A stretch of 64,000 bases of DNA from Mycolicibacterium porcinum (lineage in GTDB: Bacteria > Actinomycetota > Actinomycetes > Mycobacteriales > Mycobacteriaceae): NCBI GenBank assembly GCA_001942045.1, contig MSTD01000011.1, positions 79,252 through 143,251 of the forward strand, in the 5' to 3' direction. This document shows, piece by piece, positions 1-64,000 of this stretch. The position numbers and the translations under genes are program-made. The notes beneath the pieces are model-generated. The model saw nothing but the letters and a program-made list of their open reading frames with translations. It ran no database searches and had not been told where the DNA came from. Every line of letters starts with the position of its first letter. Position 1 is the stretch's first letter.

Positions 1-247
1 CATCGGTGTTGAACAGATCGGCGGCCACCGCGACGGTCTGCGGATGAGGGCGGTCCTCCCAGGACTCCAACACCGACTCCAGTGCGATGGTCTCCACCCC
101 GAGGATCGCCAGCGGCCGAACGTCCTCGTCGGCACCGATCAGCACCGTGACGTCCCACCCGGCCATCACCCGGTCGACCAGCCAGCCGCCGGCGAACCGG
201 ACCGCGTCGACCACGCAGGGGGCGACCACATCAAGCCGATACCGCAT
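1..247 (-). CDS. Conserved hypothetical protein, N-terminal part (runs off the window)
   Basis: An open frame on the minus strand starts at ATG 247-245 and is still open at the window edge, giving 82 residues beginning MRYRLDVVAPCVVDAVRFAG. A clear ribosome-binding site (GGAGGA, 5 nt before the ATG) and GC-rich third positions support coding. It lies 14 bp downstream of the TetR gene in the same direction, so the two are probably co-transcribed. I do not recognise the family. The visible part has a mid-region rich in V, L and G and an acidic stretch (GADEDVRP) but no catalytic motif I can name. Confidence 0.7.
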   Translation of the reverse strand, partial: MRYRLDVVAPCVVDAVRFAGGWLVDRVMAGWDVTVLIGADEDVRPLAILGVETIALESVLESWEDRPHPQTVAVAADLFNTD

Positions 248-261
248 GTCGTCCTCCAATC

Positions 262-915
262 TCACTGGCCGGCCACCTCGTTGCGGCCGCCCGGCTGCTC
301 GATTTCCCGTCCCAGCATCTCCGCGTAACTCTTGAACACGTCCGTCAACGGGAGCGAGGGATCGAGTAGCCATGAGGTCTCCATTCCATTGATGAATGCC
401 AGGATCTCCACGGCCTTGGTGGCCGCGTCGAAGTCGGAGCGGTAGCGGCCCTCGAGCTGGCCGCGCGTGATGATGTCGGCGACGATGTCTCGTGCAGCCT
501 GCTGCCGTTTGAGCAAACGATCGTGCAACGGCGCATCGGGTTGGATGTTCTCCACCAGCAGCACGGTGAACGTGCCGACGAGCTCAGGCGCCCGGACGAA
601 CCGATCGGCGACCCGTTTGATCTCGTCGGCCAAATCTCCGGAGCGGTCCGCATGCACGTCGTCGTCGTGATCGCGGATATCGAGCACCGCATTGAGCAGT
701 TGTTCTTTGGACTCGAAGTGGTGCAGCAATCCGGCCGACGTCACACCGGCCGCCTTGGCGATCTGCGCCAGCGAGGTGTTGCGCCAACCGTTGCGGGCGA
801 GCAGCTTCTCGGCCACCGAAAGTATCCGCTGCCTGCGGTCTTCCCCCTTGGCCAGGAGCGTCTCGTAGGGCCGCGCACCCCCAGAAGACGCCTCTACCCC
901 TGCCACCGAAGCCAC
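262..915 (-). CDS. TetR/AcrR family transcriptional regulator
   Basis: A protein of about 217 aa with an N-terminal TetR helix-turn-helix: an ILSVAEKLLARNGWRNTSL segment followed by IAKAAGVTSAGLLHHFESKEQL, where HHF is the usual recognition-helix end. The rest is a helical ligand-binding domain. The frame extends to a GTG at 948, but that codon lies inside a perfect inverted repeat (931-962). GTG 915 has AAGGAG 4 nt upstream, so I prefer it. The repeat would then be an autoregulatory operator. The gene sits downstream of the fatty-acid-type operon ending at 1032 and is not tightly linked to it. Ligand unknown. Confidence 0.85.
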   Translation of the reverse strand: MASVAGVEASSGGARPYETLLAKGEDRRQRILSVAEKLLARNGWRNTSLAQIAKAAGVTSAGLLHHFESKEQLLNAVLDIRDHDDDVHADRSGDLADEIKRVADRFVRAPELVGTFTVLLVENIQPDAPLHDRLLKRQQAARDIVADIITRGQLEGRYRSDFDAATKAVEILAFINGMETSWLLDPSLPLTDVFKSYAEMLGREIEQPGGRNEVAGQ

Positions 916-930
916 CGGACTCCTTCGTCG

Positions 931-962
931 AACCAACCTAGTGAACACACAGTAGGTTGGTT
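931..962. promoter_or_regulatory. Probable TetR operator: perfect 10-bp inverted repeat
   Basis: AACCAACCTA (931-940) and TAGGTTGGTT (953-962) are exact reverse complements with a 12-nt spacer. The element lies just upstream of the preferred start (915) of the TetR gene. Position and symmetry fit an operator for that regulator. It has no resemblance to the GAGAA-N5-TTCTC palindromes found elsewhere in the window. Confidence 0.6.
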
Positions 963-1031
963 TGACGGCTGTGACAAGCGTCTCAGAGAAACAATTTTCC
1001 GACAGCCGTCACAACCGCCGGGACTACCCGG

Positions 1032-2180
1032 TCAGAGCCCCAGGGACTTCGCAATGATCACCTTCATGACCTCGCTGGTGCCGGCGTAGATGCGGGCCAC
1101 CCGGGCATCCGTGTAAAGCCGCGCGATGGGGTACTCCATCATGTAGCCGTACCCGCCGAAGAGCTGCAGGCAACGATCGATCACCCGCGCCTGCATCTCC
1201 GTGCAGAACAGTTTCACCCGGGCGGCGTCGGCGCCGGACAGTTCGCCGTCGACGTGCAGCGCCACCGCCCGGTCGAGCATCGCCTGGGCGGCTTCGACCT
1301 CCGTCGAGCACGCCGCGAGTTCGAACTTGGTGTTCTGGAACGATGCCACCGGCTGCCCGAACGCCTTGCGATCCTTGGTGTAGTCGATCGCCGCGGCGAT
1401 CGCCGAGCGAGCCTGGGCCACCGAACCCACCGCCACGGTGAGCCGCTCCTGGGCCAGGTTGTGGCCGAGGTAACTGAAGGCCTCGCCCTCCTCCCCCAAC
1501 ACATTGGTCACCGGCACCCGCACGTCGGTGAACGACAGCTCCGCAGTGTCCTGCACCTTGCAGCCCATCTTCTCCAGTTCGCGACCCCGCTCGAAGCCCG
1601 CCATACCGTCCTCGACCACCAACAGGGTCAGCCCCTTGCGCCGGTTCTCCGGGTCGGTGGAGGTGCGCGCCACCACGACCACCAGATCGGCCTGGATGCC
1701 GCCGGTGATGAACGTCTTGGCGCCGTTGAGCACGTACTCGTCGCCGTCCCGCACCGCGGTGGTGCGCATGCCGGCCAGATCCGATCCGGTGCCCGGCTCG
1801 GTCATCGCCACCGCGGTCAGCAGCGTGCCCGCCGCCAACCCCGGGAACCAGCGCTGCCGCTGCTCGTCGTTGGCGTAGTGCAGGAAGTACGGCAGGATCA
1901 CCTCGAGCTGTGTGCGCACCGTCGACAACGTGACCAGGGCGCGGGCGGCTTCCTCCTGGAGCACCACGTTGTAGCGATAGTCCGCGATGCCTGCACCGCC
2001 GTACTCCTCGGGGATCGCCATCCCGAGCATGCCGAGTTCACCCATCTGCTTGAACACGTCACGGGGCATCCGCCCGCCCTTCTCCCACTCGGGATAGGCC
2101 GGGACGACTTCCTTTTCGATGAAATCGCGGGCGAGCGCGCGGAACGCCTCGTGGTCCTCGGTGAACAGATTGCGTTGCAC
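1032..2180 (-). CDS. Acyl-CoA dehydrogenase
   Basis: A 382-aa flavoprotein of usual ACAD length that should introduce a trans-2 double bond into an acyl-CoA. Visible signatures are VAMTEPGTGSDLAGMRTTA (FAD/substrate motif, about residue 125), FITGGIQADLVVVVART, and the C-terminal QLFGGYGYMMEYPIARLYTD. The C-terminal motif is YAGTSEV, with Ala where MCAD has the catalytic Glu of YEGT. Isovaleryl-CoA-type enzymes share this and take their base from another helix. GTG 2180 has GGGAG upstream. It is the last gene of the six-gene operon, 15 bp after the thiolase. Confidence 0.93.
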   Translation of the reverse strand: MQRNLFTEDHEAFRALARDFIEKEVVPAYPEWEKGGRMPRDVFKQMGELGMLGMAIPEEYGGAGIADYRYNVVLQEEAARALVTLSTVRTQLEVILPYFLHYANDEQRQRWFPGLAAGTLLTAVAMTEPGTGSDLAGMRTTAVRDGDEYVLNGAKTFITGGIQADLVVVVARTSTDPENRRKGLTLLVVEDGMAGFERGRELEKMGCKVQDTAELSFTDVRVPVTNVLGEEGEAFSYLGHNLAQERLTVAVGSVAQARSAIAAAIDYTKDRKAFGQPVASFQNTKFELAACSTEVEAAQAMLDRAVALHVDGELSGADAARVKLFCTEMQARVIDRCLQLFGGYGYMMEYPIARLYTDARVARIYAGTSEVMKVIIAKSLGL

Positions 2181-2195
2181 TACTTCTCCCTGGTG

Positions 2196-3353
2196 TCAGT
2201 CGATGAGCTCGACCAGCGTGGCGTTGGCGGTACCGCCGCCCTCACACATGGTCTGCAGGCCGTAACGAATACCGTTGTCGCGCATGTGATTGATCATCCG
2301 GGTCATCAGCACCGCGCCCGACGCACCGAGCGGGTGTCCCAACGCGATGGCGCCGCCCAGCGGGTTCAGTTTCGCCTCGTCGGCACCCGTCTCGGCCAGC
2401 CAGGCCAGGGGCACCGGGGCGAAGGCCTCGTTCACCTCGAACACGCCGACCTCGTCGAGGCGCACGCCGGCCTTGTGCAGCACCTTCTCGGTGGCCGGGA
2501 TGGGCCCGGTGAGCATCAACACCGGATCCGCTCCCGTCACCGCGCCCGCGCGGTACCGTGCGATCGGCGAAAGGCCCATGGCCACAGCGGCTTCCGCCGT
2601 CATCACCAACAGTGCTGCGGCCCCGTCGGAGATCTGCGAGGAGTTGCCCGCGTGGATCACCCCGTCCTCGGCGAACGCCGGCTTCAGGCCGGCCAGCTTC
2701 TCCACGGTGGTGCCCCGGCGCACGCCTTCGTCGGCGACCACCGGCTCGAGCTGATCGGCCGGGTCGGGAAAGACGGTGATCATCTGGTTCTCGAAGGCGC
2801 CGCGGTCCTGGGCGGCCGCGGCCCGCTCATGTGAGGCGACGGAATACTCGTCCAACTCAGTCCGGCTGAAACCCCACTTCTGCGCGATCATCTCGGCTGA
2901 GATGCCCTGGTTGAACGCGAAATTCTGGTACCGCTCAAACACTTTCGGTCCGTACGGAGTGCCGGTGGCCCGAGCCGCGCCGAGCGGCACCTTGCTCATC
3001 ACCTCGACTCCGCCGGCGACCACGACGTCCTGCTGGCCCGACATCACGGCCTGGACCGCGAAATCCAGTGCCTGCTGACTGGATCCACAGGCCCGGTTGA
3101 CCGTGGTGCCCGGGATATGTTCGGGCCAGCCCGCAGCCAGCACCGAGTAGCGGCCGATGTTGCTCGACTGGTCACCGACCTGGGACACGCACCCCCAGAC
3201 CACGTCGTCGATGATGTCGGGGCTGATGCCGGCCCGCTCCACCAGGGCATTGAGCACCAGCGCGGACAGGTCGGCGGCGTGGAACCCGGACAGGCCGCCG
3301 TTACGCTTGCCGACCGGGGTGCGGACGGCCTCGACGATGACGGTTTCGCGCAT
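2196..3353 (-). CDS. Thiolase (acetyl-CoA C-acyltransferase)
   Basis: A 385-aa thiolase-superfamily enzyme predicted to cleave 3-ketoacyl-CoA with CoA. The nucleophilic Cys is in TTVNRACGSSQQALDFA (about residue 87). The other active-site elements are VNEAFAPVPLAW, LGHPLGASGAVLMTR and the C-terminal MCEGGGTANAT, which carries the second Cys. ATG 3353 follows GAGGAGA. It sits between the CoA-transferase (17 bp gap) and the acyl-CoA dehydrogenase, giving this operon the first and last steps of a beta-oxidation turn. No hydratase is present in this operon. Confidence 0.95.
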   Translation of the reverse strand: MRETVIVEAVRTPVGKRNGGLSGFHAADLSALVLNALVERAGISPDIIDDVVWGCVSQVGDQSSNIGRYSVLAAGWPEHIPGTTVNRACGSSQQALDFAVQAVMSGQQDVVVAGGVEVMSKVPLGAARATGTPYGPKVFERYQNFAFNQGISAEMIAQKWGFSRTELDEYSVASHERAAAAQDRGAFENQMITVFPDPADQLEPVVADEGVRRGTTVEKLAGLKPAFAEDGVIHAGNSSQISDGAAALLVMTAEAAVAMGLSPIARYRAGAVTGADPVLMLTGPIPATEKVLHKAGVRLDEVGVFEVNEAFAPVPLAWLAETGADEAKLNPLGGAIALGHPLGASGAVLMTRMINHMRDNGIRYGLQTMCEGGGTANATLVELID

Positions 3354-3370
3354 GGGATTCTCCTCTAGAA

Positions 3371-4606
3371 CTAAGACTGGTAAGCCGGGCCGATCGCGCC
3401 CTGCTCGCGCAGCACGGCGATCTGCTCGACGCTCAGGCCGATCCCGGCCAAGACAGCATCGGTGTGCTCACCGAGGCCAGGAACGGCACCCATGCCCAAC
3501 TCCATACCGGTGATCACCGGCGGCGGCAACAGGGCCGAGATCTCTCCGCGAGGTGTGTCCACCTGCCGCCACCGGTCGCGCGCCCGCAGGTGCGGATGGG
3601 TGACGACCTCACTCGGCAGGTTGTAGCGCGAGTTGCCGATGCCAGCGTCGTCGGCGATCTGCTGAATCTCTTCGAGATCATGCTGGGCACACCAGGATTC
3701 GATGGCCTTGTTCAGCTCGTCCCGATGGGCACAGCGGTCGGAGTTGGTGGCGAACCGCGGTTCGTCGGCGAGGTCGGGACGTTCGATGATCTCGCGGGCA
3801 AGCCGCTGCCACTCGCGGTCGTTGGTGGTCCCGAGCACGACGGTCTGCCCGTCACGGGTGTCGAACGCGCCGTAGGGCGCCACCGCGGGCGAGCTCATCC
3901 CCAGCGGAATCTGGTCGATCCCGGAGTGCTGGGTGTAGGTCAGCTGGTAGCCCATGATGTCGGTCATGGTGTCGAACAGGCTGACCGCCACGGCCGGCGC
4001 CGGGTCCGTCGAGCCGTTCCGGGCCCGGCCGAGCAGCAGCGCCATGATGGACAGCGCCGAATACAGCCCGGTGGTGATATCAGCCACCGCCGCACCAGGT
4101 TTGGCCGGCATCCCGGCATAACCGGTCGACGCGCAGGAACCGGACTCGGCCTGGACCAGCAGGTCGTAGGCACGCTTGTGCGAAAGCGGCCCACCGGGGC
4201 CGTATCCGTCGATCTCCAGGGGGATCACCTGCGGGTGCCGGACCTTGAGATCCTCGGGCCCGAGCCCCAGCCGCGCAGTGGCACCGGGAGCGAGGTTGGA
4301 AACGAAGGCGTCGGCGCGAGAGAGCAGTCGGTGCAGCACCTCCATCCCCTCCGGGGACTTCAGGTTGAGGGTGATCGATTCCTTGCCCCGGTTGGCCCAC
4401 ACGAAATGAGCCGCTTGGCCGAGCACGACATCGTCGTAATCCCGGGCGAAGTCGCCGCCCTTGGGGTTCTCGATCTTGATCACCCGCGCCCCGAAGTCCG
4501 CCAGCACCCGGGTGCACATCGGAGCCGAGACCGCCTGCTCCATCGCGATGACGGTGATTCCGGTCAGCGGCAGTCCGTCCGGCCGCTGCTGAGAAAATTC
4601 GGTCAC
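3371..4606 (-). CDS. CaiB/BaiF (family III) CoA-transferase
   Basis: A protein of about 411 aa of the formyl-CoA-transferase-like family, which moves CoA between carboxylic acids through an aspartyl-CoA anhydride. The N-terminal CoA-binding fold shows VLADFGARVIKIENPKGGD. The catalytic Asp is present in YDLLVQAESG (about residue 160). The frame extends upstream to 4669 inside the SDR gene. I chose GTG 4606, four bases after the SDR stop, because the protein then begins with the usual short lead before the LTGITVIAMEQ strand. It probably activates a degradation intermediate for the thiolase/dehydrogenase genes of the same operon. Confidence 0.9.
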   Translation of the reverse strand: MTEFSQQRPDGLPLTGITVIAMEQAVSAPMCTRVLADFGARVIKIENPKGGDFARDYDDVVLGQAAHFVWANRGKESITLNLKSPEGMEVLHRLLSRADAFVSNLAPGATARLGLGPEDLKVRHPQVIPLEIDGYGPGGPLSHKRAYDLLVQAESGSCASTGYAGMPAKPGAAVADITTGLYSALSIMALLLGRARNGSTDPAPAVAVSLFDTMTDIMGYQLTYTQHSGIDQIPLGMSSPAVAPYGAFDTRDGQTVVLGTTNDREWQRLAREIIERPDLADEPRFATNSDRCAHRDELNKAIESWCAQHDLEEIQQIADDAGIGNSRYNLPSEVVTHPHLRARDRWRQVDTPRGEISALLPPPVITGMELGMGAVPGLGEHTDAVLAGIGLSVEQIAVLREQGAIGPAYQS

Positions 4607-4610
4607 AAGC

Positions 4611-5369
4611 TCACATAACCATGCCGCCATCGACCGGGAGTACCTGCCCGGTGATGTACGACGCGGCATCGGAGGCCAGGAAGACGAAGGCGCCCGCGAC
4701 CTCGTCGGCCTCGGCCCACCGCTTGAGCGGGATGCGGTTCATCATGTTGGCCGCGAACTTCTCGTTGGTGCGGATGGTTTCGGTCATCGGCGTCGCCGCC
4801 AGCGGCGCCAGGGCGTTGACCATGATGTTCTTGGTCGCCAGCTCACGGGCCAGCGATTTGGTGAACCCGATCAGGCCGGCCTTGGCCGCCGAGTAGTTCA
4901 CCTGGCCCAGGGTGCCGGTGATGCCCGCCGACGAGGTGACGTTGATGACACGACCGGTCCCGTCGGTGGGGATGTGCGGCAGCGCGGCCTGTGTGACGTG
5001 GAAAGTACCCATGACGTGGATGTCGAAGGTGACCCGGAATGTCTCGTCGGTCAGCTTGGGGAACATCGCCGGCGATGTGACTCCCGCGTTGTTGACCACG
5101 ATGTGCAGGTTGCCTGCGCCCAGAGCGGCCGCCTGCGCGGTGGCGGCCTCTGCCGCGGCCCGGTCACTGACGTCGAGGGCCGCGCTGTCCGCCTTGCCGC
5201 CGGCGGTATTGATCCGCTCGGCGACTGACGCTGCCGCCTCACCGCTGATGTCGGTGACGAGCACCGACGCGCCGGCCGCGGCCAATGCCTCGGAAACGGC
5301 CGCGCCGATCCCGGCACCCGCGCCGGTCACCAGGGCCGAACGTCCGGTCAGGTCGAAATAGGTCCTCAT
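4611..5369 (-). CDS. SDR family oxidoreductase
   Basis: A 252-aa classical short-chain dehydrogenase. TGAGAGIG (residues 15-22) binds the dinucleotide, with the acidic residue of VTDIS favouring NAD(H). NNAG, Ser in NVTSSAG, YSAAK and the C-terminal DGG of VDGGMVM complete the set. It likely oxidises a secondary alcohol or 3-hydroxyacyl-CoA. It lies 15 bp after the acyl-CoA dehydrogenase and 4 bp before the CoA-transferase, so it is co-translated with both. Confidence 0.93.
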   Translation of the reverse strand: MRTYFDLTGRSALVTGAGAGIGAAVSEALAAAGASVLVTDISGEAAASVAERINTAGGKADSAALDVSDRAAAEAATAQAAALGAGNLHIVVNNAGVTSPAMFPKLTDETFRVTFDIHVMGTFHVTQAALPHIPTDGTGRVINVTSSAGITGTLGQVNYSAAKAGLIGFTKSLARELATKNIMVNALAPLAATPMTETIRTNEKFAANMMNRIPLKRWAEADEVAGAFVFLASDAASYITGQVLPVDGGMVM

Positions 5370-5384
5370 GGATCTGAATGTCTC

Positions 5385-6575
5385 CTAGTAGCTCTTGGGC
5401 AGTCCGAGAACGTTCGCGCTGAGGAAGTTCAGGATCATCTCCTGGCTGACCGGCGCGATCTTCATCAGTCGGGACTCCCGGAAGAACCGGGAGATGTTGT
5501 ACTCCTCGGAGTAGCCCATGCCGCCGTGGGTCTGCAGCGCGCGGTCGGCCGCGCCGAATCCTGCATCGGCACAGAGGTATTTGGCCATGTTGGCCTCTCG
5601 ACCGCACGGCTTGCCGTTGTCGTAGAGCCAGGTGGCCTTGCGCAGGATCAGTTCGGCGGCATCCAAGCGAGCCAGTGAGTCCGCGAGCGGGAACTGGATG
5701 CCCTGGTTCATACCGATGGGCCGGTCGAACACCACACGTTCGTTCGCGTACTTGACCGCCCGGTCCAGGGCCACGCGGCCGATGCCGAGGGCCTCGGCCG
5801 CGATCAGCATCCGCTCCGGGTTGAGCCCGTGCAGGATGTAGGAGAACCCCTTGCCCTCCTCGCCGATCCGGTGCTCGGCGGGCACCCGCAGGTCGTCGAT
5901 GAACAACTCGTTGGAGCTCACCGCGTTCCGGCCCATCTTGTTGATCGGCCGGATCTCGACGTGGTCACGGTCGAGGTCGGTCAGGAACAGCGTGAGCCCC
6001 TCGGTCGGCTTCCCGCCGCGTTTCTCCACGTCCTCACGGGCTTCCGTGCGGGTGAGCAGCAGGATCTTCTCGGACTCAAGGGCTTTCGAGATCCACACCT
6101 TGCGACCATTGACCACATAACTGTCGCCGTCTTTCTTGGCGAACGTGGTGATGCGCGAGGTATCCAGGCCGGCACCGGGCTCGGTGACGCCGAAGCACAC
6201 ATGAAGGTCCCCGTTGACGATGCGCGGCAGCGTCGCCTTCTTCATTTCCTCGGAACCGAACACCACCACCGGCTGCATCCCGAAGATCGACATGTGAATC
6301 GCGCTGGCGGCGTTCATCGCTCCGCCGGAGCGGGCCACTTCCTCGGCCAGGATGGTGGCCTCGGTGATTCCGAGGCCGTGTCCCCCGTACTCCTCGGGAA
6401 TCGTCATCCCGAGCCAGCCACCACCGGCGATGGCGTCGTAGAACTCCTGCGGGAACTCGTGGGCCTGGTCCTTGGTCATCCAATAGTGATCGTCGAACTT
6501 GCCCGCCAGCTCCGCCACCGATTTGCGGATCAGCTGCTGGTCCTCGGTCAGCTCGAAGTTCATACCGCCCGACAC
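5385..6575 (-). CDS. Acyl-CoA dehydrogenase
   Basis: A 396-aa ACAD. FGVTEPGAGLDTSRITTFA is the FAD-contact motif, with VNGRKVWIS following. LQTHGGMGYSEEYNISRFFR is the C-terminal FAD-pocket segment. The tail motif is IAPVSQEM rather than YEGTxE, so the base, if present, is elsewhere. GTG 6575 has AGGAG 9 nt upstream; the in-frame ATG at 6563 is too far from it. Second gene of the operon led by the amidohydrolase. Confidence 0.93.
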   Translation of the reverse strand: MSGGMNFELTEDQQLIRKSVAELAGKFDDHYWMTKDQAHEFPQEFYDAIAGGGWLGMTIPEEYGGHGLGITEATILAEEVARSGGAMNAASAIHMSIFGMQPVVVFGSEEMKKATLPRIVNGDLHVCFGVTEPGAGLDTSRITTFAKKDGDSYVVNGRKVWISKALESEKILLLTRTEAREDVEKRGGKPTEGLTLFLTDLDRDHVEIRPINKMGRNAVSSNELFIDDLRVPAEHRIGEEGKGFSYILHGLNPERMLIAAEALGIGRVALDRAVKYANERVVFDRPIGMNQGIQFPLADSLARLDAAELILRKATWLYDNGKPCGREANMAKYLCADAGFGAADRALQTHGGMGYSEEYNISRFFRESRLMKIAPVSQEMILNFLSANVLGLPKSY

Positions 6576-6617
6576 TTGTGTGCTCTCCTAGTTTTCTCGG
6601 CCGAGTAGTCTCGGCGT

Positions 6618-7913
6618 TCAGTCCCGCGCGCCGGCAACGGCTTTGGCATTGGCCTGGAAGTCGGCGAACGTGGTGCCGGTCTTCTCCTTGTGGCTCAGCG
6701 CGCGGATCGACACGTCGTGCCCCTCGGCGGCCTTGCGCAGCGCGCCCACGGTGGCCTGGTCCTTGGGTACGTGCGCGAACGGCTCGAAGTGGTAGAGCCG
6801 CATGGCGTTCTCGTGGGTGATCTTATTGATCTCGTCGTCGGGGACCTCGTAGGTTTCGAACACCGCGTGCAGTTCCTCGGGGGCGCCCGGCCACATCGAA
6901 TCCGAATGCGGGTAGTCCATCTCCCAGCAGATGTTGTCGACGCCGATCTCGTGACGGTTCTTCACCCCGACCGGGTCGGAGATGAAGCAGGTCATGAAGT
7001 GCTCCCGAAAAACCTCCGAGGGCAGCTTGCCGCCGAAGTCCTGGTGCGTCCACGTCGAGTGCATGTCATAGGTGCGGTCTACCCGGTCCAGGAAGTAGGG
7101 AATCCACCCGGTGCCGCCCTCGGACAGCGCGATCTTGAGGCCGGGGTACGCCTTGATCGGTGCCGACCACAACAGGTCCGCCGCGGCCTGCACGATGTTC
7201 ATCGGCTGCAGCGTGATCATCACGTCCATGGGGGCGTCCGGCGCGGTGATCGCCAGCTTGCCCGACGATCCGATGTGCACGTTCATCACGGTGTCGGTGT
7301 CAACCAGGGCCTCCCACAACGGCTTCCAGTACTCAAGGTCGTGGAAGGACGGGTATCCCAGCGTCGACGGGTTCTCGGTGAAGGTCAGCGAGTGCACACC
7401 CTTCTTCGACACCCGCCGCACCTCGTCGGCACACAGCTGCGGATTCCAGATCGCCGGAATGGCCATCGGGATGAAGCGCCCCGGGTTCGACCCGCACCAC
7501 TCGTCGATGTGCCAGTCGTTGTAGGCCTGCACCAATGCCAGCGAGAACTCGTCGTCGTCGGTAGCGAACAGCCGGGCAGCGAATCCCGGGAACGACGGGA
7601 AGTTCATGGTCGCCAGCACACCGCCGGCGTTCATGTCCTTGACCCGCTCGTTCGGGTCGTAGCAGCCCTTGCGGATCTCATCGAGCCCCTGCGGCTCCAG
7701 TCCGTACTCCTCTTTGGGCCGGCCGGCCACCGCGTTGAGTGCCACGTTCGGGATCACGGTGTCCCGGAACTGCCAGGTGTCACTCCCGTCCGGGTTGTGC
7801 ACCAGCCGCGGTGCCTCGTCGCGGTATTTGGCCGGCAGATGGTTCTTGAACATGTTCGGCGGTTCGATGATGTGGTCGTCGACGCTGATCAAGATCATGT
7901 CGTCTTTGTGCAC
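6618..7913 (-). CDS. Amidohydrolase family protein (amidohydrolase-2 type)
   Basis: A protein of about 431 aa with a TIM-barrel metallohydrolase fold of the ACMSD/amidohydrolase-2 group. The N-terminal ILISVDDHIIEPPNMF supplies the DxH-like metal motif in the form DDHxxEP. Later segments are MNVHIGSSG, ALSEGGTGWIPYFLDRVDRTY and the metal-binding WEMDYPHSDSMWPG. Such proteins hydrolyse or decarboxylate ring-derived acids; the substrate is unknown. GTG 7913 has GGAG 7 nt upstream, better than the GTG at 7940. It leads the minus-strand operon. The promoter region 7946-7984 carries four alternating GAGAA/TTCTC half-sites. A paralogue lies at 25307-26470. Confidence 0.88.
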   Translation of the reverse strand: MHKDDMILISVDDHIIEPPNMFKNHLPAKYRDEAPRLVHNPDGSDTWQFRDTVIPNVALNAVAGRPKEEYGLEPQGLDEIRKGCYDPNERVKDMNAGGVLATMNFPSFPGFAARLFATDDDEFSLALVQAYNDWHIDEWCGSNPGRFIPMAIPAIWNPQLCADEVRRVSKKGVHSLTFTENPSTLGYPSFHDLEYWKPLWEALVDTDTVMNVHIGSSGKLAITAPDAPMDVMITLQPMNIVQAAADLLWSAPIKAYPGLKIALSEGGTGWIPYFLDRVDRTYDMHSTWTHQDFGGKLPSEVFREHFMTCFISDPVGVKNRHEIGVDNICWEMDYPHSDSMWPGAPEELHAVFETYEVPDDEINKITHENAMRLYHFEPFAHVPKDQATVGALRKAAEGHDVSIRALSHKEKTGTTFADFQANAKAVAGARD

Positions 7914-7945
7914 TGCCTCGCTCCGTCCCTTGGCCGTCACATTGG

Positions 7946-7984
7946 TTCTCTATGAGAGAAAACTAGCTTCTCCATTCGCGAGAA
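7946..7984. promoter_or_regulatory. Cluster of alternating TTCTC/GAGAA half-sites
   Basis: TTCTC starts at 7946, GAGAA at 7956, TTCTC at 7968 and GAGAA at 7980. They form TTCTC-N5-GAGAA, GAGAA-N7-TTCTC and TTCTC-N7-GAGAA combinations within 39 bp, directly upstream of the amidohydrolase start (7913). The half-sites match the palindrome seen at other promoters here, but the order and spacing differ. Probable regulatory region of the minus-strand operon. Confidence 0.45.
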
Positions 7985-8090
7985 TCAATGTCTGAGCCCG
8001 CTGACATGGAGATTTAGCCTGGTCACCACACAACCTGGTGCGTTCTTGTTGACCATCGGGGCAAAAGGTGGAAACCTCTTAGTCGGAAAT

Positions 8091-8105
8091 GAGAACCTGA
8101 TTCTC
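8091..8105. promoter_or_regulatory. Palindromic operator GAGAA-N5-TTCTC (Rieske operon)
   Basis: GAGAACCTGATTCTC is a perfect 5-bp-arm inverted repeat with a 5-nt spacer, 44 bp upstream of the GTG of the CMD-like gene at 8150 and about 178 bp from the divergent amidohydrolase start. The same arrangement recurs at 16506, 39359, 43920 and 49651. Confidence 0.6.
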
Positions 8106-8149
8106 GCAACCGAGAGTCGGTGCCGGGTCATCGAGAGGAGAACCGCCCC

Positions 8150-8680
8150 GTGCGCTTGGCCCCCTTGCCCGCCGAGGAGTGGGACGACGACGTGCGACGA
8201 GCGCTGTCGGTCATGCTTCCGGAGGAGCGGCTCAACCCCGAGGGTGCGGGAACCGCATTGTCGACGCTGGCCCGCCATCCCGCGCTGACCAAGGCGTTCT
8301 TGCGGTTCAGCAACCACCTGCTGTTCCGCTCGACGCTGGACCCGCAGATGCGTGAGCTCGCCATCCTGCGGATCGCGCATCGCAAGAACTGCGAGTACGA
8401 GTGGGCGCACCACGCGTTCATCGGCAAGTCCGAGGGACTCACCGATGAGCAGATCGCGAGCAGCACGAGCGGCGAAGGTTCCACTCCCCTCGACCAACTC
8501 GTGCTCGACTCGGTCGACGAACTCGACGGCCAATCCGAGATCTCGGACGGCACCTGGGCCGCACTGAGTGAGCACCTCGACGAGCGCCAGCGCATGGACC
8601 TGGTCTTCACGATCGGCGGCTACGGCCTGATGGCCATGGCCTACAACACCTTTGGAATCGCGCCGGAATCCGGCCACTAA
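8150..8680 (+). CDS. Carboxymuconolactone decarboxylase (AhpD-like) family protein
   Basis: A 176-aa protein with the CMD/AhpD helical core: LFRSTLDPQMRELAILRIAH followed by NCEYEWAHHAFIGKSEGLT. The single Cys (NCEYEW) has no second Cys, so this is not a redox-active CxxC peroxidase-type AhpD. It resembles the decarboxylase/isomerase-like branch. Start GTG 8150 is preceded by GAGAGGAG at suitable spacing; the upstream ATG at 8120 lacks this. First gene of the plus-strand operon, 22 bp before the Rieske oxygenase, downstream of a GAGAA-N5-TTCTC palindrome. Its reaction is unknown. Confidence 0.85.
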   Translation: MRLAPLPAEEWDDDVRRALSVMLPEERLNPEGAGTALSTLARHPALTKAFLRFSNHLLFRSTLDPQMRELAILRIAHRKNCEYEWAHHAFIGKSEGLTDEQIASSTSGEGSTPLDQLVLDSVDELDGQSEISDGTWAALSEHLDERQRMDLVFTIGGYGLMAMAYNTFGIAPESGH

Positions 8681-8702
8681 CTCAAGAAGAAAGTAGAGGT
8701 AG

Positions 8703-10052
8703 ATGATGGCGTTCTTCCCGAAGCCGGCCGTCGGCAGCTGGACCGAGAACTGGCCCGAATTGGGCACCGCCCCGGTCAACTACGAGGACTCGATCGATCC
8801 CGAGCACTGGAAGCTGGAGCAGCAGGCCATCTTCCGCAAGACCTGGTTGCAGATGGGCCGGGTGGAGCTGATTCCCAAGAAGGGCAGCTACATCACCCGG
8901 GAGCTGCCATCGGTCGGTCCCGGCACCTCGATCATCATCGTCAACGACGGAGACCAGATCCGCGCCTTCTACAACCTGTGCCGCCACCGCGGAAACAAGT
9001 TGGTGTGGAACGACTACCCGGGCGAAGAAGTCTCCGGCAGCTGCCGCCAGTTCGTCTGCAAGTACCACGCCTGGCGTTACAGCCTCAAGGGCGACCTGAC
9101 GTTCATCCAGCAGGAGCAGGAGTTCTTCGACGTCGACAAGGCCGACTACCCACTCAAGCCGGTGCGCTGCGAGGTGTGGGAGGGCTTCATCTTCGTCAAC
9201 TTCGACGACGACGCGGTGTCACTCGAGGAGTACCTGGGCGAGTTCGCCGAGGGTCTCAAGGGCTACCCGTTCCACGAGATGACCGAGCACTACAGCTACC
9301 GCTCGGAGATCAAGGCCAACTGGAAGCTGTTCATCGACGCGTTCGTCGAGTTCTACCACGCGCCGATCCTGCACATGAAGCAGGCCGAGAAGGAGGAAGC
9401 CGAGAAGCTGGCCAAGTTCGGCTTCGAAGCGTTGCACTACGACATCAAGGGCGATCACTCGATGATCTCGTCCTGGGGCGGCATGAGCCCGCCGAAGGAC
9501 CTCAAAATGGTCAAGCCGATCGAGCGCATCCTGCACAGTGGCTTGTTCGGGCCCTGGGATCGCCCCGACATCAAGGGCATCCTGCCCGACGAGTTGCCGC
9601 CGGCGATCAATCCCGGACGGCACTCCACGTGGGGACAGGACTCTTTCGAGTTCTTCCCGAATTTCACCCTGCTGTTCTGGGCGCCGGGCTGGTATCTGAC
9701 CTACAACTACTGGCCCACCGGTGTCGACAGCCACATCTTCGAGGCCGACCTGTACTTCGTGCCGCCGAAGAACCTGCGCGAGCGGCTGTCCCAGGAACTG
9801 GCCGCCGTGACGTTCAAGGAGTACGCGTTCCAGGACGCCAACACGCTGGAAGCCACCCAGACCCAGATCGGCACCCGCGCCGTGCTCGACTTCCCGCTGT
9901 GCGACCAGGAAATTCTGCTGCGCCACCTGCACCACACCGCGCACAAGTACGTCGACCGGTACAAGGAATCCACGTCCAACGGGAACGGCTCGACCAACGG
10001 CAAGCACGCCCCGACCGAGAAGGCCGCAGAAAAGGATGCCGCAAATGTCTAA
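8703..10052 (+). CDS. Rieske [2Fe-2S] aromatic-ring-hydroxylating-type oxygenase, alpha subunit
   Basis: A 449-aa terminal oxygenase. The Rieske cluster motif is split as CRH (about residue 97) and CKYH (about residue 120), matching CxH...CxxH. The catalytic domain contains NWKLFIDAFVEFYHAPILH, which fits the mononuclear-iron ligands (DxxxEFYH...H). Residues after about 420 form a low-complexity linker rich in S, N, G and K. No reductase or small beta subunit is adjacent; the next gene is a 109-aa protein of unrecognised family. Electrons must come from a ferredoxin and reductase elsewhere. The orphan [2Fe-2S] ferredoxin at 49700 shares the operator type and is a candidate. Confidence 0.92.
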   Translation: MMAFFPKPAVGSWTENWPELGTAPVNYEDSIDPEHWKLEQQAIFRKTWLQMGRVELIPKKGSYITRELPSVGPGTSIIIVNDGDQIRAFYNLCRHRGNKLVWNDYPGEEVSGSCRQFVCKYHAWRYSLKGDLTFIQQEQEFFDVDKADYPLKPVRCEVWEGFIFVNFDDDAVSLEEYLGEFAEGLKGYPFHEMTEHYSYRSEIKANWKLFIDAFVEFYHAPILHMKQAEKEEAEKLAKFGFEALHYDIKGDHSMISSWGGMSPPKDLKMVKPIERILHSGLFGPWDRPDIKGILPDELPPAINPGRHSTWGQDSFEFFPNFTLLFWAPGWYLTYNYWPTGVDSHIFEADLYFVPPKNLRERLSQELAAVTFKEYAFQDANTLEATQTQIGTRAVLDFPLCDQEILLRHLHHTAHKYVDRYKESTSNGNGSTNGKHAPTEKAAEKDAANV

Positions 10053-10374
10053 GTTGCCAGAGGAATTCGCCGACCTGGAGCGGTTCAGCGACTGGTGCCT
10101 GCCCACCGAGGAGGAGCGCTATCAGAAGCGGCTCAACTCCTCGATGGAGGAGATGCAGGCACTGTACGACGCCGGCATGGCGCGCCTCGAAGACATCATG
10201 GTCTACGTCGATGCCCGCTTCCCGCTCAAGAGCATGCCCGACGACGCCAAGGCACTGGTGCACCTCGGTCAATCCATCGTCATGGTGAGCTTCCCGGTCG
10301 AGGTGTGGAAGCAACCGCGGGTGCTCGACAGCGGTGCGGCCTACATCAAACTCATCAAGGAGCCGGTGGTCTAG
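10045..10374 (+). CDS. Small conserved protein linked to the Rieske oxygenase (109 aa)
   Basis: It starts at ATG 10045, overlapping the Rieske stop codon by 8 bp, with AAGGA 8 nt upstream; the ATG at 10036 is too close to that site. The protein is acidic at the N-terminus (SKLPEEFADLERFSDWCLP), then helical, and ends in a possible beta region (IVMVSFPVEVWKQPRVLDSG). It has one Cys and no cofactor motif. The translational overlap suggests a stoichiometric partner of the oxygenase, taking the place of a classical beta subunit. That is inference; I do not recognise the family. Confidence 0.75.
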   Translation: MSKLPEEFADLERFSDWCLPTEEERYQKRLNSSMEEMQALYDAGMARLEDIMVYVDARFPLKSMPDDAKALVHLGQSIVMVSFPVEVWKQPRVLDSGAAYIKLIKEPVV

Positions 10375-10376
10375 GC

Positions 10377-11610
<1,234 letters not shown>

Positions 11611-11627
<17 letters not shown>

Positions 11628-12069
11628 TGGGCCGGGCGCCCCACCGACACGTACCGAGGATCTGATCGAGATCCAGCAGGTGCTCGCCAAGTATGCGGTA
11701 ACCATCACCCAGGGCGACATCGACGGTCTGATCAGTGTTTTCACACCCGACGGCACCTACAGCGCATTCGGCGAGACCTACACGCTGAATCGCTTCCCGG
11801 TACTGGTGGACGCCGCTCCCAAGGGCCTGTTCATGACCGGCACCGCCCTCATCGACCTGGTCGAGGGGGCCGATACGGCATCGGGAACCCAGCCGCTGTG
11901 CTTCATCGAGCACTCCAAGCACGACATGCGCATCGGCTACTACCGGGACACCTACGAGCGGACCGCCGAGGGCTGGCGACTGAAGACCCGGGCGATGACC
12001 TTTATCCGGCGCAACGGCGACCACGACCACGGCCGGCCGCACGCGATCGGCAGGCCGGAAGCCGGATGA
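11611..12069 (+). CDS. SnoaL-like / nuclear transport factor 2-like domain protein
   Basis: A 152-aa protein with the NTF2-like cone fold of the SnoaL_4 type: an N-terminal helix (TEDLIEIQQVLAKYAVTITQGD), then DGLISVFTPDGTYSAFG, and a C-terminal strand pair ending RTAEGWRLKTRAMTFIRRNGD. Such proteins act as isomerases, cyclases or hydroxylating-dioxygenase-type small subunits. The ATG overlaps the amidohydrolase end by 17 bp, so translation is coupled. It might serve as the beta-subunit-like partner of the Rieske oxygenase, which otherwise has none, but length and position alone do not prove this. Confidence 0.82.
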
Positions 12070-12118
12070 GCGAGCGTAGCGAGCGAATGACAGATCTGGA
12101 GTGCGGGAGCCGAGCATG
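12070..12118 (+). repeat. Intergenic repeat-like element GCGAGCGTAGCGAGCG
   Basis: Between the SnoaL-like and acyl-CoA dehydrogenase genes lies a segment with a short GAGCG/GCGAGCG reiteration followed by a GGAGTGCGGGAGCC block. I recall similar blocks between genes in other mycobacterial genomes, but only one copy is visible here, so the repeat status rests on memory. Confidence 0.3.
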
Positions 12119-12130
12119 CGAGGCAACCGC

Positions 12131-13255
12131 ATGAGCGAGCTCTTCGAACCTGCGACTTTTCGTGCGGCACTGCAGGATTGGCTCGCGGCGAACGACCTGA
12201 CACCGCCAGACGACCACACGCTGTCAGGTCACATCCGCCAGTTCGCCCGCGTGCAGAAGGCGCTGTACGACGGCGGCTGGAGCCGCTACGGCTGGCCTGA
12301 GCACGCCGGCGGACTGGGCGGCCCGGCGATGCTGCGCGCCATCGTCGGTGAGGAGGTCGTGGGCCGCAGACTGGCCGAACCCGGCCCGTACTCGATGCTG
12401 GAAGTACTGGCGCCGACGATGATCGACTACGCGCCCAAGGAACTGGCCGCCGAGATGGTGCCGAAACTGCTGTCCGGCGAAGAGCAGTGGTGCCAGGGCT
12501 TCTCCGAACCCGGCTCCGGCAGCGACCTGGCTTCGCTGACCACTCGCGCGGTCCAGCGCGAGGACGGCAAGTGGATCGTCAACGGTCAGAAGGTCTGGAC
12601 CAGCTTCGCCCAGTACTCGCACCGCTGCATCCTGCTGACCCGCACCGGCGACGCCGACACTCCGAATCATCGGGCGATCACCGCGTTCTTCGTCGACACC
12701 GACTCCCCCGGCGTCACGGTCCGGCCGTTGCGCACCATGCACGATGTGGACGAGTTCTGCGAGGTGTACTTCGACGACGTCGAGGTCGACGAGAGCCGAA
12801 TGCTCGGCAAGCCGGGCGACGGCTGGCAGCTGGCGATGGACCTGCTGCCATACGAGCGTTCAACCTGCTTCTGGCAGCGCATCGCCTACCTGTACTCGCG
12901 GTTCGACGCCCTCGTCGAAGCGGTGAAACGGCAAGGGCAGGTGGTGGATCCGGACCTCGGCGAGGTCTACCTGGCTCTGCACACGCTGCGCTGTCGTTCG
13001 GCGGCAACCCAGCACCGGCTGGCCGAGGGCCACAAGTTGGGGCCGGACACCTCGATCGACAAGGTGCTCCTGGCGAGTGCCGAACAGCTGCTCTACGACA
13101 CCGCACGCAATCTGATGCCCGGCGTCATCGAGCTCGAGGACTCCGAATGGCGCACCGAGTACCTGTATTCGCGGGCGTCGACCATCTATGGCGGCACGGC
13201 CGAGGTGCAGCGCAACATCATCGCCCGCCGGCTGCTCGACCTCGGGAAGGAGTGA
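12131..13255 (+). CDS. Acyl-CoA dehydrogenase, long (alpha-type) partner
   Basis: A protein of about 374 aa. It shows GFSEPGSGSDLASLTTRA (FAD contact), VNGQKVWTSFA, and the C-terminal YSRASTIYGGTAEVQRNI motif. The motif is typical of the larger partner in alpha2beta2 ACADs that act on steroid side-chain or bulky acyl-CoAs. ATG 12131 has GAGG 7 nt upstream and is preferred over 12101. It is followed after 3 bp by a second, shorter ACAD. The pair probably forms one heteromeric enzyme that oxidises the acyl-CoA produced by the Rieske-operon pathway. Confidence 0.9.
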   Translation: MSELFEPATFRAALQDWLAANDLTPPDDHTLSGHIRQFARVQKALYDGGWSRYGWPEHAGGLGGPAMLRAIVGEEVVGRRLAEPGPYSMLEVLAPTMIDYAPKELAAEMVPKLLSGEEQWCQGFSEPGSGSDLASLTTRAVQREDGKWIVNGQKVWTSFAQYSHRCILLTRTGDADTPNHRAITAFFVDTDSPGVTVRPLRTMHDVDEFCEVYFDDVEVDESRMLGKPGDGWQLAMDLLPYERSTCFWQRIAYLYSRFDALVEAVKRQGQVVDPDLGEVYLALHTLRCRSAATQHRLAEGHKLGPDTSIDKVLLASAEQLLYDTARNLMPGVIELEDSEWRTEYLYSRASTIYGGTAEVQRNIIARRLLDLGKE

Positions 13256-13258
13256 GGA

Positions 13259-14065
13259 GTGACCGCATTGGATACCGAATCGCTGGGTCTGCTCGAAGAC
13301 ACGCTCCGCAAGACGATGCTGTCAGCGTCGGGCGCCAAGCTAGACGCCGCCCTGGCCGAGCTCGGCTGGAGCGAGATGCTGTCCGACATGTCTGAGGTCG
13401 CGCTGCCGCTGGTGTTCCGGCTGCTGGGCGAAACAGGTTCGCACGCCTCGATTCTCAACGACGTGCTGCTCGAGACCATCGGGGGTCTGCCCGGCGGAAC
13501 CCCACCGATGCCGTATGCCGGTGGGACCTGGGTGGTGTGGGAGCGGGGCGAAAACCCCGCCAGCGCCGACGAAACCATGGGCGGCCTGCCGCTACGGGTG
13601 GTTCCCGACGGCCAGCTGCTCCGGATCTCCGAGGCGCGCCGCGCACTGGGCTGGTGGCTGGTCGGCTCGGCCCGCGCGATGCTGGCCCTGGCCCGACAGC
13701 ATGCCCTGGACCGGGTCCAGTTCGGCAAGCCCATCTCGTCCTTCCAGGCCGTGCGGCACCGGCTGGCCGAGACACTGGTGGCCATCGAAGGTGCCGAGGC
13801 AACGCTCAGCTTGCCCGGCGCGGACAACGTCGACCTCAACTCACTGCTGGCCAAGGCCGCCGCGGGTAAGGCCGCGCTGACCGCGGCCAAGCACTGCCAG
13901 CAGGTGCTGGGCGGCATCGGCTTCACCGAGGAGCACGAGCTGCACCACCACGTGAAGCGGGTACTCGTGCTCGACGGATTGCTCGGCAGTTCAAGGGAAC
14001 TCACTCGCAAGGCCGGCGCCGGGCTGCGCGCCCGCGGCACCGTCCCCCGCCTCGCCCAGCTGTAG
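13259..14065 (+). CDS. Acyl-CoA dehydrogenase, short (beta-type) partner
   Basis: A 268-aa protein, well below the usual ~380. It has a recognisable C-terminal ACAD half: DRVQFGKPISSFQAVRHRLAE, then QQVLGGIGFTEEHELHHHVKR. The N-terminal half is reduced and lacks the TEPxxGSD FAD motif. Known heteromeric FadE pairs of actinobacterial steroid degradation show this division. GTG 13259 overlaps the GGAG region right after the previous stop. Last gene of the plus-strand operon; a long palindrome follows. Confidence 0.88.
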   Translation: MTALDTESLGLLEDTLRKTMLSASGAKLDAALAELGWSEMLSDMSEVALPLVFRLLGETGSHASILNDVLLETIGGLPGGTPPMPYAGGTWVVWERGENPASADETMGGLPLRVVPDGQLLRISEARRALGWWLVGSARAMLALARQHALDRVQFGKPISSFQAVRHRLAETLVAIEGAEATLSLPGADNVDLNSLLAKAAAGKAALTAAKHCQQVLGGIGFTEEHELHHHVKRVLVLDGLLGSSRELTRKAGAGLRARGTVPRLAQL

Positions 14066-14076
14066 CGTTTCCCCGC

Positions 14077-14134
14077 CGAGCAGACATGAAACTGCCCATT
14101 TTCACGCGAAAGTGGGCAGCTTTATGTCTGCTCG
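14077..14134. terminator. Long-stem palindrome between convergent genes (CGAGCAGAC family)
   Basis: Arms 14077-14103 and 14108-14134 pair at 24 of 27 positions with a 4-nt loop (ACGC). The outer arm is CGAGCAGACAT / ATGTCTGCTCG. It sits between the ACAD gene (+) and the adenylate cyclase (-) and overlaps the cyclase stop codon, so it can terminate both. It lacks a T-run. The same outer arm recurs at 45493-45550. Confidence 0.65.
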
Positions 14135-15618
14135 CGCTCTGGGACAAGGGGTTCGGCGAAGACTGTCGCCGTCGACCGGCCGCGCAGCACCGTCGAACCG
14201 CGCACCACCCAGTGCCGCCCTTCGTCGGCATCCGCATGGGCAAGCGCACTGCCCGAACACAACACCGTCGACTCGCGGTCCTTGGCGTGGTCGGCCAATC
14301 GCGCCGCCTCGTTGACCGCGTCACCGATCACGGTGTATTCGTAACGGTTCTCGGCTCCGATGTTGCCGGCGAACACCGAACCACACGAAATGCCCACGCC
14401 GAACTCCACATCCGGCAGTTGGTGCAGCCGTGGCACCAACGCCCGGGCGGTGGCCAGGGCCGAGGAGGCCGGGTTGTCCAGCCGCAGCGGCGCACCGAAC
14501 ACGGCGAGCACGGCGTCACCCTCGAACTTGTTGATCAGCCCGTGATGGCGCTCGACGGTGTCCACCACGATCTTGAAGAACCCGTTGAGCAACTGGGCGA
14601 CCTCCTCGGGCGGACGCGACGCACCCAGTGCCGTCGAGCCGACTAGGTCGACGTAGAGAACGGCGGCCTCCCGAACGTCACCGGCGACCGCTCCGCCCTG
14701 CTGCAGCGCATGGCGGGCCACATCGACACCGACGTAGCGACCGAACAGGTCCCGCAACCGATTCCGCTCGGCCAGGCCCGCCAGCATCCGGTTGAATCCG
14801 TGTTGGAGCCGGCCGATCTCTGATGGCTCGTACACCTTGACCGAGACTCCGGACCAGCCGCGTTCCACCGCTTTCATGGCCAGCACCACTTCGCCGACCG
14901 GGTCCGATACCGACCGCGCCACCAGCACCATCGACCGAAGTCCGAAGACCAGTGAGATGACGGCCAGCACCAGCACCGCCGCCTCGACCGGCGCTGTCTT
15001 CTGCACGAACCAGCCGTTGGACCGCGCCAAGACGATCAGCGCGATGCCGGCCAGGGGCAGCCCGCTGAACAGGGTCCAGATCGTGACCAGCCGGGCCAGC
15101 ACGCCGGGCATCCGCACGATCGTGGACGAGGAGTCGGTCAGTGACGCGGCGACGATCGGTCGCAACATCCGTTGCGTCACCAGGAATCCCATGCAGGCGG
15201 CGGCGATCCCGCCGAAGAGGATCGCACCGCCCATCACGTACGCGACACCTCCCCCGACATCGAGGTTCAGCAGCGTGTACACGAGCGCGCTCACCGCCCA
15301 GGTGGTGAACTGGATGATGGTCTGACGAGGGGCGATGCGCATGGCGGCGCGCTGCTGTTGCGGCGTCGGCTTGTCCCCCGCGGCAAACCATTTGAACGTC
15401 GGGTGGACGTTCACCCACCCCACGATCGTGTCGACGATCGCTGCCGCCACCATCAGCGCGATGAGTGCGACCAAGTTGGCCCAAGTCAGTAGCTCACGAG
15501 CGTCGCCGACGGTGTTGCGACTGAGCGCCAGCACGACGAGCGTCACGGCCGCCGCAGCGGTGGTCTGCGCGTAGATCTGCCTGGCCGCGTAACTCACACT
15601 GAGCCGGATCGCCCCCAT
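14122..15618 (-). CDS. Membrane adenylate cyclase, class III, six-TM + HAMP
   Basis: A 498-aa enzyme making cAMP from ATP. Six hydrophobic segments occupy roughly residues 10-290 (for example VTLVVLALS, LVALIALMVAAAIVDTIVGW, AYVMGGAILFGGIAAACMGF). A HAMP-like linker follows (SDPVGEVVLAMKAVERG). The catalytic domain (about 300-480) has the first metal Asp in LYVDLVGSTAL, NKFEGDAVLAVFG with the adenine-specifying Lys and second Asp, and YTVIGDAVNEAARL with the base-contact Asp and transition-state Asn/Arg. All key residues look intact. This is the architecture of the mycobacterial Rv1318c-type cyclases. It is convergent with the Rieske operon and has no obvious metabolic link. Confidence 0.93.
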   Translation of the reverse strand: MGAIRLSVSYAARQIYAQTTAAAAVTLVVLALSRNTVGDARELLTWANLVALIALMVAAAIVDTIVGWVNVHPTFKWFAAGDKPTPQQQRAAMRIAPRQTIIQFTTWAVSALVYTLLNLDVGGGVAYVMGGAILFGGIAAACMGFLVTQRMLRPIVAASLTDSSSTIVRMPGVLARLVTIWTLFSGLPLAGIALIVLARSNGWFVQKTAPVEAAVLVLAVISLVFGLRSMVLVARSVSDPVGEVVLAMKAVERGWSGVSVKVYEPSEIGRLQHGFNRMLAGLAERNRLRDLFGRYVGVDVARHALQQGGAVAGDVREAAVLYVDLVGSTALGASRPPEEVAQLLNGFFKIVVDTVERHHGLINKFEGDAVLAVFGAPLRLDNPASSALATARALVPRLHQLPDVEFGVGISCGSVFAGNIGAENRYEYTVIGDAVNEAARLADHAKDRESTVLCSGSALAHADADEGRHWVVRGSTVLRGRSTATVFAEPLVPEREQT

Positions 15619-15633
15619 CTCAGAGGCCCGGGC

Positions 15634-16416
15634 CTACTTGATGTTCTGCTTCATTCCGTCGATATCCATCAGCACCGGCCATCCGCTGACGCTAAGCGCA
15701 TTGCCGTGCCCGGTCTGGTGAATATCGAACACCGATTGGATCGCGGCATAGAAACCCTGTACGTCGAGCGTCTGGTTGACCGCGCGCTTGGCCTGACGGA
15801 GCGCGAACGCCGGCATCTGCGCGATCTGGGCGGCCAACTCGGCCGTCTGGGCGTCGAGCTCGTCGCGCGGCACCACCCGGTTGACCATGCCGGTGCGCTC
15901 GGCTTCCTCCGCAGTCAGCGCCCGGCCGGTGAACAGGATCTCCTTGGCCTTGCGGGCACCGAGCTCCCAGGTGTGGCCGTGGTACTCGACACCGCCGATA
16001 CCCATCAGCGCCACCGGATCGGAGAACAGCGCGTCGTCGGCGGCCAGGATCAGATCGCATGGCCAGCACAGCAGGAGACCGCCGGAGATGCAGCGTCCCT
16101 GGACCGCCGCGATCGACGGCTTGGGCACGTTGCGCCATCTCAGCGTGTACTCCAGATAGCGCCGCGACTCGTGCTCGATGAGGAATTCCAGCGTGACCTT
16201 GTCCGGCACCGGCCCACCGCCGCGCAGGTCATGCCCCGCGGAGAAGTGCTTGCCGTTGGCGCGCAGCACAATAACCTTCACCTCACGGTCATCGGCGGCC
16301 CTGGTCCAGGCGGCGTCGAGCTCATCGAGGAGTTCCGGGTTCTGCGCGTTGGCTGCCTCCGGCCGGTTGAGCGTGATCGTGGCGACCGAATCGGCGACGT
16401 CGTAGTCGATGTACAC
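15634..16416 (-). CDS. Enoyl-CoA hydratase/isomerase family protein
   Basis: A protein of about 260 aa with the crotonase fold. TITLNRPEAANAQNPEL opens the fold, GKHFSAGHDLRG holds the first oxyanion element, and AAVQGRCISGGLLLCWPCDLILA the second. The position usually held by the second catalytic Glu falls in a SDPVALMGIGGVEYHG region. GTG 16416 has AAGGA at 5 nt; the frame's upstream start at 16482 has no such site and would lie in the promoter region. It is divergent from the TetR gene at 16643, with a GAGAA-N5-TTCTC palindrome between them. Confidence 0.9.
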   Translation of the reverse strand: MYIDYDVADSVATITLNRPEAANAQNPELLDELDAAWTRAADDREVKVIVLRANGKHFSAGHDLRGGGPVPDKVTLEFLIEHESRRYLEYTLRWRNVPKPSIAAVQGRCISGGLLLCWPCDLILAADDALFSDPVALMGIGGVEYHGHTWELGARKAKEILFTGRALTAEEAERTGMVNRVVPRDELDAQTAELAAQIAQMPAFALRQAKRAVNQTLDVQGFYAAIQSVFDIHQTGHGNALSVSGWPVLMDIDGMKQNIK

Positions 16417-16503
16417 GTGTTTCCTTCTGTTCACAGCTGCCACACGGCGGCACCGATTTTGATGTGAAACCCTTCTTCTCAAAGGACTTCTATAATTCCC
16501 ATC

Positions 16504-16522
16504 GTGAGAATACTATTCTCAC
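16504..16522. promoter_or_regulatory. Palindromic operator GTGAGAATA-C-TATTCTCAC
   Basis: A perfect 9-bp-arm inverted repeat with a 1-nt centre. Its core is GAGAA-N5-TTCTC (16506-16520). It is the most symmetrical copy of the motif in the window. It lies 88 bp from the hydratase start (16416, -) and about 120 bp from the TetR start (16643, +), so it can control both. Autoregulation by this TetR is the simplest reading. Confidence 0.7.
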
Positions 16523-16642
16523 AACACGAAAGTTACAATCTCCGACACGTTGGCCGCGAGGGGGTCTGGCACCACAATGGCAAGGCGTTCTCCGGTACAG
16601 TCAGTTCATGTTCTCCCCACTCGACAAGCGTCGGAGCAGCCA

Positions 16643-17296
16643 GTGACCACCGCTGGCGAAGAACCCGCGTGGAAGCAACGAGCTGTCGAGCGGTCCATCA
16701 AAACCGCCAAGTTGCGCGCCGCCCAGCGGGTGCAACGGTTCCTGGACGCGGCCCAGGCGATCATCATCGAAAAGGGCAGCACCGACTTCACGGTGCAAGA
16801 GGTCGTTGACCGCTCCCGCCAGTCGCTACGCAGCTTCTACCTGCAGTTCGACGGCAAGCACGAGCTGCTGCTGGCACTGTTCGAGGACGCGTTGAGCCGC
16901 TCGGCGGATCAGATCCGGGCCGCGACCTCGACACAGGGCGAGCCGATCGAACGCCTCAAGGTCGCCATCCAGCTGCTCTTCGAATCGTCCCGGCCCGACC
17001 CGGCCGCCAAGCGCCCGCTGTTCACCGACTTCGCGCCGCGTTTGCTGGTTTCGCATCCATCAGAGGTCAAGGTCGCGCACGCACCACTGCTGGCACTGCT
17101 GACCGAGCTCATGGAGGAAGCCTCCGAGGCCGGCCAGCTACGCCCCGGAATCAACCCGCGACGAATGGCTGCGATGACCATGCAGACCGTGATGTTCGTC
17201 GCACAGTCCAGCGGCGGCGCCGACGAAGCCTCGGCCAATCCGATCACCGCCGATGAGGTCTGGGACTTCGTGGCCAACGGATTCGCCGCCAGCTAG
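16643..17296 (+). CDS. TetR family regulator, candidate master regulator of the GAGAA-N5-TTCTC regulon
   Basis: A protein of about 217 aa. The helix-turn-helix is at residues 25-75: RVQRFLDAAQAIIIEKGS, then TVQEVVDRSRQSLRSFYLQF and DGKHELLLALFEDAL. The C-terminal ligand domain has a conserved-looking RPLFTDFAPRLLVSHPSEV segment. GTG 16643 has GGAG 6 nt upstream; the frame opens earlier at 16550 but without support. Its promoter contains the most perfect GAGAA-N5-TTCTC palindrome, and it is the only TetR in the window associated with that motif. The TetRs at 262 and 27921 have different operators. Binding is inferred, not shown. Confidence 0.87.
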   Translation: MTTAGEEPAWKQRAVERSIKTAKLRAAQRVQRFLDAAQAIIIEKGSTDFTVQEVVDRSRQSLRSFYLQFDGKHELLLALFEDALSRSADQIRAATSTQGEPIERLKVAIQLLFESSRPDPAAKRPLFTDFAPRLLVSHPSEVKVAHAPLLALLTELMEEASEAGQLRPGINPRRMAAMTMQTVMFVAQSSGGADEASANPITADEVWDFVANGFAAS

Positions 17297-17297
17297 C

Positions 17298-17462
17298 TCA
17301 GAATTTCGTTCTCCTAATAAAAGAACTCTCTTTACGCTCAGGCGTGAGCTCGATCTCCGGAGTCACCGTCATCGCGTCGCACAGCAGGCGACCCGCACCG
17401 TCGGAGTCCACGCCGTGCGCTCGATCGTCGACCACCCGCACCCCGAACGGAGCGGTGTTCAT
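17298..17462 (-). pseudogene. Short ORF, possible 3' remnant of a decayed gene
   Basis: A 54-aa frame from ATG 17462 to TGA 17298 with strong GC3 over most of its length: MNTAPFGVRVVDDRAHGVDS, then GAGRLLCDAMTVTPEIEL. Its last 15 codons are AT-rich. It has no family I recognise and no good ribosome-binding site. The frame continues upstream to 17549 through a hairpin, which argues against a full gene. The best reading is the C-terminal end of a lost protein or a small unknown protein. Confidence 0.35.
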
Positions 17463-17497
17463 GTCTTCGGGGCTGAAATAGTCGGCGCCGCGCGGGC

Positions 17498-17528
17498 GAT
17501 CCGTGCGGCCTGATAGGCCGCACGGATC
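17498..17528. repeat. Perfect hairpin, 13-bp arms
   Basis: GATCCGTGCGGCC (17498-17510) and GGCCGCACGGATC (17516-17528) pair perfectly around the loop TGATA. No T-run follows on either strand. It could be a terminator for the TetR gene upstream or a relic of the decayed gene. Confidence 0.5.
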
Positions 17529-17682
17529 CGAGCGAGAACTGCACGGCACCTCAACCGAATCGTCGCGATATCGCGGCGTGAGCCGCGAATCACGCGGTCA
17601 ACGCGGTGCCCTCGTCCGCGCCGCAGCGCCCAGGATCCCGCTCGGCCCTGGACCGCCGCAGATCGACGCCGCAATGACGGCC

Positions 17683-17697
17683 GAGAATCCAATTCTT
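17683..17697. promoter_or_regulatory. Near-consensus operator GAGAA-N5-TTCTT
   Basis: GAGAATCCAATTCTT matches the palindrome consensus at 9 of 10 arm positions. It is 135 bp upstream of the SDR start at 17832, farther than the other copies. It could place the mycofactocin-type dehydrogenase in the same regulon. Confidence 0.4.
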
Positions 17698-17831
17698 CGG
17701 TACAGAGAGCAGAAATTGCCCAAAACGTATCTGTCGTTGACACGACGGCCACGCCGGTGACAGAGTTGCTGAGCAGGTGCACAGTATTTCACCGAGCATG
17801 CGGCAGACACGAACAAGAACTGGGGTAATCA

Positions 17832-18677
17832 ATGACTGGACGGGTGGAAGGCAAGGTCGCGTTCGTCACCGGCGCGGCGCGTGGCCAGGGACGTAGCCAC
17901 GCGGTACGGCTGGCGCAAGAGGGCGCCGACATCATCGCGATCGACATCTGTGGACCGATCCGGCCCGGCGTGGAGACCGCCATCCCGGCCTCCACCTCCG
18001 ATGACCTGGCCGAGACCGCCAACCTCATCAAAGGACTCAACCGCCGCGTCGTGACCGCCGAGGTCGACGTACGCGATGCGGAGGCGATCAAAGCCGCCGT
18101 GGACAGCGGTGTCGAGCAGCTCGGCCGCCTCGACATCATCGTGGCCAACGCCGGAATCGGCAACGGCGGTGACGTGCTACACGAGACCAGCCAGCTGGAC
18201 TGGGACGAGATGATCGACATCAACCTGTCGGGCGTCTGGAAGTCGGTCAAGGCTGGGGTGCCCCACCTGATCGAGGGCGGTCGCGGCGGCTCGATCATCC
18301 TGACCAGTTCGGTCGGCGGACTCAAGGCGTACCCGCACTGCGGCAACTACGTCGCTGCCAAGCACGGTGTCGTCGGCCTGATGCGCGGCTTCGCCGTGGA
18401 GCTGGGCCAGCACAACATCCGTTGCAACAGCGTGCATCCCACGCACGTGGCGACGCCGATGCTGCACAACGACGGCACGTTCAAGATGTTCCGGCCCGAC
18501 CTGGAGAACCCGGGCCCGGACGACATGGCGCCGATTTGCCAGCTGTTCCACACTCTGCCCATTCCGTGGGTCGAGGCCGTGGATATCAGCAACGCTGTAC
18601 TGTTCCTGGCCTCCGACGAGGCCCGCTACGTCACCGGTGTGACGCTGCCGGTCGACGCGGGAAGCTGCCTCAAGTAG
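17832..18677 (+). CDS. Mycofactocin-coupled SDR family oxidoreductase
   Basis: A 281-aa short-chain dehydrogenase with the features of the mycofactocin-dependent group. The glycine motif is TGAARGQGRSHAVRLAQEGA, the acidic cofactor residue is in IIAIDICGPI, and there is an insertion after the second strand (residues 45-65). Catalytic Ser is in LTSSVGG and Tyr/Lys in YVAAK. Relatives such as carveol dehydrogenase keep NAD(H) bound and need the peptide-derived cofactor mycofactocin as electron acceptor. The mycofactocin biosynthesis genes are not in the window. It likely oxidises a cyclic or terpenoid-like alcohol. Transcribed alone; convergent with the SDR at 18688. Confidence 0.88.
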   Translation: MTGRVEGKVAFVTGAARGQGRSHAVRLAQEGADIIAIDICGPIRPGVETAIPASTSDDLAETANLIKGLNRRVVTAEVDVRDAEAIKAAVDSGVEQLGRLDIIVANAGIGNGGDVLHETSQLDWDEMIDINLSGVWKSVKAGVPHLIEGGRGGSIILTSSVGGLKAYPHCGNYVAAKHGVVGLMRGFAVELGQHNIRCNSVHPTHVATPMLHNDGTFKMFRPDLENPGPDDMAPICQLFHTLPIPWVEAVDISNAVLFLASDEARYVTGVTLPVDAGSCLK

Positions 18678-18687
18678 GTCCGGAACC

Positions 18688-19494
18688 CTAGCCCGGACCG
18701 AGTGTTGCGGCGCCGGTCTGCGGGTGGCGATACCAGCCACCCGCAGCCCGTGTGCCACCGTCGACGTGAATCGTCTCCCCAGTGATGTAGCCCGACAGGC
18801 CGGAGGCCAGGAAGACTGCTGCCCCGGCGATTTCGTCCACGTGCCCGGCCCGCCCCAGCGGGATCGAATCAGCGATGCCCGGCGGAAGGCCGTCGGGCGA
18901 CAACGCCGAGAGTCCCTCGGTGACGGTGAGGTCCGGAGCGATCGCATTGACCCGAATGTTGTGCGGTGCGAGCTCGAACGACGCGGTCTGCGTGTAATTG
19001 ATGACGCCGGCCTTCGCCGCTGCGTACGCGGCATAGCCGGGCGCCGCACGCACTCCCTCGATCGACGTGAGATTGATGATGCTGCCCGGCAATTCGTCGG
19101 CCACCAACCGTCGCGCCACCCGCTGTGTACAGAGCAGCACGTGACGCAGGTTGCTCTTGTACAGCGCATCCCACCCGTTCTCGCTCGTTTCCAGCAGCGG
19201 AGAGGCGAACACCCCGCCGGCGTTGTTGACCAGGATGCGTACCGGCCCGAGCTCGGAAGCGGTCTGCGCCAACGCCGCATCGACCTGGTCGGCGTCGCGC
19301 ACATCGGTGACGATGCCCAGCGCCCCGATCGATTCGGCGCTTTCCGCACAGCTCTGCTCGTTGCGTTCCCATATCGCCACCGAGGCACCGAAGGCCGCCA
19401 GGCCGGCGGCGACACCCCGGCCGATGCCGGCACCGCCGCCGGTGACAACCGCCACCTGTCCGGTGAGCAGAACATCAGAAGGATTGATAGCCAT
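18688..19494 (-). CDS. SDR family oxidoreductase
   Basis: A 268-aa classical SDR: TGGGAGIG (about residues 18-25), NNAG, Ser in NLTSIEG, YAAAK, and C-terminal HVDGGTRAAGGW. The post-beta2 acidic residue is in IWERNE. It is the last gene of the nine-gene P450 operon, 29 bp after the fused CoA-transferase. It is convergent with the mycofactocin SDR, with only 10 bp between the stops. Probably a 3-hydroxyacyl-CoA or ring-alcohol dehydrogenase of that pathway. Confidence 0.92.
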   Translation of the reverse strand: MAINPSDVLLTGQVAVVTGGGAGIGRGVAAGLAAFGASVAIWERNEQSCAESAESIGALGIVTDVRDADQVDAALAQTASELGPVRILVNNAGGVFASPLLETSENGWDALYKSNLRHVLLCTQRVARRLVADELPGSIINLTSIEGVRAAPGYAAYAAAKAGVINYTQTASFELAPHNIRVNAIAPDLTVTEGLSALSPDGLPPGIADSIPLGRAGHVDEIAGAAVFLASGLSGYITGETIHVDGGTRAAGGWYRHPQTGAATLGPG

Positions 19495-19523
19495 GGTTAT
19501 TCAGGCTATCGCGGCGATCCTGG

Positions 19524-21941
19524 TCAGCGGGCCGCCTTCCGCCGACCACCTACCCCGGGTTCGGTGCCGATCACTCCATCTTCGGCCAGTGCGGTGATCT
19601 CGTCGTCGGACAACCCCAGTTCGGCCAGCAGTTCGTGATTGTGTTCGCCCAGCAGCGGCGCCGGCTGCCGGTGCAGCGCCCGTGGCCCGTTGGCCAGCGA
19701 GACCGGCAGGGTGCTGTGCGGTGCGGCGCTGTTCACCGGATGCCCGACGTGTTCGAAGAACCGCCGGAACCGCAGCTGCGGCAACTCCAGCTGCCGGTGC
19801 GGTTGCATCACCTTTGCCACCGGAACGCCGACCGGCCACAGGGTTTCGACGATCTCGTCACCACTGCGCGGTAAGCACCAGGCGGCCAGTTTCTCGTCGA
19901 TCAGGTCGTGGTTCGCCCGGCGCCCGCCGGCGGTGTCCAGCTTCGGGTCCGTCGCCCAGTCCGGTTCTCCGAGCGCCGTGCGCAGGGCGGCCCACTGGGC
20001 ATCGGTGCTGACCGCGATCGCCACCCAACTGTCTGCACGCCCGAACTCGTCGATCTCGGCGCTCTGGTAGATGTTCTGTGGAGCCGCTGCCGGACCGCGG
20101 TTGCCGTCGCGCTGCAGCAGCGTGCCGTAGGCCGAGTACTCGATCACCTGCTCGGCCGCCACGTTGAGTGCCGCATCGACCATGGCGGCCTCGACGAGCA
20201 CCCCCTTCCCGGTGCGGCGGCGATGCTCGAGCGCCAGCATCAAACCCGACAGTGCGTGTACCCCGGCGTTGGGGTCACCGATCGAATACGGTTCGAACGG
20301 AGTGCGATCCGGGTAGCCGGTGAGCCAGCTCAAGCCGGAGGCGTCCTCAATGATGTAGGCGAAGGCCGGGTTGTCCCGCCACGGTCCGTCGAGCCCGAAG
20401 CCGGGCATGCGCACCATGATGATGTCCTCGCGCAACTCACGGAGCGTTTCGAAGTCGAGCCCGATCTGTTCGATGACTCTGGGGGTGAAGTTCTCGACCA
20501 CCACGTCGCACGTGGCGATCAGGCGGCGCAACAGTTCCCGGCCCTGCTCGGTCTGGAAGTCCAGGGTGAGGCTCTTCTTGTTGGTGTTGAGCGCACTGAA
20601 GATCGGCGAGCGCTCCCACCACTGCTCCACGGACGCCGGGATACCGGCGATCAACCGGGTGCCATCCGGACGCGGGGTCGACTCCAGATGGATCACCTCC
20701 GCCCCGAGCATGCCCAACGGATGGGTGCACGACGGCCCCGCCCAGAACGTGGTCATGTCGAGCACCCGTAACCCGCTGAACGGCAACCGATCCCCGCCGG
20801 GTACACCGGCAGGCGCGGCGCGCGCGGTCAGCTCCATGGCCCGGATCTCTTCGGTGTGCTCCCCCAGCCGCGGAGCCGGCGCCGCGTCACGCAACTCAGC
20901 GCCGGACAGCCGGTACGGCGCCGCCGGCTGGGTGAACCCGCGTTGTGGATTGCGGACGAACGCCTGCCGCTGCACGAAATGATCCATGGCGGTGACGTTC
21001 TCACCGTTGCCGACCGGTGAGTTCGGGATCCGGAAGGCCGTTGCGAGATCACGAAGATCGTCCGCTCGCTGCTCACGCAGCCAGCTGTACACCTCCTCGG
21101 CATGCAGGTTGGCCTGCTCGGTGATCGTGAGCTCGGAGGTCTCATCGATCCATTCGTCGTGCCCCGACATCGCGCACAGGTCCCACCATTGCTGGGCCGT
21201 GCCGCACCCGAGGGCGACCAGACCGTCGGCCGCCTCAGCCACGCCGGGAACCGTGGGCCTGCGCTCGTCACGCCACGGGCGGCCCAGCATCTCGAAGTAG
21301 GTGACCGGGTAATACGTCAGGCCCAGAACCTGTGCCTCCAGCGCCGAGAGATCAACCAGTTCGCCATGGCCGTCCCGGATCGCGCGTGCCCGGAACGCCA
21401 GCGTCATCGCCGCCGCATACGCACCGGCCAGCCACTCGCCCACCTGGCCGCCGATGGACACCGGCGCTCGGTCCTGCACACCCCGACCTATGCCGATCGC
21501 CCCGCCCGACCACGCCTGCAGGGTGAACTCGGTGGCGGCCCGCCCGCTCCACGGACCGTCCAACCCGAACGGGGTGATCGTAGTGACGATCAGATGGGGA
21601 TGCCGACGGAAGAGATCCTCCGGGGCGAGCGACTGAGCGACAGGCGATTCCGGAGACCAGATCACCGCATCGGCCGCCGCCACCAGCCGGTCCAGCAGTG
21701 ACAGGTCGTCGGGACGGACGACCACACTGCGTTTGCCGCCCGCGAGGAAGGTGAACAGCGCACCGTCCTCATCTGGGCCGATGTGCGCCCCCGACGCCGA
21801 CCAGCGGCGCAACGAATCACCTTCGGGGGCCTCGACTTTGATCACGTCCGCGCCGCCGTCGGCGAGAATCTTCGTGGCGTACGCCCCGGCGATCCCGCTG
21901 GACAGGTCGACGACGAGGTAGCCGTCAAGTGGTGCGCTCAT
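19524..21941 (-). CDS. Tandem-fused CaiB/BaiF (family III) CoA-transferase
   Basis: An 805-aa protein with two complete CaiB/BaiF domains, residues ~1-375 and ~385-800. Single-domain enzymes of about 400 aa normally form interlocked homodimers. Domain 1 begins LDGYLVVDLSSGIAGAYATK and domain 2 SGLRVLDMTTFWAGPSCTHP. At the position of the catalytic Asp (YDxxxQAxSG), domain 1 has TEFTLQAWSG (Glu) and domain 2 has FAYIIEDASG (Ala). So neither half has the usual nucleophile, by my alignment. It is the eighth gene of the P450 operon, 4 bp after the hydratase. It may be a covalent pseudo-dimer with altered chemistry or simply a CoA-binding protein. Confidence 0.88.
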   Translation of the reverse strand: MSAPLDGYLVVDLSSGIAGAYATKILADGGADVIKVEAPEGDSLRRWSASGAHIGPDEDGALFTFLAGGKRSVVVRPDDLSLLDRLVAAADAVIWSPESPVAQSLAPEDLFRRHPHLIVTTITPFGLDGPWSGRAATEFTLQAWSGGAIGIGRGVQDRAPVSIGGQVGEWLAGAYAAAMTLAFRARAIRDGHGELVDLSALEAQVLGLTYYPVTYFEMLGRPWRDERRPTVPGVAEAADGLVALGCGTAQQWWDLCAMSGHDEWIDETSELTITEQANLHAEEVYSWLREQRADDLRDLATAFRIPNSPVGNGENVTAMDHFVQRQAFVRNPQRGFTQPAAPYRLSGAELRDAAPAPRLGEHTEEIRAMELTARAAPAGVPGGDRLPFSGLRVLDMTTFWAGPSCTHPLGMLGAEVIHLESTPRPDGTRLIAGIPASVEQWWERSPIFSALNTNKKSLTLDFQTEQGRELLRRLIATCDVVVENFTPRVIEQIGLDFETLRELREDIIMVRMPGFGLDGPWRDNPAFAYIIEDASGLSWLTGYPDRTPFEPYSIGDPNAGVHALSGLMLALEHRRRTGKGVLVEAAMVDAALNVAAEQVIEYSAYGTLLQRDGNRGPAAAPQNIYQSAEIDEFGRADSWVAIAVSTDAQWAALRTALGEPDWATDPKLDTAGGRRANHDLIDEKLAAWCLPRSGDEIVETLWPVGVPVAKVMQPHRQLELPQLRFRRFFEHVGHPVNSAAPHSTLPVSLANGPRALHRQPAPLLGEHNHELLAELGLSDDEITALAEDGVIGTEPGVGGRRKAAR

Positions 21942-21945
21942 GTGC

Positions 21946-22905
21946 CTATTCGGGTTTCGCCCTGTTCTTCTTCGACAGCCGGAACTCAGGAGGGAACTTG
22001 CTGTCGTTGTCGTTGACCGCGGCCGACAGCCCCGAATCGATCGACTCGAACATGTCCAGGTCGTCGTCGCTGTCGTTGGCCACCCCGTTGCCCATCGACT
22101 CGAAAAACGCGCTCAGCAGGCTGCCCATGTACTCGCCCTGCTGCTGCTTGAAGATCTCGAAGAACATCTTCTGCTGAAAGACAGTGTCCACCGGACGGTT
22201 CCGGGTACAGGCCAGCGCGTACTTCTGCACCTCGGCTTCCAACTGGTCGCGGGCCACCACCTTGTTCAGGAAGTTGCAGTCGTACATCTCCGCGGCGGTG
22301 AACGGCCGTCCGGTGAAGACCATCTCCTGGAACTTGCGCAGGCCCATCATCTGGACCCACGTCCACATCCGTGGTCCCCAACCGTGATAGCGGAACGACG
22401 GATGACCGAACAGCGCATCGTCCGACGAGATCACCAGATCGGCATCCGCGCACTGGTAGAAGTGCCAGCCGTAGCAGTAGCCCTTGGCCTCGACGATGCT
22501 GATCTTCTTGAAGTCCTGCAACGCCCGGTTGCCGGCCTGGGAGTTGGCATACCACGAGCTGATCGTGGCGCCGTTGCGGAAGGTGCCCTTGGGCGGGTAT
22601 GTCACCTCCCCCACCCCGTCGTCCTCCAGGCGCAGCTCGGCCAGCCGCACTGCCGGATTGTCGTTGCCCTCCATGAACTCCGGCAGATCCGCCCCGCTGC
22701 CCAGGTTGTCCCCGACGCCGCGGATGATGACGACCTTCACGTCGTTGTCGGCGTTGGCCGCGCGCAGCACGTCGGCATAGCGCAGCCGGGCCATCGACGT
22801 CGGTGCGTTGAGGAACTCGGGCCGGTTGAACGTGATGGTGGCGATCTTGGTCTTCGGGTCTTTCTCGTAGAGGATGATCTCCTCCGGGCTGGGCCGCTCA
22901 GGCAT
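21946..22905 (-). CDS. Enoyl-CoA hydratase/isomerase family protein
   Basis: A protein of about 319 aa with a crotonase core (IATITFNRPEFLNAPTSMAR, GSGADLPEFMEGN, IVEAKGYCYGWHFYQCADAD) and an unusual inserted region (NDNPAVRLAELRLEDDGVGE). The C-terminal tail is long, acidic and helical. Oxyanion-hole Gly residues are in place, but the typical catalytic Glu pair is not obvious. ATG 22905 lies within the last codons of the upstream M24 gene (ATGCCTGA overlap) with GAGG upstream. It may handle a bulky or branched enoyl-CoA in the P450 operon. Confidence 0.88.
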   Translation of the reverse strand: MPERPSPEEIILYEKDPKTKIATITFNRPEFLNAPTSMARLRYADVLRAANADNDVKVVIIRGVGDNLGSGADLPEFMEGNDNPAVRLAELRLEDDGVGEVTYPPKGTFRNGATISSWYANSQAGNRALQDFKKISIVEAKGYCYGWHFYQCADADLVISSDDALFGHPSFRYHGWGPRMWTWVQMMGLRKFQEMVFTGRPFTAAEMYDCNFLNKVVARDQLEAEVQKYALACTRNRPVDTVFQQKMFFEIFKQQQGEYMGSLLSAFFESMGNGVANDSDDDLDMFESIDSGLSAAVNDNDSKFPPEFRLSKKNRAKPE

Positions 22906-24031
22906 GTGCCGCCTCACTGTGTGACGGGGCCTGGGTCAGCACCTCGGGGCCGTTGGCACCGACGACGACGGCGTCGCGGGTGAACACCGCACCGACGCCC
23001 GGCTCCCAGACGTAGCCGGTGATGGCCAGGACCATGCCTTCTTCGAGGATGTCGGCCTCGGCGGTTGCCCGTAGCTTCGGCGACACCACCGGCGGGTCGA
23101 ATCCCAGCCCGAGACCGTGCGCGACCGGCATGGCCGGCAGCGGTTCGCCAGCCTGATCGTAGGCATCCAGCAACGCGCTCGTCGGATTTCCTACCCGGCA
23201 CGCATCGATCAGTCTGTCCCACAAGTCATCCCGACGTCGGTACAACGCGCGGGCCGTATCCGGCGGCTCACCGACATGTACGGTACGCGCGACCTCGGCC
23301 ACATAGCCGTCGGCGAGCACGCCCGCCGACAACGCCACCAGATCGCCCTCGCGGATCCGACCGTCGCCTTCGGCACGACGCCACGGATGTTCTCTCGAGG
23401 TAATCCACGCCGCGTCCTGGGTGGCGGGGGTGCTCACCCCGCCGGCAGCCTCGGCCTCCAAGATGACACCGGCGAGGTGCTTCTCGGTGGTTCCCGCAAC
23501 CAGTTCGGCGACACCCGTTGCCAACCCCTCGTCGGCGACCGCCAGCGCACGGCGCAGTGCCACGATCTCCTCAGCGGTCTTCACGCGACGCGCCGCCCGC
23601 ATGGCCTGCTCACCGTCGACCAATTCGGCGTTCGGGAAGGCCATCGGCAGCAACTTGGCGAACGTCGGTGTCAGCGCATCCGTTCCGATACGCCACGCCG
23701 AATCGGACCCCTTGATGCCGCGCAGCACGTCGACCAGGGTCATCGGGTTCCACGCGAAGCCGTACAAATTCTCGTGCGGGATCTCTTCGGGAATGCCCTC
23801 GTCCCACGTGCTGTTCAGGTGGATCTCACCCGTGGCGCGCACGAATGTACAGATCGGCCCGAACGGCCGGGTGCCCACCACCCACAGCTGCGGGGCGCCG
23901 GAGATGTACCGGACGTTGGCCTGCCTGCCCAGTACCAGCGCGTCGAGGTCGTGGGCCTCCATCTGTGCGATGGCGCGCTCCCGGCGGCTCACGCGCAACG
24001 CCAGGCCGTCGGCCTCGATTTCAGTTCCCAC
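22898..24031 (-). CDS. M24 (creatinase/prolidase-fold) protein with degenerate metal site
   Basis: A protein of about 377 aa with an N-terminal creatinase domain and a C-terminal pita-bread fold. The His ligand region PVAHGLGLGFDPP is present. The first Asp pair of the usual DxGxxxxGYxxDxTRT is replaced: LSAGVLADGYVAEVARTV has Ser/Ala and Glu. The late Glu pair region reads WEPGVGAVFTRDAVVV, with RD in place of ED. The metal site is therefore probably lost, as in true creatinase, which is metal-free. GTG 24031 overlaps the stop of the sister M24 gene. Likely a partner or diverged hydrolase rather than a peptidase. Confidence 0.87.
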   Translation of the reverse strand: MGTEIEADGLALRVSRRERAIAQMEAHDLDALVLGRQANVRYISGAPQLWVVGTRPFGPICTFVRATGEIHLNSTWDEGIPEEIPHENLYGFAWNPMTLVDVLRGIKGSDSAWRIGTDALTPTFAKLLPMAFPNAELVDGEQAMRAARRVKTAEEIVALRRALAVADEGLATGVAELVAGTTEKHLAGVILEAEAAGGVSTPATQDAAWITSREHPWRRAEGDGRIREGDLVALSAGVLADGYVAEVARTVHVGEPPDTARALYRRRDDLWDRLIDACRVGNPTSALLDAYDQAGEPLPAMPVAHGLGLGFDPPVVSPKLRATAEADILEEGMVLAITGYVWEPGVGAVFTRDAVVVGANGPEVLTQAPSHSEAAHA

Positions 24032-25310
24032 GGGACACCTCATAGGGGTCGTACGAATATGCGGTCAGCGGCATCCAGCCGCCCTCGGTCACCACCACGA
24101 TCTCCTCGCCGCGATAGCCGCCGGTGCCGTCCTCCCAGACCACCGGCTCGAACACCAGCAGCATGCCTTCGGGAAAGACGAAGTTGTCGTCCCACTCCTG
24201 GCCGAGATCCGTTCCGATCATCGGCATTTCCGCCGCGCTGGTACCGATGCCGTGTCCCAGGTAAAAGTGCGGCAGCCACGGCTTTTTCCCGCCACCCGCG
24301 GCGGTGGCCGCCCGGCCGAGGTCACCACAGGTGGCGCCGGCCTTGGTCACCGACAGCACCGCGTCGACGATGCGACTCCACTTGTCGAACTGCTCCTGCT
24401 GGGCCGCCGTGGGATCCTGACCGACGATCCAGGTACGTCCGTGGTCGGAGCAATAGCCGTGGTAGGCGATCGACACGTCGGTCCACAACACGTCGCCCTG
24501 CTGCAACTCGCGCTCGGTGGTGAGCAGGGGCAGCGCGAGATCCCCGGTGGTGGTCCAGGTTCCCTCGGCCTTCGACGCGGGCATGACCTGCCAGATCGAG
24601 TCGAACATGTTGGTCGTGGCACCCAGTTCGAAAGTCCGGCGTACGAATTCGGCGGACAGGTCGATCTGTCGCACACCGGGCGCCAACGACTTGTAGATCT
24701 CGGCGACCGCTTCTTCGGTGATCTGACAGGCTCGGCGGATACAGGCGACCTGATCGATGGTCTTCACGATCTTCGCCGCGCCGATCACCGGCGCAGCGTC
24801 CACCGGCGCAGTGGGGAACAGTGCGCTGCCCGCCAGTCGCATCGCGCCGGTCAACTCATCGGTCGCGACGGTCGCACCCGCTGGCACCAGCCCGGCCAGG
24901 ATCTTCGCGAATTCCGCGACGCCCTCGTCGAATTCGAGATAGACCGGCCCGTGCAGGTGGTCGTCGGGCAGCCCAGTTTCCATGGCCGCACCCTCACGGA
25001 ACTGCAGGAACAGGTGCGGGTGTTCGTCGTCGGCCAGCACGACCGCGATCGGCCGCTCGACATGCGACAGTCCCGCGTCGGCCAGCGGCCAGGCAATCCC
25101 GGTGGCGTACATGACGTTGCCGTTGCCGAGCAGCACGAGCGCATCGATACCCTGATCGGCCATCGCCGCGTGCAGACGGGCGCCGACCTCTCGGCGCATC
25201 CGGGCGAGGTCAGGCTCTGCGGGAATGTCGAGTGGGGTGAAGCCGGTGCGCGCGATCTGGGTGACGCCGGTTTGGGTGGCCGTACTCATGCGGTTGCAAG
25301 CTGCGCTCAT
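24021..25310 (-). CDS. M24 family metallopeptidase (Xaa-Pro aminopeptidase-like), metal site intact
   Basis: A protein of about 429 aa. The pita-bread domain has all five ligands by eye: two Asp in TDVSIAYHGYCSDHGRTW, His in YLGHGIGTSAAEMP, Glu in LVFEPVVWEDG, and Glu in RGEEIVVVTEGG. ATG 25310 overlaps the amidohydrolase stop (ATGA); the frame continues to 25448 but inside the neighbour. It probably cleaves a C-N bond in a small molecule rather than a peptide, given its place between an amidohydrolase and beta-oxidation-like genes. The following gene is a metal-less paralogue, so the pair may form a heteromer. Confidence 0.88.
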   Translation of the reverse strand: MSAACNRMSTATQTGVTQIARTGFTPLDIPAEPDLARMRREVGARLHAAMADQGIDALVLLGNGNVMYATGIAWPLADAGLSHVERPIAVVLADDEHPHLFLQFREGAAMETGLPDDHLHGPVYLEFDEGVAEFAKILAGLVPAGATVATDELTGAMRLAGSALFPTAPVDAAPVIGAAKIVKTIDQVACIRRACQITEEAVAEIYKSLAPGVRQIDLSAEFVRRTFELGATTNMFDSIWQVMPASKAEGTWTTTGDLALPLLTTERELQQGDVLWTDVSIAYHGYCSDHGRTWIVGQDPTAAQQEQFDKWSRIVDAVLSVTKAGATCGDLGRAATAAGGGKKPWLPHFYLGHGIGTSAAEMPMIGTDLGQEWDDNFVFPEGMLLVFEPVVWEDGTGGYRGEEIVVVTEGGWMPLTAYSYDPYEVSRGN

Positions 25311-26470
25311 GCTAGCCCCAGGAACTTCTGGATGTTGGTGGACACGATCTTGGTCGCGTTCTCCGGACCGACCGCCTCGACCACGGTGGCCAGTGACTTC
25401 TCCGAGTACCCGAAAGTGCTTTCGTTGTGCGGGTAGTCGCTGGACCACATCACGTTGTCGACACCGATCTGGTCGATCAGGCGTAGCCCCAACGGATCCA
25501 CCATGAACGACGCGGCCATGTGCTTGTCCCAGTAATGCCGAACGTCGTGTTGCAGCTCATGGTTGAACATGTGCCGGTAGGAGGCCAACATGTGCTCGGC
25601 GTCCTGCAACGCCGTGGGCACCCAGGCGATTCCGCCCTCGAACCAACCGATCTTGAGCTTCGGATGCCGATCCAGGATGCCGGAGAAGACGTACTTGGCG
25701 AACTGCTCGCGGAACGAGTCGACGTTGACCATCATGCCGACCACGACGCTGTTGTTCTCACACGGAGTCTTGGGCGGCGTCTCCCCGATGTGGTGGCTGA
25801 CCGGGATCCCGGACGCCTCGATCTCGTCCCACACCGCGTCCATCGCGGTACTGCCGTAGTCGTAGATGTTGCCCTCGTCGTCCTTGCCCGGATTCAGCGG
25901 GAGCAGGAACGTCTTGAGGCCCAGCGCCTTCAGCTCCTCAAGGGTGCTGCGCGCCCCCTTGGGGTCCCACCAGTTGATCAGTCCGACGCCGTAGAAATGG
26001 CCGTCGGACTGCTCCTGCAGCGCGGCGATGTGTTCGTTGTAGATCCGGAACACCCGCTCACGCAGCGCCTTGTCCGGGTAGTGGAACAGGGCCAGCACCG
26101 CGTTCGGGAACGCCAGCTCCTTGTCGATGCCGTCCTCTTTGAGCTCCCGGATGCGGGCCGCGATGTTGTTCGACGCGGCACCGGCCAGGTCGTCGTATTG
26201 CATCAGGACGCGACCGAAATCGCCGCCGGTCCAGGCCTTGCCCTTCATGCCGACCATGTAGGCGCCGTCCTCGTACCAGATCCGGGGCGCGGCGCCCTTG
26301 AGCTCCTCCGGGAAACGCTCGTAGAAGATGTCGTCGGCCACCGAGATGTGGTTGTCGGCCGAGAAGATCGTGGTCCCGGCAGGCAGACCGAGGTCACCGG
26401 TGGCATGGCCCTTGCGGTTCTTCGGTGCACCAAAGCCTTCCGGCGGATAGAGAGTCGTTGAAGCAGTCAT
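25307..26470 (-). CDS. Amidohydrolase family protein (amidohydrolase-2 type)
   Basis: A protein of about 387 aa, paralogous to 6618-7913. Motifs are IFSADNHISVADDIFYERFP (metal-binding DNH), VSHHIGETPP, KIGWFEGGIAWVPTALQD and VMWSSDYPHNESTFG with the metal Asp. ATG 26470 is preceded by GGAG at 8 nt, better than 26479. It follows the P450 by 27 bp and overlaps the first M24 gene. It should hydrolyse or decarboxylate a product of the P450 step; substrate unknown. Confidence 0.88.
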   Translation of the reverse strand: MTASTTLYPPEGFGAPKNRKGHATGDLGLPAGTTIFSADNHISVADDIFYERFPEELKGAAPRIWYEDGAYMVGMKGKAWTGGDFGRVLMQYDDLAGAASNNIAARIRELKEDGIDKELAFPNAVLALFHYPDKALRERVFRIYNEHIAALQEQSDGHFYGVGLINWWDPKGARSTLEELKALGLKTFLLPLNPGKDDEGNIYDYGSTAMDAVWDEIEASGIPVSHHIGETPPKTPCENNSVVVGMMVNVDSFREQFAKYVFSGILDRHPKLKIGWFEGGIAWVPTALQDAEHMLASYRHMFNHELQHDVRHYWDKHMAASFMVDPLGLRLIDQIGVDNVMWSSDYPHNESTFGYSEKSLATVVEAVGPENATKIVSTNIQKFLGLA

Positions 26471-26497
26471 CGGTGGCACTCCAATCAGGGCTGTCGG

Positions 26498-27715
26498 TTA
26501 CCAGGTCACAGGAAGTTCGTAGACGCCGTAGGCGAGGCGGTCGTGCTTGAACGGCACCTCGTCGAGCGGAATCGCCAGGCGCAAGGTCGGGATCCGGCGC
26601 AGCAGGGTGTGGAACACGATCTGCAATTCGGCGCGTGCGAGCTGCTGACCGACGCACTGGTGGCGGCCGTAGCCGAAGCCGAGCTGCTGGCTGGCATCGC
26701 GACGGAGGTCGAGCTTGTCGGGCTCCGGGTAGGCCTTCGCATCCCAGTTGGCCGGGGACAGATCGATGATGACGCCGTCACCGGCGCGGATGGTCTCACC
26801 GCTGATCTCGATGTCTTCCAAGGCCACCCGGCGCTGACCGGTCTGGATGATGGACAGATACCGCATCAGTTCCTCGACCGCGTTGGCGATGACCTTGGGG
26901 TCCTCGGCATTACGCAGGAAGTCGGCCTGCTCGGGGTTCTCCAGAAGCGCCAGGATGCCGATGCCGATCATGTTGGCGGTGGTCTCGTGCCCGGCGATCA
27001 GCAGGCCGGTGCCCAGCTGCGCGGCTTCCTTGACGCTGATCTCCCCGGCGGTCACGCGCTCGGCCAGATCGGACACCGCGTCCTCGGAAGGGTTCGCCTG
27101 CTTCTCCTCGACCAGATTGATCAGGTACTGGTGCAGGCTCATCGCACCCTTCTGCATGGCGTCCGCCGCGGCGTAACGGGCCAGGCCGGCGTTGGCGTGC
27201 TCTTGGAAGAACTCGTGGTCTTCGTAAGGGACGCCGAGCATTTCGCTGATCACCACGGTGGGCACCGGCAAGGCGAGCTTGGTCACGAGGTCGGCGGGCT
27301 GCGGGCCGGCCAGGATCTCGTCGATGCACTCATCGGTGATCTTCTGGATGGCCGGGCGCAACCCCTCGACGCGACGGAAGGTGAACGGCTTGGACAGCAT
27401 CCGGCGGAATCGGGTGTGTTCCTCGGCGTCGGAGGTGAACACCGAGCGCGGCCGCTTGTCGACGGTGGCGAGCATGTGCTCGTTCCAGTGCGGGAAACCC
27501 TCGATCCGGTCGTCCACACTGATCCGAGAATCCGCGAACAGCGTCCGGGCCTCTTCGTGACCGGTGATCAACCACGGGGTGTCACCGTTCCAGATCTTCA
27601 CGCGGAACAGGCCTTTGGGGTTGCCCAACATCGGCGGCGGCGGGGCGAACGGGCAGGCCGCGGCGCGCTCCATCGGGTATTCGGGGATGTCTACTTCGGT
27701 AACGGTTTCCGACAC
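26498..27715 (-). CDS. Cytochrome P450
   Basis: A protein of about 405 aa, bacterial class I P450. The I-helix oxygen-activation motif is AGHETTANMIG, ExxR is in AVEELMRYL, and the heme-Cys loop is FGYGRHQCVGQQLARAEL (Cys about residue 350). GTG 27715 follows GAGGA at 5 nt; the upstream TTG (27727) would overlap that site. It is immediately downstream of a [3Fe-4S] ferredoxin, its likely electron donor. The reductase is not in the window. Probably hydroxylates or dealkylates the first substrate of the operon. Confidence 0.94.
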   Translation of the reverse strand: MSETVTEVDIPEYPMERAAACPFAPPPPMLGNPKGLFRVKIWNGDTPWLITGHEEARTLFADSRISVDDRIEGFPHWNEHMLATVDKRPRSVFTSDAEEHTRFRRMLSKPFTFRRVEGLRPAIQKITDECIDEILAGPQPADLVTKLALPVPTVVISEMLGVPYEDHEFFQEHANAGLARYAAADAMQKGAMSLHQYLINLVEEKQANPSEDAVSDLAERVTAGEISVKEAAQLGTGLLIAGHETTANMIGIGILALLENPEQADFLRNAEDPKVIANAVEELMRYLSIIQTGQRRVALEDIEISGETIRAGDGVIIDLSPANWDAKAYPEPDKLDLRRDASQQLGFGYGRHQCVGQQLARAELQIVFHTLLRRIPTLRLAIPLDEVPFKHDRLAYGVYELPVTW

Positions 27716-27729
27716 GTCATTCCTCAAGG

Positions 27730-27924
27730 TCAGTCTTGGATCTCGATGGCTAGGGCTGGGCAGGCCGCCGCGGCGCGGCGGGCGTTGTCGATCTGGTCCG
27801 GACCGGGCTCTGGTTCGAGCAGGACGACGACACCGTCTTCGTCACGCTGATCGAACACCTCACTGGCGTTGAGCACGCACTGGCCCGAGGAGACGCACTT
27901 GTCCTGGTCGACAGTGACTTTCAT
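27730..27924 (-). CDS. [3Fe-4S] ferredoxin
   Basis: A 64-aa ferredoxin. Cluster ligands are in DKCVSSGQCVLNASEVF (C-x5-C) and ACPALAI (third Cys followed by Pro). The position of the fourth Cys of a [4Fe-4S] site is not Cys, which fits the P450-associated [3Fe-4S] type. ATG 27924 overlaps the TetR stop (ATGA). It is 14 bp before the P450 and should deliver electrons to it. Confidence 0.92.
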   Translation of the reverse strand: MKVTVDQDKCVSSGQCVLNASEVFDQRDEDGVVVLLEPEPGPDQIDNARRAAAACPALAIEIQD

Positions 27925-28598
27925 AGGACGTCGCTTTCTTGAGTAACCGGCGCCATCCACAGACCGACGATCGCGTCGATCAATCCCGACGCCGCGCCCT
28001 GCCAGGACGCCCGCGGCACGTTGCCGCCCTGGGCCATCGCGCGCTCCCGATCGGCGCAGCTGTGCATCAACAGGTTGCGCGCCATGATGTTGCGTTCGGC
28101 GCGCACCTCGGCGGGCAGTTCGGGCAGGCAGTTGTTCATCCCCTCGATGACCTGCACCAGCGACGGCGAGCTCAAGGCGTCGCGGACCACGATGTTGTGG
28201 TAGGCCGGATCGGTCATCACCTGGGCCGCGAACCTGGCGTACCAGGTCGGGTTACCCAGCGCCGCAAGGTGATCGGTGAGCGGCTGCACGAGGCAGGACA
28301 CCCAGTCCCGCAGGTTGGCCGAAGCCCCGGTGTCGGCCACCATCTGCTCACGCAGACACTCGATCGGACCGCGGTGCTTGTGTTCGATCGCACGGACCAG
28401 GTCGGTCTTGGTGCCGAAGTGGTAGCCGACGGCGGCGTTGTTGCCCTGCCCGGCCGCCTCGCTCACCTGACGATTGGACACCGCGAACACGCCGTGCTCG
28501 GCGTAGAGCCGCTCAGCCGCCTTGAGGATCGCCTCCTGGGTACTACTCGCCCGATCGGCACGAGCGGTGCGGTTGGCTGCTGTCACCGTTACAGTCAA
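27921..28598 (-). CDS. TetR family regulator of the P450 operon
   Basis: A 225-aa regulator. The HTH lies at residues 22-68: TQEAILKAAERLYAEHGVFA, SNRQVSEAAGQGNNAAVGYHF, then GTKTDLVRAIEHKH. The TTG start at 28598 has AGGAGG 4 nt upstream; a GTG four codons later is too far. It is the first gene of the operon and is overlapped by the ferredoxin, so it is co-expressed with the enzymes. The inverted repeat at 28613-28634 directly upstream is its probable operator. Confidence 0.9.
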   Translation of the reverse strand: MTVTVTAANRTARADRASSTQEAILKAAERLYAEHGVFAVSNRQVSEAAGQGNNAAVGYHFGTKTDLVRAIEHKHRGPIECLREQMVADTGASANLRDWVSCLVQPLTDHLAALGNPTWYARFAAQVMTDPAYHNIVVRDALSSPSLVQVIEGMNNCLPELPAEVRAERNIMARNLLMHSCADRERAMAQGGNVPRASWQGAASGLIDAIVGLWMAPVTQESDVL

Positions 28599-28612
28599 CG
28601 CCCCTCCTGTAA

Positions 28613-28634
28613 TTAAGTCAAGCAGTTGATTTAA
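28613..28634. promoter_or_regulatory. Probable TetR operator of the P450 operon
   Basis: TTAAGTCAA-GCAG-TTGATTTAA: 9-bp arms with one mismatch around a 4-nt centre, 15 bp upstream of the TTG start of the TetR gene. It is AT-rich in a GC-rich setting and unrelated to the other palindromes, so this operon is likely controlled separately from the GAGAA-N5-TTCTC group. Confidence 0.6.
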
Positions 28635-28646
28635 AGTCCCTCAACG

Positions 28647-28709
28647 CGCCGACACTACGGTTCTTGACGGAAAAACCTGGTTACCGAGCCAAGAACCGTA
28701 GTCTCGGCG
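28647..28709 (-). terminator. Long-stem palindrome at the end of the mhp operon (CGCCGAGACTACGG family)
   Basis: Arms 28647-28666 and 28690-28709 pair at 19 of 20 positions, with a 23-nt loop. The right arm ends CCGTAGTCTCGGCG, identical to the right arm at 51168-51181. It lies between the last gene of the ten-gene operon (stop at 28713) and the promoter of the P450 operon. It has no T-run, as is usual in mycobacteria. Confidence 0.65.
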
Positions 28710-28712
28710 GGG

Positions 28713-29516
28713 TTACTTGGGCTTCCGGACAATGACCTTGCCCGCGACCGTGCCGCCGTCGATCGGCAGCACGGTTCCGGTCACGTAGCGGGAGCGGTCG
28801 GTCGCGAAGTAGAGCGCGGCCTCGGCGACATCCTCGACCGTGCCCTCCCGCTTGAGCGGACGGTCGTTGCGCATCTGGGCCCGGATCCCGGCCTCGAACT
28901 CCTCGATGCGCTCGCGCTCCTCCGGCGACGCCGACTTGGCCACGATCGCGGTGCGGATGTTGCCGGGGGCGATGGCGTTGACCCGGATCTCGTAGTGGGC
29001 CAACTCGATCGCCGCCGACTTCGTGAACTGGATGACCGCGGCCTTCGATGCGCGGTACGTCATCACACCGCCACCGGCCTGGATCCCACCGATCGAGGTC
29101 AGGTTCAGGATCGAACCGCCGCCGTGCTCCGACATGTACCGGGCGGCGTCACGCGTCCCGGCCATCACCGCACGGACGTTGACCCGCATCACCGCGTCGA
29201 AATCAGCGAGGTCGTCGTCCATGAACCGCCGGTGCATCCGGCCCGAGATTCCCGCGTTGTTGACCATCACGTCGAGACCGCCGAATGTGTCCACCGCGGT
29301 CGACACCAGCCGCCCCACCTGCTCGATGTCGCTGACATCGGTGAGCAGGAACTGCGTGTTCTCGCCGAGTTCGGCAGCCAAAGCCTTGCCGCGTTCCGCG
29401 TCGACGTCGCCGATCATCACCTTGGCGCCCTCGGCAGCGAACCGGCGTACCAGTCCCTCACCGAGACCCGACGCCCCGCCGGTGACGACCGTGACTTTTC
29501 CGGCCAGCTCGTTCAT
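28713..29516 (-). CDS. SDR family oxidoreductase
   Basis: A 267-aa classical SDR: TGGASGLG (about residues 12-19), GDVDAE after beta2 (NAD-type acidic residue), NNAG, Ser in NLTSIGG, YRASK, and VLPIDGG. It overlaps the alpha/beta hydrolase stop by 4 bp. Last gene of the ten-gene operon, followed by a long-stem palindrome. Substrate unknown; a ring ketone/alcohol step is plausible from context. Confidence 0.92.
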   Translation of the reverse strand: MNELAGKVTVVTGGASGLGEGLVRRFAAEGAKVMIGDVDAERGKALAAELGENTQFLLTDVSDIEQVGRLVSTAVDTFGGLDVMVNNAGISGRMHRRFMDDDLADFDAVMRVNVRAVMAGTRDAARYMSEHGGGSILNLTSIGGIQAGGGVMTYRASKAAVIQFTKSAAIELAHYEIRVNAIAPGNIRTAIVAKSASPEERERIEEFEAGIRAQMRNDRPLKREGTVEDVAEAALYFATDRSRYVTGTVLPIDGGTVAGKVIVRKPK

Positions 29517-30349
29517 CGCACCTCTTTCAGGAATTCCAGCAGCACCGCGGTCAGCGCGGCGGGCTGTTCGATCTGTGGGCAGTGCCCGGCACGGGGGATC
29601 ACCGCACTACGGGCGCCGGCGATCTGGCCGGCGATCTCGGCGGCCCAACCGGACGGCAGCAGCTTGTCACGATCCCCCTCGATGATCATGGTCGGCACAC
29701 CGATGCGGCCATATGCCCGCTGCGCCGACGGCATCGCCGGCGCGTCCAGGCCGGGCCGCCGAAACCGGGCCGCGGCCAAGGTTTCCCAGGCCCCCGGCGC
29801 GATGCTCGCCTCGTACCGCCGCTGCACATATGCCTCGTCGGCCGGATAGGCCGGATCGGCGAACAATGCGGTGACGATCCGTCGCATTCCGTCTAACGTG
29901 GCGTCGTAGTCGTACAGCGCCGCCGAATGTTCGTTGCGTTGGATCTCCCCTCCCCCGCAGATCGCCGTGAGCGATCGCATCGGGAGCCGCGGCGCATCCG
30001 AGGTGGCGTCGACCAGCAGGTTGACCGCACCCATCGAGTTTCCGACGAAATGTGCGTCGGCGACGCCGAGTTCGGCGCAGAACCGGGCGATGTGCCGAAT
30101 CCGCATGCCCCTGCCGTCGTTGAAGTCGATGACCTTGGCGCTCTCACCGAAACCCAGCATGTCCGGTGCCAGCACGCGGTAATACTCGGCCAGGGCGTCG
30201 ATGGCGCGCTCCCAACCCAATTCGGCACCGGCGCCGAACTCGCCGCCGTGCAACAGGACGACGGGGTCACCCGCGCCGGCCTCGAGGTAGCCGGTGGTCA
30301 AGCCGTCGACGTCGATGGTGTTGCGGGCGAACGTACGCTGCGCCGTCAC
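29513..30349 (-). CDS. Alpha/beta hydrolase
   Basis: A 278-aa hydrolase: oxyanion motif VVLLHGGEFG, nucleophile elbow GNSMGA (Ser about residue 105), acidic residue probably in IIEGDRDKLLP, and His in RAGHCPQIEQP. The size and PxxGHxPQxExP ending resemble C-C bond (meta-cleavage product) hydrolases. GTG 30349 overlaps the FMN reductase stop. It is the second hydrolase in this operon beside the mhpC-like one, so it may act on a different ester or ring-fission product. Confidence 0.9.
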   Translation of the reverse strand: MTAQRTFARNTIDVDGLTTGYLEAGAGDPVVLLHGGEFGAGAELGWERAIDALAEYYRVLAPDMLGFGESAKVIDFNDGRGMRIRHIARFCAELGVADAHFVGNSMGAVNLLVDATSDAPRLPMRSLTAICGGGEIQRNEHSAALYDYDATLDGMRRIVTALFADPAYPADEAYVQRRYEASIAPGAWETLAAARFRRPGLDAPAMPSAQRAYGRIGVPTMIIEGDRDKLLPSGWAAEIAGQIAGARSAVIPRAGHCPQIEQPAALTAVLLEFLKEVR

Positions 30350-30927
30350 TGCGGGGCTCCGCCTGCCCGACCGAAGTTCAGCAACTGGGCGGCCAGCATC
30401 TCGAGTTGGCCGCGCACCGTTCCGTCGGCCAATTCACCTGTCTCCGACCAGATCTTGTCTGCGGAGTTGATGGCCACCCCGAGCGGGGTGGGCCAGGCCC
30501 GCAACGCGTGGCCGATGGACCGCAGCTGCCCCAGCGTGCCCACGGCGGCCTGCCAGCCGTAGGCGCAGCTGATGCAACCCCACGGGGTGTTGTCCAGATA
30601 GACCCGTGGGTCCTCCCGCAGATCCTCGATGTAGTCCAACGCGTTCTTGACCAAACCTGAGATCGCACCGTGATAGCCGGGCGAGCCCACCACCACGGCG
30701 TCGGCGTCACGGAGTGCGGACACGAACTCCAGAGCTGCCGGCGTGCGCTCCAAGGAGTGCGGCGCATACATCGGCAACTCCAGGTCCGGCCCGGCGAACA
30801 TCCGGGTGCGGCCGCCTTGCCGCTCCACGGCCTCCAGGCAGTACCGCACGGCCCGCTCGGTCGAGGAGTCGGCGCGCAGGGTGCCGCCCATCCCGACCAC
30901 GAACGGCACCTTCTCAGTTGGCGTCAT
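30346..30927 (-). CDS. NAD(P)H-dependent FMN reductase
   Basis: A 193-aa flavodoxin-fold protein. The phosphate loop is GTLRADSSTERAV, and VVVGSPGYHGAISGLVKNALDYIEDL matches the FMN_red family motif (PxYxxSxPGxLKNAxDW). It is in the same operon as a luciferase-like (LLM) protein at 32780. The two could form a two-component monooxygenase in which this enzyme supplies FMNH2. It is 6 bp after the cyclase-family gene. Confidence 0.9.
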   Translation of the reverse strand: MTPTEKVPFVVGMGGTLRADSSTERAVRYCLEAVERQGGRTRMFAGPDLELPMYAPHSLERTPAALEFVSALRDADAVVVGSPGYHGAISGLVKNALDYIEDLREDPRVYLDNTPWGCISCAYGWQAAVGTLGQLRSIGHALRAWPTPLGVAINSADKIWSETGELADGTVRGQLEMLAAQLLNFGRAGGAPQ

Positions 30928-30933
30928 AATTCC

Positions 30934-31932
30934 TCACTTGATCGCAATGGGATTCACCGGCGAGCCGACCGCGCCCGTCACCCGCAGCGGCGGGGCGATG
31001 AGCTGGAAGTCGTAGACGCCGTCGGCCGCGCAGTCGGCTGCCAGCGCGCCCAGATCCCAGTACTCGCCGAGCATCAGACCCATGTCGCGGAGACACAGCA
31101 TGTGCATCGGCAGGAACGTGCCCGCGACCCCGTTGGCCGGATCGGGGTCCTCGACCATCAGATTGTCGGCGGCCACTGCGGCGACCTGGTGGTCGTGCAG
31201 CCATGAGGCGCAGCGCCAGTCCAGCCCAGACCCAGCCTCAGCCCCGTCGCCGCTGGCCAAAAACCTTGTCCACCAACCGGTGTGCACCACTACGATGTCA
31301 CCGCGGGTGATGCTCACTCCTTGCGCTTTGGCGACGTCGTCGAGTTCGGCCGGGGTGATCGGATTGCCCGGCTCAAGGAACTGCTCGGCGCCACGGTGGC
31401 GCACCACGTCGAGAAGTACCCCGCGCGAGGTGATGCCCTTGCCGTCCACCTTGTCGATCCCGCAGTGGAAGGCACCAAAGCTGGTGACCGAATCGGCCGG
31501 GAATCCGTTGTAGAGCTTGTCTTCGTAGTAGACGTGCGACAACGCATCCCACTGCGTGGCGGCCTGCAGCGGCATGACGATCATGTCGTCGTTGAAGCGG
31601 AACGGATTGTCCACGAAGAACCCGCTGACCTCGTGAGCCACCGAGTTGCGCAGCCACTGCGGGCCGTACTGCGCCAGCGTGTTGGCGTCGCCTCCGTCGA
31701 CGGTCATCACATGGGTCGGGTTCTGCCGGAACTGGAACGCCCCTTGCGGTCCGGCCGAGGAGAAGTCACCGCCGAGCGCGAACACCTTGCCCCGCTTCAC
31801 CAGTGACGCACCCTCGGCCACCTTGTCGGATGTGATCAGGTTGAGGGTGCCGAGTTCATCGTCGGAACCCCAGCGACCCCAGTTGCGTACGTCGTCGGCG
31901 ACCTTGCGAAAGTCGCTCATCGTCCCGGCCAA
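30934..31932 (-). CDS. Cyclase family protein (kynurenine formamidase-like)
   Basis: A 332-aa member of the cyclase/formamidase superfamily. The family metal motif HxGTHxDxxxH is changed here to LQAATQWDALSHVYYED, keeping D and the last H. The HTGWW segment and FLPMHMLCLRDMGLMLGE follow as in the longer actinobacterial branch. It may open a lactone or amide ring. A TTG at 31932 has AGGAG at 6 nt, lying over the SDR stop; an ATG four codons in (31920) is the alternative. Confidence 0.85.
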   Translation of the reverse strand: MAGTMSDFRKVADDVRNWGRWGSDDELGTLNLITSDKVAEGASLVKRGKVFALGGDFSSAGPQGAFQFRQNPTHVMTVDGGDANTLAQYGPQWLRNSVAHEVSGFFVDNPFRFNDDMIVMPLQAATQWDALSHVYYEDKLYNGFPADSVTSFGAFHCGIDKVDGKGITSRGVLLDVVRHRGAEQFLEPGNPITPAELDDVAKAQGVSITRGDIVVVHTGWWTRFLASGDGAEAGSGLDWRCASWLHDHQVAAVAADNLMVEDPDPANGVAGTFLPMHMLCLRDMGLMLGEYWDLGALAADCAADGVYDFQLIAPPLRVTGAVGSPVNPIAIK

Positions 31933-31934
31933 TC

Positions 31935-32777
31935 TCAGCTCCTCTGCTCAGCGTCGGCGGTGCCCTCTATAGCATCGACCGCAGCCGCCTCGCGCTGGGC
32001 CAGAATCCCGCCATCGGCCCAAATAACCTGCCCGGTCACATAACTGGCGGCCGGGCTGCCCAGGAAAGCCAGCAGCGACGCCTGTTCGGCGGCCTCGGAG
32101 TTACGGCCCAATGGGGTGGTGAACGCATCGAGGTACTGCTGACCGTAGGCCGACCGCAACTGGTCCAGGATCGGCGTATCGGTCACCCCCGGCGCGGTGC
32201 AGTTGATCCGGATCCCGCGGGCGCCGAGTTCGGTGACGCGGGACATCCCGTAGAGAATCGTCGCTTCCTTGGACAACCGGTAGCCGCCGTCGGCCAGCGC
32301 CTCGGGATGGTCGGCGCACCATTGCAGCCCCTCATCGACCGACCGGGTGCGGATCAACCCCGCTGTGACGGGCCGGTTTTCCCGGTACCCCGACGCGGCC
32401 AGCGACGACACCGAGGTGATCGACCCGCCCGCACCGATGCGGCTCTCCACCGCCTCGGTGAACTGCCGCGTGCCCAGGAAGTTGATCCGCACCACCAGCA
32501 GTGGATTGCCGATCCCCGAGGACACGCCTGCCACATTGAACAGGGCGTCCACCGGGCCGTCGACCGCGCCGGCAGCGCGGTCGACGGACTCCGGGTCGGC
32601 CAGGTCGAGTTCGATGAACTCATCGGGCAGACGATCGGGCGGCCGGATGTCCAGGCCCGTCACCCGGGCGCCGAGCTCCCCCAGTGCGCGGGTGACCTCG
32701 GCGCCGATGCCCGATCCGCATCCGGTGACCACGACGCGTTTGCCGTCGTAGCGCACCAGCTCACTCAGTGAGGTCAC
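31935..32777 (-). CDS. SDR family oxidoreductase (3-alpha-HSD/coniferyl-alcohol-dehydrogenase-like)
   Basis: A 280-aa SDR: VTGCGSGIG (about residues 17-25), LDIRPPD, and NVAG. There is a long insertion between catalytic Ser (SVSSLAASGYRENRP) and YRLSK. That insertion (about 45 residues) is typical of the 3-alpha-hydroxysteroid dehydrogenase/carbonyl reductase branch. GTG 32777 lies 2 bp after the LLM gene stop. Likely oxidises or reduces a ring carbonyl in the operon's pathway. Confidence 0.9.
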   Translation of the reverse strand: MTSLSELVRYDGKRVVVTGCGSGIGAEVTRALGELGARVTGLDIRPPDRLPDEFIELDLADPESVDRAAGAVDGPVDALFNVAGVSSGIGNPLLVVRINFLGTRQFTEAVESRIGAGGSITSVSSLAASGYRENRPVTAGLIRTRSVDEGLQWCADHPEALADGGYRLSKEATILYGMSRVTELGARGIRINCTAPGVTDTPILDQLRSAYGQQYLDAFTTPLGRNSEAAEQASLLAFLGSPAASYVTGQVIWADGGILAQREAAAVDAIEGTADAEQRS

Positions 32778-32779
32778 GG

Positions 32780-34087
32780 TCAGCCGGCGGATTCGCGAGC
32801 TGCCTTCTCGGCCTGGGCCGCCTTGACCCGGCCCTCGTTGATCTCGGCCATGGCCTCGGGAATCTCGCCTGCAGTGAACTTGTCGCGGCCGGTGGGCAGG
32901 CCGCCGAAGGCGTAGGTCTCGTCGAACAGCGGGGCCTCCGACGGACGGCGCCGCGACTCGACCTTCTCGAGCACGGGCTCTAGGCGCTTGGCCTTGTCCG
33001 CCACCGCCTTCGCGTCCCGCTCGATGAACTCGGGCAGGATCTCCTTGCCCATGATCTCGATGGACTCCATGGTGCCCTCGTGGCTACGCGGGTTGAGCAG
33101 CAGGATGATCTCGTCGACGCCACTCGCCTCGTACGCGCGGAGGAATTCCCGCACGGTGTCGGGCGAACCGATGGCGCCCCGGCCCGGACCGTAGGCCAGC
33201 GTCGGATCTTCCTTGACCGCTTCCTCGTACCGTTCCCACACCTTGGTGCGACCCGGGGTGTGCATACCGGTCAGGTAGTAGTGCATGATCCCGAACGAGA
33301 AGAAGCCGCCACCGATGCCCAGGCGCTTGAGGGCCTCGTCGTCGGACTTCGCCACCATCATCGACAGGTCACCGCCGATGGCCAGGATGTTGGGGTTGAT
33401 CGCCGGGGTGATAGGCGCGCCCTGCTCTTCGAATTCCTTGTAATACCCGTCGACCCGCTCCTTGAGCGCCTCGGGACCGGTGTAAGCGAAGCTCAGTGCA
33501 CCGATGGCCTTCTGGGCGGCCATCTGCACCGACGACGGGCGCGTGCAGGCCACCCAGACCGGCGGGTGCGGCTTCTGCAGCGGCTTGGGGATCACGTTGC
33601 GAGCCGGCATCTCGACGTGCTCGCCCTTGAAGCCGGTGAACGGCGCCTCGGTCATACAGCGGATCGAAACCTCAAGGGCTTCTTCCCACATCGTGCGCTT
33701 GTCCGCCGGGTCGATGTCGAAGCCACCCAGCTCGGCGACCGAAGAGCCCTCACCGGTACCGAACTCGACCCGCCCGTTGGACAGGTGGTCCAGGGTGGCG
33801 ACGCGCTCGGCGATGCGGGCCGGGTGGTTGATCGGCGGCGGCAGGTGCATGACACCGAAACCCAGCCGGATGTCCTTGGTGCGCTGGCTGGCCGCGGCCA
33901 GGAACATCTCCGGTGCGGTGGAGTGGCAGTACTCCTCCAGGAAGTGGTGCTCGGTGAGCCAGACGGTGGAGAATCCGGCCTTGTCAGCAGCCTCCACCTC
34001 GGTCAGTCCGTGCTGGAACAGCTGATGTTCGTCATCCTCCGACCACGGCCGGGGCAGTGGGAACTCGTAGAACAGCGAAATCTTCAT
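32780..34087 (-). CDS. LLM class flavin-dependent oxidoreductase (luciferase-like monooxygenase)
   Basis: A 435-aa TIM-barrel flavoprotein. It opens [17 protein letters not shown]. Later parts are GFSTVWLTEHHFLEEY (the EHHF motif of FMN-dependent LLM monooxygenases), VEFGTGEGSS, and a C-terminal segment SGVDEIILLLNPRSHEG. Its length and EHHF suit the FMNH2-dependent rather than F420-dependent branch. An FMN reductase lies three genes downstream. It could carry out a Baeyer-Villiger or hydroxylation step. ATG 34087 overlaps the KstD-like stop. Confidence 0.9.
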   Translation of the reverse strand: MKISLFYEFPLPRPWSEDDEHQLFQHGLTEVEAADKAGFSTVWLTEHHFLEEYCHSTAPEMFLAAASQRTKDIRLGFGVMHLPPPINHPARIAERVATLDHLSNGRVEFGTGEGSSVAELGGFDIDPADKRTMWEEALEVSIRCMTEAPFTGFKGEHVEMPARNVIPKPLQKPHPPVWVACTRPSSVQMAAQKAIGALSFAYTGPEALKERVDGYYKEFEEQGAPITPAINPNILAIGGDLSMMVAKSDDEALKRLGIGGGFFSFGIMHYYLTGMHTPGRTKVWERYEEAVKEDPTLAYGPGRGAIGSPDTVREFLRAYEASGVDEIILLLNPRSHEGTMESIEIMGKEILPEFIERDAKAVADKAKRLEPVLEKVESRRRPSEAPLFDETYAFGGLPTGRDKFTAGEIPEAMAEINEGRVKAAQAEKAARESAG

Positions 34088-35874
34088 CGGTTTCCTCCTG
34101 AGGGGTTGCTGACGGTGTCCTGGATCAGTTGGCTGGCGGCTGGTGTAACGGGTTGTCCGACAGCATGTTGGGCCTGTGCGATGTGTCTGGCCGCCACGAA
34201 GCCGAAGGTCATCGCCGGCCCGATCGTCGCGCCCGCACCGGCGTAACTTCGGCCCATGACGGCCGCCGACACGTTGCCCACCGCGTAGAGCCCGGCGACG
34301 ACGGACTCGTCGGATCGCAGCACCCGGGCGTGCTCATCGGTGCGCAGTCCACCTGAGGTGCCCAGGTCACCGAGGATGATCTGGAACGCGTAGTACGGCG
34401 GCTTGCCGAGCGGACGCAGATTGGGGTTCGGCAGAGTCGGGTCACCGTAGTAGTTGTCGTACGCGCTGTCACCACGGTTGAAGTCGTCGTCGTGTCCGCT
34501 GTGCGCCAGCTGGTTGAACCGTTCGGCGGTGGCGCGCAGATTCTGCCCGGGCACGCCGATCTTTCCCGCCAGTTCCTCCCAGCTGTGTGCTTCCACCACG
34601 ACACCCGAATCCAGCCAAGCCCGAGGCACTTTGCGTCCGGTGGGCACCGGGGCGAACGGGATCTTCGGGATGGGCAGGTGCCCGGCCACCACGTAGCGGT
34701 GGAATGAGTCGATGTCGGTGACGAGCCAGCACGGGATGTGGTCGACGCCGGATTCCTGCCCCTTGATCATGGCGTGCGCGAAGTCCATGTAGGGCGCAGC
34801 CTCGTTGATGAACCGCTTGCCGTTCCCGTTGACCACGAACTGCGACGGCATCATCCGTTCGTTGAGCATGAACTGCAGCCGGCCGTCGGGCCAGCAGATC
34901 GCCGGGAACCACCAGGCTTCATCCAGTAGGTCGGTGGCGCCGCCCACTTTTTCACCGGCCCGGATCCCGTCGCCGGTAGCCGCGGGATTGCCGAAGCTCC
35001 AGTCCTTCTCGAGCACCGGCAGATGCTCCTTGCGCCACGCCATGTCGTGGTCGAAGCCGCCGGAGGCCAGGATCACGCCGCCGGTGGCCCGGATCCTCGC
35101 CGCACGCCCGTCCTTTTCGATGACGGCACCGAGCACCGCGCCGTCCGCATCGGTGATCAGCGAGGTCATCGGCGCGTTCAGCCACAGCGGGATGTCGTGC
35201 TGTTTGAGCGCCAACCGCATCCGGGCGGCCAGCGACTGGCCGATCGCGGCCATCCGGTCACCGAAGACCCGGGCCCGCACCATCCGCCAGATCAACTTGA
35301 GCAACACGGCCTTACCCCGCCAGTTCTGCCGGATCTGGTAGAACAGCCGGAGATCCTTGGGGGCGAACCAGATTCCCTTGGGCGCCAGCGCCAGCGGGGC
35401 CAGCAACTCCTCTTCGTGTTCCCCGAGCTTACGCAGATCGATGGCGGGAACGTTGATGGTGCTGCCCTGTGCCGAGCCACCCGGTAGCTCCGGGTAGTAG
35501 TCGGCGTAGCCGGGCTTCCAGACGAACTCGAACCAATCGCTGTTGTGCTCGAGGAAATCCATCATCTCCGGCGCGGCCTCGACGTACTTGTGCAGCCGGG
35601 CGTCGCTGACGGTGCCTTCGGTGATCTGCTTGAGGTACTCGAACACGCCGTCCGGGGAGGGAACGTACCCGGCGCGGCGCTGGGACGGCGCTCCGGGTAC
35701 CCAGATCCCGCCGCCCGAGAGTGCGGTGGAACCGCCGAAGTGGGAGGACTTTTCGACGACGAGGGTGTCGAGGCCGGCGGCGTCGGCGGTCAGCGCGGCC
35801 GTCATGCCGCCACCTCCGGAACCGACGACGAGCACGTCGACCGTCTTGTCGAAGGTAAAGCTGTCTGAAGTCAT
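34084..35874 (-). CDS. KstD-like FAD-dependent dehydrogenase (3-ketosteroid-delta1-dehydrogenase family)
   Basis: A protein of about 596 aa. The FAD-binding Rossmann motif is [18 protein letters not shown] (about residues 14-31), then [20 protein letters not shown]. The C-terminal motif [17 protein letters not shown] carries the conserved Tyr/Gly of the KstD active site. Such enzymes introduce a double bond next to a ring ketone. ATG 35874 overlaps the mhpB-like stop; the frame is open further upstream but inside that gene. It is embedded with mhpA/B/C homologues, which suggests ring desaturation or aromatisation before phenol hydroxylation. A second family member is at 40207-41832. Confidence 0.92.
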
Positions 35875-36815
35875 GCTGCGATTCCTACCGCCGTCCTGAT
35901 TGCGAATCCTGCGATCAATTCCGGTGCCGCCCGGTAGAAGTGGTTGCCGGTCCGGTACGGCCCGTTGGCTGCCAACGCCGCGAAAGCGGCCACCCACGTG
36001 CGGATCTCGTGTGCCGAGTTGCCCCCTTCGGTGGCGATGAAGGTGTTGGACCAGTTGTCCAGCTCGGTCAACCGGCCCTCGTCGAAGATCTCCAGCAAGC
36101 TGTGGTCCCATTCGGGATTCAGCGGACGCAGCGCACTGTCACCGTGGGCGAAGTCGTGCGCGGCCTGGCTCACCGCGGTCTGCCGGGCCATCCGCTGCTC
36201 TGCGGTCATCGGGACCCCGTGCACGATCCGGTCCAGTGCTGCCGGAGGTGCGGTCGCCAGCGTCGGCACCGGTGGGTCATGCGAGAGCCCGCCGGAACCC
36301 AACACCAGCACCCGCTTGTCGAGTGTGGACAGGAAGCTGCCCACCGCCGACCCCAACGCGCGGGACCGCGACAGCGGACCCAGCGGAGTGGCAACGGAAT
36401 TGATGAAGATCGGCAGGATGGGACGTGCGGTCGCCTCGCCGAACAACTCCTGCAGCGGCTGCACGGTGCCGTGGTCGACGTCCATGCTCGTCGAGATGGC
36501 GACGTCCACGCCGGATTCCCACACCGCTTCCGCGCACTGCTGGGCGATGTCGCCGGCCACGCTGAGCGCGCCCTGGTACGTCCCGTAGTCCCCCACGCCC
36601 GCCGCGGCGGTGCCGATGCAGAAGGGCGGCATCAGCCGGTAGAAGAACCCGTTGTAGTGGTCAGGCGAGAAGGTCACGACCAGTTCGGGGTCGTAGTCGG
36701 CAACAAACGCGCGGGCAGCCCCGGCCGCTGTTCCGATCTCGTCGAGGAGCTCAGCTGACGGTCCCGGAAGATTCAGCAGTGGGCTGTGGGACATACAACA
36801 CAGGGCTACTGGCAC
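35871..36815 (-). CDS. mhpB: 2,3-dihydroxyphenylpropionate 1,2-dioxygenase-like class III extradiol dioxygenase
   Basis: A 314-aa LigB-fold enzyme closely following E. coli MhpB along its length: [14 protein letters not shown] start, [30 protein letters not shown] (His115 equivalent), [12 protein letters not shown] (His179 equivalent), and [19 protein letters not shown]. It should cleave a catechol ring in the meta position using Fe(II). GTG 36815 has AAGGAGGTG at ideal distance, and this start lies 65 bp inside the upstream mhpA-like gene. The natural catechol may be larger than dihydroxyphenylpropionate, given the KstD-like neighbour. Confidence 0.93.
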
Positions 36816-38430
36816 CGTTTACACCTCCTTCCAGCACATGCAGGACGTCGAACAAGGCATTGCTGAGTTCCGGGGCACGTTGGGCGATGTCGGCCCCGGC
36901 GATGCAGCGGTCCGGACGCAGCACGAGCACGGATTCGGTGTGCACGTCGAACCAGGCTTTGAGTGCGCCGGTGCGGTCGCCGACGATCACCACGGCGCCG
37001 TCATCGTGGTCGGCGTCGTGCCCGGTCCAGAACAGCTGGGTCTGCGGCCGCGCGGCGATGAACTTGGCGCCCAAGGCTTTCCATCGTGCGTATGCCTGCT
37101 CGCCGAGCAGCGCACGCGGATTGTTGTTCCAGCACAGCACGGCGAAGTTCAGCCCGATCACGTCATCGAGCAGCACGTTCGACTGCTCGCGGGTGTCCAC
37201 CCGTGGCTGGATGAACAGCGTGCCCGCAGGGGCATCGGGTGTCGGCGGCTTCGGGTGATAGACCGCACCCTGGTCGTAGCGCGGCATCGGCTTGAACCGC
37301 ATCTCCAACACGTAGCGCTTGAGCGCCGGGACCACCGAAGCGCCGCGAATCAGCTTGTCGCGCAGGACCGCGACCTTGCGGTTGGTGGGCGAGATGACCC
37401 GGCCCACCAACGTGGACAGGTCGATCATGGCCCGCGCATGCTTGCGGCGCTCGGTGTCGTAGCTGTCCAATAGTGCGTCGCCGGCCTGGCCGTTGACCAC
37501 CGCGGCCAGTTTCCAGCCGAGGTTGGCCGCGTCCCGGATACCGCTGTTGTATCCCTGGCCCTGCCACACCGGCATCAGGTGCGCGGCGTCGCCGGCCAGC
37601 AGGAACCGGCCCTTGCGGAAGTTGCCGGCGATCCGGGAGTGGTGGGTGTAGACCCGGCGACGGATCACGTCCACCTTGTCCGGATGCGGCACGAACGGAG
37701 CGAGCAACCGCGCCACGAACTCGGGATCCTCGGCCTGCTCGTCGGTTTCGTCGGCGTGGATCATGAACTCGAAGCGGCGGATGCCGTGCGCGATCGAGAT
37801 CGAGGCGTACGGCCGGTCCGGGTCGGCACCGACCTCACTGTTGGGGTGTCCCAGCGGGTCATTGGCCAGATCGATCACGACCCAGCGGGTCGGTGAGGTG
37901 GTGCCGTCGAACGACACCCCCATCAGATGGCGGGTCGCGCTTCGCCCGCCGTCGCAGCCCACCACGTAGCGTGTCCGCACCGCGGGCACGTCCGGGCCGA
38001 ACTCGATCGTCACTCCGTCCGCGGACTCGACCGCCGACTCCATCCGGCGCCCCCAGGCCACCTGCACGTGCTCGAACCGGTCCAGCCCCGCGAGCAGTTG
38101 CGCATCGACGAGAGGCTGCACGAAACCGTTGCGCTTGGGCCAGCCGAATCGTGCATCCGGAGGCGCCATTTCGGCCAGCAGCCGGCGGTTGGCGTCGTAG
38201 AACCGCAGGATCTGGTTGGGCACGGTGTGCGGCAGGATCGCCTCGACCAGCCCGATCGACTGGAAGGTCCGCAGCGATTCGTCATCGAGCCCCACTCCGC
38301 GGGGGTAGTCGATGAGGGTGTCGCGTTCCTCCACCACGAGGGTTCGGACACCTTGGATACCAAGGACATTCGCCAGGGTCAGGCCGACCGGCCCGGCACC
38401 GACGATCACGACATCGACGTCGTCAGCCAC
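36751..38430 (-). CDS. mhpA: 3-(3-hydroxyphenyl)propionate hydroxylase-like FAD monooxygenase
   Basis: A 559-aa PHBH-fold phenol hydroxylase. FAD motifs: [20 protein letters not shown] (about residues 5-24), [16 protein letters not shown] (DG motif, about 155-170), and [18 protein letters not shown] (GD motif, about 285), followed by [14 protein letters not shown]. It converts a phenol to a catechol with NAD(P)H and O2. GTG 38430 overlaps the mhpC-like stop by 8 bp with GGAG upstream. Together with mhpB and mhpC it forms the classic hydroxylate-cleave-hydrolyse trio. Confidence 0.93.
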
Positions 38431-39337
38431 GTTCGCTCTCCAACAGGAAGTCCAGATGCAACCGGTTGAAGGTCTCCGGATCTTCGTACTGCGGCCAGTG
38501 CCCGCAATCGGACATCACCTCGAACCGGGCGCCGGGGATCATCGACGCGATCCGCCGGCCCTCGCTGACGTCGGCAGTCGGGTCGTCACTGGTCCACAAC
38601 ACCAGCGTAGGCGCGGTGATCGATCCGTACTCCTTCTCCCCCAACAGGTTCCGGGCGCGAATCGCGGGGTCCTGCAGGGCCATGATGTCGCTCATCGCGG
38701 CGACGAACCCGGGCTGGCGGTACACCGCCTGGCGGCTCGCCACGATGTCGTCGTAATCCTTTGTCTTGTCTGCCATCAGCCACTTGATCCTGGCCTGCAC
38801 GGTCTCCCAGGTCGGGTTCTCCGCGGCCGCCATCGACAGCGTGATGATCCGTTTCATCACCTCGGGGTCGGCCTGTGAACCGCCGGCGGTGTTGAGGACC
38901 AACTTCTCGACGCGGTCCGGGTGATCGGCGGCGGCCCGGGCGGCCACCCAGCCTCCCAGTGACTCGCCCGAGATGTGGGCGCGTTGCGCACCGATCGTGT
39001 CGAGGAAGCCGATCAGGTGCTCGACGTAGTGCGCAACCTCCAACGGGTGACCCGGCTTGTCGGTGTAGCCGTGCCCGAGCATGTCGATCGACCAGGTCGA
39101 GAAGTGCTCGGCATGAGATTCCAGGTTGCGCACATAAGCCTCGGCGTGCCCGCCCGATCCGTGCAGCAGAACCAGCGCCGGAAGGCTCGGGTCGCCGGCA
39201 TGCAGGTAGCGGGTGCGGATGCCACCCACATCGAGGTAACCCTGCGAGAACGCGACGCCCTGCAGGTCCGCCCAGACGCTCTCGTGCTGGGTAGCCGAAA
39301 CGGATCCGGATGCCGGCCCGGCGGCAGTGCTTGTCAT
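38423..39337 (-). CDS. mhpC: Meta-cleavage product hydrolase-like alpha/beta hydrolase
   Basis: A protein of about 304 aa. Oxyanion motif [16 protein letters not shown], nucleophile GESLGG (Ser about residue 125), acid in [11 protein letters not shown], His in [14 protein letters not shown]. The last segment closely matches the MhpC/BphD ending. ATG 39337 has GGAGAGGGG upstream. The longer frame to 39418 would run through the palindromic operator. It is the first gene of the ten-gene operon and by position should hydrolyse the C-C bond of the MhpB-type ring-fission product. The symbol rests on gene order as much as on sequence. Confidence 0.87.
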
Positions 39338-39357
39338 GTGCCCCTCTCCGGAGGTAG

Positions 39358-39374
39358 GGAGAATGCTATTCTCC
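39358..39374. promoter_or_regulatory. Palindromic operator GGAGAATGCTATTCTCC (mhp operon / IclR)
   Basis: GAGAA-N5-TTCTC core at 39359-39373, extended by one G/C pair. It is 21 bp from the mhpC-like start (39337, -) and 94 bp from the IclR start (39468, +). The TATTCT within it resembles a -10 box, so binding could block a promoter. Confidence 0.65.
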
Positions 39375-39467
39375 AAATTTGTAAGCACTTTGCTCATATA
39401 GCGCACATCTGCGTGCATTATTATCAGAGCATCACTCTCGCGGTTCTATCTGTCAAGGAGGGGCGCG

Positions 39468-40193
39468 ATGCCGGCCAAAGCAACCCAGCCGCAGCCACAA
39501 CCGAAGACCGACGGCACTCCGACCGGGGCGCCCGGTTCGCAGACGCTGGCGCGCGGTTTGAGCGCGCTGGCGGCCATTGCCGCGGCACCGACCGGGCTGA
39601 CCGTGCAGCAGGTCGCCGAACACGTGGGCGCCCACCGCACGATCGCCTACCGGTTGCTGGCCACCCTCAGTCAGTTCCGTTATGTGACAAAGGGAGAGGA
39701 CGGTCGCTACCGGCCCGGTGCCGGCCTGGCCACGCTCGGCGCATCTTTCGACAACAACATGCGCGCGCTCAGCGTCCCGACGCTGCGTGCCCTCGCCGAC
39801 GAACTGGGCAGCACGGTTTCGCTATTGGTGGCCGAGGGCGATCAGCAGGTCGCGGTCGCGGTGATCGTGCCGACGCAGGTGTTCTACCAACTGTCCTTCC
39901 ACGAGGGCAGCCGCCACCCGCTCGACCGCGGCGCGGCGGGGGTGGCGCTGCTGGCGAGCATGCCGCCGCGGCCCGGCGAACGTGAGCTGGTCCGCCAGAC
40001 TCGCGAACAAGGCTGGGTGATCACCCACGGCGAGATCGAACCGGATACCTACGGCCTGGCGGTGCCCGTGCGCCGGCGCCTGCCGTCACCGCCCACCTGC
40101 ATCAATCTCATCTCGCACCGCGAGGACGTCGTGCTGGGCGGCAAGGACGCAGTGATCCGAGCGGCGAACGAACTATCGGCGATCCTGTACTGA
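39468..40193 (+). CDS. IclR family transcriptional regulator
   Basis: A 241-aa protein. The winged-helix domain is at residues 20-85: SQTLARGLSALAAIAAAPTG, LTVQQVAEHVGAHRTIAYRL, then a wing in TKGEDGRYRPGAG. The C-terminal IclR effector domain includes LPAxx-type DRGAAGVALLASMPP and a PVRRRLPSP segment. ATG 39468 has AAGGAGGGG upstream. MhpR, the regulator of E. coli mhp genes, is of the same family, so it is the likely pathway-specific regulator of the divergent operon. It is followed by a KstD-like gene 13 bp away. Confidence 0.9.
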   Translation: MPAKATQPQPQPKTDGTPTGAPGSQTLARGLSALAAIAAAPTGLTVQQVAEHVGAHRTIAYRLLATLSQFRYVTKGEDGRYRPGAGLATLGASFDNNMRALSVPTLRALADELGSTVSLLVAEGDQQVAVAVIVPTQVFYQLSFHEGSRHPLDRGAAGVALLASMPPRPGERELVRQTREQGWVITHGEIEPDTYGLAVPVRRRLPSPPTCINLISHREDVVLGGKDAVIRAANELSAILY

Positions 40194-40206
40194 AAGGGAA
40201 TTGACA

Positions 40207-41832
40207 GTGACCCGTACCGAATTCGATTGGGATGACGAGGTCGACGTCGTCGTACTGGGCAGCGGTGGCGCCGGACTCACCGCGGCACTGACCGCGTCGG
40301 TCAGCGGCGCGTCGGTCGCGATCTACGAGAAAGCGCCCACGGTCGGGGGCACCACCGCGGTCTCCGGCGGCATCGTGTGGATCCCGGCCCACGACCGCAG
40401 CGCCGACGGCCCGCTACCGGTCTCCGACGCGATCGACTACCTGCAGGCCCAATCACTCGGCTACATGGATGCCGATCTGGTGGACACCTTCGTGCGGACC
40501 GGTCCCGCCATGCTCGACTTCGTCGAGGAGAACAGCGAGCTGCGCTTTGCCGTCGCCGAGGGCTTCCCCGACTACAAGCCCGAACTCCCCGGCGGACGGC
40601 CCGGCGGCGGGCGCTCACTGAGCGCGGGCCCGGTGGATCAGGCCAAGCTCGGCGCCTGGAAGGACCGGATCACCTCGTTCCCAGCGGATTTCAGCAACGT
40701 CGGAATCGACGCGGAAACCCGTGCCCGCATCCACGCCGTATACGACGATCCCGACGCCGACCTCTGCGTTGCCGGCACCGCCCTGATCGCCGGGCTACTG
40801 CGTGGTCTGCTCGATCGCGGCATCCAGCCGGTGACCGAGGCCCGCGCACTCGAGCTGATCGGTGATCGGACCGGCATCACCGGGGTGCGCCTCGGCGTGG
40901 ACGGGGCCGACGTTCATGTCCGCGCCCGGAGCGGCGTGGTGCTGGCGACCGGCGGTTTCGAGTGGGACACCAAGCTGGTCGAGACGTACCTGCGCGGACC
41001 GATGCGCGGCGCGGTGTCACCGCCGAACAACACCGGCGACGGACTGCGGATGGCCATGGCACACGGCGCCGATCTCGCCAACATGGGTGAGGCATGGTGG
41101 GTTCCGGTCGTGCAGATCCCCGGCGACACGATCGGCGGTCACCCCCGCAGCCGTAGCGTGCGTCTCGAACGCACCCGCCCGCGCAGCGTCATCGTCAACC
41201 GGGCCGGCAACCGTTTCCTCAACGAGGCCGGCGAATACAACTCGATGGCAGGGGCTTTCCAGTACCTTGACCCCAAGATCGGCTACGCCAACGATCCGGC
41301 CTGGATCGTGTTCGACTCGGTGCACCTGCAGCGCTACGGCTTTCTCGGCGTCGAACCGGGCGATCCGGTGCCGGACTGGTTCTGCGAATCGGCGACCCTC
41401 GCCGAGCTGGGCGCCAAAACCGGGATCGACGCCGAGGGTCTGGCCGCAACCCTGAATCGCTGGAATGACAACGTCTCTCGCGAGATCGATCCGGACTTCG
41501 GCCGCGGATCGAGCGCATACGACGGCTACTGGGGCGACAATTCGGCGGCCACCCCGGCCGGCCAGACGCTCGGCCCGCTCGACACCGCGCCGTTCTACGC
41601 GGTGCCCGTCAAGATCGGGGCGATGGGCACCAAAGGGGGTCCCCGCACGGACCGCGACGGCCGGGTCCTGCACGTCGACGGCGCCCCGATCACCGGGCTG
41701 TTCGCCGCTGGCAACGCCATGGGCGGGGTGACGGGTAAGGCCTACGGCGGCGCAGGCGGCACGCTCGGCCCGGCGATGGTCTTCGGCTACCGCAGCGGAT
41801 ACGCCGCGGCGACAGGTAAGTCGGTGAGCTAG
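40207..41832 (+). CDS. KstD-like FAD-dependent dehydrogenase
   Basis: A protein of about 541 aa, second KstD-family flavoprotein. VVVLGSGGAGLTAALTASVSG (FAD motif), YEKAPTVGGTTAVSGGIVWI, and C-terminal KAYGGAGGTLGPAMVFGYRS with the conserved Tyr/Gly. GTG 40207 has AGGG 8 nt upstream; the TTG at 40201 is too close. It is co-transcribed with the IclR gene. It is shorter than the 34084 homologue. Two such desaturases acting in sequence would aromatise a cyclohexanone-type ring. Confidence 0.9.
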   Translation: MTRTEFDWDDEVDVVVLGSGGAGLTAALTASVSGASVAIYEKAPTVGGTTAVSGGIVWIPAHDRSADGPLPVSDAIDYLQAQSLGYMDADLVDTFVRTGPAMLDFVEENSELRFAVAEGFPDYKPELPGGRPGGGRSLSAGPVDQAKLGAWKDRITSFPADFSNVGIDAETRARIHAVYDDPDADLCVAGTALIAGLLRGLLDRGIQPVTEARALELIGDRTGITGVRLGVDGADVHVRARSGVVLATGGFEWDTKLVETYLRGPMRGAVSPPNNTGDGLRMAMAHGADLANMGEAWWVPVVQIPGDTIGGHPRSRSVRLERTRPRSVIVNRAGNRFLNEAGEYNSMAGAFQYLDPKIGYANDPAWIVFDSVHLQRYGFLGVEPGDPVPDWFCESATLAELGAKTGIDAEGLAATLNRWNDNVSREIDPDFGRGSSAYDGYWGDNSAATPAGQTLGPLDTAPFYAVPVKIGAMGTKGGPRTDRDGRVLHVDGAPITGLFAAGNAMGGVTGKAYGGAGGTLGPAMVFGYRSGYAAATGKSVS

Positions 41833-41843
41833 GGGGCCGAGCC

Positions 41844-42722
41844 CTACCCTGCTGAATCCGCGATCAGTTGCGCCGCAGCGCTGTAGGGATCGGTGGTGCC
41901 GTCGGCAACCGCGGCAGCCAGCCCGTCCAACTCCCCGTGATTGCGCAGCAAGGTCTGGGCCAGCGACAAGATCTGGGTACGGGCGCGGGCGGTACGCCGC
42001 TCCACGGTGTCGGACCGGTGGTGGGCGTCGATCGCCTCAACCAGCTCCGCCAGCCCCTCTCCTTGGGCTGCAACAAGTTTGAGCACCGGCACACTGGCCT
42101 CGGCCCGCAGGTCACGGGCGGTCTGATCGGCACCCTCACGGTCGGCCTTGTTCACCACCACGAGATCGGCGACTTCCAGCAGCCCCGCTTTGGCCGCCTG
42201 GACCGCATCCCCCGCACCGGGATTGAGGATCACCACGGTCGGGTCCGCGATCGCGGCGATCTCGATCTCGGACTGCCCCACGCCCACCGTCTCCAAGACG
42301 ATCAAGTCGTACGACAACGCCGCCAGCAGCCGGATCGCCGCGGGTACCGCGGCAGCCAGCCCGCCCAGGTGTCCACGGGTGGCCACCGACCGGATCAGCA
42401 CGTCGGGATCGTTGATATGGGCGGCCATCCGGATCCGGTCCCCCAGCAGCGCACCGCCGCTGTACGGGGACGACGGATCCACCGCCAGCACCGCGACCCG
42501 CAGACCGCGCACCCGGTACGCACCCACCAGCGCGCCGACCGTCGTCGACTTGCCCGCCCCGGGCGGTCCCGTGATCCCGATGACGCGCGGCGAGGCCGGG
42601 CCGAGCACCGCGAGAACCTCATCACGACGGTCACTTTCGACCAGACTCAGCAGACGCCCGACAGCGCGCTGCGATCCACCGCGCGCTGCTGCGATCAGCT
42701 CTTCGATGTTGTGCTTCGTCAT
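41844..42722 (-). CDS. meaB: Methylmalonyl-CoA mutase-associated GTPase MeaB (ArgK-type)
   Basis: A protein of about 292 aa. G1 loop GITGPPGAGKST, DPSSPYSGGALLGDRIRM (G2 region), VLETVGVGQSEIEIA (G3 region), VVNKADREGADQ (NKxD). This protein protects and reloads adenosylcobalamin-dependent acyl-CoA mutases. ATG 42722 is 11 bp after the thiolase stop. The frame upstream to 42890 lies inside the thiolase. The split mutase at 52143-54133 is the only B12 mutase in the window and is about 10 kb away, so MeaB here probably serves it. Confidence 0.92.
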   Translation of the reverse strand: MTKHNIEELIAAARGGSQRAVGRLLSLVESDRRDEVLAVLGPASPRVIGITGPPGAGKSTTVGALVGAYRVRGLRVAVLAVDPSSPYSGGALLGDRIRMAAHINDPDVLIRSVATRGHLGGLAAAVPAAIRLLAALSYDLIVLETVGVGQSEIEIAAIADPTVVILNPGAGDAVQAAKAGLLEVADLVVVNKADREGADQTARDLRAEASVPVLKLVAAQGEGLAELVEAIDAHHRSDTVERRTARARTQILSLAQTLLRNHGELDGLAAAVADGTTDPYSAAAQLIADSAG

Positions 42723-42733
42723 CACGGTCGACA

Positions 42734-43894
42734 CTACGGTGAAGGCACCTCGATGACCGTCGCCGAGCCCATCCCGCCACCGGCACACATCGCGGCCACA
42801 CCGATGCCTCCCCCGCGCCGCCGGAGCTCGTGGACCATCGTGGCCAGCATGCGCGCCCCGGTGGCGGCCACCGGATGCCCCAGCGAGCACCCGCTACCAC
42901 TGACGTTGACGATCTCCGGGTTCAGGTCGAGCAGTTTGATCGTGGCGACGCACATCGACGCGAATGCCTCGTTGATCTCGAACAGGTCCACGTCTGACAG
43001 CGAAAGGCCGGCCCGGCCAAGCGCTTTGGTGATGGCTTCGACGGGGGCCAGGCCGGTCGACGCCGGGTCGACGCCCACCGAAGCCCAGGACCTGATGGTG
43101 GCCAGGGCCGGCAACCCGAGCTCGTCGCTGGCGATGGTCAGCAGTGCTGCCGCGTCATTGGCCCCGCAGGCGTTGCCCGCGGTGATGGAGAAGCCGTCGA
43201 TCTCGGGATGCAGCGGCTTGAGCGCGGCCAGCTTCTCCAGCGTGGTGTCACGACGCGGATGCTCGTCCGTATCGAACAACCCGTGCGGCGTCTGGATCGG
43301 GACGATCTCCTCCTTGAATCGGCCCTCGTCGATCGCCGCGATGGCCTTGAGATGCGAACCCAACGCCCATTGGTCCATCTCCTCGCGGCTCACCCCGGCC
43401 TTGACCGCGGCGTTCCAGCCGACCGTGATGGACATGTCCATGTTCGGTGCGTCCGACCGGTCGGGATGAGTGGGCGGGAACCAGCTCACCCACTCGGCGT
43501 CTTTGGCGCTGCCTGCCGCGCGCATGAACCGAGGCGACGTCGAGGCAGAGTTGACGCCGCCGGCCAGGATCAGGCGGTCAATCCCAGAGCGGATGCTCGC
43601 CGCGGCGCTCTGAACCGCGGCCTGTCCGGCCGCACAGTGCCGATTGATCGACGCACCCGGCACGGTGGTGAGGCCTGCGGTGATGGCCGCGTGACGGGCG
43701 ATGACGCCACCGCCGTACAGCCCCTCGCCCAAGATCACGTCGTCAATCGGAGCAGTCATGTCGGCAGGAAGGTTCTCCAACGCCGCCCGCACCACATGAT
43801 CGGCGAGCGCATAGGCGTCCGTGTCGCGCAGCGTTCCCTTCTTCGCCGTGCCGATGGGGGTACGCAGCGCGGACACGATGACGGCTTCAGGCAT
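42734..43894 (-). CDS. Thiolase family protein (acetyl-CoA C-acyltransferase)
   Basis: A 386-aa thiolase. Nucleophile Cys in SINRHCAAGQAAVQ (about residue 87), EINEAFASM, SGCSLGHPVAATGARML with the active His, and MCAGGGMGSATV with the second Cys. ATG 43894 has GGGAG at 5 nt; the ORF upstream to 44272 is antisense to the SDR. It is divergent from the SDR at 43972, with a GAGAA-N5-TTCTC palindrome between. Confidence 0.94.
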   Translation of the reverse strand: MPEAVIVSALRTPIGTAKKGTLRDTDAYALADHVVRAALENLPADMTAPIDDVILGEGLYGGGVIARHAAITAGLTTVPGASINRHCAAGQAAVQSAAASIRSGIDRLILAGGVNSASTSPRFMRAAGSAKDAEWVSWFPPTHPDRSDAPNMDMSITVGWNAAVKAGVSREEMDQWALGSHLKAIAAIDEGRFKEEIVPIQTPHGLFDTDEHPRRDTTLEKLAALKPLHPEIDGFSITAGNACGANDAAALLTIASDELGLPALATIRSWASVGVDPASTGLAPVEAITKALGRAGLSLSDVDLFEINEAFASMCVATIKLLDLNPEIVNVSGSGCSLGHPVAATGARMLATMVHELRRRGGGIGVAAMCAGGGMGSATVIEVPSP

Positions 43895-43919
43895 ATCTGC
43901 TCCCTGGTTCACCTGGCAA

Positions 43920-43934
43920 GAGAATGTTATTCTC
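43920..43934. promoter_or_regulatory. Palindromic operator GAGAA-N5-TTCTC (thiolase / SDR)
   Basis: GAGAATGTTATTCTC, perfect arms, between the divergent thiolase (start 43894, 25 bp) and SDR (start 43972, 37 bp). The compact 77-bp intergenic region means the site must overlap or abut both promoters. Confidence 0.65.
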
Positions 43935-43971
43935 GCAGTCAGAGAGTACGAGTTGCAAGAAGGGGAACCGT

Positions 43972-44736
43972 ATGCAAATCGCCGGTAGTTCCGCGATCGT
44001 CGTCGGCGGCGCGGGTGGCCTGGGCGAAGCGACCGTCCGCCGCCTGCAGGCCGCAGGCGCCAAGGTGGTCGTGGCAGACCTGGCCGACGAGAAGGGCACC
44101 GCACTCGAGAAGGAACTGGGCGTGCGGTATGTGCCCACCGACGCCACCTCCGAGGAGTCGGTGCTCGCCGCCATCGCCGAGGCTGAAGCACTTGCGCCGC
44201 TGCGCATCTCGGTGGACACCCACGGCGGGCCCGCCGCCGGCGGACGCCTGGTGAGCAAGGACGGATCCCCACTGGACCTCGACGGTTTCAAGAAGACCAT
44301 CGAGTTCTACCTGACCGCGGTATTCAACGTGATGCGCCTGTCGGCCGCGGCGATCGCCAAGACGGACCCGCTGGAGGAAGGTGGCCGCGGCGTCATCGTC
44401 AACACCGCCTCGATCGCCGGGTATGAGGGACAGATCGGCCAGTTGCCGTACTCGGCCGCCAAGGGTGGTGTGCTGGGGATGACGCTGGTCGCCGCGCGCG
44501 ACCTGTCGCCGTTGGGTATCCGGGTGTGCACCATCGCCCCCGGCACGATCAACACCCCCGCCTATGGCAAGGCCGCCGACCAGTTGGAGCAGTACTGGGG
44601 TCCGCAGGTGCCGTTCCCCAAGCGCATGGGCCGTTCGACCGAGTACGCCCAGCTCGCTCAGAGCATCATCGAAAACGACTACCTCAACGGCGAAATCATC
44701 CGCCTCGATGGGGCATTGCGCTTCCCGCCCAAGTAA
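43972..44736 (+). CDS. SDR family oxidoreductase (3-hydroxyacyl-CoA dehydrogenase type 2-like)
   Basis: A 254-aa SDR with VVGGAGGLGEATVRRLQ (glycine motif), VADLAD, Ser in NTASIAGYEGQ, YSAAK, and ALRFPPK at the C-terminus. The layout resembles HSD10-like 3-hydroxyacyl-CoA dehydrogenases (GGASGLG start, PxKxMG near the end, here FPKRMGR). ATG 43972 has AAGGGG 6 nt upstream. Divergent from and probably coregulated with the thiolase, giving the last two steps of a beta-oxidation turn. Confidence 0.92.
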   Translation: MQIAGSSAIVVGGAGGLGEATVRRLQAAGAKVVVADLADEKGTALEKELGVRYVPTDATSEESVLAAIAEAEALAPLRISVDTHGGPAAGGRLVSKDGSPLDLDGFKKTIEFYLTAVFNVMRLSAAAIAKTDPLEEGGRGVIVNTASIAGYEGQIGQLPYSAAKGGVLGMTLVAARDLSPLGIRVCTIAPGTINTPAYGKAADQLEQYWGPQVPFPKRMGRSTEYAQLAQSIIENDYLNGEIIRLDGALRFPPK

Positions 44737-44748
44737 TAGTCTGTCGCG

Positions 44749-45489
44749 ATGGATCTGACCGGAAAGGTCGCCTTCGTCGCCGGTGCCAGTCGCGGCATCG
44801 GTGCGACGATCGCAGCCGCCCTGGCCGCCGAAGGTGCCGCGGTGGCCGTGGCCGCCCGCTCCGAAGAACCGGGCAAGTTGCCCGGCACGATCGGCTCGGT
44901 GGCCGCGGCCATCAACGACACGGGCGGCCGCGCACTGCCGGTCGCCTGCGACGTCACCGACGAGGAATCGGTGAACAACGCTGTGGCCAAGGCGGTTTCG
45001 GAATTCGGTGGCATCGACATCCTGGTCGCCAACGCCGGTGTGCTGTGGCTCGGCCCGGTGGAGACCACGCCGCTGAAACGCTGGCAGCTGTGCCTCGACG
45101 TCAACCTCACCGGGGTGTTCCTGGTGACCAAGGCCGTGATCCCCGAAGTTCGCAAGCGCGGCGGTGGGTCCCTCATCGCGATCACCACCACGGGCGTCGA
45201 CATGGTCGAGCACGGCGCCAACGCCTACTGGGTGTCCAAGGCCGCGGCCGAACGGCTCTACCTGGGCCTGGCCGCCGACCTACGGGGCGACAACATCGCG
45301 GTCAATTGCCTGAGCCCGTCCCGCGTCGTACTCACCGAAGGCTGGCAGGCCGGCGGCAGCGGGCTGCAGATTCCGCCGGAAATGGTCGAGCCTCCCGAGG
45401 CGATGGGACTCGCAGCGGTCCGACTGGCCGGTCAAGACGCCGGCGGCGTCACCGGCACCGTCCAGCGCTCCGAGGCACTCACCTTCTGA
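44749..45489 (+). CDS. SDR family oxidoreductase
   Basis: A 246-aa SDR: VAGASRGIG (about residues 10-18), AVAARSEEPGK (NADP-type basic residue after beta2), NAGV, and YWVSK. The usual catalytic Ser falls in ITTTGVD, where Thr occupies the position. It lies 12 bp after the previous SDR, so it is co-transcribed. It is followed by a long-stem palindrome and the convergent hydratase. Confidence 0.9.
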   Translation: MDLTGKVAFVAGASRGIGATIAAALAAEGAAVAVAARSEEPGKLPGTIGSVAAAINDTGGRALPVACDVTDEESVNNAVAKAVSEFGGIDILVANAGVLWLGPVETTPLKRWQLCLDVNLTGVFLVTKAVIPEVRKRGGGSLIAITTTGVDMVEHGANAYWVSKAAAERLYLGLAADLRGDNIAVNCLSPSRVVLTEGWQAGGSGLQIPPEMVEPPEAMGLAAVRLAGQDAGGVTGTVQRSEALTF

Positions 45490-45492
45490 CGC

Positions 45493-45550
45493 CGAGCAGA
45501 CGCATATGTCCCCGACACGCCGGGCAAGCGGGGACAAATGCGTCTGCTCG
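45493..45550. terminator. Long-stem palindrome between convergent genes (CGAGCAGAC family)
   Basis: Arms 45493-45514 and 45529-45550 pair at 21 of 22 positions with a 14-nt loop. Outer arm CGAGCAGACGCAT / ATGCGTCTGCTCG, shared with the 14077 element over CGAGCAGAC. It lies between an SDR (+, stop 45489) and a hydratase (-, stop 45563), an ideal place for bidirectional termination. Confidence 0.7.
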
Positions 45551-45562
45551 CGCAGTTTGCGA

Positions 45563-46327
45563 TCAGCCTTTCGCGATCAGACCGTCCACGATCCGATTGA
45601 AATCAGCTGTGCCGAAGGACACGTACTCGGCGAGGTTGGCGTAATCCAGCGACGCCATCACCTGCTGTTCCAGCTGGATGTTCATCAACCGCTTGGTGGC
45701 CTCGACCGCCTGCTTGGGTAAATCGATCAGCTTCTTCGCACAGGCGATCGCCTCGGCCAGCGGGTCCTCGACCACATGATTGGCCAGGCCCAGTTCCACG
45801 GCCCGCTGCGCCTTGATCCGCACACCGGTGAGCGCAAACTCCTTGGCCTGCAACAGGCTGATCTGCGAGCCCCACACCAGCGGACCACCGTCGGCGGCTA
45901 CCAGTCCGATCTGGACGTGCGGATCGGCGAAGTGCGCGGTCTCGGCCATGTAGACGACGTCGGACAGCGCGGCCAGGCTGCAACCCAGCCCGACGGCCGG
46001 GCCGTTCACCGCGGCGACCACCGGGATGCGGCAACGCACCATGCCGATGACGAGGTCACGCCCGTGCTTGATCGTCTTCTGGCGCAAGGCTTCATCCCGC
46101 CGCAACTCGTCGAGGTAGTTGAAGTCACCGCCCGCCGAGAACGCCCGGCCGGCGCCGGTGATCACGGCCGCACGTGCCTCGGCATCCTCGTTGAGCTCTT
46201 CCCACAGCCGCGCGAGCCCGACGTGCAAGTTGTCGTTGACCGCGTTGAGTGCATCGGGACGGTTCAGCGTGATGATGCGCAGGGCGCCGTCGGCTTGCAC
46301 ATCGATTTCGTCTGGCATTCCGTACAT
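45563..46327 (-). CDS. Enoyl-CoA hydratase/isomerase family protein
   Basis: A 254-aa crotonase: IITLNRPDALNAVNDNLHVG, GRAFSAGGDFNYLDELRR (oxyanion element 1), AAVNGPAVGLGCSLAALSDVV (element 2), and IGLVAADGGPLVWGSQIS, where the position of the second catalytic Glu is Asp-Gly-like. ATG 46327 follows AGGGG at 9 nt. It is 4 bp after the acyl-CoA dehydrogenase, last gene of the CoA ligase operon. Confidence 0.92.
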   Translation of the reverse strand: MYGMPDEIDVQADGALRIITLNRPDALNAVNDNLHVGLARLWEELNEDAEARAAVITGAGRAFSAGGDFNYLDELRRDEALRQKTIKHGRDLVIGMVRCRIPVVAAVNGPAVGLGCSLAALSDVVYMAETAHFADPHVQIGLVAADGGPLVWGSQISLLQAKEFALTGVRIKAQRAVELGLANHVVEDPLAEAIACAKKLIDLPKQAVEATKRLMNIQLEQQVMASLDYANLAEYVSFGTADFNRIVDGLIAKG

Positions 46328-46331
46328 CTGG

Positions 46332-47420
46332 TTAGACCCCTAGTCCGAGGATTCGTGACGCGATGATGTTCTTCTGGATCTGTGACGTGCCACCCATGAC
46401 GCTCTGTGCCCGGCTGTACAGGTAGGCCTCGAGCAGTTCCGGGTCCTTGGTGCCGGTCACCGCGAGCGCGGCATGGCCGACGGACTGCTCGACCCACGTC
46501 ATGAGCAGCTTGTCCAGCGAGCCGTCCGGGCCGTGCTTGAGCCCGTCGAGCTGTTCGGACAACCGCCGTCGCACGTGCAGACGCAGCATCTCAGCCTGCA
46601 CCCCGGCCCAGGCCAGGTCCTCCGGCACCTTCCCGTCCACCCGAGAAGCCATCTCGCGCACGAGCTTTCCGTATCGCGCCGAGTAGCCAAGCGTCGACGG
46701 CTCACGCTCATGGCTCACCACGGTCATGGCCAGACGCCAACCGTCGCCGGGTTCACCGACCATGTTCGAGGCCGGCACCACCGCACCGTCGAACGCGACC
46801 TGACCGAACTCCGTGGTGACTCCGTTGATCATCTGCAGCGGCCGCTGCTCGATGCCGTCCTGATGCATGGACACGATGAACGCCGAAATTCCCTTGTGCC
46901 GCGCCACATCCTTGTCGGTGCGGGCCAGCACCAGGCACCAGTCCGCCACATCGGAGTAACTGGTCCAGATCTTGTGGCCGTTGATGATGTAGTTGTCGCC
47001 GTCGCGTGTCGCCGTGGTGGTCAGCGAGGCCAGGTCCGAACCGGCGCCGGGCTCCGAAAAGCCCTGGCACCAGCGCTCGGTGCCGTTGATCATCCCCGGC
47101 AGGAACCGCTGCTGCAGTTCCTTGCTGCCGTGATGTCCCAGGCCGACCACGAGGTATCCGAGGCTGGGCCGCGGCGGCGCGCCGGCCCGGGCCAGCTCCT
47201 CGTCAACGATGACGTCGTAGACCGGCGGCAGGTCCTGGCCACCGAACTCCTTGGGCCACGAGGTGCCGAAAAACCCTGCACCATAAAGGGCCTGGTGCCA
47301 CTCCCCCATGCGCGCCCAGTAATCGTCGCCGGACGCCTTGAACGACGCGGCGTTGTCTGCCAGCCAGGTCCTCAGCCGGTCCCGGAAGGTAGCTTCCTCG
47401 GTCGAATCACGAAAGTCCAA
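46332..47420 (-). CDS. Acyl-CoA dehydrogenase, long (alpha-type) partner
   Basis: A protein of about 362 aa. GFSEPGAGSDLASLTTTATR (FAD contact), INGHKIWTSYSDVAD, and YSRAQSVMGGTSQIQKNIIA at the C-terminus. The TTG start at 47420 overlaps the end of the short ACAD gene and has GGAGG 9 nt upstream; no ATG fits. Together with the 276-aa gene upstream it forms a second heteromeric ACAD pair, parallel to 12131/13259. Confidence 0.9.
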   Translation of the reverse strand: MDFRDSTEEATFRDRLRTWLADNAASFKASGDDYWARMGEWHQALYGAGFFGTSWPKEFGGQDLPPVYDVIVDEELARAGAPPRPSLGYLVVGLGHHGSKELQQRFLPGMINGTERWCQGFSEPGAGSDLASLTTTATRDGDNYIINGHKIWTSYSDVADWCLVLARTDKDVARHKGISAFIVSMHQDGIEQRPLQMINGVTTEFGQVAFDGAVVPASNMVGEPGDGWRLAMTVVSHEREPSTLGYSARYGKLVREMASRVDGKVPEDLAWAGVQAEMLRLHVRRRLSEQLDGLKHGPDGSLDKLLMTWVEQSVGHAALAVTGTKDPELLEAYLYSRAQSVMGGTSQIQKNIIASRILGLGV

Positions 47421-48237
47421 GATCGGTGACCTCCAAGTCCTCCAGCTTGACGGGCCACAACTCGGTGGCCACCAGCACTCGGCGCAGATACACATGCGCC
47501 AGACATTCCCAAGTGTTTCCGATACCGCCGTGCACCTGGATCGCGGTCTCGCAGACCGTCCGCGCGGCGCGGGCGCAGTAGACCTTGGCGATCTTCCCGG
47601 CTCGGACGGCTTCTTCCGCAGGCAACTCGTCGACCGCCCACGCCGCGTGCCGCAGCACGCTGATCGAACCCTCGATCAGCGCGAGCCCCTCCGCCAGCAG
47701 GTGCGCAACCGCCTGGTACGAGCCGATCGTCGAGCCATACTGCTCACGGACTTTCGCGTAATCGACGGCCAGCGCGTGCGTACCGCGGGCGGCACCGACC
47801 AGGTCGGCACAGGTGGCCGCCAGCGCCAGCGCCCGCCAGCGTAGGGCGTCTTCGCTCGACAGCTCGGCGAGCTCGGCGGGCGACTCGACCACGCCGACCG
47901 TGCTGTGGGTCAGATCCACCCCGGCGGTGGCGGCTTCGTCGGTACCGGTCTTCACCTCACGGTCGAGGCGGCGGGCCAGGTCGTCGGCCAACACCGGACC
48001 GAGGAAGGGCACGTCAACCAGACCGCGCGCGAACTCCTCGGCGATGATCGCCACTTCCACACCGGATGCACCGTCGGAACGCAGTGTGCGCCACTCGGTT
48101 GCGGCGACCGTACTCTCCAACCGGGCCACCCGGCCCTCATCCGACAACTCTCCGACCGCATCCGGTCCGAGGTCGTCGGCCAGTTTCGCTGCGGCTTCAC
48201 GCAGCTGCTGCTGTTCAGACGTCAGACGAACGTCCAT
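47407..48237 (-). CDS. Acyl-CoA dehydrogenase, short (beta-type) partner
   Basis: A 276-aa protein. The N-terminal helical domain begins MDVRLTSEQQQLREAAAKLA. The C-terminal half has YGSTIGSYQAVAHLLAEGLA, CETAIQVHGGIGNTWECLAH and a VYLRRVLVATELWP tail. The FAD-contact TEPxxGSD motif is absent, as in the small partner of alpha2beta2 FadE pairs. It overlaps the CoA ligase by 23 bp and the long partner by 14 bp, so translation is coupled. Confidence 0.88.
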   Translation of the reverse strand: MDVRLTSEQQQLREAAAKLADDLGPDAVGELSDEGRVARLESTVAATEWRTLRSDGASGVEVAIIAEEFARGLVDVPFLGPVLADDLARRLDREVKTGTDEAATAGVDLTHSTVGVVESPAELAELSSEDALRWRALALAATCADLVGAARGTHALAVDYAKVREQYGSTIGSYQAVAHLLAEGLALIEGSISVLRHAAWAVDELPAEEAVRAGKIAKVYCARAARTVCETAIQVHGGIGNTWECLAHVYLRRVLVATELWPVKLEDLEVTDLGLS

Positions 48238-49585
48238 GCCGCTCCTTCAGCACTCGTCGCAATACCTTTCCGGAAGGTAACCGCGGTATCTCGGTTACGA
48301 ACTCGACGCGGCTGGGCCGCTTGTACGAGGCCAACTGATCGCCGATGAGCGCGATCAGTTCGGTGGCCGACACCTCAGAACTTGTCGTCACGGCGGCCAC
48401 GATGGCCTCGCCGTCGGCCGCATCGGTCACCCCGAACACCGCGCAGTCGCTGACCGCGGGATGACCGTGCAGCACCGCCTCGACTTCGGCGGGTGCCACC
48501 TGAAACCCGCGGACCTTGACCATCTCCTTCGAGCGGTCGGTGATGTGCAGGTATCCGTCGTCGTCGAGAAAGCCGATGTCGCCGGTGCGGTACCACCCGT
48601 CGCAGAATGCGCCCGCGGTGGCCTCCTTCGGCAGGTAACCGGCCATCACCGACTCGGATCTCACCTGGATCTCGCCGTCCGGACCGATCCGCACCTCGAC
48701 CCCACTGACCGGGGTGCCCACGGTGTCGATGTGGGTGGCGTCCAGCGGGTTACAGGCGATCACCGGAAGTTCGGTGGTGCCGTATGCGGTCAGCCACCGG
48801 ATTCCGGCGCGTTGCGCGACGTCCTCGGCCACACTGCGGGTCACCGGGGTGGCACACCACATCACGTAGCGCAGCGACGACAGATCGTATCGGCCCAGAT
48901 CGGGGTGGGAAGCCAGGGCCAAAGCGATTGGTGCCACAGCCATTTCGATCGTGATCCGATCGGATTCGATATGTCGCAACATCGTGTCGACGTCGAAGCG
49001 ACGGTGCAGCCGCATCCAGGCACCGGTGTCGAGCACCATGGCGATGTTGAGCAACCCCAGGATGTGCGACGGCGGCGTCATGATCTGCATCCGGTCGGCG
49101 CTGGTGAATCCCAGCGCGTCACGCCAGTGATCAATGGCCGCAGCGAACCCGCGATGAGTGTGGCGCACCGCCTTGGGCAGGCCGGTGGTCCCCGAGCTGA
49201 AGACGAACAACGCGTCGCCGTCCGGATCAGGGATGTCGAACTGCCGCAGGCCCGGGGTGATCGGCTCGTCCAGATGCAGCATCGGCATCTGCGAGGCCAG
49301 CACGTCGTGATCGCCCACCGCATGGCTGGGCGCGGTCAACTCTAGGGCGTGAGCCACCTCGGTCGCCTTCCACGCCGGGCTGATCAGTACGGCCACCGCC
49401 CCCAGACCCCAGATCGCCCGCAGGGCGACGATGAACTCGGGTCGGTTGGACGACATCATCGCGACCCGGTCGCCCGGCCGCACTCCGCGGTGCTCCAACG
49501 CGGTGGCCATCCCGCTGGTCAGCGCGTCGAGTTCGGCCAGGGTGTACTCGCGGCCGTCGAATGCGAGCACCACGGGGTCACTCAA
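48215..49585 (-). CDS. AMP-dependent acyl-CoA synthetase (short)
   Basis: A protein of about 456 aa, shorter than the usual 500-550. Adenylation motifs: FVFSSGTTGLPKAVRHTHRG (P-loop, about residue 140), YGTTELPV, and GWYRTGDIGFLDDDGYLHIT, then KVRGFQVAPAEVE and the catalytic Lys in LPSGKVLRRVLKE. The TTG start at 49585 has AAGGGG 7 nt before it; the GTG at 49609 has none. It activates a carboxylic acid as CoA thioester for the downstream ACAD pair and hydratase. The promoter carries the GAGAA-N5-TTCTC palindrome. Confidence 0.92.
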   Translation of the reverse strand: MSDPVVLAFDGREYTLAELDALTSGMATALEHRGVRPGDRVAMMSSNRPEFIVALRAIWGLGAVAVLISPAWKATEVAHALELTAPSHAVGDHDVLASQMPMLHLDEPITPGLRQFDIPDPDGDALFVFSSGTTGLPKAVRHTHRGFAAAIDHWRDALGFTSADRMQIMTPPSHILGLLNIAMVLDTGAWMRLHRRFDVDTMLRHIESDRITIEMAVAPIALALASHPDLGRYDLSSLRYVMWCATPVTRSVAEDVAQRAGIRWLTAYGTTELPVIACNPLDATHIDTVGTPVSGVEVRIGPDGEIQVRSESVMAGYLPKEATAGAFCDGWYRTGDIGFLDDDGYLHITDRSKEMVKVRGFQVAPAEVEAVLHGHPAVSDCAVFGVTDAADGEAIVAAVTTSSEVSATELIALIGDQLASYKRPSRVEFVTEIPRLPSGKVLRRVLKERHGRSSDV

Positions 49586-49650
49586 GGTCCAACCCCTTTC
49601 CCCAGACACCGCTGGGCGTCGAGCCCGCCGAGAAGATACTATCAGTTAGC

Positions 49651-49665
49651 GAGAATGGTATTCTC
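49651..49665. promoter_or_regulatory. Palindromic operator GAGAA-N5-TTCTC (CoA ligase / ferredoxin)
   Basis: GAGAATGGTATTCTC, perfect arms, between the divergent CoA ligase (start 49585) and ferredoxin (start 49700, 34 bp). TGGTATTCT inside the site resembles an extended -10 element. Confidence 0.65.
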
Positions 49666-49699
49666 TTCATATCAGAACGTACGTGCACAGGGGAGTCAG

Positions 49700-50011
49700 A
49701 TGACCGCAGAACCGACGGCCGGCAGCGAAGCGGACGGCAAGGTCACGATCGTGTTCGACCGCGAGCAGCTGTCCGTGCCGCGGCGACAGGGCGAGACGCT
49801 GCTGGAGAGTGCGCGCCGGGCCGGGATGACGCCGCCGTTCTCGTGCGAGGCCGGCAACTGCGGCACGTGCATGGCCAAGCTCCTCGAGGGCACCGCCACC
49901 ATGCGGGTGAACGACGCGCTCGACGACGACGAGGTGGCCGACGGCTACGTGCTGACCTGCCAGGCCGTCCCGGACTGCGATTCCGTGACGGTCTCCTACG
50001 ACGAGGACTGA
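49700..50011 (+). CDS. Plant-type [2Fe-2S] ferredoxin
   Basis: A 103-aa protein. Cluster motif CEAGNCGTCMAKLLEG with a fourth Cys in VLTCQAVPDC, the C-x4-C-x2-C...C pattern of plant-type ferredoxins. FSCEAGNCGTC resembles the C-terminal ferredoxin domain of KshB/oxygenase reductases rather than P450 ferredoxins. ATG 49700 follows GGGAG. No reductase or oxygenase is adjacent. Because its operator matches that of the Rieske operon, it may feed that oxygenase; this is inference. Confidence 0.92.
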   Translation: MTAEPTAGSEADGKVTIVFDREQLSVPRRQGETLLESARRAGMTPPFSCEAGNCGTCMAKLLEGTATMRVNDALDDDEVADGYVLTCQAVPDCDSVTVSYDED

Positions 50012-50030
50012 CCTCGAACGCCGATCGCTA

Positions 50031-50068
50031 CACCAGGGTCGTACACCCAAGCAGTCACGACCCTGGTG
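50031..50068. terminator. Perfect-arm palindrome between convergent genes
   Basis: CACCAGGGTCGT (50031-50042) and ACGACCCTGGTG (50057-50068), 12-bp perfect arms with a 14-nt loop. It sits between the ferredoxin (+) and the CoA-transferase (-), overlapping the latter's stop codon. Confidence 0.65.
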
Positions 50069-51116
50069 CAGAAACCTGCGCACGCTGGGCGTACTCGTCG
50101 AACACCGGGGCAGGCCGGTAGTCGGTCGTATAGCCGTCGACGTGCACCGGGCTGCCCACCAACCGGAAATCGCCTGCGTTCACCAGCATCTCGGGCGTCG
50201 CCTCCAGCGCCTGCGGCAAGGTGCGCACCGCCGCCGCCGGGATGCCCAGCGGCTTGAGCCGTGACTCCCAGCCGGCAGCGGTGTCCGTCGCCAGCACGGC
50301 GGTCACCACGTCCAGGACCTCGTCGCGGCGGGCGGCCCGCTCGGCCATCGTGCCGAAGCCCTCGATCCCGGCCTCCCCGGCGAAGGACTTCCAGAACCCG
50401 TCGTGGGTGATGAACAACGCCAGGTAGCCATCGGCGGTCGGGAACAGTTGCGCGGGTACGTAATACGAGTGGGCCCCGAACGGATGGCGGCGCGGCTCGG
50501 CACCGTCGTTGAGGTATGCCGACGCGCGGTAATTGAGCTGGGAGAGCATGACATCCCGCAGCGAGACGTCCACCTGACCGCCGTCACCCGAGACGATCAT
50601 GGCCAGCAGGCCCAGCGCGGCGGTCAGACCGGTCGAGTTGTCCGCTGAGGAATAGCCGGGCAGGGTGGGCGGACCGTCCGGATCGCCGGTCATCGCGGCC
50701 ACGCCGGTGGCGGCCTGGATCACGTAATCGAACGCCGGGTCGTCTCCCCCGTTCAACCCGAATCCCGTCATCGCGACACAGACGATCTTCTCGTTGTAGT
50801 GGCGTAGATGCTCGTACGTGAGGCCGAGCCGGCGGATCACCGAAGGCTTCATGTTCACCAGCAGTGCATGTGAATTCGCCACCAGCTCAGCCAGTTTCGC
50901 CTTGCCCTCGGCAGAGGCCAGGTCGAGGCAAATGCTGCGCTTGCCCCGGTTGAGGCTGGCGAAATAGCTGTCGCTGACCTGACGGGAGATCTCCCCGCCC
51001 GGTGGCTCGACCTTGATCACCTCGGCCCCGAGGTCGGCCAGCATCATGGTGGCGTAGGGGCCGGCCAGCATGACGCCGACCTCGATGATGCGGATGCCCC
51101 CCAGCGGCGCGCTCAT
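50055..51116 (-). CDS. CaiB/BaiF (family III) CoA-transferase
   Basis: A protein of about 353 aa. IRIIEVGVMLAGPYATMMLA start, LADLGAEVIKVEPPGGE for CoA binding, and the catalytic Asp in FDYVIQAATG. It lacks part of the C-terminal region of 400-aa members. ATG 51116 starts 3 bp after the inner edge of a long palindrome at 51119-51181, so the open frame upstream to 51209 is unlikely to be coding. No strong ribosome-binding site is visible. Confidence 0.87.
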   Translation of the reverse strand: MSAPLGGIRIIEVGVMLAGPYATMMLADLGAEVIKVEPPGGEISRQVSDSYFASLNRGKRSICLDLASAEGKAKLAELVANSHALLVNMKPSVIRRLGLTYEHLRHYNEKIVCVAMTGFGLNGGDDPAFDYVIQAATGVAAMTGDPDGPPTLPGYSSADNSTGLTAALGLLAMIVSGDGGQVDVSLRDVMLSQLNYRASAYLNDGAEPRRHPFGAHSYYVPAQLFPTADGYLALFITHDGFWKSFAGEAGIEGFGTMAERAARRDEVLDVVTAVLATDTAAGWESRLKPLGIPAAAVRTLPQALEATPEMLVNAGDFRLVGSPVHVDGYTTDYRPAPVFDEYAQRAQVSAPGS

Positions 51117-51118
51117 TT

Positions 51119-51181
51119 CGCCGAGACTACGGCTTGTGACGGGATCGGGCCGAAAAGTCGCCAAAAACCGTAGTCTCGGCG
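51119..51181 (-). terminator. Long-stem palindrome (CGCCGAGACTACGG family)
   Basis: CGCCGAGACTACGG (51119-51132) and CCGTAGTCTCGGCG (51168-51181), perfect 14-bp arms with a 35-nt loop. It occupies nearly the whole gap between the LLM gene stop (51190) and the CoA-transferase start (51116), both on the minus strand. The right arm equals that of the element at 28690-28709. Confidence 0.6.
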
Positions 51182-51189
51182 AGGGCGGA

Positions 51190-52146
51190 TCACCGCACGG
51201 CCTTCGCAAGCTCGGCGATCACCTCACGCGTCCGGTACTTCGACGCGATCAGCTCGTCGCGGTTGTCCCCGATCGGCAACAGCCGCACCGACAGATCGGT
51301 CACCCCGGCATCGGCGAACTGCTTGAACCGCTTCAGGATCGACTCTTCGTCACCCGCCGCGCACAGATCGCCGACGTTGCGGGCCTCCCCCCGGTCCAGC
51401 AACCGCTGGTAGTTCGGCGAGGTCTCGGCCTCGGCCAGGACGCGGTTGGCCCGCTCCTTGGCCACCTCGATCTCCGAGTTGGCGCACAGTGTGACGGGTA
51501 TGCCGGCGACGATGCGTGGTGCGGGCTTGCCCGCCTCGGCCGCGGCCTTGTTGATCTTCGGCGCGATGTGCTCGCCGATCGACTTCTCGTCCGCCATCCA
51601 CAGTGAGGTCCCGTCGGCGTGCTCGCCGGCGATCTGCAACATCACCGGGCCCAGCGCGGCGACCAGCACCGGCATCGGGGTGTCGGCACCGAGCACGGTC
51701 GGGTTGTGCACCGTGAACGAATCATTCTCGACGTCAACGTCACCCGGACCCGAGATCGCCGCGTTGAGCACCTGCAGATAGTCCCGAGTGTAAGCGGCAG
51801 GCTTGTCGTAGGGCAGGCCCAGCATGTCGCGAATGATCCAGTGGTGTGACGGCCCGACGCCCAGCGCCAGCCGGCCCGCAGACATTGCGTGCACTGAAAG
51901 CGCCTGGCGGGCCAACGCGATCGGATGCTGCGCCTGCAGCGGTACCACGGCCGTGCCGAGCTCGATACGCGACGTGTTCGCCGCCATCAGGGCCACCATG
52001 GTCAGGCAGTCGAAATCGTTGGGTACCTGCGGCATCCACGCACTGTCCAGCCCGGCCGACTCGGCCCACTGGATGTCGGAGACCAACTTGGAGACCTTGC
52101 GGGCCATGTCGCCCCGCTCGGCCCCGATCATCACGCCAAGTCTCAT
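51190..52146 (-). CDS. LLM class oxidoreductase, probably F420-dependent
   Basis: A 318-aa luciferase-like protein: MRLGVMIGAERGD start, SAGLDSAWMPQVPNDFD, IELGTAVVPLQAQHPIALAR, and RLALGVGPSHHWIIRDMLG. The QxxHP and GPSHHW segments are typical of the actinobacterial F420-dependent branch, unlike the EHHF protein at 32780. It overlaps the B12-binding subunit by 4 bp and is the last gene of the mutase operon. The reaction is unknown, perhaps reduction of an enoyl or keto intermediate. Confidence 0.88.
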   Translation of the reverse strand: MRLGVMIGAERGDMARKVSKLVSDIQWAESAGLDSAWMPQVPNDFDCLTMVALMAANTSRIELGTAVVPLQAQHPIALARQALSVHAMSAGRLALGVGPSHHWIIRDMLGLPYDKPAAYTRDYLQVLNAAISGPGDVDVENDSFTVHNPTVLGADTPMPVLVAALGPVMLQIAGEHADGTSLWMADEKSIGEHIAPKINKAAAEAGKPAPRIVAGIPVTLCANSEIEVAKERANRVLAEAETSPNYQRLLDRGEARNVGDLCAAGDEESILKRFKQFADAGVTDLSVRLLPIGDNRDELIASKYRTREVIAELAKAVR

Positions 52147-52541
52147 GCCTTAGCCTTCTCCGTCAGCGCGCGAACATCAGTCACCAGCGTGTCGAGCGAG
52201 GTTCCCGTCGGGAAGACCGCGGCCGCGCCGGCATCAAGCAGCTTCTGGACGTCGGACTGCGGGATGGTGCCCCCGACGACGACGGCGATGTCACCGGCAT
52301 CGGCAGCGCGTAGGGCTTCGACCGTGCGCGTGGTCAACGCGACATGGGCACCGGACAGGATCGAAAGACCCACCAGGGCAACGTCTTCCTGCAGCGCGAT
52401 CGACACGATGTCCTCGATGCGCTGCCGGATGCCGGTGTAGATCACCTCGAAACCGGCGTCGCGCAGCGTGCGAGCGACGATCTTGGCGCCGCGGTCATGA
52501 CCGTCCAGACCGGGCTTTGCCACCAGAACTCGAGTTGCCAT
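52143..52541 (-). CDS. Acyl-CoA mutase, cobalamin-binding small subunit
   Basis: A 132-aa B12-binding domain: VAKPGLDGHDRGAKIVA contains the DxHxxG cobalt-ligand motif, followed by GLSIL (SxL) and VVVGGTIP (GG). ATG 52541 lies 2 bp after the large-subunit stop; the frame further upstream is inside that gene. The split into ~530 + ~130 aa is like archaeal methylmalonyl-CoA mutases and actinobacterial Icm/Hcm enzymes, not the fused MutB. Confidence 0.93.
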   Translation of the reverse strand: MATRVLVAKPGLDGHDRGAKIVARTLRDAGFEVIYTGIRQRIEDIVSIALQEDVALVGLSILSGAHVALTTRTVEALRAADAGDIAVVVGGTIPQSDVQKLLDAGAAAVFPTGTSLDTLVTDVRALTEKAKA

Positions 52542-52543
52542 GT

Positions 52544-54133
<1,590 letters not shown>

Positions 54134-54146
54134 CAGTGGATAACGT

Positions 54147-54174
54147 ACTTGCTAAAAATGAGAATGCCAATACC
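54147..54174 (+). repeat. 28-bp direct repeat, copy 1 (contains GAGAATG half-site)
   Basis: It begins ACTTGCTAAAAATGAGAATG and ends CCAATACC. Identical copy at 54304-54331 in the same orientation, 157 bp apart. It contains one GAGAA arm of the regulon palindrome with a degenerate second arm. It lies 14 bp from the mutase start (minus strand). Confidence 0.75.
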
Positions 54175-54303
54175 GCCGTGGGGAAATGTGGGGCCTGTAC
54201 TGGCCGGGAGCGCTCCGACCTGCGCACCGACCGGCTGCGACGACGGGGCCGAACAGGTCTGGTCGTCACCGATTCTCCGGGTGCCCGCCCCAACGATTAC
54301 GAG

Positions 54304-54331
54304 ACTTGCTAAAAATGAGAATGCCAATACC
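54304..54331 (+). repeat. 28-bp direct repeat, copy 2 (contains GAGAATG half-site)
   Basis: Exact copy of 54147-54174, 57 bp upstream of the SDR start (54389, +). Having one copy near each of two divergent genes suggests duplicated promoter/operator DNA, but the same orientation means the two genes see it from opposite sides. Confidence 0.75.
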
Positions 54332-54388
54332 ATTTGGGTACGGTTGACACACGGCGCATAGCGGACGCTGCGCTCGACGAGGAGGACC

Positions 54389-55237
54389 ATGTCCAGCCAG
54401 CAGGAGTCATTCACCGATCGCACGCTGGTGGTATCCGGCGGCAGCCGCGGTATCGGGCTGGCGATCGCGCTCGGCGCCGCCCGTCGCGGAGCGAACGTGG
54501 TGCTGCTGGCCAAGACCGCCGAACCTCACCCCAAGCTGCCCGGGACGGTGCACACCGCGGTCGCCGAGGTCGAAGCCGCCGGCGGGAAGGGCGTGGCGGT
54601 CGTGGGCGACGTGCGTAAGGAAGAGGACGTAGACCGCGCCGTGGAGACGGCTGTCGAGCACTTCGGCGGCGTCGACATCGTGATCAACAACGCCAGTGCC
54701 ATCTCCACCGAACCCACCGAGGTGCTGTCGGCCAAGAAGTTCGACCTGATGATGGACATCAACGTCCGCGGCACCTTCCTGCTCACCAAGGCCGCGTTGC
54801 CGCACTTGCGCAAGTCCACCAACGCGCACGTGCTGACGCTGGCCCCACCGATGAACCTGAACCCCTACTGGCTGGGCGCGCACCCGTCCTACACCCTGTC
54901 CAAGTACGGCATGACCCTGCTGTCGCAGGGCTGGGCCGCCGAATATGCCGACGCCGGAATCGGTTTCAGCTGCTTGTGGCCCGAGACGTACATCGTCACC
55001 TCTGCGGTGACCAACCTGGCCGACGGCCAGAACCTGGCGCAGTCGGCCCGCAACCCAGAGATCATGGCGGATGCGGCCGTGGAGATCCTGTCGCGGCCGG
55101 CTGCCGAGGTGAATGGCCAGACCTTCATCGACGCGGAAGTGCTGACCGCTTCGGGTGTCACCGATCTCTCCCGCTACGGCGGTGGGGATAATCCGATCAT
55201 CGACATCTTCATCGACGCACCGGGACAGGGCCTATGA
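54389..55237 (+). CDS. HSDL2-like SDR with Ala at the catalytic Ser position
   Basis: A 282-aa protein closely following HSDL2: SGGSRGIGLAIALGAARRGA, then VLLAKTAEPHPKLPGTVHTA, NNASAIS, MNLNPYWLGAHPSYTLSKYG and CLWPETYIVTSAV. The YTLSK Tyr/Lys are present, but the Ser of the human ISPPLNLN segment is Ala here (LAPPMNLN). Activity may be weakened or depend on another residue. The gene overlaps the CoA ligase by 4 bp and is divergent from the mutase operon. Confidence 0.9.
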   Translation: MSSQQESFTDRTLVVSGGSRGIGLAIALGAARRGANVVLLAKTAEPHPKLPGTVHTAVAEVEAAGGKGVAVVGDVRKEEDVDRAVETAVEHFGGVDIVINNASAISTEPTEVLSAKKFDLMMDINVRGTFLLTKAALPHLRKSTNAHVLTLAPPMNLNPYWLGAHPSYTLSKYGMTLLSQGWAAEYADAGIGFSCLWPETYIVTSAVTNLADGQNLAQSARNPEIMADAAVEILSRPAAEVNGQTFIDAEVLTASGVTDLSRYGGGDNPIIDIFIDAPGQGL

Positions 55238-56736
55238 GCATCTCGCTACTGCTGGAGATGGCGGTTTCCGGCGGAGCAGACCGCACCGCGGTGGTGTCCG
55301 ACGATCTGCGCCTGACCACCGAGGAGCTCAGCGCCCTGGCCGACGGCGGCGCCGGTGTCATCGCGGCCTCCGGCGCGTCCCATGTGGCGTATGTCGGGAC
55401 CGGCGGCGCACTGCTGCCGCTGCTGCTGTTCGCCTCGGCCCGGGCCGCCGTGCCGTTCACCCCGCTGAACTACCGCCTGAGCCGTGACGGCCTGCACGAG
55501 CTGATCGAGCGGCTGCCCGAGCCGCTGGTGGTCACCGACGGCGAGTACGCCGACGTGGTCGCAGGCACTGGCAAGCAGGTGATCACCTCCGAAGAGTTCC
55601 TGGCCGCAGCGCGCACCGCAGAACCAGCGGCCGAGTTCGCCGATCCCGACGCCGTCGCGGTCGTGCTGTTCACCTCAGGCACCACGTCGCGGCCCAAGGC
55701 TGTCGAACTCACCCACAACAACCTCACCAGCTACATCACCGGCACAGTCGAATTCGGCTCGGCGGCAGAGGACGACGCGGCGTTGATCTGCGTCCCGCCG
55801 TATCACATCGCCGGCGTGAGCGCCGCGATGTCAAACCTCTACGCCGGCCGGAAGATGGTGTACCTGCGGCACTTCGACGCGGACAAGTGGGTCGAGCTGG
55901 TCCGCACCGAAGGCGTCACGTCGGCCACGGTGGTGCCGACCATGCTGGACCGCATCGTCACCGCGCTGGAACGCGCCGGCGCCGACCTGCCCACCTTGCG
56001 CAACCTCGCCTATGGCGGCTCCAAAGTGGCGCTGCCCCTGGTACGCAAGGCGCTTCAGCTGCTGCCCGACGTCGGGTTCGTCAACGCCTACGGATTGACC
56101 GAAACCAGTTCCACCATCGCGGTTCTGGGCCCTGACGATCACCGCGAAGCGCTGGCCGCGGAGGACGCCGCGGCGGCCCGTCGGCTCGGGTCGGTGGGCC
56201 AGGTGGTGCCCGGTATCGAGGTCCAGATCCGCGCCGACGACGGGACCGTGCTGGGCACCGGCGAGACCGGTGAGCTGTTCGTCCGCGGTGAGCAGGTGTC
56301 GGGTCGCTACACCGACATCGGGTCGGTCCTCGACGCCGAAGGTTGGTTCCCGACCAAAGATGTCGCCATGCTCGACGAGGGCGGCTACCTGTTCATCGGC
56401 GGCCGCTCCGACGACACCATCATCCGGGGTGGGGAGAACATCGCCCCGGCCGAGATCGAGGATGTGCTCGTCGAACATCCCGAGGTTCGTGACGTCGCCG
56501 TCGTCGGCCCCGAGGACCCGCAATGGGGACAGATCATCGTGGCCGTCGTGGTGCCCGCCGAGGGCGCCTCCCCCGACCCCGACGCGTTGCGCGACCATGT
56601 CCGCAAGCAACTGCGCGGATCCCGGACCCCCGACCGGGTGGTGTTCCGCGATGAACTGCCCACCAACCCGACCGGCAAGGTTCTTCGCCGCCAACTCGTC
56701 GACGAACTCACACCAGCCACTAAGGAGTCAGCATGA
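55234..56736 (+). CDS. AMP-dependent acyl-CoA synthetase (class I adenylate-forming)
   Basis: A 500-aa CoA ligase. P-loop FTSGTTSRPKAVELTH (about residue 145), YGLTETSSTIA, GWFPTKDVAMLDEGGYLFIG, and RSDDTIIRGGENIAPAEIED, with the catalytic Lys in NPTGKVLRRQLVDE. In GYLxxGR the usual RTGDxG region reads PTKDVAM. ATG 55234 overlaps the SDR stop. It is the middle gene of a three-gene operon. Substrate acid unknown. Confidence 0.92.
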   Translation: MSISLLLEMAVSGGADRTAVVSDDLRLTTEELSALADGGAGVIAASGASHVAYVGTGGALLPLLLFASARAAVPFTPLNYRLSRDGLHELIERLPEPLVVTDGEYADVVAGTGKQVITSEEFLAAARTAEPAAEFADPDAVAVVLFTSGTTSRPKAVELTHNNLTSYITGTVEFGSAAEDDAALICVPPYHIAGVSAAMSNLYAGRKMVYLRHFDADKWVELVRTEGVTSATVVPTMLDRIVTALERAGADLPTLRNLAYGGSKVALPLVRKALQLLPDVGFVNAYGLTETSSTIAVLGPDDHREALAAEDAAAARRLGSVGQVVPGIEVQIRADDGTVLGTGETGELFVRGEQVSGRYTDIGSVLDAEGWFPTKDVAMLDEGGYLFIGGRSDDTIIRGGENIAPAEIEDVLVEHPEVRDVAVVGPEDPQWGQIIVAVVVPAEGASPDPDALRDHVRKQLRGSRTPDRVVFRDELPTNPTGKVLRRQLVDELTPATKESA

Positions 56737-57035
56737 TCAAGAACGGCACCCGCCTCCAGAGCCAGGTGTGCGACACCCAGGTGATCGTGGTGCGCAGCGC
56801 CGACAGTCTCGACGATCTGCGCGCCGGCGGCGTGGCCATGATCCCGCTCGATGCCCAGAAGGACTCGGGCGCAACGATCGACGCCGCATTCTCGGACGGC
56901 AACCTCATGGGTAAGCGGTATGTCGACGAGGGCGGCGCCGAGGTCCTCGTTACCAAGGCCGGGGCCGGCACGCTGTCGATCGGCACCACCGCGCTGAGCC
57001 TCAAGGAGGCCAAGCCGCTGCCTGCCAGCGACTAG
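56733..57035 (+). CDS. Small conserved protein linked to the CoA ligase (100 aa)
   Basis: ATG 56733 overlaps the ligase stop (ATGA), and GGAG lies upstream. The sequence opens MIKNGTRLQSQVCDTQVIVV and has one Cys (residue 13), a Gly-rich middle (LRAGGVAMIPLD, GATIDAAF) and a beta-rich tail ending KPLPASD. It has no transmembrane segment or known cofactor motif. Tight coupling suggests it works with the ligase or the following step. I do not recognise the family. Confidence 0.75.
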   Translation: MIKNGTRLQSQVCDTQVIVVRSADSLDDLRAGGVAMIPLDAQKDSGATIDAAFSDGNLMGKRYVDEGGAEVLVTKAGAGTLSIGTTALSLKEAKPLPASD

Positions 57036-57055
57036 CACCGGCCCGAACGGTTGAG

Positions 57056-57104
57056 TGGCCAGTTACGACACGGAATCTGCGAGTTCACGTGTCATAACTG
57101 GCCA
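57056..57104. terminator. Long-stem palindrome between convergent genes
   Basis: Arms 57056-57072 and 57088-57104 pair at 16 of 17 positions with a 15-nt loop (outer arm TGGCCAGTTACGACACG). It lies between the 100-aa gene (+) and an SDR (-). Its arm differs from the other two palindrome families. Confidence 0.65.
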
Positions 57105-57127
57105 TTCGTCGCGGAGCCGGCCACGGA

Positions 57128-57865
57128 TCACGCGTGCCGGCTGGTCACTCCCCCGTCGACCACCAGTTGCGTGCCGGTGATGAACGACGCCTTCGGTGAC
57201 ATCAGGAACGCCACAGCGGCCCCGATCTCGTGGGGTTGACCGAGCCGGCCCAGCGGCGCCGCTTGTTCGAAGCTTGCGCGGATCTCCTCGACGTCCAACG
57301 CGATCTGCAACATCGGGGTGTGGATGAAGCCCGGGCACACGGCGTTGACGCGAATTCCCAACGGGCCCAACTGTGCAGCCATCGATCTCGTCATGCCGAG
57401 CAGCCCGGCCTTCGACGCGCAGTAGGCCGGGATGAACGGGTTGGCCGCCAGACCCTCGATGCTCGAGATGCCAACCACCGCGGGTGATCCGCCGTCCTTC
57501 GCGGCCTTCTCCAGATGTGGCAGCAGCAGCTGCATCAACAGCGCCTGTGCCCGCAGGTTCACATCGAGCACCGCATCCCAGGACTCCTCGGTGTAGGCGC
57601 CCACCGGTTCGGGCAGCACGCGGCCCGCGGCGTGCACCAGGCCGTCGATGCCGGCGAGCTCCCGGGCGGTCTCCTCGACCGCCGCCGAGAGTGCACCGGT
57701 GTCACACACATCGATCACTGTCGATGGCATGCCCAGCCCTTCTGCCACCTCGCGGACCTCGGGAGCCATGTCCCACAACGCAACCCGCCGACCGTCTGCG
57801 ATTAGCGCCTCCGCACTGGCCCGGCCGATTCCCGATGCTGCACCTGTCACCACTACACCTGTCAT
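57128..57865 (-). CDS. SDR family oxidoreductase
   Basis: A protein of about 245 aa: VVVTGAASGIGRASAEALIA, ALWDMAPEV (NAD-type), HAAG, Ser in ISSIEGLAAN, YCASK, and QLVVDGGVTSRHA. ATG 57865 is taken over the GTG three codons earlier; neither has a clear ribosome-binding site. It stands alone, with 91 bp to the P450 stop upstream, so it may be read through from the P450 gene. Confidence 0.92.
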   Translation of the reverse strand: MTGVVVTGAASGIGRASAEALIADGRRVALWDMAPEVREVAEGLGMPSTVIDVCDTGALSAAVEETARELAGIDGLVHAAGRVLPEPVGAYTEESWDAVLDVNLRAQALLMQLLLPHLEKAAKDGGSPAVVGISSIEGLAANPFIPAYCASKAGLLGMTRSMAAQLGPLGIRVNAVCPGFIHTPMLQIALDVEEIRASFEQAAPLGRLGQPHEIGAAVAFLMSPKASFITGTQLVVDGGVTSRHA

Positions 57866-57956
57866 GGCGGACACCGTAGTGGCTCGGCGGGTGTCCAGAT
57901 CAAGGATTCCCGTCAGGTGGTCGGTTTTGCCGGGTCACCGGCCGACGGCTTCGGTG

Positions 57957-59159
57957 TCACCGGACGAGTGCCGGCATCGAATCCCAGCCGCGGACGGTCG
58001 AAGTCGGTGAAAAGACGGCGTTGTCGAGATCGACCTCCCACTCCGGGAAACGCTTGAGCATCTCCTCCAGCGCGATCCGGCCCTCGAGCCGGGCCAGCGC
58101 CGAACCCAGGCAGTAGTGGGTGCCGACGCTGAACGCCAGATGCTGACGCTGCTCGCGGTGGATGTCGAAAACCTCACCGTCGGGCGGGAACTGGCGGCTG
58201 TCGCGGACGGCCGCGCCGATCAGCATCATCATCACGCTGCCCTCCGGGACCGTCTGGCCGTAGTACTCGACGTCGCGGGTGACATAGCGGGCCACGTGCG
58301 GGGCCGGCGGCTCGAACCGCAGCAGTTCCTCGATGGCCTGCGGGATGAGCGCCGGGTTCTCGACCAGCTGACGCCGCTGATCGGGATGCTCGGCGAGCAC
58401 CTTTGCCGCCCAACCGATCAGCCGGGTGGTGGTCTCATTACCCGCACCCGCCACCACGTTGATGTAGATGAGCAGTTCCTCGCGGGTGAGCTTGCGGGTG
58501 ACTCCGTGCTCGTCGGTGAACTCGACGTTGAGCAGGTCGGTCATGATGTCGTCGGACGGGTTGTCCTTACGCCAGTCGATGTAGGTCTCGAAGATCGATC
58601 CGTCGACCAGGCCCTCCTGGGCGGCCTTCATCGGCTTGCCCGCCTCGGTGCGCAGCTGATCGTTGCCGTGGTCGCGGATCATCTCCTGGTCGTCCTCGGG
58701 AATCCCGAGCAACGCGCTGATCACCCGCATCGGCATGACCGCGCCGAAATCCTTGATGAAGTCGAGCTTTCCGGCGCCCACCAGCGGGTCCAGCGACTGT
58801 GCGCAGAATTCCCGGATCTTGGGCTCCAGGGCATTGATCTTGCGCGGGGTGAACATCCGGGCCAGCAGCTTGCGGTGCACGGTGTGGATCGGCGGATCCT
58901 CGAAAATCAGGGCGCCCGAAGGGATGTCGATGTTGGCCTTGATCAATTCGATGATCGCTCCGCGGGCCGAGCTGAACGTCTCGTGGTCGACGAGGCCCTT
59001 GTTGACATCGGCGAACCTGCTCAAGGCATAGAAGTCGTGTTGCTCGTTGTAGTACAGCGGCGCTTCCTCGCGGAGCCGGGCGAACGTCGGATACGGGTTG
59101 GCGTTGATCTCGACGTCGTACGGGTCGAAGTACACGCTCTGCGTCGCGCTGACTGTCAC
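57957..59159 (-). CDS. Cytochrome P450
   Basis: A 400-aa bacterial P450. I-helix AGAGNETTTRLIGW, ExxR in EELLRFEP, heme loop FSVGTHYCLGSALARLE (Cys about residue 340). GTG 59159 has AGGTGG upstream. No ferredoxin is adjacent. The promoter contains a palindrome with central CG (59205-59220), also found before the transporter-lacI operon, so control by that LacI protein is likely. Confidence 0.94.
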   Translation of the reverse strand: MTVSATQSVYFDPYDVEINANPYPTFARLREEAPLYYNEQHDFYALSRFADVNKGLVDHETFSSARGAIIELIKANIDIPSGALIFEDPPIHTVHRKLLARMFTPRKINALEPKIREFCAQSLDPLVGAGKLDFIKDFGAVMPMRVISALLGIPEDDQEMIRDHGNDQLRTEAGKPMKAAQEGLVDGSIFETYIDWRKDNPSDDIMTDLLNVEFTDEHGVTRKLTREELLIYINVVAGAGNETTTRLIGWAAKVLAEHPDQRRQLVENPALIPQAIEELLRFEPPAPHVARYVTRDVEYYGQTVPEGSVMMMLIGAAVRDSRQFPPDGEVFDIHREQRQHLAFSVGTHYCLGSALARLEGRIALEEMLKRFPEWEVDLDNAVFSPTSTVRGWDSMPALVR

Positions 59160-59204
59160 GAAAATCCACCTCTCTGTGTCTGAGAGCGGAGTTTACACAC
59201 GCGA

Positions 59205-59220
59205 ACTTATGCGCGTAAGT
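59205..59220. promoter_or_regulatory. Probable LacI-family operator (P450 promoter)
   Basis: ACTTATGCGCGTAAGT: near-palindrome with a central CG dinucleotide, as is usual for LacI-family sites. It is 45 bp upstream of the P450 start. It matches 61654-61669 at 13 of 16 positions. Confidence 0.55.
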
Positions 59221-59261
59221 ACATCGGCGCTTCCCAACCTGATCTTCGATCAACGCGCAGG

Positions 59262-60275
59262 TCAGGTGGAGTCGCGTTGGACCAGCGTGGCGACCTCGGC
59301 ACTGCTCGGCTCCGCCTCGGCCGGGTACCCGAGCTCCGACATCATCGCGGCCACCGCGACGTCGACGATCGCCTTGGCGTCAAAGGCCACCGAGGTCAGC
59401 GGCGGGGCACTCACCGCACCCAGATCGATCGCGTTGACGCCCATCACCGCCATGTCCTGCGGGCATCGCAACCCGGCCTGCCGCAGCCCGTGCAGCACCA
59501 CGAACGCCGTCTCATCGCTCTGCGCACAGACCGCCGTCACCCCCTCCGCGACCCAGCGTCCGACGATCTCGGCGGCATTGGATCCGTCGACCGCGAAACT
59601 GGCCACGGTGATCTCGGGCAACCCACGCCGGACGGCGGCAGCCCGCAGTCCCGCAAGCCAGTAGTCACCGAGCGGACGAAGCTCTTCCTCGGTGGTGTAG
59701 GCGAAAGCCAGCCGAGTGTGACCGCGCCCCGCGAGATGGTCCACCCGCATCTCGCCGATGCTTGCGTCCAGCGAACCGATCGCGTGCAATTGCGAACTGC
59801 CGAGGTGGATCTGTGGGATTCCGGCCGCGGTCGCCGCCGCCAGCGCATTGCCGGTCAGCGGGAAGGTGCTGGTGATCGCCATCGGGTTGAGGTCGGCGAT
59901 CGCGTCCACAACGTTGCGGTCGTCCTCGGTTTCGAATTGCAGCGACAGCACGACGCCCTGCCGCGCCAGCGCGGTGGTGAGCCTGCTGCCCACTTCGATC
60001 GGCAGATTGCCCAGCGAGAGCCGCCCGACGATGTAGAGCACCACACCGCTGCCACCGACCGCGAGGTTGCGGGCCGCCAGGTTGGGCCGGTACCCGAGGT
60101 CAGCGGCCGCTTTGCGCACCGCGGCCTGAGTCTGCTCCGAGATACGTTGCCCCTGAACATTGTTGAGGACGTAGCTGACGGTCGCCGTTGAGACGTTGGC
60201 CAGCCTGGCAACGTCGGCTTTCGTCGGGCGGAAGCCCACTTTCGAACCGGCGGGTCGTCCTCGTGTCGTGCTCAC
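59262..60275 (-). CDS. LacI family transcriptional regulator
   Basis: A protein of about 337 aa. N-terminal Lac[24 protein letters not shown], then [22 protein letters not shown] with the hinge [10 protein letters not shown]. The periplasmic-binding-like effector domain follows ([15 protein letters not shown] to the end). GTG 60275 overlaps the transporter stop (GTGA), so the two are co-transcribed. The long frame upstream is antisense-like readthrough in the transporter. The effector is probably the transporter substrate or P450 substrate. Confidence 0.92.
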
Positions 60276-61609
60276 GGTGTCATCGTGGCACGTTGCTGAC
60301 CGCTTGGGTCGTCCACACCGCACATTGGTTGCCCCGCGCTCTCCCGCAACGTCAGGACGGTGGCCAGCGAGACGACCCCCGCGGCAACCAGATACAGCGC
60401 GGGCGCCAGGCTGTTGCCGGTGGCCGCGGTGAGCCAGGTGACCACATAAGGGGTGGTCCCGCCGAACGCTGCCACCGCGATGTTGTAGCCGATCGAGAAG
60501 CCGCTGTATCGCACCCGGGTCGCGAACAACTCCACGCCGGCCGTCACCGCGGTCGCCACATACACCGATTCGATGGCCGCCAGCAGGCAATGGCCGGCGA
60601 TCGCCGCCGTTACCGATCCCGAATTCATCAGCAGGAACAGCGGATACGCCAATACGACAAACCCCAATGAGCCGGCCAGCAGGAGCGGCCTGCGCCCGAT
60701 CCGGTCCGAGAGAGCGGCCAACGGCAGGATCAGGATCAGTGCCACCAGGCTGGCCAGGGTGATCGAGAGGAATGCCTGGGTCTTGCTGAAGTGCAGCGCC
60801 TTGATGAAGTACGTCGGCAGGAAGGTGAACACAACGTAGTAGCCGACGTTGAACACGATGAACAGGCCGATGACCTGCAAGATGGCCCGCCGGGCCGTGC
60901 CAACGGCTTCGCGCAGCGGCGACGCGGCCACCCGGTCGGCCTCGTCGAGTCGGGCGAATTCCGGCGTGTCGTCGAGGCGCAGCCGGATGTAGAGGCCGAC
61001 CAGGCCCAGCGGTGCGGCCACCAGGAACGGGATACGCCAGCCGTAGCTCTCCATCGCGTCGGCCGGCAAGCAGGCCTGCAACACGGTGACGGTGATCGAG
61101 CCCAACAGGAAGCCCAGCACCCCTGACCACGCGATGAACGTGACCGTGAATCCCCGCCATCGGGTACTCGCATACTCGGCGAGATACACCGCGCCGCCAC
61201 CATACTCACCACCGGCGGAGAATCCCTGCAGGCACCGCAGTAGGAGCAACAGCAACGGAGCCGCCACACCGATGGTGGCAAACGTGGGCAGCAGGCCGAT
61301 GCCGAGGGTGGCGGCCGACATCAGCAGGATCACGACGGCGAGCACGCGTTGTCGGCCCAGCCGGTCACCCAGCGGACCGAAGACGAAGCCGCCGAGCGGA
61401 CGCATGAAGAACGCGGCCGCGAAGATGGCGAAAGTGTTGAGCAGCGCGGCCGTTTCGTTGCCGGCCGGGAAGAAGTTGGCGGCGATGTAGGTGGCGAGGA
61501 AACCGTAGATGGCGAAGTCGAACCATTCCACCGCGTTACCGATGGACGCGCCCGTGATGGCCTTGCGCACGGCTGGGTCGACGCGGGTGGTTCTCTTCGG
61601 TGCCGTCAA
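60272..61609 (-). CDS. MFS transporter of the metabolite:H+ symporter (MHS) type
   Basis: A 445-aa protein with 12 predicted membrane segments. The MHS hallmarks are [20 protein letters not shown], then [18 protein letters not shown] and [20 protein letters not shown]. Relatives (ProP, ShiA, KgtP types) take up organic acids or zwitterions with H+. The TTG start at 61609 has GAGG 10 nt upstream, inside a 14-bp-arm inverted repeat (61613-61645). It likely imports the substrate sensed by the LacI regulator. Confidence 0.92.
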
Positions 61610-61612
61610 CAG

Positions 61613-61645
61613 AAACTCGCCTCTCGAATCGCGAGAGGCGAGTTT
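61613..61645. promoter_or_regulatory. 14-bp-arm inverted repeat over the transporter leader
   Basis: AAACTCGCCTCTCG (61613-61626) and CGAGAGGCGAGTTT (61632-61645), perfect arms with a 5-nt loop. It contains the only ribosome-binding-like GAGG of the transporter gene. It could be a hairpin that limits translation, or an operator. Confidence 0.55.
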
Positions 61646-61653
61646 ATCTGTTT

Positions 61654-61669
61654 GGTTATGCGCTTAAGT
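61654..61669. promoter_or_regulatory. Probable LacI-family operator (transporter-lacI promoter)
   Basis: GGTTATGCGCTTAAGT: matches the 59205 site at 13 of 16 positions and shares the central CG. It is 45 bp upstream of the transporter start (61609), the same distance as in the P450 promoter. Confidence 0.5.
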
Positions 61670-61701
61670 CGATTTCGGGAGGCGTATCTGCACACGCGAC
61701 A

Positions 61702-62352
61702 TCAGTGTGAGTTGGGCATCACGACATCCGCCGATACCACCAGATCGGCCCGCGCCGCAGTGCCGGCCACCAGCCGGGCGTTGGGTTCGTCGACCTCGGC
61801 AACCCACCGCCGCGCCGCGTCCGCCGACTTGCCGAAAGCGATGTGCCGGGCCATCAGGCGGGCGACACGTACATCGTCTTGCAATGCGCAGTACCAGATT
61901 TCATCGATCCCGGCCGCCACGGCCGCCCATGCGGGGTCGTCGAGCAAGAGGTAATTGCCTTCGGTGAGCACCACGGCCGCGCCCGGGAAGATCGGGATCG
62001 CGCCGGCGACCGGCTGCTCGATGTCGCGCCCGAAGCACGGGGCGTAGACCACCTCGGTGCGCATGCGGATACGGCGGAGCAGCGCCGCGTAGCCGGCAAC
62101 GTCGAATGTGTCAGGCGCACCTTTCCGGTCCAGCCGGCCCAACCGGCGCAGTTCCACATCGGCGAGATGAAACCCATCCATCGGGACGTGGCCCACCGCC
62201 TCGGCGCCGAGGCGGGTCCGGCCCGCCGCAACGAGTGCCTCGGTCAGAGTGGACTTGCCCGCCCCCGGCGGTCCCGTGATTCCGATGACGGACGTGCCCG
62301 GCGCCGCGGCCCGGGCCAGCACGCGGGCCAGCAGATCATCGAACGTGCACAT
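61702..62352 (-). CDS. Nucleoside/small-molecule kinase family protein (P-loop, uridine kinase/PanK-like)
   Basis: A protein of about 216 aa. Walker A GITGPPGAGKSTL (about residues 25-37), VPMDGFHLADVELRRLG typical of the PRK/uridine-kinase-like group, APDTFDVAGY, and VVLTEGNYLLLDDPAW. ATG 62352 is the last plausible start before the divergent metalloprotease; the frame upstream to 62598 is antisense to it. The substrate is a sugar, nucleoside or similar; it is not evident from neighbours. Confidence 0.87.
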   Translation of the reverse strand: MCTFDDLLARVLARAAAPGTSVIGITGPPGAGKSTLTEALVAAGRTRLGAEAVGHVPMDGFHLADVELRRLGRLDRKGAPDTFDVAGYAALLRRIRMRTEVVYAPCFGRDIEQPVAGAIPIFPGAAVVLTEGNYLLLDDPAWAAVAAGIDEIWYCALQDDVRVARLMARHIAFGKSADAARRWVAEVDEPNARLVAGTAARADLVVSADVVMPNSH

Positions 62353-62451
62353 AACGGGGCCATTGTCGCCCAGGTCATCTGCGGGCTGTCCCGAACGTCG
62401 GCGCGAGCAGGTAGAACTGGCTGGGGTGAATCGCACGGAAGGCGGCGGAAA

Positions 62452-63885
62452 GTGGCGAGGCTTCGCTGGTGGCTCGGTCTGGCCTGTTGTGCAGTGCTGC
62501 TCGCCGGCTGTGGCGACGCCACGGTGCTCGAAGGGCGAGCGACCTCGATGTTGTTCCTTCCCGACCGGGTCGGCGGCCTGCCGGTGACCGACGGCCACAG
62601 CGGCATCCGACCCGGCGCACCCGGCCCCGCCCGCCGGGCCGAGAACACCGATGGCGGCCAGATCGACGACCTGGCGCTACTGGCCGTCGACGACATCGAG
62701 GATTTCTGGTCGCAGAACTACCGCGGCGGTTCATTGCCGGGAACCTTCACCCCCGTCTCCCGTCTGGTGTCCTACAACTCCGACGCCGCCCCCGGGCTGG
62801 ACATCTGCGGACAGAACACCGTCGGGCTGGCCAACGCCTTCTACTGCCTCAAGAGCGACGTGATGGCCTGGGACCGTGGCGTGGCGATTCCCGTTGCGGC
62901 ACAGTACTTCGGCCAGATGGGCGTGGTGGGGGTGATGGCCCACGAGTACGGCCATGCCGTCCAGCAACAAGCCCGGCTGATCAACGAGAGCACGCCCGTC
63001 CTGGTGGCCGAGCAGCAGGCCGACTGCCTCGCCGGGGTGTACCTGCGCTGGGTGGCGGCGGGCAACTCACCGCGCTTCGAGTTGAGCACCGGCGACGGCC
63101 TCAACCACGTCCTCGGCGGCCTGATCTACATCCGCGATCCCCTGATGACGCGGCTCGACGCCACGCTCACCGGCAACGAACACGGGTCGGCGCTGGACCG
63201 GGTCAGCGCGTTCCAGATCGGCTTCAGCGGCAACGTCGACCAGTGCGCGGCCATGGACTCCGACGAGATCAAGAAGCGCCGCGGCGATCTGCCCAAGTTC
63301 CTCGACTTCTTCAGCGGGGCGCAGGACGGCAACAGCACGATCACCGCCGATCTGCTCGACAAGACCATGCAGTCGCTGCAGCACGTGTACGCGCCCGCCA
63401 ATCCGCCGGCATTGAGCACCGACCCCAGCGCCTGCCCCGACGCCGGGCCATCGCCGCCGGCGTCGTACTGTCCGGCGACCAACACCATCGTGGTGGATCT
63501 CGATGGGCTGAAAGCGTTGGGGGAAGCCAGGAACGAGAACGACGAACAGGAACTCCTGCAGGGCGACAACTCGGCGATCTCGGTGCTGACATCGCGGTAC
63601 GCGCTGGCCGTGCAGCACGAGAAGGGCCTGACGCTCGACACCCCGGTGGCCGCCATGCGGACCGGCTGCCTCACCGGCGTGGGACAGGCCAGGATGGCCG
63701 AACCGGGACTGCCGATCACGCTGTCGGCCGGTGACACCGACGAGGCGATCAGCAGCCTGCTCACCAACGGGCTGGCGGCCAGCGACGTGAACGGCAGAGT
63801 GTTGCCGGCCGGGTTCACCCGCATCCTGGCCTACCGGTCCGGCCTGCAGGGCGATGACGCGCAGTGCTACCAACGGTTCGCGTGA
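62452..63885 (+). CDS. Neutral zinc metallopeptidase, predicted lipoprotein
   Basis: A protein of about 477 aa. Signal peptide with lipobox (LRWWLGLACCAVLLAGCG, Cys about residue 20). The HExxH zinc site is VMAHEYGHAVQQQ (about residue 165), with the third ligand in VAEQQADCLAGVY, as in the YpfJ-type zinc metallopeptidase family. GTG 62452 has GAAGG about 9 nt upstream. It is probably anchored outside the membrane. A short gap leads to another gene starting at 63913. Confidence 0.92.
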   Translation: MARLRWWLGLACCAVLLAGCGDATVLEGRATSMLFLPDRVGGLPVTDGHSGIRPGAPGPARRAENTDGGQIDDLALLAVDDIEDFWSQNYRGGSLPGTFTPVSRLVSYNSDAAPGLDICGQNTVGLANAFYCLKSDVMAWDRGVAIPVAAQYFGQMGVVGVMAHEYGHAVQQQARLINESTPVLVAEQQADCLAGVYLRWVAAGNSPRFELSTGDGLNHVLGGLIYIRDPLMTRLDATLTGNEHGSALDRVSAFQIGFSGNVDQCAAMDSDEIKKRRGDLPKFLDFFSGAQDGNSTITADLLDKTMQSLQHVYAPANPPALSTDPSACPDAGPSPPASYCPATNTIVVDLDGLKALGEARNENDEQELLQGDNSAISVLTSRYALAVQHEKGLTLDTPVAAMRTGCLTGVGQARMAEPGLPITLSAGDTDEAISSLLTNGLAASDVNGRVLPAGFTRILAYRSGLQGDDAQCYQRFA

Positions 63886-63912
63886 GCCGATGACCGGAGT
63901 CGAGGAGAACCG

Positions 63913-64000
63913 ATGAGCGGTCCCGAGCAACCTTGGTGGGCACGGCCGGGCGGCGCACCCCTGCCGGACGGCACCCCGCCCCCGGCGGCACGCCCACACC
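63913..64000 (+). CDS. Unidentified protein, N-terminal fragment (runs off the window)
   Basis: ATG 63913 with GAGGAGA upstream. 29 residues are visible, beginning MSGPEQPWWARPGGAPLPDG and continuing proline-rich (TPPPAARPH). It is in the same direction as the metallopeptidase, 27 bp after it. Such Pro-rich starts are common in mycobacterial membrane-anchored proteases and lipoproteins, but nothing more can be said. Confidence 0.65.
   Translation, partial: MSGPEQPWWARPGGAPLPDGTPPPAARPH

Follow-up and report, generated by a model that had tools for sequence, protein, structure and literature searches.

We found that a palindrome, GAGAATA-N-TATTCTC, recurs between divergent catabolic genes and, with a probability of roughly 0.86, we take it to be the operator of the TetR family regulator encoded at 16577-17296 (+), which would be an autoregulated repressor of catabolic operons. 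Very probably, as judged from comparison of genomes, this one neighbouring repressor docks at the palindrome and so switches a breakdown gene set on the scale of 100 kb in many non-tuberculous mycobacteria and their relatives.

The palindrome and its copies

In a pattern scan of the window (the whole stretch of 64,000 nucleotides analysed here; 66% GC), GAGAA-N5-TTCTC was found in perfect copies at 8091, 16506, 39359, 43920 and 49651, the same five that a preliminary description of this DNA had listed. That description held random occurrence to be very unlikely. Indeed, in 400 dinucleotide shuffles of the window the 10-bp form occurred 0.03 times on average and once at most, and the 12-bp form, GAGAAT-N3-ATTCTC, which is present four times in the window, did not appear in any shuffle. 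The copy count set against the shuffles thus rules out chance as the origin of the motif cluster; the palindrome is real, far beyond chance. Among the 141 perfect 5-bp inverted repeats with a 5-bp spacer in the window, which have 99 distinct arms, the GAGAA arm accounts for five copies and no other arm of the same GC content for more than one. GC-rich arms equal or exceed it (CGGCC, nine copies; CCGCG, five), as is to be expected from the GC content of the window.

All five perfect copies are intergenic and flanked by divergent genes once start codons are reassigned (hydrolase ATG39337, thiolase ATG43894, short-chain dehydrogenase (SDR) ATG43972 and ferredoxin ATG49700), so the earlier statement that each copy lies in a short intergenic region holds for 5/5 with these starts. 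The divergent pairs are amidohydrolase/CMD-Rieske, hydratase/TetR, hydrolase/IclR, thiolase/SDR and CoA ligase/ferredoxin. The window also contains four one-mismatch copies, at 7958, 17299, 17683 and 38894. The last of these sits within a gene and, for that reason, is probably a chance coding match. The preliminary description had given 17299 and 17683 as near copies; 17299 is borne out by its perfect counterpart in most relatives (see below), but the list had left out 7958.

The putative operator of the TetR gene, GAGAATACTATTCTC (16506-16520), has perfect 7-bp arms and lies between that gene and the divergent gene for an enoyl-CoA hydratase of the PRK08290 type (15634-16482, -; exact start uncertain). 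Directly behind the hydratase gene, and perhaps in the same operon, is a gene for a protein with HAMP and class III nucleotide cyclase domains (14122-15618, -), which may link the regulon to cAMP. The predicted operator GAGAACCTGATTCTC (8091-8105) stands between two operons. The one on the minus strand (1032-7940) encodes an amidohydrolase, an acyl-CoA dehydrogenase, an SDR, a CaiB/BaiF CoA-transferase, a thiolase and another acyl-CoA dehydrogenase; the one on the plus strand starts with a carboxymuconolactone-decarboxylase-family protein (CMD; start GTG8120 or 8150) and a Rieske oxygenase (8703-10052), together 8120-10052, and same-strand genes continue to 14065. The same gap holds the one-mismatch copy GAAAACTAGCTTCTC (7958-7972), the sequence of which is identical in M. 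houstonense (2272027), suggesting a second operator there. It is the first of two weak copies, with one and two mismatches, at 7958-7994, about 97-133 bp from the 8091 site.

The candidate operator GAGAATGCTATTCTC (39359-39373) separates the gene for an alpha/beta hydrolase (38423-39337, -), HsaD-like by a match below the family cut-off, from that for an IclR family regulator (39468-40193, +). The hydrolase and an MhpA-type FAD hydroxylase are the first genes of an mhp-like operon (36751-39337, -). Likewise, GAGAATGTTATTCTC (43920-43934) lies between the gene for a thiolase of 386 aa (42734-43894, -), which is followed by that for a MeaB-like GTPase (41844-42890, -), and two SDR genes (43972-45489, +). 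We rejected the ORF 41868-43469 (+) as a gene, as it has no Pfam match and overlaps the thiolase and MeaB-like genes on the opposite strand. The cluster also encodes a methylmalonyl-CoA-mutase-like protein (52544-54133, -), which, together with the MeaB-like GTPase, perhaps makes up a mutase system that acts on acyl-CoAs with branched carbon skeletons. The remaining perfect copy, GAGAATGGTATTCTC (49651-49665), is placed between the gene for an AMP-forming CoA ligase (48215-49609, -), which heads a gene series that includes two acyl-CoA dehydrogenases and an enoyl-CoA hydratase, and the gene for a 2Fe-2S ferredoxin of 103 aa (49700-50011, +; PF00111).

The TetR regulator and its own promoter

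The product of the gene at 16577-17296 (hereafter TetR16577) matches PF00440 (TetR_N HTH) with an E value of 2.3e-7, above the curated cut-off. It has the N-terminal TetR_N HTH and, at modest confidence, the all-helical fold of the family (predicted model with mean pLDDT of 68; TM about 0.5), and sequence evidence points to an autoregulatory palindromic operator at its own promoter. In a Foldseek search the model matched TetR structures best, including FadR of Thermus and Bacillus and EthR2 (E about 5e-6 to 1e-4). Although identity of TetR16577 to FadR and EthR2 is 15-22% and the model is weak, this structural likeness suggests that its ligand may be an acyl-CoA.

The preliminary description had named this TetR as the best candidate reader of the motif. 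Comparative genomics supports the choice of regulator, but not the start at 16643: ATG16577, preceded by the purine-rich GAGGGGG, is kept with an open leader in 70/70 indel-free loci, and the protein thus has 239 residues. These loci come from a genome-collection scan, in which we analysed the best 80 of 386 relatives (83-98% identity to the TetR, up to 10 kb on each side); the closest relatives of the window were Mycolicibacterium species like M. peregrinum and M. houstonense. A perfect 10-bp copy lies upstream of the TetR orthologue in 80/80 loci, 128-149 bp before the query start, and the spacing is exactly 137 in 70/80, the indel-free set. In these 70 loci GAGAATA-N-TATTCTC is invariant save for its centre base; the bases adjoining the 15-mer vary, and many promoter or leader positions from about 8 bp further downstream are conserved. 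About 13 bp after the operator is the well-conserved TACAAT, which is likely the -10 element; if so, the -35 region would lie under the operator. Among 15 orthologues, residues 29-106 of the protein are invariant but for R81.

The 80 loci (1.56 Mb) contain 221 perfect copies, and 220 of these fall into three intervals, defined by distance, round the TetR gene: 80 in its promoter, 71 upstream (-9800 to -5000, the interval that holds the CMD/Rieske promoter) and 69 just 3' of it, with one copy elsewhere. As the preliminary description had expected, the motif in these loci is not equally frequent in coding regions or unrelated promoters. In the upstream CMD/Rieske interval a perfect copy is present in 61/65 loci that reach 9.6 kb upstream. 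The counterpart of the 17299 site (at +640 to +860 relative to the start of the TetR query) is perfect in 57/80 loci and has at most one mismatch in 70/80, against a background of 0/320 and 1/320, respectively, in slices of equal length. Judged from these relatives, the copy CAGAATTTCGTTCTC (17299-17313), just 3' of the TetR gene and upstream of an SDR gene (17832-18677), is a decayed form of a putative operator that is perfect in most of them.

Co-occurrence of the motif with TetR16577

We compared the distribution of motif and regulators in 151 genomes drawn at family level and 118 drawn at genus level, some of which look incomplete, taking counts from per-genome rows and setting the cut-off for a TetR16577 orthologue at 66% identity or more. 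In the family-level draw, 33/151 genomes encode TetR16577; the 12-bp motif is present in all but one of them (32/33; 160 copies), versus 9/118 of the others (one copy each), an association with a Fisher p of about 2e-23, kinship ignored. In the genus-level draw the motif is found in 93/95 genomes with TetR16577 versus 2/23 without. The scan of related genomes that the preliminary description proposed as a check thus shows the motif following TetR16577 in both draws. One exception among genomes scored as lacking the gene, G220, has the TetR start at a contig end beside the site, the gene being cut; in G199, the only remaining one of the genus-level draw with a site, no cluster gene was found beside it. 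The co-occurrence is partly shared ancestry.

The motif might instead be a terminator or a repeat element, or its copies might cluster by chance, since it is an inverted repeat in several copies. We regard this as extremely improbable: a reversed control pattern gave 0 matches in 151/151 family-level and 117/118 genus-level genomes (a single match, in G251), none of the dinucleotide shuffles reproduces the motif count, the flanks right beside the palindrome are variable, and those copies that we examined are located 5' of genes, for the most part in gaps between divergent ones.

Two other regulators encoded in the window, the IclR at 39468 and a TetR at 27921, were considered as readers. The IclR gene has a perfect copy in its own promoter and is mostly co-inherited with TetR16577 in the genus-level draw. 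However, in the family-level draw close orthologues of IclR and TetR 27921 (at least 72% and at least 69% identity, respectively) are present only in the same 10/151 genomes, and 22 of the 23 genomes that have TetR16577 without them keep the motif, in up to 10 copies (more distant homologues of the two occur in some of these 23). As the motif tracks neither regulator in the 151 genomes, we rejected both; it is very improbable that either reads it, and IclR 39468 is probably a target.

Alternatively, the motif could be read by a different regulator of the cluster, above all the TetR encoded at 262-948, with TetR16577 being only a target. A homologue of TetR 262 (at least 57% identity) is found in 27/151 family-level genomes, all of which have TetR16577, and three genomes (G032, G106 and G119) have an exact site at a distance of 183-189 bp from the aligned portion of that homologue. 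We nevertheless consider this reading unlikely. At E≤1e-40, TetR 262 is absent from 6/33 genomes with TetR16577, including G041 (six copies of the motif) and G131 (four copies). No copy with one mismatch or fewer adjoins its gene in the window or in M. houstonense, and no exact site does so in nine other Mycobacterium genomes. Moreover, two TetR16577 paralogues have the site as well. The 80-locus set ends short of TetR 262, and the co-occurrence evidence on it comes from the 151-genome draw, where TetR 262 appears to track the motif less well than TetR16577, which weakens its case.

The site accompanies TetR16577 beyond its closest relatives. Nine orthologues in other family-level genomes have it 56-58 bp before the estimated start, and the two paralogues (57-59% identity) have it 76-77 bp before theirs. 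The sequence QSLRSFYL in the HTH region is common to all 11 proteins, although only 47-48/78 residues agree in the N-terminal domain of the paralogues. From these genome comparisons we strongly infer that TetR16577 reads the motif.

Recurrent putative targets in other genomes

The 140 kb of M. houstonense DNA analysed (L101-L107) contain nine perfect copies, between 2201021 and 2316532; they span 115 kb, and the 41 kb over which the preliminary description had the palindrome extend was too small. Ten one-mismatch copies lie between 2198179 and 2324014, three of them inside called genes. One, at 2222961, precedes the gene for an aldehyde dehydrogenase, with an SDR gene on the opposite side, and is followed by a CoA-transferase gene, a gap of about 0.46 kb, and then two MlaE/YrbE permease genes and Mce genes. 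Given the gap and the mismatch, control of the Mce importer is only possible. In L102, Mce/MlaE importer genes and those for the CoA-transferase and an Rv0768-like aldehyde dehydrogenase occupy 1666-9626 (-) and 10091-12798 (-).

We then compared the genes beside exact 12-bp sites through their closest matches in the gene set of M. houstonense, leaving out the neighbourhoods of G119. In nine Mycobacterium genomes such a site neighbours the TetR gene (9/9), a CoA ligase and/or ferredoxin gene (nine), acyl-CoA dehydrogenase H2242548 (nine) and amidohydrolase H2199808 (nine). SDR H2310617 has a site in 7/9, the opposite gene being a thiolase in three and MeaB-like H2309726 in four. Hydrolase/IclR (the 39359 site) and CMD/Rieske were each found in five; the 12-bp pattern misses CMD/Rieske sites of the GAGAAC form, such as that at 8091. 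In nine other family-level genomes the numbers are 9/9 for TetR, eight each for H2199808, H2242548 and CMD, six for CoA ligase and three for SDR. In 8/9 of these genomes the divergent partner of TetR is an acyl-CoA dehydrogenase, not a hydratase, and the operator is kept. As expected of one regulon, the operator stands at the same target genes across genomes despite changes in gene order, and the kinds of genes listed as targets in the preliminary description recur beside exact sites among these 18 genomes. Overall, a homologue of a cluster gene (at least 45% identity, within about 300 bp) accompanies 58/64 exact sites in Mycobacterium and 45/55 in the nine other genomes, where 10/55 have no such homologue within that distance.

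Proposed mechanism

We propose that TetR16577, as a dimer, occupies the palindrome in the promoter that it shares with its divergent neighbour, and those of about ten further promoters, most of which belong to this catabolic region; sitting on or next to the -10/-35 elements, it would keep these operons off. An intermediate of the pathway, at a guess most likely an acyl-CoA or a steroid- or terpenoid-like acid, would release the protein, upon which the genes for CoA ligases, P450/ferredoxin, Rieske oxidation and beta-oxidation, and perhaps for the Mce importer, would be turned on together. The sequence analysis shows the motif, where it lies, its conservation, its coupling to TetR16577 and the type of genes that flank it; in this scheme we infer binding, dimer formation, repression rather than activation, the ligand and the substrate.

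The operator contains a -10-like hexamer of the TANNNT type, TATTCT. It faces the gene in 17/17 cases for H2242548, 9/9 for ferredoxin (towards which it also points at 49651), 7/7 for SDR, 7/7 for hydratase and 10/15 for CoA ligase, in about half for TetR (9/20) and H2199808 (8/17), and rarely for CMD (1/12), H2243695 (0/6), hydrolase (0/5) and the MeaB-like gene (0/4). The hexamer inside the operator and the short distance to the starts fit steric repression, as for KstR. Activators of the FasR type exist in the TetR superfamily, and FasR is a weak family match of TetR16577. That TetR16577 activates, or both activates and represses, as FasR does, is nonetheless improbable, since operators near start codons, often containing or adjoining -10-like hexamers, have the usual geometry of repression, and this geometry resembles that of the KstR site, which in the accessible text of PMC1995591 partly overlaps its -10.

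Relation to known regulators

KstR (Rv3574 / MSMEG_6042), as described in the available part of PMC1995591, is likewise an autoregulated TetR repressor with a palindrome in its own promoter and many sites between divergent catabolic genes. However, its operator is TnnAACnnGTTnnA, versus GAGAATANTATTCTC here, and its gene set is another; KstR is also not named among the 27 PDB sequence matches of TetR16577 at E≤0.01. The KstR operator has two matches in the window, at 38457 and 42069 (shuffle mean 0.15, with 1/100 shuffles reaching two), inside the hydrolase gene 38423-39337 and the MeaB-like gene 41844-42890, and none in the target promoters of the window. KstR2 (Rv3557c) resembles the present system as a TetR repressor of a small catabolic regulon, with operators 22-82 bp from most starts and 285 bp from one, according to the accessible text of PMC3068626. 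Its operator, AnCAAGnnCTTGnT, differs and has 0 matches in the window, and TetR16577 matches the solved KstR2 only with an E value of 3.6e-3. On the operator scans of the window we rejected control by KstR or KstR2. The opinion expressed earlier, that the motif is not the consensus of KstR or KstR2, therefore agrees with both operators as given in those parts of the two papers.

The same approach, a search for palindromes in the gaps next to divergent TetR genes of mycobacteria, was taken by Balhana et al. 2015 (PMC4482099). In the accessible text of that paper neither arm of the motif occurs, and the motif table lists, in that part, M. tuberculosis gene numbers. GAGAAT is found in primers in the available part of PMC8228715. 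Text searches for the motif, with subscription papers and regulon databases outside their scope, returned no description of it. Because KstR and KstR2 have other operators and no description was found, we call the regulon new, though of a known kind; apparently, this is a TetR operator with an unusually large, conserved catabolic regulon that is undescribed.

Possible substrate and significance

The acyl-CoA dehydrogenase H2241371 matches the solved Tcur3483 and 4x28, both of which have a steroid role. KstD-like and HsaD-like enzymes are among the gene content, the latter below the family cut-off, and the P450 at 26498 matches the solved CYP105Q4, for which, in the accessible text of PMC6237146, no substrate tested altered the spin state. 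These enzymes together hint at a polycyclic substrate; that it is steroid- or terpenoid-like is a guess.

We lean towards regarding the system as a third large catabolic regulon under TetR control in mycobacteria and their relatives, beside those of KstR and KstR2. In M. houstonense its operators, nine perfect and as many as ten with one mismatch, would extend over about 115-125 kb, and it would comprise P450/ferredoxin, Rieske and flavin oxygenases, paired steroid-type acyl-CoA dehydrogenases and a nucleotide cyclase; an Mce importer may also belong to it. The substrate would be polycyclic (steroid- or terpenoid-like), and many of the operators would have the -10 hexamer built in. Such a regulon would provide one testable switch for a large and poorly understood catabolic region, in a genus in which 95/118 sampled genomes have TetR16577. 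A ligand that releases the repressor would reveal the substrate, with the operator as a ready reporter for that search, and membership in the regulon hints at which orphan genes for P450s, ferredoxins, CoA ligases and acyl-CoA dehydrogenases share one pathway.

Variant and outlying sites

Second TetR copies of about 78% identity were seen in six genomes (L241, L244, L246, L247, L249 and L251). They have GAGAAG-N3-CTTCTC (five) or GAGAATGCCCTTCTC (one) 59-60 bp before the start, a possible operator switch after duplication. Among 20 TetR promoters, picked as exceptions and duplicates and not as a random sample, four had no recognizable operator (L236, L237, L253 and L254) and two a degenerate one (L239 and L240); as these promoters lack a good operator, the single motif in G086, G102, G182 and G214 is not at the TetR gene.

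The six exact sites in Mycobacterium without a cluster-gene homologue are all next to a PfkB gene that lies outside the cluster. Here the palindrome, GAGAATG-N-CATTCTC, which may be another element, lies downstream of a PfkB-family gene (PF00294 in L110; homologues of 77-84% in the other genomes) in 6/10 Mycobacterium genomes and in G214, near position 10000 of L108, L110, L111 and L112, near 2500 of L113 and L170, and near 1501 of L226.
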